Virus record (IMG/VR): IMGVR_UViG_3300010155_000028
Location: 1 to 36,652 of that record
Length of the DNA: 36,652 nt
Source of the DNA: a virus
Direction: 5' to 3' (one strand)
Positions 1 through 36,652 of the stretch are shown here, piece after piece; within the stretch, counting starts at the first letter, position 1, and every line of letters begins with the position of its first letter. The notes below the pieces were generated by a model. It worked only from the letters and a program-made list of their open reading frames with translations, was not told the origin of the DNA and made no database searches. The position numbers and the translations under genes are program-made.

Positions 1-268
1 TCACATCTGTACCATCAAATTGCCAATTACAATCTGTTGTAGGAGATGACTGAGGCATGTAATCAACAATATTACCAGAGCCATCATCTGTCAAATCCCA
101 CATTAAATTATAATCAGTTACAGCTCCCGCTAAATATGGTTTTAATTCTGCACTAGCTCCTGTTCCTGTTTTAATCCAAAAACAAGAACCATCTATAGCG
201 GCTCCCCCTCCATCAGAAGCAACATTATGTTCTTCAAATCCTATTCCTAGACCTAAACTTCCTGCCAT
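1..268 (-). CDS. Partial virion-associated hypothetical protein (N-terminal 89 residues)
   Basis: An open frame starts at ATG 266-268 and runs without a stop to the left edge, giving 89 complete codons beginning MAGSLGLGIGFEEHN. The visible part is rich in Gly, Ala, Asp and Thr, with no charged coiled coil, signal peptide or membrane segment, as is common in phage fibre or decoration proteins. It starts one base after the stop of the 217-aa gene, so the two are co-transcribed, and its leader is A-rich (AGAAAATAAA before ATG). The MAG start and Gly-rich first residues resemble the start of the 958-aa tail protein (MAGAVGYF), but this may be chance. I do not recognise a family. A tail fibre or tail-tip component is an inference from position only. 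Confidence 0.7.
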   Translation of the reverse strand, partial: MAGSLGLGIGFEEHNVASDGGGAAIDGSCFWIKTGTGASAELKPYLAGAVTDYNLMWDLTDDGSGNIVDYMPQSSPTTDCNWQFDGTDV

Positions 269-269
269 T

Positions 270-923
270 TTATTTTCTAGTATAAACTATACAAGCTCCA
301 GTGGTAAGAGTGATATCTGTTACAGCTAAATAAACTGTCATCCCCTTAGGGAGTTTAACATCCTCAGCTCCAGTTGTAGCAAACATATCTGTATTACCAT
401 CTACATGTTTAGTGATTTCTAATGCTGACGCTCCTGATACAGCAAACTTAGGCTGAAAAAGGTTAGAATCATTACTAGAATTATCATCAACAACTATAGT
501 TAACGTAGCTGTTGTTAATCCAGAACCATTATCACTTATAGTTACAGCTGAACCAGCTAATGCAGCGGAAATTGATATAGCTAGTTTAACTGTATTCGCA
601 GTGGCGTTAATTATATAGTATATCTGGTTATCAAAAAATCCAGTAGGTAAGGTAGCTCCATTTGCTTTAAGTAAAACCTTATCTCCAGTTTTAAATGTAT
701 GTGCAGTCAATGTAAGAGTTTCGTCTCCATGTGTTGCTGATTCTATGTAGTCAGAACTACCTGTAGTAACTACAAAAGGAAATGTATTTAGGTCAAATTG
801 AGAAAACACACAGTCTTCTAAAGCTTGAACAGCAAACCCTCTAATATTAGAACAAGCGTCTCCATCATGCATTAATAAAGTGGGTCCCCCCATTCCTAAC
901 GCTAAATAATCTGTTTGATTCAT
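270..923 (-). CDS. Small structural protein with an FCCH-like beta module (217 aa)
   Basis: The protein is 217 aa and lacks membrane segments. Residues about 58-140 form a repeat-like beta module: a Thr/Leu-rich strand, an AHTFKTGDKVLL turn, a LPTGFFDNQIYYIINAT segment and then TVKLAISISAALAG. This pattern (aHgl..GD.v.....g.lP.g......Yyvi) is familiar from phage tail and fibre proteins and resembles the FCCH-type domain. The C-terminal part (residues 140-217) is another small beta-rich region ending TTGACIVYTRK. Start ATG 921-923 lies 25 bases from a TATATTTG -7 element, giving a short A-rich leader. It follows the giant ejection gene and precedes the partial gene at the edge. A virion decoration or fibre-base protein is likely; the exact role is unknown. 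The plus-strand gene at 35981 carries a similar module. Confidence 0.8.
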   Translation of the reverse strand: MNQTDYLALGMGGPTLLMHDGDACSNIRGFAVQALEDCVFSQFDLNTFPFVVTTGSSDYIESATHGDETLTLTAHTFKTGDKVLLKANGATLPTGFFDNQIYYIINATANTVKLAISISAALAGSAVTISDNGSGLTTATLTIVVDDNSSNDSNLFQPKFAVSGASALEITKHVDGNTDMFATTGAEDVKLPKGMTVYLAVTDITLTTGACIVYTRK

Positions 924-947
924 TTTTTTTTATTTTTTAGTATTATA

Positions 948-979
948 CAAATATAGTAAATTTTCTTCTAATTTTCTAA
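948..979 (-). promoter_or_regulatory. Bacteroidota-type promoter for the 217-aa gene
   Basis: On the minus strand the octamer TATATTTG (plus 948-955) matches TAnnTTTG, the -7 element of the Bacteroidota primary sigma factor. Twenty bases upstream is TTAG (976-979), close to the TTTG -33 element. The predicted start site gives a leader of under 20 bases to ATG at 923. The element lies in the 76-bp gap after the giant gene. No clear terminator is visible there, so the downstream gene may also receive read-through. Confidence 0.65.
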
Positions 980-999
980 CAATTTACTGTTAATATTTA

Positions 1000-3900
1000 T
1001 CACTCTAAATATATATCTTTAGGAGCGTCATCTTTATCTTCTAAAATTATTTCTTCAGAAGGTACATATAAATCTTCTAAATATATTTTTTCTAAAGAAT
1101 CGTTATCAATAAAGTACATTCCATTTTCATCAGTTAATATTATATCTCCAGTTATATCGTCAAAATAGTCGTATTGAGGGAAATCTTGATGTGGAATAAC
1201 TCTATATTCCCACACTTTATCTTCATATGTTCTTTCATTATCACCTCCATAGATTTCTTCTATTGATTTTCCTCTGTGTGATTTTTCCCAATCAATCAAC
1301 CATTGTTTCAATTCATCAACTGTTATTTTACGATTCTCAAACAGTTTCTTTTGTTCTACATATTCTGGAGTATCATGATACATTCCAAATGGTAATGGAG
1401 GGTTAAATGCAGGACTAAAACGATGTGATGGTTCTCCATAATTTATATCTAAAAAGTCAATATGCTCTTGCCATTCCTTTCTATCAAGACTAAACATATC
1501 TCCCACTTCATTTAAGTATTGGTCAATATGTTTTTGGAATGGAATCTGAGAACCACTTCCAAACAGAAATATTAATTTCTGAGCATCATTAATCATAGAT
1601 AATAATCTAAGTTCATCTCTATATTTATCAAATCCATCATGTAATAATTCATCACCTTTAACTGTAAGTCCTGATTCCAGTTTTACACCCTCATTTTCTC
1701 CAAAAAATGTTTGACCAGTACCTTCATACCAAGTCCAGAAACTCTCTGGGGCTGTGTTTACAAGTTGTTCATAAGCAAGCATTATATGAGGCATAGAACT
1801 CGCTAGAATATCTTCCTTGGTTTCCCCAACCTTACTATACATACCAGATTCATAAATATCTGTAGGTATTTCTCCTAGTTCTTCTATATCCGCCCAATTC
1901 ATTGTAAGGTTCATAGTAACTTCCGTTAATAGATTTGATGCTTTTGAATACCTTGTAGTTCCTAAGAACATAGCATTACCTATTATATGTTTTGTAATAT
2001 TTTCTCTATTAAATACTCTATTCAGATTGGTAAAATAATCGTGCTCTAATTCTTTTAATTTTGTATATAATTCCTCTTCATGAAGATGTTCCCCTTTAAA
2101 TCTAAAATTAGTAACAGGTACTACTGTACCATCCTCTAATGTTATATACTCCCCTTCTTCCCCATGTGTTTCTAATAAAGCTTGTCTTTTTGCTATATAA
2201 TCATATGTTAAAAACTCTGCACTAACTCCCATACTGTATCCTGCACCAGCTGTAAATATTGTTGACATTTGTTTTATACCTTCAGCTCTTTCTCTTGGAG
2301 TGGACTCTGCTCTAGTTAAAAGATTCATTCCTCTTGAGAACATTAAAGATTCTAGATGACCAAAAGAAGACATATATGTTAACATAGGAGCTATTTTAGG
2401 ATTATCAGTAATCTTAACTTGATTCCATACTGTATTACCACCAGGAATTTGTATATGTGTTCTACCATCAAATTTAAGAGATATATTTTTATATTGAGCT
2501 GTCGTTCTATCAGCAATAGAAGCGGCGTCTAATATTTCTCTTCTAAATCTATCAGAATATTCTGAATTAGTATTAAACTCTCTGTCATTAAATCTTTCTC
2601 CTGTTATTTTAAAGAACTCCGTTTTGAATGATGGCATATAAACTAGATTCATTGTCATCCTGTCTACCATACCTAATCCATAATTACTAGCTGATTGCAT
2701 CCAATTATGTTTCCCAAATAAATCTTTACTAAATTCCATATTATGTCTAGTAAATTTATGTATTGTAGGGGAGTTAGTTAAATGCTGAAGTTTAGTAGCT
2801 GTAGTTTCTAAATTTGATATTCCTGTTTCTTTAAATGTACCCGCACTACCTCCACCATAAAATATAGAACTTGGAATATTTATAAGTTTTCTAAGTCTAC
2901 TTCTTTGTTTATCATGAACAACTCCTAACATATCATACCATTCTGTAGGAGTTGTTTTTACACCAGCAGTTATAACCCTATATGTTTCTATTGGTAATTC
3001 TACAGCAAATCTACCTAATCTAAATAACTTAAGAGCATATGTTCCTCCCATAGTATTTTTAAGCATCTTTTGGAGCTTGCTATTTTTAGGCATAAATAAT
3101 TGAAGTTCTGTAGCATTTTGCATTCTTAATCTAATAGCATCATACCATGTATGATATTTAGCATCAGAAGAAGAATATTTAGATTCTGTTATTAATTTTC
3201 CAACATCTTTTATCTTCTGACTTAAATAAAAATCTCTATTAACTTCATATATTGTATTTCTCATTATTATTGAAGCATCAAACTCATAAGCTGCTATCTG
3301 ATTAGAAGTTCTATTTATACCTCTACTAGACTTAGTTGTTGTTCCAGTGGTATAATGATTATCAATCCAAGTAGAATTGTTTTGAATAATTACTTCTAAG
3401 TTCTTGCCTTTTAAATATCTAGGGAAATAATTATCAATTGGAGTAAAACTTTCTCCATTTAACTCATTAGCGAATTTTTGTTTAGCTTGTAAATCTTTAT
3501 CCATTATCTCTCTAAAAGTATTCATCATTTTAGTCATCTTAGCTGGCATCTGTTTTATTGCTTTATCAATATCTATATGCTCTACGCCATCAATATATTT
3601 CTTTGGTAAACTTTTATATATAGAACGAAGTTGAGTAAGCTCAAACTCACCTCTAGTCCAATCTTCTCTATATTTATTAGTTAATGCTTCAGTCTCTAGA
3701 ATTGTTTTTAACACATTGACTCCATCAATACCATTTCTTTCTATTTGCATCATAATAACACCAAGCTTCATATTTCTATATTTTCTTCCTATCCTATCTA
3801 ATTTAGTTTTAGATGATTTATCCCAAGATTCAATTGTCTCATTAATATCTAACACAAGAGCAGAATGAGCTCTATTTAATGGAGATATTATAGATTTATC

Positions 3901-6900
3901 TATTATACCAGATTTTTCTATTCCTAAATAATGACTAAGTAATGAGTTAGGTCTAATACTTAATCTTGTATTTATCTTTTCGTCAAGCAAAGGGACACCA
4001 AATATTCTACCAGACCTTAAGTCAAATCCTGTTTCAATTTGTTCAGTTAATTCTGGAGCTCTTCTTTGAATCATAGATTTACTAACTAAGTCTCCTAAAC
4101 CTTGAACAGGGATATATCCATTTGCTACATCCATAGCTGCAGTATATAAATCTTCTATATATGTAACATCATTTTTAAATTCAGCATCTAAAAGTTCTGT
4201 TATTAAATCTCTTTCATATTTAGACATCTTAGATAAATCTATACTAGAGAAAATATCTAAAGACATCTTATGTTTATCCATATTATATTTTAACATCTTA
4301 CCAGATAACTCTCTACTAATCTCAGTATTAACAATATCTAATAATTCATAATAAGATTTATAATCTCTAACTATTGTATGACCTCCCTTACCATCAGAAA
4401 CCTCAATATCAAACTTACCATTATCAAGAGAACGATTTATATTTCTTATGAGATTATCAACTTTATTCATCATTGTTCGTACACCATTTGGAGAATCAAT
4501 ATTATCAACATCAATTTCTCCTTTGAGTAACTCGCTATACATACCTTCTACATCTTTAGATAATTCCTCTATACTTTTATATTTAGGTTCAGATTTCTCT
4601 ATTTTTTCTATAGAAGAGTTTATAGAATTAGTAAGTTCTTTTAATTGCTCAGGATTCATTTCAGCAACATTTTTTCTATCTAATTTAGATAATGTTTCAG
4701 AAATATCTTTTAATACTTCTATATCTTTAATTTTATTTAAATCTATATCTAAGAAATCTCTAACAGCATTTGATTGATTAGTATAAATACCATTATTTAA
4801 TTTATTTTGTACACTTTTCTTTATTGTATTAGAAGAGTTTATAATAGTTTGTCTATTATTTCTTTCTATAGCATCATAAGTGGCTTCTACAACATTATCA
4901 AAATCTCTTTCTGTAGTAGCTGACGCAGCTTGTTTTAATAAACTTCTACTAATAGCAGAATCTTTTATACCAGAAGACTCTATATATTGAGCTAAAGATT
5001 TATTTAAATTCTTAATATAATCTACAGACTCCTTATCTAAATCTTGTTTTATTTTTGTTTTAAAAGATTCTTTTTTAGTTATTATATCAACATCTTTATA
5101 AGATATATGAACGGGCACTCCATACATTGTATCTTTTCGTTCCTCAAAATTTTCTTTATATTTTCTATATGCTGATTTGAGAGCTTTCTTAAAAGCTTCC
5201 TCATTTTTATATTCATGCACATTTGTTCCGTAGCCGTCTGCTGCTCTAGTATATTTATAAAATATTCTTTTATTATTCTTTATACTTGACTGAAATTTTA
5301 TCTCCCTGCCGTCATCTCCTCCCGTAGTAAAAGTATAAGTATTTGGGTCTATTTTTTTTGTTGAAACAATAACATCTTTTAAAGAAAGTTCAGCCATTTT
5401 AGTAGCTTCAAGTATCATTGCTTGTCTTTGTGGCTCTGTAGCGTTTTTATATTCCTTAGTACTTTTAATATAATCAATAGCTGCCTTAATAGTTAAATCT
5501 TTAATATCTTTATTTTCAAGAGACTTATCTTTCTTACTTGTTTCCAAAGTTGTATTAATAATATTTTTAGTATTTCTAAATACTTTATCACCACCTTCAA
5601 CCTCTCCAAATATATTTTCTTCTACATCTTGTTTACTTTTATCTACATCTATTTTTGTTTCTACTTTTACCTCTGTAGGTACATCTTTTCCTATAATTTT
5701 ATAATCACCATAATATCCTTTCTCAATCATTTCTGAATACATATCAACCTCTGATTGTTTTTGAGATATTAATTCTTGAGAAGCTTTTTCATTTTTTAGT
5801 TTATTTAATTCTAATATTAAATTATCTTTCTCTTTTATTACTTCCTCTAAATTAACTGTCAATTTATCTTTATGTATCTCACCCTTTTGATTGTTTTTAT
5901 CCAAAATCTCTGACTCTAATTCCTGAAATTGTTTTTCTAAAGCATCTATATTTTTCTGTATCTTCTTTTTCTGGAATATCTTTGTTGCCCCTAGCTTATC
6001 TTTTGCTTCTTGTAAAGATTTTATTTGTTGTTCTATAGTTATTTGTTTATCATTAATTTCCTCTATCTCCTCATTAATTTTAAATAATTTATCTTCAGTC
6101 GGTTTATCAAGTTTATTTGGAGTTACTTTTAATTGAATCTTCTTACCTTCAGGAGTGGTGACAACTTGCTCTTTAATAGCCCCTGGTGTTTCTCCAACAG
6201 CCATTTTGTCAGCTATATTTTTTATAAATAAAGCTGTCTCATTTGTAGTTTCAAATTTATAATCTATACCCAACTTATCCATTAATGTATTTAATATTTT
6301 TCTAATATTATTAAAACTTTTTTCTTGTATAGGCTCTAATTCAATTTCCCCACTAATAAGTTGAGATAAAAATTCTACAACTAATTCTTTTTTACCTTCA
6401 GCTTTTGTATATACATCTTTGCCTGTTATATCTTTTGTTTTTATAAACTCTGAAATATTTCTAAATTTTCCAATTTCAAGAATCCATTTTTCAACTTGAT
6501 TTTCTACTTCTTGATATTTAGTTGGGTTAGATTTTTCTAGAATATCTACAAATGGATGGCCAATCTGTTCGTGTATAGCTACTGTAGCATCCATATTTTT
6601 AGCATTAAAATATGCTTTTCCTTCATGCACAAATCCAGAAACTGTTTCTGGGTCTATCTTTAATCCTAACTCTTTTATTAAATTACCCCAACTTTCATTA
6701 TCTGTATAAATCTTTACCTTCATATCAGGAGAAAGACTTTGCATAAGATTAAATTGAGTTTTAATTGATTGTAAAGCATTAGTCATTCTACTACTTCCAG
6801 ATTGATTTATTAATTTATCTATAATCTCTACTGTCTCTACATCAATAATATTATCCACTATTCTGTCTGTTATAGCAGTTTTATTATTAATTAATTTAAT

Positions 6901-9900
6901 TTTATTACCAATTTTTATAGCGTCATATCCATTTGCTACAAGATATCTATTTAAAGGTTCCATCTCTTGTATCTTTTCTAATGCATTTTTATGTATAGAT
7001 ACTTTATTACTATCTTGTGTTTTTTCAAATATAGAAGTAAGAAATTGAGATTTTAAATATTCAATTCCCTCTATAGTATTCTTGAAATCCTTTGAGACTT
7101 CTAATACTCTCTCTATAGATAAATTAATACTAACAGACTTACCAGGACCACCAATCTCATATACTCCAGGAGTTTCTGTCATAGTCGCAGATGTCTTTAA
7201 TATATTATTACCTTCTTCAACTAGTTCTAAATACTTATCATTTATTTTTTTATCTTGTAACTCTATATTGGTCTCTACCTCACTTATATCTTGCTTAGCT
7301 ATTTCTCCTGATTTTTTTTCAATCTCTTTTTCTGTAGGATTATAATTAGGGTCATTTTTTTCTTCTCTAATACTATTTATAACCTTATTTTCAAGTTCTC
7401 CCTCAACTTTTTTTATTTTTTCTGATTTTAACTTTGACCTAGATTTAGCAGCTTCAATAATATAATTTGATAATTTAAGCATGCTTTCACCTTTACTTGA
7501 CTTATGTATAAGTTCATAAGAACTAGAAGCTTGTAAATCAGATAAGTCTAATAAAGTTTTATGTGAAACTCCTTCCATTTTTAGAATATCATTAATTTCT
7601 TTTGCGTTAAGAATTTGGCTATTAATAATCTCTTTAGCTGCATCTAACTTAGCGTCTCTATCTGCATTTACAGACCAAGAGTTATAATCAGACTTATTTT
7701 TAAAATCAAAAGTACCTATCTCTTGACCTTTATGATTAAAAACTTTAATAAAAAATTTACCATCAACTTCTTTAAGTTCTCCAAATTCACTCGCTATACC
7801 ATCTAAAACATCCTCACTATATCTAGCCATTCCATTAGAATAAAGGAAATGAGCATCAAGTTTTAAAGACATACTGTTAAGTATATCAGCAGATTTCATA
7901 GCTTTATTATAAGCATCTCCACCTTTCTTTTTATAAATACCATCAACATCAAGATAAAGTTGTTTTAACATTTTATAAACATCTTGTGATGTTTTTATTT
8001 TATTAACAGCTTCTTCGGGGATATTATGACTTCTTAAATGCTCTTTAAATGACCATACCTCACCATCTCCTATTTTAAATGTATGTTTTCCTGAGTTTTC
8101 AACAAATTTAGCTGCCTTAGCATCATTAAGAGAATATACTTTAGTTGAATATGAAGCTATTTTAGATTTTGTTTTTAATCCACCAATAACAAACATATTT
8201 GATAGAAATTGAGATTTATAGTGTAATATTTTAGCATCACTCTCACTTATCTTTTCTCCAAATTCATTTTCATAAGCTTCCATAACAGCCTTAATCTCTT
8301 CATCAGAAGCTAATCCATGACTAAGTGTAAATCCAGTAACCTCTGCCGTATAAAACCCACCAGATACAATTTTTTGTTTTAACCAAGTTGATACAGTCTT
8401 CTCCCCTGATTGAATACCCTGGTATTTTAAATTTGCATTTATAGTACTATTACGACCTCCCATCCATGATAAAGACCATCCCATAACTGCTCCACGAGCT
8501 GTTTCTTCTAATAATTGTCCATATTCTACATCCCACCATTCACCTCCAGCTGTTGATAGTTGTTGATTTACAAAATCCATACTTACCATATATAAGGAAA
8601 GATTAGCTGCTCCAACATAATTTTTTGCCACCTGAGCTTTCTTTATATTTATAGCTCTAACTACCATTTGTGTAGCTTGACTTCTAGTGTATCCTCCAAC
8701 AACAAGCCTTTCTATAGCTACAGCAGAATTACGTAGCATAGCTAATTTCATAGACCCCTTAATAGCCCATCCACCTACATATAATGTAGGGTCAAATACA
8801 ATAGATAGAAGAGCCATAGTATTTCTTTCCCAACCTTCATATTCAACTGTATTATCTAAATTAATCTGCTTACCACTAACCCATCTATATACTCTACCCA
8901 TAAGACTTTGGTCTAGAGACTCCAGAAAAAGCTTCTTTGTAACTCTATCCTCTATACCAAATACTTTCCAAGCTTTCTGCTGTATCTTATTATTTAATGA
9001 CGTAAGAACTACTTCGTATTTTGTATTTGGTCTAAGTTCTCCTGTATCTGGGTTCCACACTATATAATGTCTTTTATCTACATAATCAATTAACTCATTT
9101 TCATCCAAACCTAGCTGTAATCCTATCTGTATTGTAGTAATAGCTTCTTTCGTAGCAGTTTCAAATAACTCTATAGGATATTGATTAGGTTCATCATAAA
9201 CATCAATTTCATTAAATTCATCTAATACATCTGTAAATAATTCATCTCTAATCTCTGCAAATTCATCACTTTCTGACCACCATTTATATAATAATTTATT
9301 ATATATAGCTCCATCTATATAGTCTTCTGAATATAGTTCTTTTTCCACTAAATCTGAATTTTGAACCACCTCTTCAATAGCTATTAAAAACATATCTGCA
9401 GCAGTTCTATACTTATAAGAAGTATTAGAATAACCCTCCCTTACACTAGTTGTAGTATGTGATTGTACATACCTTTCTCCATCCCATTTCCATTCTTTTT
9501 TTATTTTATTAAACTCATCAACACATTGATTATACATATTACCACCATCAACACCTTGAGTTTTTATTATTTCCTCTCCCATCAAAGAATATAATTCTTT
9601 ATATATTGTACCTACATTATATTGAAGAGTATTTGCATTATAAGTAATTAAATTCATTCCTGCAAACTCTGATAAATCTTTTACTATCTGTTCAGACGCT
9701 TCACCTATTTGATAATCTCCCATATATCCCATCCCATGAACATTTTTAGGAACATTTTGTTTAGAACTACTTCCAACTTCTGGAAAATAATCTTTATTAC
9801 TTAATTGTTTAGCAGCATTTCTTAATAATATATTTTTATGCTTGTCTAATTTATACATCCTATTCTTAGCTATTTCATTTATAACTCCCATATCAGCGTT

Positions 9901-12900
9901 ATCCCTAAACCATGTAAATAACTTTTTTGGGGAAGGAGCCATAATCTTTCCAAATTCACTCGTAAAATCTTCTCGTAACAGAGTTGCTTCGGGATATTTA
10001 TACCAATAATACTCCAGAGCTGCATCATATAACTCATTCGTTTCATCTCCGTATTTTTCTCCAAACAAATCACTATTTTTAAATGTAGATTTAGCCATTT
10101 TTCCTCCTCTTATTTCTGTTTTCCCCAGATACTCATCTAATAATATATCAGGTAACCCTAATCCTTTTCCTTCAGATTTAGATTTCTTTCCGTAATTATC
10201 CTCTTCAATACCTCTAACCCAATCTTCTAAAAGTCCATTTGTATAGGCATTTTTCTTATACAACATCTTGTCAATATAATTTTTTATTTTTACTGAAACT
10301 TCTTTATTAACTTCTAAATCTACATTATGATTTTCTTTTAAAATATCTACTATATAACTTTCAATTTCTTCATAATCTGTATGCTCTACGCCATCAATAG
10401 AAATTGATTTCTCCCATAAACTATTTGGAATCATGGTTAATTCTTCTGGCCAAAGAATATTTTTAAATTCATTATTATTATGTTCACCTATATTAAGTTT
10501 CTTTACTAGCCCAGACCATGGTAAGGATGTTTCCTTTTCAAAATAAGCTTCCAAATGCATTGGTGCTATTTTATTTTGATACCAACTTAATGAAGCAAGA
10601 GCTTTATCTTTTTCCTTTTCATTATCTTTATAATAAACATCTATAGATTCTTTTATACCTCCTAATATTGACGATGGAAGTTCCAGTTGATAAATTATAG
10701 CATCTAACTCTTGACTTATACCAAAAACAATCCCATCTTTAGTGCTATAAACAGACTTCATTATACCATCAACTTCTTGATATACCCCTGCTAATTCACC
10801 TTTGTCTTCACCTGGTATTTCTGTAGATGTATAATTTTTTGGTATTCTACCATATTGTGAGAATAGATAATTATTATATAAAGTACCACCTCTAAATGTT
10901 GTTAAAAACTGATTAGTATTAGTACGATATTTAGGATTACCTCCTAATATTTTCTTTATACCATCCTTATCAAAATTATCACCATCCATATACTCTATTG
11001 TTCGTAAAAATTCTTGCGTAGGATTTACATTAGTTTCCCAATCTTTAAGTTGGTCACTCACCTTTAATTGAGCCATAAGAGCTATATTAACATAATGACC
11101 TATAAAAGCTGGATGAGCACGTCTACCTTCTTTACCTTTGATAACTGCATCTCCAAAACCAGCATTTACCATAGCTTTCTTTATTATTTTAGCACTTCTA
11201 TTACTATTAATTAAAGTTCCATCTTTATTTTCAACTGTATATCTATATAATATTGTTTCTTTTATCTTTTCTTTATTTATTACGTATTTTCCTCCTTGTT
11301 CTATTTTATCAAATAATAATTGTGTTTCTTCAGTAAACGACCTATCTGACCATATGCCAATTTGAACATCAAACCCTGCTTCACTAGAAAGAAATTCTGA
11401 ATTTTCTTCTTTACTAATAGTTGGGCCAAATACCTCAGACACATCTGTAAGATACAAACCATGTCCCCAGTGGTCATTTTGTAAATAACTAAATATAGCT
11501 TTAAAAACTTCATATTCTATAGAAAAGTTCGGATAGTCTTTTCTTATCTCTTTAAAAAGAGGACTAAGTTTTAACATATCTATAGTCTCTTGATGTTCCT
11601 TCATATTTTGAAGAACTAAAGGAAATAGTTTTGTTCTCTCTAGAAAATCTTCATGACGCATCCATGTTTGGGTTTTCCCAGCTTGCAATTCTGAACCTCC
11701 AAATTTTAACTCTCTAGCAAGGATACTACTATTCCATATAGGAACTCCTCCACCTCCCTGAAGATTTTCTCCTCCAATAAGTAAATCAACGTATCCTACA
11801 GTTTCTAAATTAGATATATCAATACTATAATTACCATCTCTATATTTTGTTATAAACCCTAAATGAGTTTCTCCTCGGCCGTATAACATAGACCCCATTG
11901 GATATTGATAAACCTTCTCTTTACCAACTTTTTTTAAATTTCTATCTTCTGGTAGATTAGTGAAATCAATCCATTCATTATTATTATCATCCCACATATA
12001 TCTAAATACATATTTTTCTAATTCAAGGTTATCTGTATTATGTTGATTTCCATGTTTTATACGATATGGCATATAATTAATCTGAGCCAGTACCGTTGGA
12101 GCATTCTGCATCCAACCAGAAAAATATTGCCCCTTCGTGAGGTCTACGCTCCCAACCTTAATTACTTCTTGTCTTTTTTTATCCCATCGTTTATGTTTTT
12201 TAGTATTTGGAAGATAAGGATTTTCTGAATAATATGAATCCTCAAATGTACGGTGTTTATTTTTTAAACGTTGATTATATTTATCATAATAACTTCCTTC
12301 TTTTATTGGGACTAAAGTAAAGTACTTATCATTCTTTTTTACTAAATTTCCATTTACATCATAATTAAATCTAACTTTATAAGGAGCATTAAGACTTTTA
12401 CCATAATTAATAAGAATAACACCTCCTTCTTCCCCAAGGTTCTCTTTTAGATATTCAGCAGTCTCAAAAATACTCATATTACTCCCCTTTATGTATCCAT
12501 CATGAAGTCCTTGTAAAACTTCTTCTATAGTATTAAACCTTTTACCTGATATTACTTGGTAACCTTCCATCCTTGTTTGGTCTATTGTTATTAAAAGTGG
12601 TTCAGGGTCAGTATCATCTTCTATTATATCAGTGGTAGATGGTTGTGATATTAATTTTGTATTTTTATTAATATTAGAAGATACATAAGCTTGTATTTCA
12701 CTATTTCCACCAGCTGTTAAAAGAGCGTCATCTATTGATAAAGCTGGATTAAATGATAAAGCATTACTAATATCAAATTCAACAGACCCTGTACCTCCTT
12801 CAGAGTTTTGTTTTATCTTTTCTTTTTCTTTTTCATCTATTAAATAATCATATGCTTCTTGATTAAATAATTGGTCTTGTTTATCTTCATTAGGGAGAGC

Positions 12901-14646
12901 CCATTTGTTATCAATATACTTCTGAGCATGATTTAATTCTGATTCAGAGAATCCATGTTCTTCTAATCCCACTCCTTTTATATCTTCTTCCTCCTCTTCC
13001 TCCATTCTAAATCTATTAAGATATTCTCCTATTTCAAGATTTAATCCTCCTGGTACAGTTTTAAAAAACTCTTCTTTATTTATCTTACCATCTCTAACAT
13101 CTGCAAGTAATTTTCTAGCAGTTCCATGTCCAATAAAATGTTCTATTCCTAATAAATCTGTAAATGAAAGTTCTAATTCTTTAATTTGTTCTGAATATTT
13201 TTTTTCTAAAGCTTTAGCCATAAATGTATATCTACCTGGCTCATCTTCAAGCATATAATCCATTAATCCTTCTTGAGCTTCTTCATTACCAATAAATTCT
13301 TCTTTAGAATTAACTCCAAATTTAGATTTTAATATATCTTTATGTACACTATATAAAAATTGATAAGGACCTACAGCAGAAGATGTAGGATTAGTTAAAG
13401 AATAATCCATTCTTCCACTAGCTTCAACTTCATTAATACCTATTCTAAATTCTTCCGCATCAAATTCAAATTCCTCAACTTCCTTCACTTCTTCTTCTGT
13501 TTTCCAACTACCTTCACCAAATGCTATGGCAGCATCTTTATCATCTCCAAATTCAAATACTTCATTACGTTTTAAAGCTTCTTGATAAGATTTTTTATGG
13601 TCATACTCTATCCAATCATTAGGATTTGATGTTGGATTATCTGGGTCTTTAGGAAATAATGTAGGAAAAGAATACCATTTTTTAGCATCTTCACCTTCTA
13701 ATCCAAGAGCTTCACCAATCTCTGTACCCATAATTACTGTTGAACTTTCACTATCCCCTTCTTTATATCCTTCTAGTAAAGTATTATCTCTTGAAACAGG
13801 CCTTATATCTACAACTTTTTTATTATATAATTCAATTTTTTCATCTTCTTCTTTTATAAGAAGTAAAGCGTCATATGCTTCTTGATTAAATAGTTCGTCT
13901 GGTTTTTCTGTGGTGGGGAGAGCCCAGTTATTAGTAATATATTTCTGGACATGCTCTAATGTAGATAATGAATATTTTTCTATTAATTCTTTAGAAAATT
14001 CATCATCATCTTTAACTACATCTGAAATTATAGATGGTTCTGTAATCTGAGCTCTTGCTTTTTCATTATCATATTCTTTACTTTCTTTGAAAATAGAGCG
14101 GGCTTCTGATTTTAAGTTTTCTAATCCATCTAAAAGAGAAGACTCTTCTAATTGCTCTTCTTCTGAGAGCTCTTTTTCTTTTTTTTTTAATGTGCTATTT
14201 AGAACTCTATTTTTAGCTGTTTTAAGAATAAATTTATCTCCCTTAAATTCTGGAAATTTTTCTAGTAACTCATCATCATTTAAATGTGGTTTCGCTTCTA
14301 TTGTTAATCTTAAATCTTCAACAACAAAATCAAAATCAAAATCAAAAGTTGATATAGATGATGATACAGATGATGATACAGATTCTTCTCCTTCAGGAGA
14401 TAATGTATTTTGATATTTTTCTTTAAGAAGATTAACCTTTCTCTCATTCTCCTTTTTTTTCTCTTCCTTTCTTAAATCCTTTGATGCTTTAAAATTATCA
14501 GAAACTTTTTGACGATTAAGATTTTCTTCTTCATCAATAATAGGAAGAATTTCTTCTTCAATAACAGGAATAGTTTCTTCAGAACTTTCTTCTGTTTCTT
14601 TTAATTCTAAAATTTCTTCTTCTAATATGTTTTTTTCTAAAGGCAT
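1000..14646 (-). CDS. Giant 4548-aa virion/ejection protein with lytic-transglycosylase-like domain
   Basis: One uninterrupted frame encodes 4548 aa. Visible architecture: an acidic N-terminus (1-100); a 28-residue motif at 232-259 repeated at 573-600 (20 of 28 identical); between them an SLT/muramidase-like region (about 403-550) with NEVEASGR (E406/E408 candidate catalytic Glu) and SSAVGPYQF (422-430); a hydrophobic helical stretch near 1940-1985 that could touch membranes; a zinc-protease-like HEQIGHPF at 2692-2699; a long coiled coil near 2850-2970; and a helical C-terminal third. Size, tail-gene neighbours and the muralytic-like domain fit the giant proteins that phages eject to open a channel and, in polyvalent types, act in the host. 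No DxDGD-type RNA polymerase motif was seen, so a virion polymerase is not supported. It follows the 699-aa gene by 19 bases. Ejection-protein role is inferred; the CDS itself is certain. Confidence 0.9.
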   Translation of the reverse strand: MPLEKNILEEEILELKETEESSEETIPVIEEEILPIIDEEENLNRQKVSDNFKASKDLRKEEKKKENERKVNLLKEKYQNTLSPEGEESVSSSVSSSISTFDFDFDFVVEDLRLTIEAKPHLNDDELLEKFPEFKGDKFILKTAKNRVLNSTLKKKEKELSEEEQLEESSLLDGLENLKSEARSIFKESKEYDNEKARAQITEPSIISDVVKDDDEFSKELIEKYSLSTLEHVQKYITNNWALPTTEKPDELFNQEAYDALLLIKEEDEKIELYNKKVVDIRPVSRDNTLLEGYKEGDSESSTVIMGTEIGEALGLEGEDAKKWYSFPTLFPKDPDNPTSNPNDWIEYDHKKSYQEALKRNEVFEFGDDKDAAIAFGEGSWKTEEEVKEVEEFEFDAEEFRIGINEVEASGRMDYSLTNPTSSAVGPYQFLYSVHKDILKSKFGVNSKEEFIGNEEAQEGLMDYMLEDEPGRYTFMAKALEKKYSEQIKELELSFTDLLGIEHFIGHGTARKLLADVRDGKINKEEFFKTVPGGLNLEIGEYLNRFRMEEEEEEDIKGVGLEEHGFSESELNHAQKYIDNKWALPNEDKQDQLFNQEAYDYLIDEKEKEKIKQNSEGGTGSVEFDISNALSFNPALSIDDALLTAGGNSEIQAYVSSNINKNTKLISQPSTTDIIEDDTDPEPLLITIDQTRMEGYQVISGKRFNTIEEVLQGLHDGYIKGSNMSIFETAEYLKENLGEEGGVILINYGKSLNAPYKVRFNYDVNGNLVKKNDKYFTLVPIKEGSYYDKYNQRLKNKHRTFEDSYYSENPYLPNTKKHKRWDKKRQEVIKVGSVDLTKGQYFSGWMQNAPTVLAQINYMPYRIKHGNQHNTDNLELEKYVFRYMWDDNNNEWIDFTNLPEDRNLKKVGKEKVYQYPMGSMLYGRGETHLGFITKYRDGNYSIDISNLETVGYVDLLIGGENLQGGGGVPIWNSSILARELKFGGSELQAGKTQTWMRHEDFLERTKLFPLVLQNMKEHQETIDMLKLSPLFKEIRKDYPNFSIEYEVFKAIFSYLQNDHWGHGLYLTDVSEVFGPTISKEENSEFLSSEAGFDVQIGIWSDRSFTEETQLLFDKIEQGGKYVINKEKIKETILYRYTVENKDGTLINSNRSAKIIKKAMVNAGFGDAVIKGKEGRRAHPAFIGHYVNIALMAQLKVSDQLKDWETNVNPTQEFLRTIEYMDGDNFDKDGIKKILGGNPKYRTNTNQFLTTFRGGTLYNNYLFSQYGRIPKNYTSTEIPGEDKGELAGVYQEVDGIMKSVYSTKDGIVFGISQELDAIIYQLELPSSILGGIKESIDVYYKDNEKEKDKALASLSWYQNKIAPMHLEAYFEKETSLPWSGLVKKLNIGEHNNNEFKNILWPEELTMIPNSLWEKSISIDGVEHTDYEEIESYIVDILKENHNVDLEVNKEVSVKIKNYIDKMLYKKNAYTNGLLEDWVRGIEEDNYGKKSKSEGKGLGLPDILLDEYLGKTEIRGGKMAKSTFKNSDLFGEKYGDETNELYDAALEYYWYKYPEATLLREDFTSEFGKIMAPSPKKLFTWFRDNADMGVINEIAKNRMYKLDKHKNILLRNAAKQLSNKDYFPEVGSSSKQNVPKNVHGMGYMGDYQIGEASEQIVKDLSEFAGMNLITYNANTLQYNVGTIYKELYSLMGEEIIKTQGVDGGNMYNQCVDEFNKIKKEWKWDGERYVQSHTTTSVREGYSNTSYKYRTAADMFLIAIEEVVQNSDLVEKELYSEDYIDGAIYNKLLYKWWSESDEFAEIRDELFTDVLDEFNEIDVYDEPNQYPIELFETATKEAITTIQIGLQLGLDENELIDYVDKRHYIVWNPDTGELRPNTKYEVVLTSLNNKIQQKAWKVFGIEDRVTKKLFLESLDQSLMGRVYRWVSGKQINLDNTVEYEGWERNTMALLSIVFDPTLYVGGWAIKGSMKLAMLRNSAVAIERLVVGGYTRSQATQMVVRAINIKKAQVAKNYVGAANLSLYMVSMDFVNQQLSTAGGEWWDVEYGQLLEETARGAVMGWSLSWMGGRNSTINANLKYQGIQSGEKTVSTWLKQKIVSGGFYTAEVTGFTLSHGLASDEEIKAVMEAYENEFGEKISESDAKILHYKSQFLSNMFVIGGLKTKSKIASYSTKVYSLNDAKAAKFVENSGKHTFKIGDGEVWSFKEHLRSHNIPEEAVNKIKTSQDVYKMLKQLYLDVDGIYKKKGGDAYNKAMKSADILNSMSLKLDAHFLYSNGMARYSEDVLDGIASEFGELKEVDGKFFIKVFNHKGQEIGTFDFKNKSDYNSWSVNADRDAKLDAAKEIINSQILNAKEINDILKMEGVSHKTLLDLSDLQASSSYELIHKSSKGESMLKLSNYIIEAAKSRSKLKSEKIKKVEGELENKVINSIREEKNDPNYNPTEKEIEKKSGEIAKQDISEVETNIELQDKKINDKYLELVEEGNNILKTSATMTETPGVYEIGGPGKSVSINLSIERVLEVSKDFKNTIEGIEYLKSQFLTSIFEKTQDSNKVSIHKNALEKIQEMEPLNRYLVANGYDAIKIGNKIKLINNKTAITDRIVDNIIDVETVEIIDKLINQSGSSRMTNALQSIKTQFNLMQSLSPDMKVKIYTDNESWGNLIKELGLKIDPETVSGFVHEGKAYFNAKNMDATVAIHEQIGHPFVDILEKSNPTKYQEVENQVEKWILEIGKFRNISEFIKTKDITGKDVYTKAEGKKELVVEFLSQLISGEIELEPIQEKSFNNIRKILNTLMDKLGIDYKFETTNETALFIKNIADKMAVGETPGAIKEQVVTTPEGKKIQLKVTPNKLDKPTEDKLFKINEEIEEINDKQITIEQQIKSLQEAKDKLGATKIFQKKKIQKNIDALEKQFQELESEILDKNNQKGEIHKDKLTVNLEEVIKEKDNLILELNKLKNEKASQELISQKQSEVDMYSEMIEKGYYGDYKIIGKDVPTEVKVETKIDVDKSKQDVEENIFGEVEGGDKVFRNTKNIINTTLETSKKDKSLENKDIKDLTIKAAIDYIKSTKEYKNATEPQRQAMILEATKMAELSLKDVIVSTKKIDPNTYTFTTGGDDGREIKFQSSIKNNKRIFYKYTRAADGYGTNVHEYKNEEAFKKALKSAYRKYKENFEERKDTMYGVPVHISYKDVDIITKKESFKTKIKQDLDKESVDYIKNLNKSLAQYIESSGIKDSAISRSLLKQAASATTERDFDNVVEATYDAIERNNRQTIINSSNTIKKSVQNKLNNGIYTNQSNAVRDFLDIDLNKIKDIEVLKDISETLSKLDRKNVAEMNPEQLKELTNSINSSIEKIEKSEPKYKSIEELSKDVEGMYSELLKGEIDVDNIDSPNGVRTMMNKVDNLIRNINRSLDNGKFDIEVSDGKGGHTIVRDYKSYYELLDIVNTEISRELSGKMLKYNMDKHKMSLDIFSSIDLSKMSKYERDLITELLDAEFKNDVTYIEDLYTAAMDVANGYIPVQGLGDLVSKSMIQRRAPELTEQIETGFDLRSGRIFGVPLLDEKINTRLSIRPNSLLSHYLGIEKSGIIDKSIISPLNRAHSALVLDINETIESWDKSSKTKLDRIGRKYRNMKLGVIMMQIERNGIDGVNVLKTILETEALTNKYREDWTRGEFELTQLRSIYKSLPKKYIDGVEHIDIDKAIKQMPAKMTKMMNTFREIMDKDLQAKQKFANELNGESFTPIDNYFPRYLKGKNLEVIIQNNSTWIDNHYTTGTTTKSSRGINRTSNQIAAYEFDASIIMRNTIYEVNRDFYLSQKIKDVGKLITESKYSSSDAKYHTWYDAIRLRMQNATELQLFMPKNSKLQKMLKNTMGGTYALKLFRLGRFAVELPIETYRVITAGVKTTPTEWYDMLGVVHDKQRSRLRKLINIPSSIFYGGGSAGTFKETGISNLETTATKLQHLTNSPTIHKFTRHNMEFSKDLFGKHNWMQSASNYGLGMVDRMTMNLVYMPSFKTEFFKITGERFNDREFNTNSEYSDRFRREILDAASIADRTTAQYKNISLKFDGRTHIQIPGGNTVWNQVKITDNPKIAPMLTYMSSFGHLESLMFSRGMNLLTRAESTPRERAEGIKQMSTIFTAGAGYSMGVSAEFLTYDYIAKRQALLETHGEEGEYITLEDGTVVPVTNFRFKGEHLHEEELYTKLKELEHDYFTNLNRVFNRENITKHIIGNAMFLGTTRYSKASNLLTEVTMNLTMNWADIEELGEIPTDIYESGMYSKVGETKEDILASSMPHIMLAYEQLVNTAPESFWTWYEGTGQTFFGENEGVKLESGLTVKGDELLHDGFDKYRDELRLLSMINDAQKLIFLFGSGSQIPFQKHIDQYLNEVGDMFSLDRKEWQEHIDFLDINYGEPSHRFSPAFNPPLPFGMYHDTPEYVEQKKLFENRKITVDELKQWLIDWEKSHRGKSIEEIYGGDNERTYEDKVWEYRVIPHQDFPQYDYFDDITGDIILTDENGMYFIDNDSLEKIYLEDLYVPSEEIILEDKDDAPKDIYLE
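12847..12930 (-). repeat. Second copy of the 28-residue motif in the giant protein
   Basis: Codes for residues 573-600 (HAQKYIDNKWALP ... LFNQEAYD). It matches residues 232-259 at 20 of 28 positions with no gap. The copies bracket the SLT-like domain. Confidence 0.8.
13870..13953 (-). repeat. First copy of the 28-residue motif in the giant protein
   Basis: Codes for residues 232-259 (HVQKYITNNWALP ... LFNQEAYD), the partner of the copy at 12847-12930. The DNA has diverged mostly at third positions, so the protein sequence appears to be maintained by selection. Confidence 0.8.
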
Positions 14647-14650
14647 TATA

Positions 14651-14668
14651 TTATTATTATTATTATTA
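14651..14668 (-). repeat. Six tandem TAA triplets at the end of the 699-aa gene
   Basis: Minus-strand reading gives TAA six times in frame. The first is the stop of the 699-aa gene; the others fill the gap before the giant gene's ATG at 14646. It is either a replication-slippage microsatellite or a fail-safe stop and A-rich leader for the giant gene. Confidence 0.85.
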
Positions 14669-16765
14669 TCTAATTCTATTACCTATAATACTTCGTAAAT
14701 AATTTAAACTCTTTCCTCCATCATCTTTTGTTCTCATTTTAAGAAAAGCCATATATGAATCTACATGGGACCCTTTAAAAGGTAAAATAACTTCGTGTTT
14801 TGAGGCAGCTGCCTTTCCAGCAGTCTTATATTGACCAGTTCCATGAAGAAACCATTCATGTTTACTATATGTATCACCATCAACCTCAAGATATGTATAT
14901 GTATTAGTGGCATTATCAAATACAGGGTCTAAATCATACCAGTCTCCATCTATATAAGTTTGAGCACCTGCAGGGATTCTTTCTCCTTTTTTAAGGTCAA
15001 CAGTTATTGTAGTACCAGCAGCATTAACCACATCTATTTCCATATCTCTATCCGCTGTATTAAAAGGAGCTATAAATTCAGGTACAAACATATCAAATTT
15101 TTGTGATTTCTTATTTAGAGAACTCTGCAGTGTATTGCTTGCACCTGTAATTATAAACCCTATTTGGTCATCAGCAGTAACAGGATAACCAGCTTTACCT
15201 CCAGTGGTAGATTCAGTTATTTGAGTGTTGATTCCTGTAGCTAAAGTTACATAACTTACATCTCCTTTATTCGTAATACTTCGTCCAGACTGGACATTAA
15301 ATGGAGTTTGATATGAACTTCCCGCTGTATGTTTATTTAACACATTAACTGTTTCTGGAATGGTTTTTACACTAATATTAGCAGGTTTATGTCTAAATAT
15401 ATCTCTAACTAATTGAGATGTTTCGTCATAATCAACAAAAGGAAGAGCTTTCTTTACAAGTAAATCATCCATAGTAAATTCTGGATGTATTTTTTGCATC
15501 TCTAATAATTCTGCATTTAATTCCTTCATCATTTCAGGTTCAAACCTATGTCCTCTAATAGAGGCCCACATGCCATCTATTACAGATGCTCTATCTGCTT
15601 CTACTTTTGTTGTAAATTGAGTTACATTACCCTCTCCAACTTGCCATTTACCATCTCTTTCAGTAACCACATTTTTTGGAACTATCTTAGACGCAACATC
15701 TTGTATATGTTCTCCTAACAGTGGATTAGCAGTTAGTGATTGATTATGTAATCCTACAACAGTTTCTCCTCCATGTGTTGTTATCTCAAAAGCTCCTTGA
15801 GAGTCATTCCATTTAGTTTCATATTCATCATACTCTGATTTAAGATTATCAAACTCTTCTTCATTTAACAACCCAGCATTAAATCCTGGATTTATTGCTC
15901 CAAACGCATCCGAATATTCACTATAATTTTCATATTGAGTTATATCTCCAGTGGACTCTGTATCAATTCTTGTAGTTTGTTCTGCGATATCAGTCTCTAC
16001 ATCTTGTAAGAACTGTGTTTCAGCATCTTCACTTAAATCTCCCCAATCACCATCTACTCCATCATCATTATCTCCAGAATCACCTAGTTCATAATTATTA
16101 CTTACCAACCATTGCTGTTTTTCTTCAACTGTTTCTAAAGCGTTATAATCATCAAGTTTCATTTGAGACGGAATCCTACTCTTTAATATCTCTTTTTGTT
16201 CTGTTTTTGACTTAGAATAAAATTCAGTTTTTTCCTCTTCAGTCATAGTTAAATCTACTTTTTCATAAGTGGTAGCAGATTTATGGTCATCCCATAAAGG
16301 GCTATCTATAGAAGTTCTACGTCTATTATCATAATATTCATAGTTTGAATGACCACCATAATGTTCTGGGTCACTAGATATTCTTTCACCTATTATTTCA
16401 TCTTCATGTTTTATACCTATAGAACGCTGAACCTCTCCTACAGCAAAAGTTTTTAATCTTGATAATTCCATAGAAGCTTTCCCCCCATCTAATTTAGGAT
16501 TCATAATAGCAGCTGAATTTTTATAAAAATAATCACTAACAGCATTAACTTGACTATTTATATAAGGAACATCAACATCTCTAATTTTAGAAACATCAAT
16601 ATCTTTAAGATTTTTTTCAAACTCAGCTTTCTTTTTTTTCTTTTCTTCTTTTTTCTTCTCTCTTACCTGACCCACATACTTTACTCCTTCAGCAAGTTTA
16701 CTAGTGTCAAAGACCTGAGCTTTACCGTATCCTATTTTTTGTTGTCCTGGGTAGTTTATTGCCAT
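14666..16765 (-). CDS. Probable internal virion (ejection) protein, 699 aa
   Basis: A 699-aa soluble protein. After MAINYPGQQKIGYGKAQVF, residues about 35-55 form a Lys/Glu-rich helix (EKKKEEKKKKKAEFEKNL). Residues about 225-250 are a strongly acidic Asp/Gly linker. The rest is mixed alpha/beta, ending with a basic tail (SIIGNRIR). No catalytic motif or membrane segment is visible. It lies three bases after the 330-aa protein and 19 bases before the giant protein, all in one transcript from the promoter at 18296. In podophages this position, after the tail nozzle and ring genes, holds proteins packed in the head and ejected with the DNA. I do not recognise a family; internal virion protein is inferred from context, charge pattern and size. 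A stabilising neck protein is the alternative. Confidence 0.8.
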   Translation of the reverse strand: MAINYPGQQKIGYGKAQVFDTSKLAEGVKYVGQVREKKKEEKKKKKAEFEKNLKDIDVSKIRDVDVPYINSQVNAVSDYFYKNSAAIMNPKLDGGKASMELSRLKTFAVGEVQRSIGIKHEDEIIGERISSDPEHYGGHSNYEYYDNRRRTSIDSPLWDDHKSATTYEKVDLTMTEEEKTEFYSKSKTEQKEILKSRIPSQMKLDDYNALETVEEKQQWLVSNNYELGDSGDNDDGVDGDWGDLSEDAETQFLQDVETDIAEQTTRIDTESTGDITQYENYSEYSDAFGAINPGFNAGLLNEEEFDNLKSEYDEYETKWNDSQGAFEITTHGGETVVGLHNQSLTANPLLGEHIQDVASKIVPKNVVTERDGKWQVGEGNVTQFTTKVEADRASVIDGMWASIRGHRFEPEMMKELNAELLEMQKIHPEFTMDDLLVKKALPFVDYDETSQLVRDIFRHKPANISVKTIPETVNVLNKHTAGSSYQTPFNVQSGRSITNKGDVSYVTLATGINTQITESTTGGKAGYPVTADDQIGFIITGASNTLQSSLNKKSQKFDMFVPEFIAPFNTADRDMEIDVVNAAGTTITVDLKKGERIPAGAQTYIDGDWYDLDPVFDNATNTYTYLEVDGDTYSKHEWFLHGTGQYKTAGKAAASKHEVILPFKGSHVDSYMAFLKMRTKDDGGKSLNYLRSIIGNRIR

Positions 16766-16768
16766 TTT

Positions 16769-17761
16769 TTAATATTGATTTCTTTTAGACCATCTTCTTC
16801 CAAATCTTTTGCCTCCATATTGACTAGCTAAATCTCCAAAATTAAGTGATTGGTAATCTTCTCCAGGTGTCCTTAAATTTTGATGAATCCAATTAAAAGC
16901 TCCCATATCTCCTGTTTCAACTTTTCTAAACATATCTCTAACTATCTTTTTTTGTGTACTAGAACCTTCGTCTGCCATTGCAAAGTTAATTGTCTGTTGT
17001 TTATATGCTAAAGGAATATCACTAACTCCTTGTCGCGCTTGCGGATTAGTAGTAGCAGCAGCAGCAGTAGTAGTAGTAGTAGGGAGAAGAGCATCAACTT
17101 CTGGAGTATTTGATTTAATTGTTCCAGGATTATTCATTGCGTCAATTTGTTGTTGTCGCAGTCTATTTGCTTCTTGTTGTTGGTTAAATAATGCTTTATC
17201 AGATTGTGAAGATTCATGATGAGCTATTCCTGATTGTAGAGCTCCAGCAGCTGTAGTTAACCCTCCAGCTACATTCTGCATACCAGCTCCCACCTGAGCT
17301 CTAGCGTAATCTAAATCTGCAGAATATTCATTATATTCATGTTCAAATCTTTTATCTCTATAAGAAGCCATAACATTTCTAGCTTCCTGAGCTCTTAAAA
17401 TATTTTTATCTCTAGCAGACACATCTGCTTGTAATAACTGTAAACTAGAACGGTCTTGTTGAGCTTGTATTTGAGAAATCATTCCTAATCCACCTCTTCT
17501 ATCACTACTACTTCTTAAAGCGGTTTGAGCAGCTCTTTGTTGATTATCTAGAAATGCAGATTTCTGCTCATCAGGAAGTCCTTGATAAGCTCTCATTTCT
17601 GCTTCAGACATATTTTTAGCTATTTCAGGAGGTATAGTAAATTCTGGTTTACTACTCAGAGCTGCAATTTCAGCCTCTTTACCTTCCTTTTTTTGTTGGA
17701 TACCTCGATATACCTGTATTCCACCACCTACCACTGCTACACCTGCTGCTACCCACGTCAT
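16769..17761 (-). CDS. Probable internal/ejection protein with hydrophobic N-terminus, 330 aa
   Basis: The protein opens with a Gly/Ala/Val-rich stretch (TWVAAGVAVVGGGIQVY, residues 2-18), long enough to be one membrane-active helix, followed by a basic segment. Residues about 40-200 are Gln/Ala/Arg-rich helix (ISQIQAQQDRSSLQLLQ; LRAQEARNVMASYRDKRFEH). A second Ala/Gly-rich stretch at about 157-180 (VGAGMQNVAGGLTTAAGAL) is moderately hydrophobic. A low-complexity T5A4T2 tract lies near residue 230. The C-terminus is basic (FGRRWSKRN). This make-up resembles small inner-core proteins of podophages (T7 gp14-like in style, not shown by sequence). Its ATG overlaps the TGA of the cupin gene (ATGA), implying coupled translation. 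Role inferred; the coding call is firm. Confidence 0.82.
   Translation of the reverse strand: MTWVAAGVAVVGGGIQVYRGIQQKKEGKEAEIAALSSKPEFTIPPEIAKNMSEAEMRAYQGLPDEQKSAFLDNQQRAAQTALRSSSDRRGGLGMISQIQAQQDRSSLQLLQADVSARDKNILRAQEARNVMASYRDKRFEHEYNEYSADLDYARAQVGAGMQNVAGGLTTAAGALQSGIAHHESSQSDKALFNQQQEANRLRQQQIDAMNNPGTIKSNTPEVDALLPTTTTTAAAATTNPQARQGVSDIPLAYKQQTINFAMADEGSSTQKKIVRDMFRKVETGDMGAFNWIHQNLRTPGEDYQSLNFGDLASQYGGKRFGRRWSKRNQY
17048..17080 (-). repeat. ACT/GCT triplet microsatellite inside the 330-aa gene
   Basis: Eleven in-frame triplets read (ACT)5(GCT)4(ACT)2 on the minus strand and encode T5A4T2. A flexible linker prone to length change by slippage without loss of frame. Confidence 0.85.
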
Positions 17762-18276
17762 AAGCTTAATATTTTAATTATTTTATTTTTTATTTTATTT
17801 ACCACTCCTTTCTCTGAAGATATAAATTTATCGTACTCTTTATAATCTTTAGCTATTACAATTTTTTCTAACTTTTTTAAGTCTTGTGTATTAGTAGGAT
17901 TATGATGTATCGTAGTCCATACTAAATCTGTAATAGCGTAAAGAGCTCTTTTTGTTCCTGGCTCTGAAATCATAGAACGAGGAGCTTTTAATATCTCTGT
18001 ACCTCCAGTTTCTGTTAACACCATAACTTCTCCTTTTAAAAGAAAATTAGGGTGTTTATGTTTATGTATCTTACCTGTTAATAACATACCTTTAGGTATA
18101 AATATTTCTCTAACATATATGCCATCAGAAAAAGAATGTTTTAACGGACAAGCTTCATTATCACCTATATAAGTATTAAAATCAACAGAGTCTATACTTT
18201 TTAAGTTATTCTCTATATCATATATAGATTGTCTTATTTCTTTCTTTAATTCATCTGTTATTACTAATGAATCCAT
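17758..18276 (-). CDS. Cupin-fold protein, 172 aa
   Basis: Residues 52-126 show a single cupin-type beta barrel. YVREIFIPKGMLLTGKIHKHKHP carries H71, H73 and H75, then GE at 82-83 (the cupin 1 motif HxH...GE). After a PRSMISEPGTKR turn, WTTIHHN supplies H124/H125 for cupin motif 2. These residues can hold one metal ion. The first 45 residues are helical and Asp/Glu/Lys-rich; the last 25 are basic (INKIKNKIIKILSL). No signal peptide is seen. It starts about 20 bases from its own promoter and is the first gene of the ejection operon, overlapping the next gene by ATGA. Cupin proteins occur near structural genes of some phages, but their role is not established. It could be a virion stabiliser, a sugar-binding factor or an enzyme. 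Fold confidence is good; function is unknown. Confidence 0.85.
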   Translation of the reverse strand: MDSLVITDELKKEIRQSIYDIENNLKSIDSVDFNTYIGDNEACPLKHSFSDGIYVREIFIPKGMLLTGKIHKHKHPNFLLKGEVMVLTETGGTEILKAPRSMISEPGTKRALYAITDLVWTTIHHNPTNTQDLKKLEKIVIAKDYKEYDKFISSEKGVVNKIKNKIIKILSL

Positions 18277-18295
18277 TACTTAAATTTAATTTCTA

Positions 18296-18326
18296 CAAAT
18301 ATACTTATTTTTAACAACTTTTACAA
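18296..18326 (-). promoter_or_regulatory. Bacteroidota-type promoter of the cupin/ejection operon
   Basis: Minus strand TATATTTG at 18296-18303, with TTG at 18324-18326 exactly 20 bases upstream, is the best full match in the window to the Bacteroidota promoter. It lies in the 51-bp gap after the 1453-aa gene and would drive four genes totalling about 17 kb. An overlapping weak hairpin (AACTT/AAGTT, 18314-18329) is too short to call a terminator. Confidence 0.7.
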
Positions 18327-18327
18327 G

Positions 18328-21300
18328 TTATTTATTACTTCTTTCGCTTGGAGAGAAATTAATATTCACTCCAAACAGTCTTTCAAGACTATTTGATGTA
18401 ATAGATAATTTAATTAAAGCAGACGTACTTCTTATCTTATCTCCCTCTATCATGCCTCCTGGACTATTTATATCATTATATATTTTAGAATAATGAATAT
18501 TTTCTCTAGTATCAAAATCTGTAGTAAAAATATTAGTTGATTGACCTTGTTTATTATCAATTGTAACGCTCCAAATATTATCGGATTCTGTAGATATAGC
18601 TTTATATATTTTATTATTTGAAGGAGCTACATTACTAACTAACCATAAGTCACTTGAGACATTATTCCCATAAAATTTATTATACTCTCTTTCTTGTAAA
18701 GCATCCACTCCTATATCATGATGATATAAATTTCCTCCTACATAAGATACAATACCAACCCCTGAAGAACACATCATTTCTGGATAATAACTATAAAAAC
18801 TATTCCATCTATTAGTTGGCTCTGTAAATCCTAGTGTAGAAGAATGTAAAATAATTTCTTGTATAGTAGGATTATTAGGGTCCATCATCTCTCCTAATAT
18901 CTTATCATACGAAATAATATATTCTCCATATTTTCTATCAAAAACTCCTTTTATTTTATAATTATTAAAATTAGCTTCTTTAAGAATAGTGACACTTAAA
19001 TCACTAAAGTAATCTTTCATCTTATACATAGATATTTCAGTTAATCCATCTTGAGATAATCTTAAAACACAACCTCTTTTAATATCTGTAAAATACATTC
19101 TTAATCCATGAGAAGCAAATGATTCTGGATTTTGACATATACCATAATTACCTAAATAAGGTACAGCTACGGATAACACTGAATCTGTAGCAGCTATATT
19201 ACCACTACCATCCATATTATACATAATATTTTTATTTACTAAAGATTTAGATATTTTATCTTCTTGGAAAATAATTAAATTATTATCTCTAGAATGTATT
19301 TTTTGTATAGAATTATACGACCTTTCAAATTCTTGGAAAGAAACATCTGGCACAATCATGTTTAATCCATTAATATTTGTATTAGGTATATAAGGTTCTG
19401 AATACAAACATGTTGCAAATTTTCTAGTTCTTTTAAAGTCTTCTAATACAGCATTAGGTCTACCTTTATCCCAATAATCAGATTTAAAATTATCAGAAAA
19501 ATGAAAAGATTCCATTGGAGTAATCATTTTAACACTTCTAGTAACTCTATTTCTTAAATAAACATCTCCACTTCTAAATCTACCTGTAGCTGATTGAGTC
19601 CCAATTATTTGATGTTGAGCCCATGTATTAGCTACTATGGTAGGGTCATCTATAGCTCTATGATTACCTGATTGTATAGTTCCCCATTCTCCAAATTCAC
19701 TATATATAACATTATCTTCTTCTGTCGTCTTTTTAGGAGAATATATCTCTAAAGTCCACCCAGCAAATGTTGGGGCAGCGTTAGGTGATGAATCTAAAAA
19801 TGGCGTTAATACCGTTTCTCTAGCTAATACAAGATAGTGTTGAGCTCCTACTATTGGACTGGCAAAAATTCCATTTCCACTAATACCAGCTGATGGAGTT
19901 CCTGTAGTAATTGTTGTACTAGGATTAACACTTTGAAATAAAATATCAGGTATATCTTTTTGACCTACTACCCCTATAATTTTAAATTCCCAAGGAGTAC
20001 CATTTGCTATATTCGTTACAACTCCATTAAGTGTAATAGTTGGATTATTAGCAGCTGTAGGTTCAACATCATTTTGGTCTAATACGAACCTTAAAATATC
20101 TCCCTCTTGAAAATCATATGTTACTGTACCTCCTCCGTTAGCATCTGCAAACTGTTTTATATTACTAATATCTACTAATATATTATCTCCAAAGTTACCT
20201 GCTGAAAAATTATTACCACTCATATCATCCTTAAGAGCGTTAACTCCATCATAAACACCATCTGTAACAAACTGAATAAAATCATCTGTTAATGTATTAC
20301 CTCCATAAACCCATTGATAGTGAGTTGCCCATGTTGGAGGAGGGTGATTAATAGTCCAATCAATATTCCATTCCCCAAAATTACCTACTGGATTCGTAGC
20401 TGTAGCTGCGTCTGGATTTTTAGGAATATAAACATCAGAAACACTTGCTAGTTGAACAGATGAACTTCTATTACCTTCGTCATAATAAACTAACCCAAAT
20501 CTATGTTTTGCTCCTGTTTTAAAAGAAGGTACTATAGGTTGTTGTCCTGCAATTGGACATATTGTAGATGTAAAACTCTGACCTGCTTCTTGTAATTTTC
20601 CATTAGCTGCTCCTATCGCTGCAACCCATGCTGCATATGTAACCATAAAAGCTTGGTCTCCATTAGAAATATCATGGTCACAACTTCTATTATGAGTGGC
20701 AGCATTCACCTCTAATTCTATTGTACTATTTGAACCTGTTTCAAACCTACCAGCAGCTCCTTGAGTACCAGCCCAGTCATACCCCATTCCAACCTTAAAA
20801 CCAATTTTAGCTTTCGCTAAACATAAAGCATGTTGATTAGCGTCTCCAGAAACTGTACAGTCTCCAGTTAGTGCATTAACCCAACCTGTATACATACTAA
20901 AAGGCTCATTTGCTGTATCTGGAGGTGTAGAATCAATATGACAAGTACTAGTAGTATCAAGAGGGTAATCAGTTCCTACCTGCATTGTAACATTCATCTG
21001 AACCCAACTACCATTAGATGAAAATACAATTCCGTTAATTCCTGTATGAGCATGTCCCTTTGGGCCTTCTGAACTATCAACATCATTAGCTCCTATACTT
21101 CTAACTGAATAATTACCCCCACCTCCATTCGTTACTATAGTCTCACCCCCATCAACGGTATTAAAACCAGTTTGAGCGTAACTATTTAATTCCACAGCTA
21201 TAGCAGCCGCTATATTATTAACATTAATCGTGCTAGCGTATAATCCAGAATTATAAGCAAGATTGATAATACCTAAATTAGACTCGTGGTCTTCTTCTCC

Positions 21301-22689
21301 AGCTCCGAAAGGACCACCTTGGTCGTTTTTTGCTATTATCTTAGAGAAAAGTAAATTATTTAAATTTAAACTATATGCGCTAAAACATCCTACCGCTGGT
21401 TGTGTTATTTGCCACCTAATCATATACGTTGATTGAGTGACCCTTCTTGTACCACTACCTACTGCAGGTAGGTCACACCCTATACAAAGACGAGCTTGAT
21501 ATTGTACATTTGGATTTTGAACTTGAGCTGCTGTATTATTTATAGCTGATGTAGTAGGTTGTATTGCTGTTAAAGTTATGTTTTTACCAGTAATACCAGT
21601 TTGACCAGAAACAACATTACCATAGACTAATCTATTTCCTTCTACAATTTCTTGAGCTTTTGCTTGATGAGGTATATCACTATATAACATATTTGATTCT
21701 ATAATATCAATAGTAGCATATATACCATCATTATAAAAATAAAACTCATAATCTGTATCATCTAATAATGAGCCTGGATAAGGAGCAGGAGAAATTGTAG
21801 TAACAGTTGCTGTTGTACTTAAAGCAAGTTGTTCTGTTACGTCATTTTTCTTAATATCAGCTATTAATACAAAATCATCTAATCCATTTGTATTTCTAGA
21901 AGATATCTGTATTCTATCTACGGTATGATGTCCTGAATTAAACTTAATTGGAAGAACATTATTTAAATTTTGAGTTAATCCTGAAACATTATAAAAAGCA
22001 GCAAATGTATTGTCTATATAAACAGGACTAATAGGAGACCATGTACTTTTTTCTCCATCATCATATACCCATCTATACTTAAACTGATATGATTTACCTT
22101 TTAATTGATTAGAGTTTATTAATACATCATTAGTATACCCATTATTAACTCCTATAGCTTCTGGATATTTTGCAGGAGGATACTTAATAGCATCTAGTGT
22201 TTGAGCGTCTATAGTTGGATACCCTCCTGTTAATGCTTTAGCTATATTTATTTTTCTAGGAGGATTTCTATCATCAGTCCAATAAAGCAATCCTTGTGGA
22301 AATTTATCTTTATCATCTCCCAATACATTAACTCCAGTAATTAATTTGTTTTTACTAAAATTTAATATATTACTTTGTAATACTGTTTCTATTACTTCAT
22401 TTTGAGGATTATATTTAAATATAGAATCTGTTCCTGAAGCAGTACCAGATACAAAATAATATATAACATGAGCGTTTAAATCTTCATAACTACCTATAAC
22501 TATACCATTTGTAAAATCAGGATTTATTATAAGTTTATTAGAGCGTATATTTTCAACAGTCCCAACGCTATCTTCATCAGACGCATTAATACGACAATTA
22601 ATAGCTTTACGGTAATCTGATTTAGCTACAAATCTTTCATCTGTATCCATGTCCATCCCACCTCCAGCGACTATTTTCTTCTCTAACAT
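18328..22689 (-). CDS. Tail nozzle / stabilisation-type protein, 1453 aa
   Basis: A long beta-rich protein without membrane helices or enzyme motifs. The N-terminus (GGGMDMDTDERFVAKSDYRK, then NCRI, SVGTVENIRSNKLI) and early IGSYEDLNAHVIYYF and LLYWTDDRNPPRKINI segments match what I know of the conserved stabilisation (Stab) or nozzle proteins of crAss-like and related Bacteroidota podoviruses. Repeated short strands suggest propeller-like blades. The middle (about 400-1000) is Gly/Asn/Thr-rich with many insertions and Cys residues (CIGCDL, CFSAY), perhaps variable surface domains. The C-terminal region returns to blade-like strands (NNLIIFQEDKISKSL, GLRMYFTDIKRGCVLRLS). It follows the ring proteins by three bases, as expected for the distal tube of a short tail. 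Assignment is from memory of the family, not alignment. Confidence 0.75.
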   Translation of the reverse strand: MLEKKIVAGGGMDMDTDERFVAKSDYRKAINCRINASDEDSVGTVENIRSNKLIINPDFTNGIVIGSYEDLNAHVIYYFVSGTASGTDSIFKYNPQNEVIETVLQSNILNFSKNKLITGVNVLGDDKDKFPQGLLYWTDDRNPPRKINIAKALTGGYPTIDAQTLDAIKYPPAKYPEAIGVNNGYTNDVLINSNQLKGKSYQFKYRWVYDDGEKSTWSPISPVYIDNTFAAFYNVSGLTQNLNNVLPIKFNSGHHTVDRIQISSRNTNGLDDFVLIADIKKNDVTEQLALSTTATVTTISPAPYPGSLLDDTDYEFYFYNDGIYATIDIIESNMLYSDIPHQAKAQEIVEGNRLVYGNVVSGQTGITGKNITLTAIQPTTSAINNTAAQVQNPNVQYQARLCIGCDLPAVGSGTRRVTQSTYMIRWQITQPAVGCFSAYSLNLNNLLFSKIIAKNDQGGPFGAGEEDHESNLGIINLAYNSGLYASTINVNNIAAAIAVELNSYAQTGFNTVDGGETIVTNGGGGNYSVRSIGANDVDSSEGPKGHAHTGINGIVFSSNGSWVQMNVTMQVGTDYPLDTTSTCHIDSTPPDTANEPFSMYTGWVNALTGDCTVSGDANQHALCLAKAKIGFKVGMGYDWAGTQGAAGRFETGSNSTIELEVNAATHNRSCDHDISNGDQAFMVTYAAWVAAIGAANGKLQEAGQSFTSTICPIAGQQPIVPSFKTGAKHRFGLVYYDEGNRSSSVQLASVSDVYIPKNPDAATATNPVGNFGEWNIDWTINHPPPTWATHYQWVYGGNTLTDDFIQFVTDGVYDGVNALKDDMSGNNFSAGNFGDNILVDISNIKQFADANGGGTVTYDFQEGDILRFVLDQNDVEPTAANNPTITLNGVVTNIANGTPWEFKIIGVVGQKDIPDILFQSVNPSTTITTGTPSAGISGNGIFASPIVGAQHYLVLARETVLTPFLDSSPNAAPTFAGWTLEIYSPKKTTEEDNVIYSEFGEWGTIQSGNHRAIDDPTIVANTWAQHQIIGTQSATGRFRSGDVYLRNRVTRSVKMITPMESFHFSDNFKSDYWDKGRPNAVLEDFKRTRKFATCLYSEPYIPNTNINGLNMIVPDVSFQEFERSYNSIQKIHSRDNNLIIFQEDKISKSLVNKNIMYNMDGSGNIAATDSVLSVAVPYLGNYGICQNPESFASHGLRMYFTDIKRGCVLRLSQDGLTEISMYKMKDYFSDLSVTILKEANFNNYKIKGVFDRKYGEYIISYDKILGEMMDPNNPTIQEIILHSSTLGFTEPTNRWNSFYSYYPEMMCSSGVGIVSYVGGNLYHHDIGVDALQEREYNKFYGNNVSSDLWLVSNVAPSNNKIYKAISTESDNIWSVTIDNKQGQSTNIFTTDFDTRENIHYSKIYNDINSPGGMIEGDKIRSTSALIKLSITSNSLERLFGVNINFSPSERSNK

Positions 22690-22692
22690 ATG

Positions 22693-23430
22693 TTAAAATC
22701 TAGGAGATTGCTTAAATCCTTTTCTTGTAATTCTTCTAGCTTGGTCAGGAGTGAAGTTTATCACTCTCGCTCTAGCAAGTCTCTTTTCATTATACCAATC
22801 TCTTCTAGCCATTTCTCTATCTTGCCCAGTAGAATTTCTTTTTCTTTGTATAGATTTCCAATATATATAAGCTCTTAAAGCTTCTTCAGATAATGTATTG
22901 ATTACATTATCTCCATTTACATTAGAACCATCACTAATATATTCTAAAACAATTTCTGTATGCTGAACATCTGAAGATAAAGCAATTTGATTATTTTCTC
23001 TATCTATTCTATAATAACCATTAGCGTTTTGACCCCCTCCTAATCCATAAACTCCACCAACAGATTCTCCATTTCTATAATTCCCTATCCATGTGCCTCC
23101 TAATCTTCCTGTATTAGCTTCTTCTTCACCACAGTAATCTATATCTCTACTTAAACAAATTTGCTCATCCACTCCTAATGTATATATTCTACCATCAGGT
23201 TTACATACACCTATTCTAGTATAGTTTACATAATCACATGGTAAATCTACAGTTAAATTTGTATTAACAGGTAATGTAGCCACTTTAACCTCCATTAATA
23301 CATCAAAAGATAATTCTTTTAACCCTCTAAGAGCTAATTCTAAATATTGCATATATTTATGCTCTGTATATTCTCCTTGTTGTATTAATAAGGACTTAAC
23401 TACTTCATCTAACTTTACACTACTATTCAT
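22693..23430 (-). CDS. Probable ring/tail-tube connector protein, 245 aa
   Basis: Residues 1-45 form helices (VKLDEVVKSLLIQQGEYTEH, then YLELALRGLKEL), followed by a beta domain with LPVNTNLTVDLPCDYVNYTRIGV. The LP.DYV.y..ig pattern is typical of adaptor/tail-tubular proteins of short-tailed phages. A Gly-rich loop (VGGVYGLGGGQNANGYYRID) precedes the final helices (EEALRAYIYWKSIQRKR, ARRDWYNEKRLARARV) and a basic C-terminus. No signal sequence. It lies one base after the 208-aa gene and three bases before the 1453-aa nozzle gene. A ring under the portal that links it to the nozzle is the likely role; which ring is uncertain. Confidence 0.75.
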   Translation of the reverse strand: MNSSVKLDEVVKSLLIQQGEYTEHKYMQYLELALRGLKELSFDVLMEVKVATLPVNTNLTVDLPCDYVNYTRIGVCKPDGRIYTLGVDEQICLSRDIDYCGEEEANTGRLGGTWIGNYRNGESVGGVYGLGGGQNANGYYRIDRENNQIALSSDVQHTEIVLEYISDGSNVNGDNVINTLSEEALRAYIYWKSIQRKRNSTGQDREMARRDWYNEKRLARARVINFTPDQARRITRKGFKQSPRF

Positions 23431-23431
23431 A

Positions 23432-24058
23432 TTATTCTATATTATCGTTTTGTTCGTCATGTGGTATCTGTTTTGTCATAGAATATAACTGAGCTACATT
23501 TTTAATAACTTCTGATTGAATATCAGCTGGAATTGGGAATATAACATCATTAGCTATACTGCCAGAATTTAATACCATTTTAATTAATACTGTATGTCCA
23601 CAACAGTCACTCACACTATCATTATAATAAATTCTATTACCTTCTACAAAAAATCCATCTCTACCTCCTAAAGCAGAAGATGTTAATCCATTATATAATC
23701 CCATAGAGCCATTAGGCATCCTTATAAATGAACTCTTTTGATTTTTTTGATAACTTACTTGCCAAACTCCATAATCATTTGGTAATGATAAAGGATTCCC
23801 TGGTAACTCTGAATATAACATATCTTTATCATGGTCTTTTTTTATTAAAACATCATCAAAAGAAGATATTACATCCCCAGCTACAATCATCTCTCCCATT
23901 TGTAAAGATTCAAATAATCTTAATCTTACTAATCTATCTCTTTCTTGCTCAACAGCAAGAATTATTTCTCTAATATCAATATCATTATCGTTAGTTATAT
24001 CTCCTGAATTTAATATTCTAAGTATTTGTTCTGATATTTGTAATTTTGTTGTCGCCAT
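23432..24058 (-). CDS. Probable ring/head-tail connector protein, 208 aa
   Basis: Begins with a helical pair (ISEQILRILNSGDITNDNDI, DIREIILAVEQERDRLVRLRLFE). This resembles a recurrent N-terminus in ring proteins of Bacteroidota podoviruses. A beta middle follows (LSLPNDYGVWQVSYQKN, then SFIRMPNGSMGLYNGL), and last helices (IQSEVIKNVAQLYSM). Two Cys lie together at about 153-154 (DSCCGH-like DCCGH). The C-terminus (PHDEQNDNIE) is acidic and probably flexible. It is the middle of three adjacent genes of similar size and layout and is translationally close to both, with gaps of three and one bases. The ring role is inferred from synteny between portal and nozzle genes and from family memory. 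Confidence 0.73.
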   Translation of the reverse strand: MATTKLQISEQILRILNSGDITNDNDIDIREIILAVEQERDRLVRLRLFESLQMGEMIVAGDVISSFDDVLIKKDHDKDMLYSELPGNPLSLPNDYGVWQVSYQKNQKSSFIRMPNGSMGLYNGLTSSALGGRDGFFVEGNRIYYNDSVSDCCGHTVLIKMVLNSGSIANDVIFPIPADIQSEVIKNVAQLYSMTKQIPHDEQNDNIE

Positions 24059-24061
24059 ATA

Positions 24062-24832
24062 TTATATTCCTGTTTGTCGTTTACCTTCACTATATTGAGT
24101 TAACTCAACCTCTCTAAGATTCACTCCTACAAATGCTAATATTCTAACAGCAATTTCATTAAAAACTTGTTCAGACCATTCTAAATCTGTAGAGCCACCA
24201 GGACTATATACTGGTCTATCATCCACTAAAGTTGAATCCCAAAACGGAACTGTAGGTCTATGTAAATATGTTAATTCTGCAGAAGATAAAGTTTTAGGAT
24301 AATATTGGATACCATCTTCAAAAAATGCAAGTATAGGGAACTCTAATGTAGGAGCTACAATACTACTTGATAAAAGTTTATTTAATTCTGAATCATCTAC
24401 AGGTTTAATTCCAACAGTTTTTTCTATTGTAGTTGTTGATGATTGACCAGAAACAGGAGATGAACAATCCACACATCCAGCATTTGCAGAACTATCATCT
24501 ATATCTATTTCTGAAAAATATCTATATGTCGCTTTACTAAAATGTATATAATCATCAGGATAATTCATCATGCCATTAGAGTTAATAGTTAGAGTAACTC
24601 TTTTTATAAACATCCTTAAATCATCAGATATTTTTTGAGTTTGTTGATAAGCAACTCTAGGTATTGGTCTACCTGGTTGATATTCAGCTGGATTATTATA
24701 TCTTTCCATAAATAATTGCATCTGAGCTCTATCTGCGGCAAGATTAAACTCTGAAGGTTTTATAAATCCTGATTGTTCTTTGTTTGCTACAAATTGAACA
24801 AACCTGTACATTTCATCTATATTAATAGCCAT
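24062..24832 (-). CDS. Probable ring/adaptor protein, 256 aa
   Basis: Residues 1-50 are helical (INIDEMYRFVQFVANKEQSG, then FNLAADRAQMQLFMERYN), followed by SDDLRMFIKRVTLTINSNG and MMNYPDDYIHFSKATYRYF, the P.DY.hf strand common to adaptor proteins. A Cys/Ser-rich insertion (SANAGCVDCSSPVSGQSSTT) interrupts the beta domain. The C-terminal region has LSSAELTYLHRPTVPFWDST and ends in a helix with basic tail. It is first of the three probable ring genes, reading from the 85-aa gene. The start at 24832 has leader AAAAAATAAAAT, the same A-rich type as its neighbours. Likely portal-proximal ring; not proven. Confidence 0.74.
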   Translation of the reverse strand: MAINIDEMYRFVQFVANKEQSGFIKPSEFNLAADRAQMQLFMERYNNPAEYQPGRPIPRVAYQQTQKISDDLRMFIKRVTLTINSNGMMNYPDDYIHFSKATYRYFSEIDIDDSSANAGCVDCSSPVSGQSSTTTIEKTVGIKPVDDSELNKLLSSSIVAPTLEFPILAFFEDGIQYYPKTLSSAELTYLHRPTVPFWDSTLVDDRPVYSPGGSTDLEWSEQVFNEIAVRILAFVGVNLREVELTQYSEGKRQTGI

Positions 24833-24842
24833 ATTTTATTTT

Positions 24843-25100
24843 TTATGAACAACCACAGGTTTCACTGCAGTTTGTTAATGTTGCTATTTCTGTTAAATAT
24901 GCCGTTGCTTGTGTTTCATCATAACAAGGAGCGTTACTAGAATTAGAAACAATCCCATATAATCCAATAAGTACAGTAACCTTATCTAATATAGCTAAAT
25001 ATTCTTCAGCTAATTTTGGATTTGCACATTCAGCTGCAAGGTATTTATTATTTATTGTTTCTATACAACAGTATACATCACATATTGTAGTTATTGCCAT
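24843..25100 (-). CDS. Small Cys-rich helical protein, 85 aa, related to the C-terminus of its neighbour
   Basis: An 85-aa protein with nine Cys residues, five of them in its last ten or so residues and three near the start (ICDVYCCIE). The middle is helical (KLAEEYLAILDKVTVLIGLY) and ends NCSETCGCS. The pattern CIE...K...AEC...Y..IL..V..LI..C.....Y...I..LT.C..C.C recurs in the last 90 residues of the 958-aa protein directly upstream, so this is probably a detached duplicate of that module. It sits between that gene and the first ring gene with short gaps. Cys clusters suggest metal binding or disulfides; no function is known to me. An attachment or chaperone role for the tail protein is a guess. 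Confidence 0.78.
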   Translation of the reverse strand: MAITTICDVYCCIETINNKYLAAECANPKLAEEYLAILDKVTVLIGLYGIVSNSSNAPCYDETQATAYLTEIATLTNCSETCGCS

Positions 25101-25128
25101 TTTTTCTTTTTTTTATTTATTTATTTTA

Positions 25129-28005
25129 TTATCCACTACTAATCTCCATTCCATCACAACCATCAGGACACTCACAATCGCAACCACAGTCAGTTAAATC
25201 TATTATATCATATAGTAATGTATAGTCAAGAATTATATCACTACATGTTAATGCAATATCAAACATAGCTAATAAATGACCAACTCTCTTTAATATTCCT
25301 CTATATTTTTTAATATCATTTTCATTACAATCACATTCAGCAGTTGCTAATTTATCTCTAACTTTTTCAATACACTGTACTATTACACAAGGGTCAACAT
25401 AACAATCTACATCTATACTATTTGTATGTGTTAAGTCTTGAATAATACAATATTCCAGATAATTTGGAGTGCCTGGGAAATCCCATATAATACTTGATTC
25501 AATACTATTAGACCACACTCCAATTTCTAATCCTGTATAATTCAATGCACTTGCAGAAGAAGATAACACAGGAGACGAAAGGCTAGATGCATTTGGAGGT
25601 AATAAAGAATGTGTTCTTGTAAATGTATAAGGAATACTGTTAATAGAATAACTGGTTGTATCTAAACTATTTATTATATCATCATTACAATTATAACTCA
25701 TTGAAGAAGTGATAGATAAAGAGTTAAATGTAATTATATTTAATAAATTTAAATTAATTGTTTGAGTTGCATCTACTGTAATAGTACCTTGAAAATTCCA
25801 ATCAAATGTTATTTCATAAATATCATTATATAATGTTCCTAAATATAATATAGGTATAATCTCATTTGTACCATACTTTGTTGTAGCATTATATGTTCTA
25901 GCGGCAGATATATCATTATCTATATAAATATCTGGAGAAGATAAGTTCCCAGTATAGATAGTATTTCCATTATTTACAAGTTTAACCGTAATAGCTATTT
26001 TATATGGTAATATTAAACCAGCACCAACATAATTTTGATTATCTGTAAAAATAAATGTATTTGTTGATAAATCTACACACACATCTAATGGAGAAACAGT
26101 TGAAGGAATATAAATTTGTGGCTCTGTAATTACAATAGTCTTCGTATCGGTACATCCTCTATCATCAGTTACTACAATTGTATAAGTACCAGCTGTTAAT
26201 CCAGTGATAGCAGCTGTAGTTGCTCCATTAGACCATAAATAAGTATATGGAGATACCCCCCCAGTAACTGTGACTGTAGCTGTACCATCAGAACCACCAC
26301 TAACAGTAACATTTGTATATGTTACATTTAATGTCGGAGTATTAGCAGCGACTACAGCAATAGTCCCACTTTGTATACATCCATTTCCTAAATCTATCTG
26401 AAAAGTATATAATCCTGGGTCTGTAGCAGAATTTGCCGCCCATGTTTGTCCTTGAGTATTGTTTCCAGAAGAAACGACACTACCACTAGGGTCTAACCAT
26501 TCCCAAGTATATGTTGTTACCCCATTAGCTAAATTTGAAACTGTAGGAGTTAAATCAACCATAGCACATCCATCCCCTGGTTGTTGACTTATAGTAACCG
26601 TTCCTTGACATGGAGCAGGACCACCAAGAATTGTGAAAGAAACACTAACTGTACACCCAAACGCATCTTCTATTTTACAAAAGTAAGTATTAGGAGGTAA
26701 TCCTGTTATTAAAGCTGTATTACCCCAAACACCACCACTTGCATCACTCCACTCATAAGTATATGGAGCTAATCCTCCTGTACCTACTATTTCTAATTCC
26801 CCATCATTCGCTCCAGCTACACTCTCATTATTATGTGTTACTAAGCTATAAGAAAGAGTAGAATTTTCACAAGGATTAATATTACTATCTGCCCAAGTTG
26901 TAAAAGCAAACCCATTACCAGAAGGAACCCCACTTGTAGTAAAATTATAAGTAGCTGTTTTTTTGTATTCATCAAGAATAGTAGCATAAGAAGCATTATT
27001 AGTATAACTTAAATCAGAAACAGTACCTCTCGCACCTAAAAATTCAGGGCCTATAATAACTGATATATGCGTGTCTGGTACTAATCCAATAGGACTTCTC
27101 CAATAAGAAAGATATTGACTATCATCATTAATTCCAGAAGCTCCTTGATTTATTAATTCCTTCCTCATCCATTTAGAATCAAATGCTATTCTAGGAGTAT
27201 TACCACATCCAACATTATCAGTATGAGTAACACCAGCTGAGTAATCTGCATCAGCATCTGGTCTAAATTTAAAATCTTGAAATGTACCCTTTTGGTCAAT
27301 ATTTTCTCTAGTATAGAATGTTAAATCTGGGATAGCATTATTAGTACTAGCAAAGTCAGTGGGGCCCATAACTAAAGTGCAATCTAAATTCGCTCCTCCA
27401 GATAGAGGCCTTCCTCCTTCAGTCATCCATAAACCTATAAAGCTCATCTCTTTGATACGCCATACATCCCCATATCCACCAGGACCTAATCCAGCTATAA
27501 ATTCTCTAACTGCTAGATGACTTACAAGTTGAGACACTTCTCCTGGTATTTCATCCGCATCCATTAAAGCCTCAGTGGAATTTTGGAATTGAGCTTTACC
27601 TTGAACCATTAATGTTACTATCTTTGTAGTACCATTTGGTAATGTTGTAGATGGAGGACAAGATACGCAAGGACCCCAAGTAATTCTATATGTTCTATCT
27701 GTAGCAGCAGATGGTAAATCAGAATAATCATACCTAATACCAGAAGCATATGCACCAAAATCAATAGCACCATTTGGTTCATTAGTATTGCCAACAAACA
27801 TATTAGGATTAGTAGAGTTATCTCCTGTGATATCTTCAACAGTATGATTATTCCCTAATGATAAGTTCATAAACTGAGGGGAATTTGATATACCCCCCAT
27901 AGTAATAGTACCTTGCGTAAACATAACATCTACAAAGTATGATGGGTCTGTTGTTTTATATCTTCTTGAAAAAGCGGTTAAAAAATATCCTACTGCTCCT
28001 GCCAT
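25129..28005 (-). CDS. Tail/fibre protein with SprB repeats and Cys-rich C-terminal module, 958 aa
   Basis: Residues 1-370 form a phage-specific N-terminal region (MAGAVGYFLTAFSRRYKT, beta-rich, with a CVSCPP pair). Residues about 379-460 form one SprB-type repeat (GGLAPYTYEWSDASG ... ITGLPPNTYFCKIEDAFGC); 464-553 a PKD/Ig-like stretch; 555-629 a classic SprB repeat (PYTYLWSNGATTAAITGL ... GTYTIVVTDDRGCTD). Residues 630-865 look like Ig-like strands, and about 868-955 are a Cys-rich helical module ending CDCECPDGC. SprB repeats belong to surface adhesins of gliding Bacteroidota, so use in receptor contact is plausible. It opens a new transcript behind its own promoter and precedes the Cys-rich and ring genes. 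Whether it is fibre, head decoration or tail tip is not decided by sequence. Confidence 0.83.
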   Translation of the reverse strand: MAGAVGYFLTAFSRRYKTTDPSYFVDVMFTQGTITMGGISNSPQFMNLSLGNNHTVEDITGDNSTNPNMFVGNTNEPNGAIDFGAYASGIRYDYSDLPSAATDRTYRITWGPCVSCPPSTTLPNGTTKIVTLMVQGKAQFQNSTEALMDADEIPGEVSQLVSHLAVREFIAGLGPGGYGDVWRIKEMSFIGLWMTEGGRPLSGGANLDCTLVMGPTDFASTNNAIPDLTFYTRENIDQKGTFQDFKFRPDADADYSAGVTHTDNVGCGNTPRIAFDSKWMRKELINQGASGINDDSQYLSYWRSPIGLVPDTHISVIIGPEFLGARGTVSDLSYTNNASYATILDEYKKTATYNFTTSGVPSGNGFAFTTWADSNINPCENSTLSYSLVTHNNESVAGANDGELEIVGTGGLAPYTYEWSDASGGVWGNTALITGLPPNTYFCKIEDAFGCTVSVSFTILGGPAPCQGTVTISQQPGDGCAMVDLTPTVSNLANGVTTYTWEWLDPSGSVVSSGNNTQGQTWAANSATDPGLYTFQIDLGNGCIQSGTIAVVAANTPTLNVTYTNVTVSGGSDGTATVTVTGGVSPYTYLWSNGATTAAITGLTAGTYTIVVTDDRGCTDTKTIVITEPQIYIPSTVSPLDVCVDLSTNTFIFTDNQNYVGAGLILPYKIAITVKLVNNGNTIYTGNLSSPDIYIDNDISAARTYNATTKYGTNEIIPILYLGTLYNDIYEITFDWNFQGTITVDATQTINLNLLNIITFNSLSITSSMSYNCNDDIINSLDTTSYSINSIPYTFTRTHSLLPPNASSLSSPVLSSSASALNYTGLEIGVWSNSIESSIIWDFPGTPNYLEYCIIQDLTHTNSIDVDCYVDPCVIVQCIEKVRDKLATAECDCNENDIKKYRGILKRVGHLLAMFDIALTCSDIILDYTLLYDIIDLTDCGCDCECPDGCDGMEISSG

Positions 28006-28032
28006 TTTATTTTATTTTTAATGATATGAATA

Positions 28033-28064
28033 CAAATATAGTGAAATTATTGCAAAAAAGAAAG
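28033..28064 (-). promoter_or_regulatory. Bacteroidota-type promoter of the tail block
   Basis: Minus-strand TATATTTG at plus 28033-28040, 28 bases before the ATG of the 958-aa gene. The -33 region is poor: TTTC with N19 spacing at 28060-28063. The -33 bases overlap the T-tail of the terminator just upstream, so termination and restart are fused in one short region. Confidence 0.55.
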
Positions 28065-28094
28065 GGATATGTATAAAACATACCCCTTTTTTTT
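28052..28094 (-). terminator. Intrinsic terminator after the 295-aa gene
   Basis: Stem of 11 pairs with one mismatch: AAGGGATATGT (28062-28072) with ACATACCCCTT (28078-28088), loop ATAAA. On the minus strand it is followed by TTTCTTTTTT. The plus strand also has a T-run, so it may act in both directions. Confidence 0.75.
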
Positions 28095-28112
28095 CATCTT
28101 ATATAATAAGAA

Positions 28113-29000
28113 TTATTTTACCTTACTAACAGTATTACTTTTCTTAATATTCACATCACTTATATCTTGTTGACTAGGTGTTGAAGGTAATTTTGGTTTT
28201 GATACTTTTTTCTCTATAGTTTCACCTTTTAATAATTTAACAATTTTATTAAAAACTTCTTTACCTTCAGTTTCAAAAGTGTAATCCACAAAATGGTCAT
28301 AAGGATTAAGTCCTACAGGAATAACAGTTATCATTTGTTTTGAACCAAACCCCCATTTAACTTGTCTATTAACTACATCTATTGTTAATATTTTACCTTC
28401 TTCAGCATCCATAATAACTTGTTTTCTTTCAAGTTTAGGATTAGAAATTTTCTCCATAAATAACTCTGGATTATTTTTAGCCATAACCATCATATCATGT
28501 TTAATTTCATACATACTTCTATCTACATCTACTTCCATAGCTCTAGCGTATCCAACCATTTTTTGTGCATCCATAGACATTAAGGTTTCCATAACATGAA
28601 ATTCTGACTCTAAGCTTTCTAAATCTTTCTCTGCATTACTTTCTAAATTAACAGTTTCAAAAATAGATTTCTTATTACTCATTCTTTCTGGATTAGAAAT
28701 ATTATAATTACTTTTTTCTAAAAACTCTCTTAAAGTAACTTGCTGATATTGAACAGGTAAAGAACCATTATGAAATATAATATCTCCTAATACGGGATTA
28801 AAAGATGATTGTTCATCTGCATAAATTGATTGTTCCCCTAAAACATATTGGATTTTTCTGTTTCTTCCAGTTGTTTCATCAAATACTTCGTCTATTGATG
28901 GTATTCTGTGACTAACTGGATATTGACGACCTTCAGTGGAAGGTTTTTCATTTTTGTTTACTAATCTAAAGATAGTAATTTGTTTTTTCTTTTTTGCCAT
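28113..29000 (-). CDS. Unassigned head-region protein, 295 aa
   Basis: A basic start (MAKKKKQITIFRLVNKNEKP) leads to a beta-containing segment (PVSHRIPSIDEVFDETTGR, NRKIQYVLGEQSIYADEQ). A charged helix at about 120-190 (EKDLESLESEFHVMETLMS; RSMYEIKHDMMVMAKNNPE) follows, then a second beta section (GKILTIDVVNRQVKWGFG, MITVIPVGLNPYDHFVDY) and a Lys/Ser-rich flexible tail. No enzyme motif, signal peptide or membrane segment. It lies between the capsid gene and the tail block, flanked by terminators on both sides. It has no visible TAnnTTTG promoter, so it probably depends on read-through of the first terminator. Head decoration, maturation or completion roles would fit the position; I recognise no family. 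Confidence 0.75.
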   Translation of the reverse strand: MAKKKKQITIFRLVNKNEKPSTEGRQYPVSHRIPSIDEVFDETTGRNRKIQYVLGEQSIYADEQSSFNPVLGDIIFHNGSLPVQYQQVTLREFLEKSNYNISNPERMSNKKSIFETVNLESNAEKDLESLESEFHVMETLMSMDAQKMVGYARAMEVDVDRSMYEIKHDMMVMAKNNPELFMEKISNPKLERKQVIMDAEEGKILTIDVVNRQVKWGFGSKQMITVIPVGLNPYDHFVDYTFETEGKEVFNKIVKLLKGETIEKKVSKPKLPSTPSQQDISDVNIKKSNTVSKVK

Positions 29001-29022
29001 TTTCTTAAATTTAATATAATTA

Positions 29023-29057
29023 ATAAAAAAAAGATTAGGGAGGAGACAAGTCCTCCC
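29023..29057 (-). terminator. Strong intrinsic terminator after the capsid gene
   Basis: Perfect 7-bp GC-rich stem GGGAGGA (29038-29044) with TCCTCCC (29051-29057), loop of six bases, followed on the minus strand by TAATCTTTTTTTT. It lies 27 bases after the capsid stop and stands out in this A+T-rich DNA. It likely sets the capsid-heavy transcript end, with some read-through to the 295-aa gene. Confidence 0.88.
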
Positions 29058-29083
29058 CTTTCTTTATGTAATCAAGAACTTAA

Positions 29084-30466
29084 TTAAGCTCTTTCAAGTA
29101 AGATGAATCTGTTGTTCGCGAATCCTTCAAATCCTCTTTCTGTTCTGTAGTGACATCTTAACTCATCTACATCAGAAGTAGGATTAGCTAATCCAGCAGA
29201 ACCTGTTAACCAGTGCTCCATTTTTCTAGAGTATCCTCCAGCTTCTTTATATCTAACTCTTAAAGAAGGAATAGACTCTCTAGATTTAGCATCTTTACCT
29301 TTATCTCCAGGAATAACAAGTCCCATTCCAGCATAGTTGTATCCTGAAGCACCCATCATTGGAGAATAACTTAAAGCTTCATATGCTTTCTTATGGAAAG
29401 TATATCCACCTCTTGCGAATGATTTAAATCCGAAAGCAACTCCTATTTCCTCAGAACCATTAAATGCTCCATAAGAAATACCTCCACCAGCAAACATTGC
29501 AGCAACTGCATCGTCAATAGCTAATGATAAGTCAATTCCACACCACATAGTGTTTTCTTTAGCTCCTCTGTTAGCATCTAGTGTACGAATCATAGAATCA
29601 AAATCAGATAAGTTAAACCCAGCTAATTGATTATAAGTCTGTGAATTACCACTTCTCATAAAGTCAATTAAACCTTCAGTACCATTAATACCACCAGTCT
29701 GTGTAGTATAACTTAATGGCTGTATAGCAGCATTCGTGTTAGTAACAACTTGACCTAATAACATTTGAGTTTCACAATAGTTATTAAATCTTTTGTAGGT
29801 ATCACCTTCACCTTTTAAGTACCATAGGTATCCAGATTTTCCAGTTGCAGCGTCATTCACTTTAAACCATATTTTATTAGTAGCTTCAGAACCAGTTACC
29901 TGGAATGAATCTTTCATAATCATAGTATAGTTCTCATAGTGATTAGCCGTTGGAGTGATACCATCTGGTTGACCAGTACCTTCTTCCCACTCATTACCAA
30001 TTATAATTAATACATCCGCAGCAGTTAAAGCTGTCCATGATGAATTTTTATAAGGTACTAAAGTAGCTGTATTGTTAGCAGGTCTAGCAGTACAAAGAGC
30101 AATCTCTCCGTAACTATTTTGTACAATATCTCCAACTCTTAAAAAGAAGTTACCAGCAGAGGTACCATCAGAAGAATAAGAATCGTCTAAAGTAATATTT
30201 GGAGACCCAGCAGTGGTAATAGTAGGTGTCCCAGTTTGTTTGAAGTTTTGGTGTAAATAATCATCTTCATAGTGTTCATATTTTCTTTGAGAAACAGGAG
30301 CCATAGCTCCAACTGCATCTAAGAATCCCATTAGGGATTGTTCTCCGTATCTATTAACAAAGTCTTCAGCAATTTCTGGTTTGTGAATACTAAGCGTAGA
30401 AACGTAATTTTCGCTTGTAGCGACCTGGAAAGCACTAGGAATCCCAGGTGTAGTAGTATAAGGCAT
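29084..30466 (-). CDS. Probable major capsid protein, 460 aa
   Basis: The length, acidic scaffold-like gene upstream, terminase-portal order and strong terminator downstream all match a tailed-phage capsid gene. The protein starts MPYTTTPGIPSAFQVATS, then a helical/charged arm (ENYVSTLSIHKPEIAEDFV, GEQSLMGFLDAVGAMAPV). After that comes a beta-rich core with SNPNIT-type turns, an AVAAMFAGGGISYGAFNG loop, a GGYTFHKKAYEALSYSPM segment and a C-terminal HYRTERGFEGFANNRFILL. There is no delta-domain cleavage signature I can assign; scaffolding is a separate gene. An HK97 fold is expected for all tailed-phage capsids but is not read directly here. The call rests mainly on synteny. Confidence 0.82.
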   Translation of the reverse strand: MPYTTTPGIPSAFQVATSENYVSTLSIHKPEIAEDFVNRYGEQSLMGFLDAVGAMAPVSQRKYEHYEDDYLHQNFKQTGTPTITTAGSPNITLDDSYSSDGTSAGNFFLRVGDIVQNSYGEIALCTARPANNTATLVPYKNSSWTALTAADVLIIIGNEWEEGTGQPDGITPTANHYENYTMIMKDSFQVTGSEATNKIWFKVNDAATGKSGYLWYLKGEGDTYKRFNNYCETQMLLGQVVTNTNAAIQPLSYTTQTGGINGTEGLIDFMRSGNSQTYNQLAGFNLSDFDSMIRTLDANRGAKENTMWCGIDLSLAIDDAVAAMFAGGGISYGAFNGSEEIGVAFGFKSFARGGYTFHKKAYEALSYSPMMGASGYNYAGMGLVIPGDKGKDAKSRESIPSLRVRYKEAGGYSRKMEHWLTGSAGLANPTSDVDELRCHYRTERGFEGFANNRFILLERA

Positions 30467-30503
30467 TTTATTTTATTTTTTATACATTAATAATTTAGTT
30501 ATT

Positions 30504-31505
30504 TTACATGTTCTTTCTTAACTCAGCAGCAATCTGCTCAGATATAGAAAGAGATTTGCCAGAAGAACTTTTACTATCAGGAGTATAGGAAGGATTTTTA
30601 ATATCATCTATTATATCACCTTTTCCTTTTGATAATCCTTGAGCAAACGCACTTCTAACTATTGAATCTAAATTATTTAAAGCAGCCATGTCTCTATTTA
30701 GTTTAGTAATATTCTCACTACCATCTTCATTGACATATCTGTTCCAAAATTCAGATAGATTCTTGTTTGATGATTTGACAGTATTAACAGCTTCTTCTGA
30801 TAATCCATAAGAAAATTTTTCTCCCTTATCGTTTATATCAAAAGACACTTCTTTAAAGTCTGATAAAGATTTATCTATTTTTTCAGCCCATAACTTTGTA
30901 TTTTCTTCAGCTTGCTTTTTATTAGCAACCTGTTGTCTATGTTGTTTTGGTACTGAAGATTCATCTTGAAATGATGTAAGCTCTTTTTTAGCTTTCTTAG
31001 CATCAGTTCTTAATTTAATCTTAGACAACTTTATCTCATCATTGGTATACAAGTCCTCGTCTAGCTTATATGAACTATTAAAAAGTAAATCAACTTCATC
31101 ACTTTTTAAATCTTGATTTTGGAATTTAAGATGATTTTTAACTAAATCTAACTCCTCCATCTTTTCATAATCAGCAGTTTGAGTTCTTAAATACTCATTC
31201 ACATCACCACCCTTAGCAACATAATCGTTTAGCTTCTCTATCTGTTCGTTAGCGAAACTTGATGATGTTTCTTTAGATGAAAGTAAGGATTCAATTTCTT
31301 CATAGTTTTTAAATTTACCATTAGTCTTTTCGGCTAATAAGTCTTCAAAACTTTTTTCAGAACTTGTCGTCTCCTCACTTGTTTCTTGAGTAGAATCTTC
31401 TTTCAAAGAACTTTCTTCTTGGGTTACTTCTGTTGTTTTTGTTTCTTCTGCTAATTCATAACCCATATTTTTAGCAGCTAACTTTTCAAATTTTTCGTTT
31501 GACAT
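30504..31505 (-). CDS. Probable scaffolding protein, 333 aa
   Basis: A highly acidic N-terminus (residues 10-60, rich in Glu, Ser and Thr) precedes helical, charged sequence with coiled-coil character (NEQIEKLNDYVAKGGDVNEY, KLSKIKLRTDAKKAKKEL, QVANKKQAEENTKLWAEKI). The C-terminus is short, mixed charge (SISEQIAAELRKNM), as expected for the part of a scaffold that touches the capsid protein. No enzyme motif is visible. It lies between portal and capsid genes and has its own promoter, whose -33 element abuts the portal stop codon, allowing scaffold and capsid to be made in excess over portal. The ATG leader (TTTAAATTTAAGAAAATG) is nearly the same as for the 295-aa gene. Scaffold function is inferred from position, composition and size. 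Confidence 0.8.
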   Translation of the reverse strand: MSNEKFEKLAAKNMGYELAEETKTTEVTQEESSLKEDSTQETSEETTSSEKSFEDLLAEKTNGKFKNYEEIESLLSSKETSSSFANEQIEKLNDYVAKGGDVNEYLRTQTADYEKMEELDLVKNHLKFQNQDLKSDEVDLLFNSSYKLDEDLYTNDEIKLSKIKLRTDAKKAKKELTSFQDESSVPKQHRQQVANKKQAEENTKLWAEKIDKSLSDFKEVSFDINDKGEKFSYGLSEEAVNTVKSSNKNLSEFWNRYVNEDGSENITKLNRDMAALNNLDSIVRSAFAQGLSKGKGDIIDDIKNPSYTPDSKSSSGKSLSISEQIAAELRKNM

Positions 31506-31530
31506 TTTCTTAAATTTAAATTAATATATA

Positions 31531-31561
31531 CAAATATAATAAAAAAATCTTTATTATACAA
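31531..31561 (-). promoter_or_regulatory. Bacteroidota-type promoter for scaffold and capsid
   Basis: Minus-strand TATATTTG at 31531-31538, with TTG at 31559-31561 after exactly 20 bases. The spacing and both elements equal those of the promoter at 18296. It lies 26 bases before the scaffold ATG and directly after the portal stop codon. Confidence 0.7.
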
Positions 31562-33847
31562 TTATTTCACCTTAGTTCTTACTAAATCAGAATCATCTTG
31601 AGCTAATTCAATATGTTCTGACTTAATTTCTCCACTAGCTTCTATTATTTCTAACTTTCTTTCATGTTCAGCTTTAGCGAACTCTTCTTTCATTTGGTAC
31701 TCAGCTTGTAATTGTTGTAAATCAGCTTGAGCATCCATTTGTTTTGCTTGAGCATCAGCTTGAGCTTTAGCAGCAATTGAAGCTTGTTGTTGTTCAGCAT
31801 TAGCTCTTGCATTCTCTTGAGCAGCTTTAGCAGCTTCTTGAGCGTATTTTTTACGTCTTATAACTAATAATTGATTTGCTAATTTAATATTATGAATATT
31901 TCTAATCATAATAGCATCTTCTAATCTTAAAGCATTTTGTTGTATAGACATTTGAATATTTTGTTCTAATATAGCTTTTTGCTCATCATCTGGTAACGGC
32001 TCAATCATAATACCATAATCAGCCATAGTAACATCTTTACTAACTTCAATAGCTTTCATGTTGTATTCTCCTATAGCTTGTATATAACCTTTATAAGTTC
32101 CTGTATATTTTACAAGGTCTTGAACTCTTAAAGCTATACTTTTAGCTGTACCTTGTGTTACAGAAAGTAAAGCTTGGTTAATCCATCTTGTAGCGTTATT
32201 AGAAGCAAGTAAAGCCATTTTCTGTACTCCAACTAAAGATTCTTTATCTGGTTGTGTTGCATCTCTAGCTTCATTTATACCTGTTACATCACGAAGCATT
32301 TGTAAGTTATATTGATAGATAGCGATTAACTCTTGTAATGCACCACCAATTCCTCCTCCTAACTCTTGTATAGGCATAGATGGTAAAGGACTACCATCAT
32401 CTTGCTGACTTCTATAATATAAATTACCTGTTTGTTGATATATATCTTGAACTTCAATAGGAGTGAATGTCCCTCCATCTCCCTTACCTACATTTTCTAT
32501 AGCTCCTAATTCAATAGCAGAACCTTTTGGTTTTGCTTTAGACATAAGATGCTGTATTTTAAGATGACATAATTGTATTTGGTCAGCAAAAGGAATCATT
32601 CTTTCTACAAGACCTTTATTATTCATATTCAATATATTAGGAGCATAAATAGAGTAGGGTAATATAGCTGTAGAAAGATTACTTTTTGGTCTAAGTATAT
32701 TAGTGGCTAATCCATAATCAAAAATATAATCTGTACCAATAATCCATTTCCCTTTATAAATATTTTCTACAGTAGTTTTTAATTTAGTTCTCTTTTGTTT
32801 TGAATTTTTAGGTTGTTTATAATCTTTATTTTTTTTATTAATAGAATAACCTCCAAATTTATTAGATTTTTTCTCATAATGTAAATCATCTACAGTTTTA
32901 TATAAACCATCTAATACAGCTATTTTATAAGTATCATACTCATGTAACTCATATTCATTATAATAATTAGAACCCTTTCCTAAATTTTTAGGATTACCAT
33001 ATTTACCTCCATTATTTCTAGCAATCTCTATATACTCTTCTTCAGTGAACTCATCTCCAGCTAATCTTTTTAATTCATGTATAGTCAAATATATAATCTC
33101 TCCAGCATGTTGTATATTTTTAAAGTCTGGTCTTGAAGTATGAGATGTTATTAAATTAGAAGGGTCTACATATCTAATTGTTAACTTACCATCTTCAACA
33201 GAAGTTTTACTAGCTCCTATATTTAAAACAACAAAGTCTCTAGCTATTCTTTTTTTAACTTCATCCCAATCATTTAAATAAAAGGTTAACTCAATACCTT
33301 CTTCCATTGCAATTTCAGTCATCTGTTTGTAATTCAGATTCATGTATAAGTCTAATTCTTCATTGCTTTCTGGTAATTCTTCGTTCCCTTTATCAAAAGG
33401 TAAACCTGTAAGTCCAGCCATTTCAGAATGAAATTCTTTTAATTCCATTTCTGTTAATTTTTTTAATCTATCTTCAGTTCTTTTATCTTTAGATATTTGG
33501 TCAATTGCAGTGCATTTAATTTGATACTCTTGATTAGTTAGTCCCCCAACAATAACATCTACAAATTTAGGTATAACAGGAACTACTTCCCAATTAAGAT
33601 TAAGATAAGAACTATCTCCATTAGCTCCTAATAAATCTTTATATTGTTCAATAGATTGCATCCCTTCCGCATACTCTCTATATCTCTTATATCTCTCATT
33701 ACGAGATACATACGAGCCACTTCCCACTTCTTCATTAGACCACTCGTTATACATTCTTTTAAAATACTGAATCCCATATTTTTGTTCTAATTTCTCTTCT
33801 CGTGAAACGAAAGGGTCTGGGTAACCGCTAAATGATGTTTTTGCCAT
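31562..33847 (-). CDS. Portal protein, 761 aa
   Basis: Location directly after terminase, length of 761 aa and sequence style fit the portal of Bacteroidota podoviruses, crAss-like included. The N-terminal part has FKRMYNEWSNEEVG and a RYKRYREYAEGMQS helix, then NLNWEVVPVIPKFVDVIVGG, a usual portal wing segment, and EYQIKCTAIDQ. The middle includes GKWIIGTDYIFDYGLAT and SIYAPNILNMNNKGLVERM, then the helical stem (GGALQELIAIYQYNLQMLRD, TGINEARDATQPDKESLVG). The last 110 residues are a long Ala/Gln-rich helix (AQEAAKAAQENARANAEQ), the crown or barrel at the inside of the capsid. ATG overlaps the terminase stop by one base (TAATG), implying coupled translation. Dodecameric DNA gate in the capsid vertex is the family role. 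Confidence 0.88.
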   Translation of the reverse strand: MAKTSFSGYPDPFVSREEKLEQKYGIQYFKRMYNEWSNEEVGSGSYVSRNERYKRYREYAEGMQSIEQYKDLLGANGDSSYLNLNWEVVPVIPKFVDVIVGGLTNQEYQIKCTAIDQISKDKRTEDRLKKLTEMELKEFHSEMAGLTGLPFDKGNEELPESNEELDLYMNLNYKQMTEIAMEEGIELTFYLNDWDEVKKRIARDFVVLNIGASKTSVEDGKLTIRYVDPSNLITSHTSRPDFKNIQHAGEIIYLTIHELKRLAGDEFTEEEYIEIARNNGGKYGNPKNLGKGSNYYNEYELHEYDTYKIAVLDGLYKTVDDLHYEKKSNKFGGYSINKKNKDYKQPKNSKQKRTKLKTTVENIYKGKWIIGTDYIFDYGLATNILRPKSNLSTAILPYSIYAPNILNMNNKGLVERMIPFADQIQLCHLKIQHLMSKAKPKGSAIELGAIENVGKGDGGTFTPIEVQDIYQQTGNLYYRSQQDDGSPLPSMPIQELGGGIGGALQELIAIYQYNLQMLRDVTGINEARDATQPDKESLVGVQKMALLASNNATRWINQALLSVTQGTAKSIALRVQDLVKYTGTYKGYIQAIGEYNMKAIEVSKDVTMADYGIMIEPLPDDEQKAILEQNIQMSIQQNALRLEDAIMIRNIHNIKLANQLLVIRRKKYAQEAAKAAQENARANAEQQQASIAAKAQADAQAKQMDAQADLQQLQAEYQMKEEFAKAEHERKLEIIEASGEIKSEHIELAQDDSDLVRTKVK

Positions 33848-35877
33848 TATCTTATTATTTTAGATATTTTTCCATTATTACTATATTTCCTTACAAAAGG
33901 TAGTTTTGTACTTATTTTAATTTTTGGTTTTATATGTTTCTGCGACGCTAATAAAGTAAATCCACTAGCCATACTAGCGTCATGTTTTGTTCTATTGTTT
34001 ACATCAAACTCTAACCAATCTTTTAATAATTCATAAAAGAATATTCTTCCTATATCCCCATCTTCATTAACTCCCACATAATCATAAACGTAAGCCTGTA
34101 TAGAGTCCACAATAGCATTAGCAACAGCAACTCCTGTTGCTGGTATTCCAACTTCAGTTTGTTTTCTACTAAAAGAAGTATGTGTAGACTCTGGCCTAGC
34201 CATTAAATATTTTTCATATCCTCTCCGTTTAAAATATTGTATCAATCCTATCTTATTGTTTTCCACAAGGATAGGACATCCATAAAATATACATTGCATT
34301 AATATATCTTCAAAGAATATTTCTGCTTTTGGAGGTCTATGTATATATTGAGACACAAACATATGTGAATTATCTTGTTCATGTGCATTAAATTTTCTAA
34401 ATACATAACTAGCGGCATCAGACCTTCTACCATCAGTTGTAGTATCATGGTCAAAAGGGTCACATCCAGAAACAAACTCTAAATCATTACCTGGATATTT
34501 ACTACCAAATTTTATTTTTTGAGCATTATATTTTTCTTTATCTGGTAAAAGAACTACAGACCACTTCCCTTTCTTGTCTGGTTTCCATACAATTTTCGTA
34601 TCTTTAATACCATTACTCCATATAAAATTACCTTTTGTTACCATCTTTCCTCCTGAACCTTCTATATAATCTATTTGTTGATATATTTTTTCTGAATCAA
34701 ATAAACAATCATCAGTACTAACACGAAAAGCTTCTTCTGGAGTCCATGGAAATTGTCTCTTATGTTCAGCTAATTTATTAGTATCGTTTTTAAAACCATC
34801 TCTTATCTTTTGTAAATAATCTTTACTTCCTATTTTTATTTCATCTCCATATTTATCAAAGATTTTCTTTTTTGGATTATTTATAATACTATTTCCATAC
34901 TCATCAATAAATCCTTCAAACCCATCATAAGCAGGGGTGAAGTATCTGTAAAGTCCTGATTTAGTTCTATGTGTACCTAAAACTTTATCTTCTTGGTCTG
35001 AATCATCCCATATATCTTTAAATGCTTTACCTCCTTCTTCCATTTCATTTACTGTAGATGGTAAAAAAGCTTTACCAATAATCTTATTCCCTTGAGAAAG
35101 AGACGGTTTAACTATTTGCCAATTCTTTGAACAATCAGCTTCTAACCATTTACCACCCTCGTCTGAAATAAAAGTTTTTAATTTCTCTCCATCATATGAG
35201 TTATTCTTTGTATTTCTCCAATCTATCTGACTATCTAATGCTTCTGAGGCTTTAACCTGTTTATTATTCTTTGTAATTCTTTCCCCAGGCTTCTTAAACG
35301 ATAGTACAGTTTTAGGAGAATCCGTTCCTTCAATAATAGGTTGAAAGAAATATGGTAACTTTCTAAAAATGTAAACAACCTTGTCAAAGAGCTTTTTAGC
35401 ATCACTACCTGTCTTACTTAATATACCTCCATTAGAATTATATGAAAGTGTAATATCATGCAATACAATAGATGCCGCTTTCCAAGATGCTCCTTGTCTT
35501 CTATGTTTAGGCATTATAACACCAAAACTATGATTATCTTTTCTAGAAGCATCCCATACAAGAAAAAACCTTCTATCTCTATCCCAGTAATCTGGATATC
35601 CTATATCAATTTTACACCAATTTAAATAATAATAATGAGCTCCTGTTATATATGTAGCTATACCATTATTCATAAACCACACTCCATTTAACCTTCTATC
35701 AAACTCCTGTTCAATAAATTTACTTTTTTTAACTTCACTTAATGAATCCCATCTATCTGGAATTGGAGTTCTAGTCCACTTTTGATTCTTATTAGATTTA
35801 TTATAACCTATAATAGAACTTTTCTTCGGCTTCTTAGGGATGTTAATTGGTATTCCTTGTATACTTTTTTCGTTCAT
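33847..35877 (-). CDS. terL: Terminase large subunit (ATPase and nuclease), 676 aa
   Basis: Walker A-like PKHRRQGASWKAAS (residues about 123-136) and Walker B TFISDEGG (D239, E240) form the packaging ATPase. GCDPFDHD (D473), ILVENN (E539) and KHDASMAS (D633) supply acidic residues of the RNase H-like nuclease domain. Together they translocate DNA into the procapsid and cut it. An upstream in-frame ATG at 35949 would add 24 residues, but the -7 element at 35894-35901 lies inside that stretch, so transcripts start after it; ATG 35875-35877 (MNEKSIQGIP) is the true start. The stop overlaps the portal start. No small terminase subunit is in the window; it may be elsewhere. Confidence 0.92.
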   Translation of the reverse strand: MNEKSIQGIPINIPKKPKKSSIIGYNKSNKNQKWTRTPIPDRWDSLSEVKKSKFIEQEFDRRLNGVWFMNNGIATYITGAHYYYLNWCKIDIGYPDYWDRDRRFFLVWDASRKDNHSFGVIMPKHRRQGASWKAASIVLHDITLSYNSNGGILSKTGSDAKKLFDKVVYIFRKLPYFFQPIIEGTDSPKTVLSFKKPGERITKNNKQVKASEALDSQIDWRNTKNNSYDGEKLKTFISDEGGKWLEADCSKNWQIVKPSLSQGNKIIGKAFLPSTVNEMEEGGKAFKDIWDDSDQEDKVLGTHRTKSGLYRYFTPAYDGFEGFIDEYGNSIINNPKKKIFDKYGDEIKIGSKDYLQKIRDGFKNDTNKLAEHKRQFPWTPEEAFRVSTDDCLFDSEKIYQQIDYIEGSGGKMVTKGNFIWSNGIKDTKIVWKPDKKGKWSVVLLPDKEKYNAQKIKFGSKYPGNDLEFVSGCDPFDHDTTTDGRRSDAASYVFRKFNAHEQDNSHMFVSQYIHRPPKAEIFFEDILMQCIFYGCPILVENNKIGLIQYFKRRGYEKYLMARPESTHTSFSRKQTEVGIPATGVAVANAIVDSIQAYVYDYVGVNEDGDIGRIFFYELLKDWLEFDVNNRTKHDASMASGFTLLASQKHIKPKIKISTKLPFVRKYSNNGKISKIIR

Positions 35878-35893
35878 ATTTAATTTAATAATA

Positions 35894-35925
35894 CAAATAT
35901 AGTAAATTATTAGGAATTTACCCAG
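35894..35925 (-). promoter_or_regulatory. Bacteroidota-type promoter of terL
   Basis: Minus-strand TATATTTG at 35894-35901. The -33 region is imperfect: TCTG with N21 spacing at 35922-35925. It gives a short leader to ATG at 35877 and fixes that start. It overlaps the divergent promoter upstream. Confidence 0.6.
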
Positions 35926-35941
35926 AATATAATTATATTTG
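35911..35941 (+). promoter_or_regulatory. Bacteroidota-type promoter of the rightward gene
   Basis: Plus-strand TATATTTG at 35934-35941; TAG (35911-35913, TTAG with the base before) lies 20 bases upstream as in the promoter at 948. It lies 40 bases before ATG 35981. Its upstream part shares bases with the terL promoter. Confidence 0.6.
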
Positions 35942-35980
35942 TACAACAATCAATCTTTTAATAATTAAAAAAATAAACAA

Positions 35981-36652
35981 ATGGCAAATTTTATAAGTCT
36001 GAGCGTTTGGTCAAGAGATGGGAAAACCCTTGGTAGTTATACAGGGAGTGGAGCATCTTTGAATGCAATCGGACAAGAAATGGGATTCAACACTGAGCAT
36101 ATTATTTATGGAACAAATAAAGAATATGCACTAACAGATGTTACCGCAGCTAGTGATGCTGCTGAAACAATCACAATCGTAGCTCATGGTCTAGCAATAA
36201 ACGACCGCATTTTATTTCGGGATTCAGGAGATGGTACTCCTTCAAATGTTACTGCTGAATTAATTTATGCAGTAATTGAAGTTCCTACAGTGGATACAAT
36301 TAAAATATCAACCTCTGAAGCAGGAAGTGGAGTTGGTATAGGTGCTAATTTTACCGATACATGTAAAGCATTTAAAGTTAGAGGAATAGTTAAATATGCA
36401 GATAGAATGTCATCTGCTCGTCCTGTTGATATTGAAACAGTTGAAACATGTTCTGGAACACCAGCTATTTCAATAGCAGCATTATCTAATCAATTAATGA
36501 GTGTAAATGTAGAAACTAAAAATGGAGTATCCACAGGAACAACAGTTGAAAATATGATGATTAATCTTGATAGAGCTATATTAGTTTATGAAGATGGAAG
36601 TGGTTCAAATGATTTCTGGATGTGGTATGATGCTTCAAATACTAATCACGCA
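35981..36652 (+). CDS. Partial structural protein with FCCH-like module (first 224 residues)
   Basis: The frame from ATG 35981 stays open to the right edge, exactly 224 codons, so the end is not in the window. It begins MANFISLSVWSRDGKTLGSY. Residues about 48-125 are a beta module (ETITIVAHGLAINDRILF, then VTAELIYAVIEVPTVDTIKI) of the same aHGl..gD.i.f....Y.vi type as the 217-aa protein, and the two align in outline. Residues 125-224 contain two Cys and end FWMWYDASNTNHA. No signal peptide or membrane helix. It is the only rightward gene seen and has its own promoter. A tail or head fibre subunit is plausible; not a known named family to me. Confidence 0.8.
   Translation, partial: MANFISLSVWSRDGKTLGSYTGSGASLNAIGQEMGFNTEHIIYGTNKEYALTDVTAASDAAETITIVAHGLAINDRILFRDSGDGTPSNVTAELIYAVIEVPTVDTIKISTSEAGSGVGIGANFTDTCKAFKVRGIVKYADRMSSARPVDIETVETCSGTPAISIAALSNQLMSVNVETKNGVSTGTTVENMMINLDRAILVYEDGSGSNDFWMWYDASNTNHA

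Follow-up and report, generated by a model that had tools for sequence, protein, structure and literature searches.

The window analysed here, the whole of a linear virus record of 36,652 bases, carries real-looking genes from position 2 to 35949, all on the minus strand. Their transcription order begins with the terminase large subunit (TerL), the portal, a 333-aa protein, a capsid-type protein, a 295-aa protein and a Hoc-like decoration protein, continues with several virion proteins, a 1453-aa virion protein (phrog_14478) and a 172-aa short-tail-fibre-type protein, and ends with a 330-aa protein, a 699-aa protein and a giant open reading frame (ORF), after which come two short ORFs. The principal genes are:

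33847..35949, minus strand: terminase large subunit (phrog_6681, E 6.3e-149)
31562..33847, minus strand: portal protein (phrog_6547, E 2.4e-132)
29084..30466, minus strand: probable major capsid protein (phrog_13704, E 1.4e-62; phrog_11589 major head protein, E 0.0013)
16769..17761, minus strand: 330-aa protein in the gp14 position, homologous to the phi38:1 gp99/elemo gp20 family
14666..16765, minus strand: 699-aa protein, assigned to the gp15 position by its place
1000..14646, minus strand: giant ORF of 4548 aa plus stop, with an ATG start; probable gp16-position polyvalent ejection protein

Among these, TerL is listed with a TTG start that probably lies too far upstream; residue 25 is an in-frame ATG and would make a more usual start. 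AT-rich stretches at 28005-28051 and 31514-31543 resemble one at about 35867-35911 (minus) at 81-90%, and may be copies of one promoter or leader element placed ahead of TerL and other virion genes.

The initial annotation had described a single uninterrupted 4548-aa frame at 1000-14646 and gave no strand; the strand is minus, and the plus-strand reading of the same interval is full of stops. With a stop frequency of 0.091, taken from the other five frames, the log10 P of an open run as long as this one is about -188, and no open run in those frames exceeds 131 codons, which excludes a chance ORF. The frame is further borne out by its codon-position GC (0.43/0.30/0.15), which is even along the gene and similar in neighbouring genes, and by homologous segments in independent contigs that keep the same reading frame. 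Relatives share large parts of the protein at 30-58% identity.

When the whole protein was scanned against Pfam, PHROGs and NCBIfam, no model passed its threshold; the top Pfam match, Y_Y_Y at aa 469-496, was below cut-off. Searches for related loci with the full giant, the 699-aa protein or aa 633-1789 gave no relatives, nor did tblastn of the giant's C-terminal half against phages yield matches; relatives were reached via TerL instead. TerL and portal group the window phage with Flavobacterium elemo phages, Maribacter phage Panino, Cellulophaga phi38:1/phi13:2-type phages, Tenacibaculum Gundel_1 and the Manatee Spring genome ctfjg026, with crAss-like phages further off. Calle and Gundel have podovirus morphology (PMC8776804).

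Across this group the slot at the end of the virion operon is conserved. The order TerL, portal, capsid, structural proteins, a ~300-aa protein, a ~500-700-aa protein and a giant repeats in Elemovirus, in Pervagoviridae/Pachyviridae and in marine contigs, and the sole exception among the relatives examined is Gundel_1, whose large structural gene gp074 lies directly before TerL. The last gene is large in elemo (gp18, 3694 aa), ctfjg026 (3859 aa), phi38:1 (gp101, 1691 aa), phi19:3 (gp129, 1871 aa) and Panino (CDS0069, 1829 aa), while in phi46:3 two genes fill the slot, gp120 (1439 aa) and after it gp121 (626 aa). Complete giants of marine contigs, found through TerL with one recovered through the C-terminal core, measure 3015 (G007), 2904 (G035), 3056 (G014), 2952 (G031), 3019 (G024) and 2478 aa (G032), the window giant being the longest seen. 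Directly before the giant, relatives encode a protein of ~200-340 aa and then one of ~400-700 aa, an order that the window keeps with 330, 699 and 4548 aa. The 330-aa protein matches the phi38:1 gp99/elemo gp20/Panino family by hhalign (E 1e-7; reversed control 0.55).

This three-gene order matches gp14-gp15-gp16 in the T7 record, an order described for podophage ejection proteins (PMC8954989). Like the giant, T7 gp16 (1318 aa) is the last and largest of three adjacent genes, carries a transglycosylase in its N-terminal part and has an expected role at the envelope, but the giant is more than three times longer and hhalign detects no similarity between the two. In P22 and Epsilon15, too, the gp16 homologs scarcely resemble T7 gp16 in sequence although the gene order agrees (PMC8954989). 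An N-terminal peptidoglycan hydrolase, which the giant is predicted to have at aa 395-548, is found only in gp16 of the T7 type and is absent from the P22 type. The initial annotation had suggested that a protein of this size bundles jobs that other podophages divide among several core proteins. This was only partly right, because two of the core-protein positions remain separate genes (16769-17761 and 14666-16765), although modules are indeed fused, split and permuted in the lineage. A literal fusion of gp14, gp15 and gp16 in one chain would fit a chain that exceeds the reported range of gp16-like proteins, 609-1337 aa, more than threefold (PMC8954989), but it is contradicted by those two adjoining genes, which are conserved in the closest relatives, and we consider it very unlikely.

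In one cultured relative the product of this slot is a virion protein, since GenBank record KC821612 annotates gp99, gp100 and gp101 of phi40:1 from 'experimental MS/MS proteomics analysis'. The gp101 of phi40:1/phi38:1 (1691 aa, Pervagoviridae) resembles the giant in operon position and in having the homologous neighbour gp99, but differs in that no HEXXH or transglycosylase motif was found in it. Profile comparison detected no sequence homology between the giant and the gp101 lineage, and the presence of the giant in virions is therefore argued from synteny. The GenBank note for phi38:1, 'based on similarity to phi18:1_gp101', was set aside, as a gene 101 fits poorly in phi18:1, described as a 39.2-kb phage (PMC11946311).

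Alignment to relatives and inspection of the sequence divide the giant as follows:

13861..13953, minus strand: first copy of the direct repeat, aa 232-262, on the upstream side of the transglycosylase domain
13486..13728, minus strand: module aa 307-387, before the transglycosylase here and after it in the giant of contig G007
13003..13464, minus strand: lytic-transglycosylase-like domain, aa 395-548, with invariant E408 at the catalytic position
12838..12930, minus strand: second copy of the direct repeat, aa 573-603, on the downstream side of the transglycosylase domain
9286..12837, minus strand: segment without any match, aa 604-1787, coding by codon statistics; candidate cargo region
8479..9285, minus strand: membrane-prone segment, aa 1788-2056, common to G012, G007 and G035, with a DPTLxxGG motif
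6097..6834, minus strand: zincin-like metallopeptidase domain, aa 2605-2850, with HEQIGH at 6556-6573
5677..6069, minus strand: coiled-coil-like charged stretch, about aa 2860-2990, from sequence inspection and composition
1507..5091, minus strand: conserved helical C-terminal core, aa 3186-4380, from homology to relatives

The elements that had been proposed from the letters of the window could thus be placed: the muralytic-like domain at aa 395-548, the atypical metalloprotease-like motif as HEQIGH at aa 2692-2697, the coiled coil at about aa 2860-2990 and the membrane-prone segment as one borderline hydrophobic stretch, aa 1944-1962, which makes for a weak membrane segment. Of two regions said to have no recognised domain, the first holds for about aa 604-1787, whereas the second, 3000-4400, contains the conserved core at aa 3186-4380.

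The transglycosylase region aligns with segments of G007, G035 and G004 and with a separate 303-aa ORF of G014, the invariant positions being a Glu (E408), G-x-Y-Q and H-x-x-G. In the giant the catalytic-type Glu is followed by an S-S-A-x-G-x-Y/F-Q-F motif, as in phiKZ gp144-like enzymes, and the below-threshold Y_Y_Y match falls inside this domain. By tblastn the region matches a Leptolyngbya phage protein (E 3e-5), which itself matches Pfam Transglycosylas below cut-off, and a six-sequence profile including that protein matches the phiKZ gp144 lytic transglycosylase in two co-linear stretches (E 5.8e-5). Together these matches support aa 395-548 as a predicted lytic transglycosylase with E408 as its catalytic-type residue. 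The domain is bracketed by the two 31-aa direct repeats, which are identical at 21/31 aa and share 77% DNA identity; self-BLAST did not report this internal repeat, which was spotted by eye and then confirmed.

The metallopeptidase motif varies from giant to giant, reading HEQIGH in the window (a HEXXXH variant), HELAGH in G012 and HEVGH in G007 and G035, so that HEXXXH and HEXXH alternate among close relatives with the downstream Glu conserved; E2750, E2754 and E2758, all invariant, fall within the long helix that follows or immediately ahead of it. A profile of the domain matches elemo gp18 over its HEIFH site (E 5e-7; reversed control 0.1), with weaker HExxH sites in ctfjg026, G013 and G024, and the corresponding region of elemo gp18 matches the metallo-protease family phrog_87 (E 1e-4). 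A structural model of middling confidence (pLDDT 62.9) has the element order E-H-E-E-H-H, as in zincins. A search of the PDB with this model returned no significant match, the weak fold matches being 1oz9 and zincins of the lethal-factor/PPEP group (Z 2.5-4.1); Foldseek against BFVD gave better matches among phage proteins, including ART-PolyVal-domain proteins and the Gundel_1 structural protein. We know of no metallopeptidase module in T7 gp16. Unlike the giant's, such a module is not described for that protein in PMC8954989.

Downstream, the core at aa 3186-4380 has 31-33% identity with G007, G035, G012 and G011, and its profile matches that of the G032/G028/elemo core at E 3.4e-16, against 0.07 and 0.12 for reversed controls. 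AlphaFold renders it nearly all helical at pLDDT 43.6, too poor for a fold search. The protein in the same operon position in Flavobacterium phage vB_FspP_elemo (Elemovirus), gp18 ('structural protein, DUF3293'), is accordingly like the giant in its metallopeptidase and its C-terminal core, both detected by profile, and unlike it in that no transglycosylase was found, DUF3293 is present and the chain is about 850 aa shorter; a direct pairwise comparison of the two gave no match.

Between the N-terminal modules and the membrane-prone segment, the ~1,180 residues of aa 604-1787 matched nothing in anything searched, relatives' giants included, and tblastn of aa 561-1790 against plasmids was likewise without matches. 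Such a gap in otherwise mosaic matches is what might be expected of an assembly chimera joining two phage genes in frame. This is extremely improbable given a single frame of uniform codon-position composition, flanks on both sides of aa 604-1787 that match the same relatives in the same order (one module excepted) and giants of 2.4-3.9 kaa that fill the same slot in many independent records.

The combination of domains points to a class already described. Iyer et al. 2017 (PMC5512222) describe phage polyvalent proteins in which a lysozyme stands together with a metallopeptidase (MPTase), the HEXXXH variant among them, and in which the peptidase is proposed to release domains. The giant shares with them a lysozyme-type domain and a HEXXH/HEXXXH metallopeptidase, a long chain, a place among late virion genes and swapped modules, and it joins several unrelated domains (transglycosylase, metallopeptidase and helical core) in one chain. 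It differs in that no recognisable catalytic cargo was identified, and no library model for the polyvalent accessory domains ART, LPD, DdrB-ParB or PBECR matches it. Because this architecture is combined with the gp16 slot, we consider it likely, with good though not complete confidence, that the giant serves a marine podophage of Bacteroidetes as its large ejection protein in the gp16 position and has the build of a phage-type polyvalent protein. The designation of an ejection-type protein in the initial annotation is supported by the same combination of gp14-gp15-gp16 synteny, MS/MS-identified positional equivalents in phi40:1, the transglycosylase and the metallopeptidase. Relatives of 3.7-3.9 kaa are already in GenBank, and the giant is therefore a protein of extreme size but of a known kind.

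From its position, domains and homologies we infer packaging and ejection of the giant, enzymatic activity, self-processing and a cargo role, in the following sequence. The chain would enter the head together with the smaller ejection proteins of ~300 aa and ~700 aa, and would exit by way of the portal before the DNA does. Through E408, its N-terminal transglycosylase would then open the peptidoglycan, and the hydrophobic segment and the helical C-terminal core may help to build or anchor a conduit across the envelope. Finally, the HEXXXH zincin domain would cut the chain, probably its own, to free modules, and the middle region (about aa 604-1787) may bring cargo to the cytoplasm.

Two other readings bear on this scheme. 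The giant could have a structural part alone, as an internal or core protein that acts as a scaffold for the head or portal without ever being delivered, its protease serving maturation and its enzyme-like domains assembly; the MS/MS data show the positional equivalent in phi40:1 as a virion component, ejection is itself inferred, and the metallopeptidase region of the N4 virion RNA polymerase (vRNAP) is needed for encapsidation (PMC5512222). However, transglycosylase domains of podophage virions are associated with entry (PMC8954989), and the swapping of unrelated modules such as DUF3293 and an S-AdoMet-lyase-like domain suits cargo better than a scaffold, which makes this reading unlikely. 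An N4- or crAss-type vRNAP within a polyvalent chain would agree with the size range, with the fusion of N4 vRNAPs to metallopeptidase and lysozyme domains (PMC5512222) and with a terminase related to those of crAss-like phages, but no vRNAP PHROG or Pfam model matches the giant at E up to 10 and its only DxDxD string lies in a low-complexity N-terminal run near aa 102, leaving little probability for a polymerase unless a distant one lies in aa 604-1787.

The modular make-up that favours a delivered polyvalent protein is visible throughout the lineage, in which modules of the giants are fused, split, permuted or swapped, as judged from sequence comparison. The module at aa 307-387 of the window giant changes sides of the transglycosylase in G007, the transglycosylase of G014 is free-standing, and the C-terminal region of Panino, one gene, corresponds to the end of phi46:3 gp120 plus gp121, two genes. 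Panino CDS0069 (L010 13229-18718), which matches gp120+gp121, is labelled 'tRNA methyltransferase' yet sits in the giant ejection-protein slot, and the label is probably a misnomer. DUF3293 lies inside elemo gp18 (L012 2852-13933) at aa 1323-1392 (E 1e-12), and an S-AdoMet-lyase-like stretch inside the G024 giant (L126) at aa 2023-2094 (E 0.001, below cut-off); both are possibly anti-restriction cargo. The G035 giant has a weak GNAT-like stretch. Four otherwise dissimilar giants have in common a strongly conserved ~250-aa module (HDFYGHAELGNSFG...GEENAW...HARMFSP.ARRAMTTETRGQNSxVNF), without a Pfam or NCBIfam match, which by its distribution among them is a mobile module:

G024 (L126): ~250-aa module at aa 1682-1980
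G031 (L119): ~250-aa module at aa 1271-1569
G016 (L130): ~250-aa module at aa 1530-1785
G020 (L133), ORF 1334-6541: ~250-aa module at aa 928-1143

For the window giant itself, we suggest only tentatively, and with some doubt, that aa 604-1787 is a delivered effector of a new type freed by the protein's own HEXXXH protease and that the direct repeat marks module-exchange recombination. Proteins of the same operon slot form a graded series of lengths: about 1.4-1.9 kaa in the Cellulophaga phages, 3-4.5 kaa in Elemovirus and marine contigs. With this range of sizes, with fissions, fusions and module swaps that are documented, and with members that can be cultured (Flavobacterium elemo, Cellulophaga phi40:1), the lineage is tractable for testing whether built-in metallopeptidases cut the giants and how swapped modules act once injected.

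Near opposite ends of the window, the ORFs at 270-923 (minus) and 35981-36652 (plus) have a ~74-aa module in common (32% identity, E 2e-7), which within ORF 270-923 matches tail-fibre/baseplate PHROGs.
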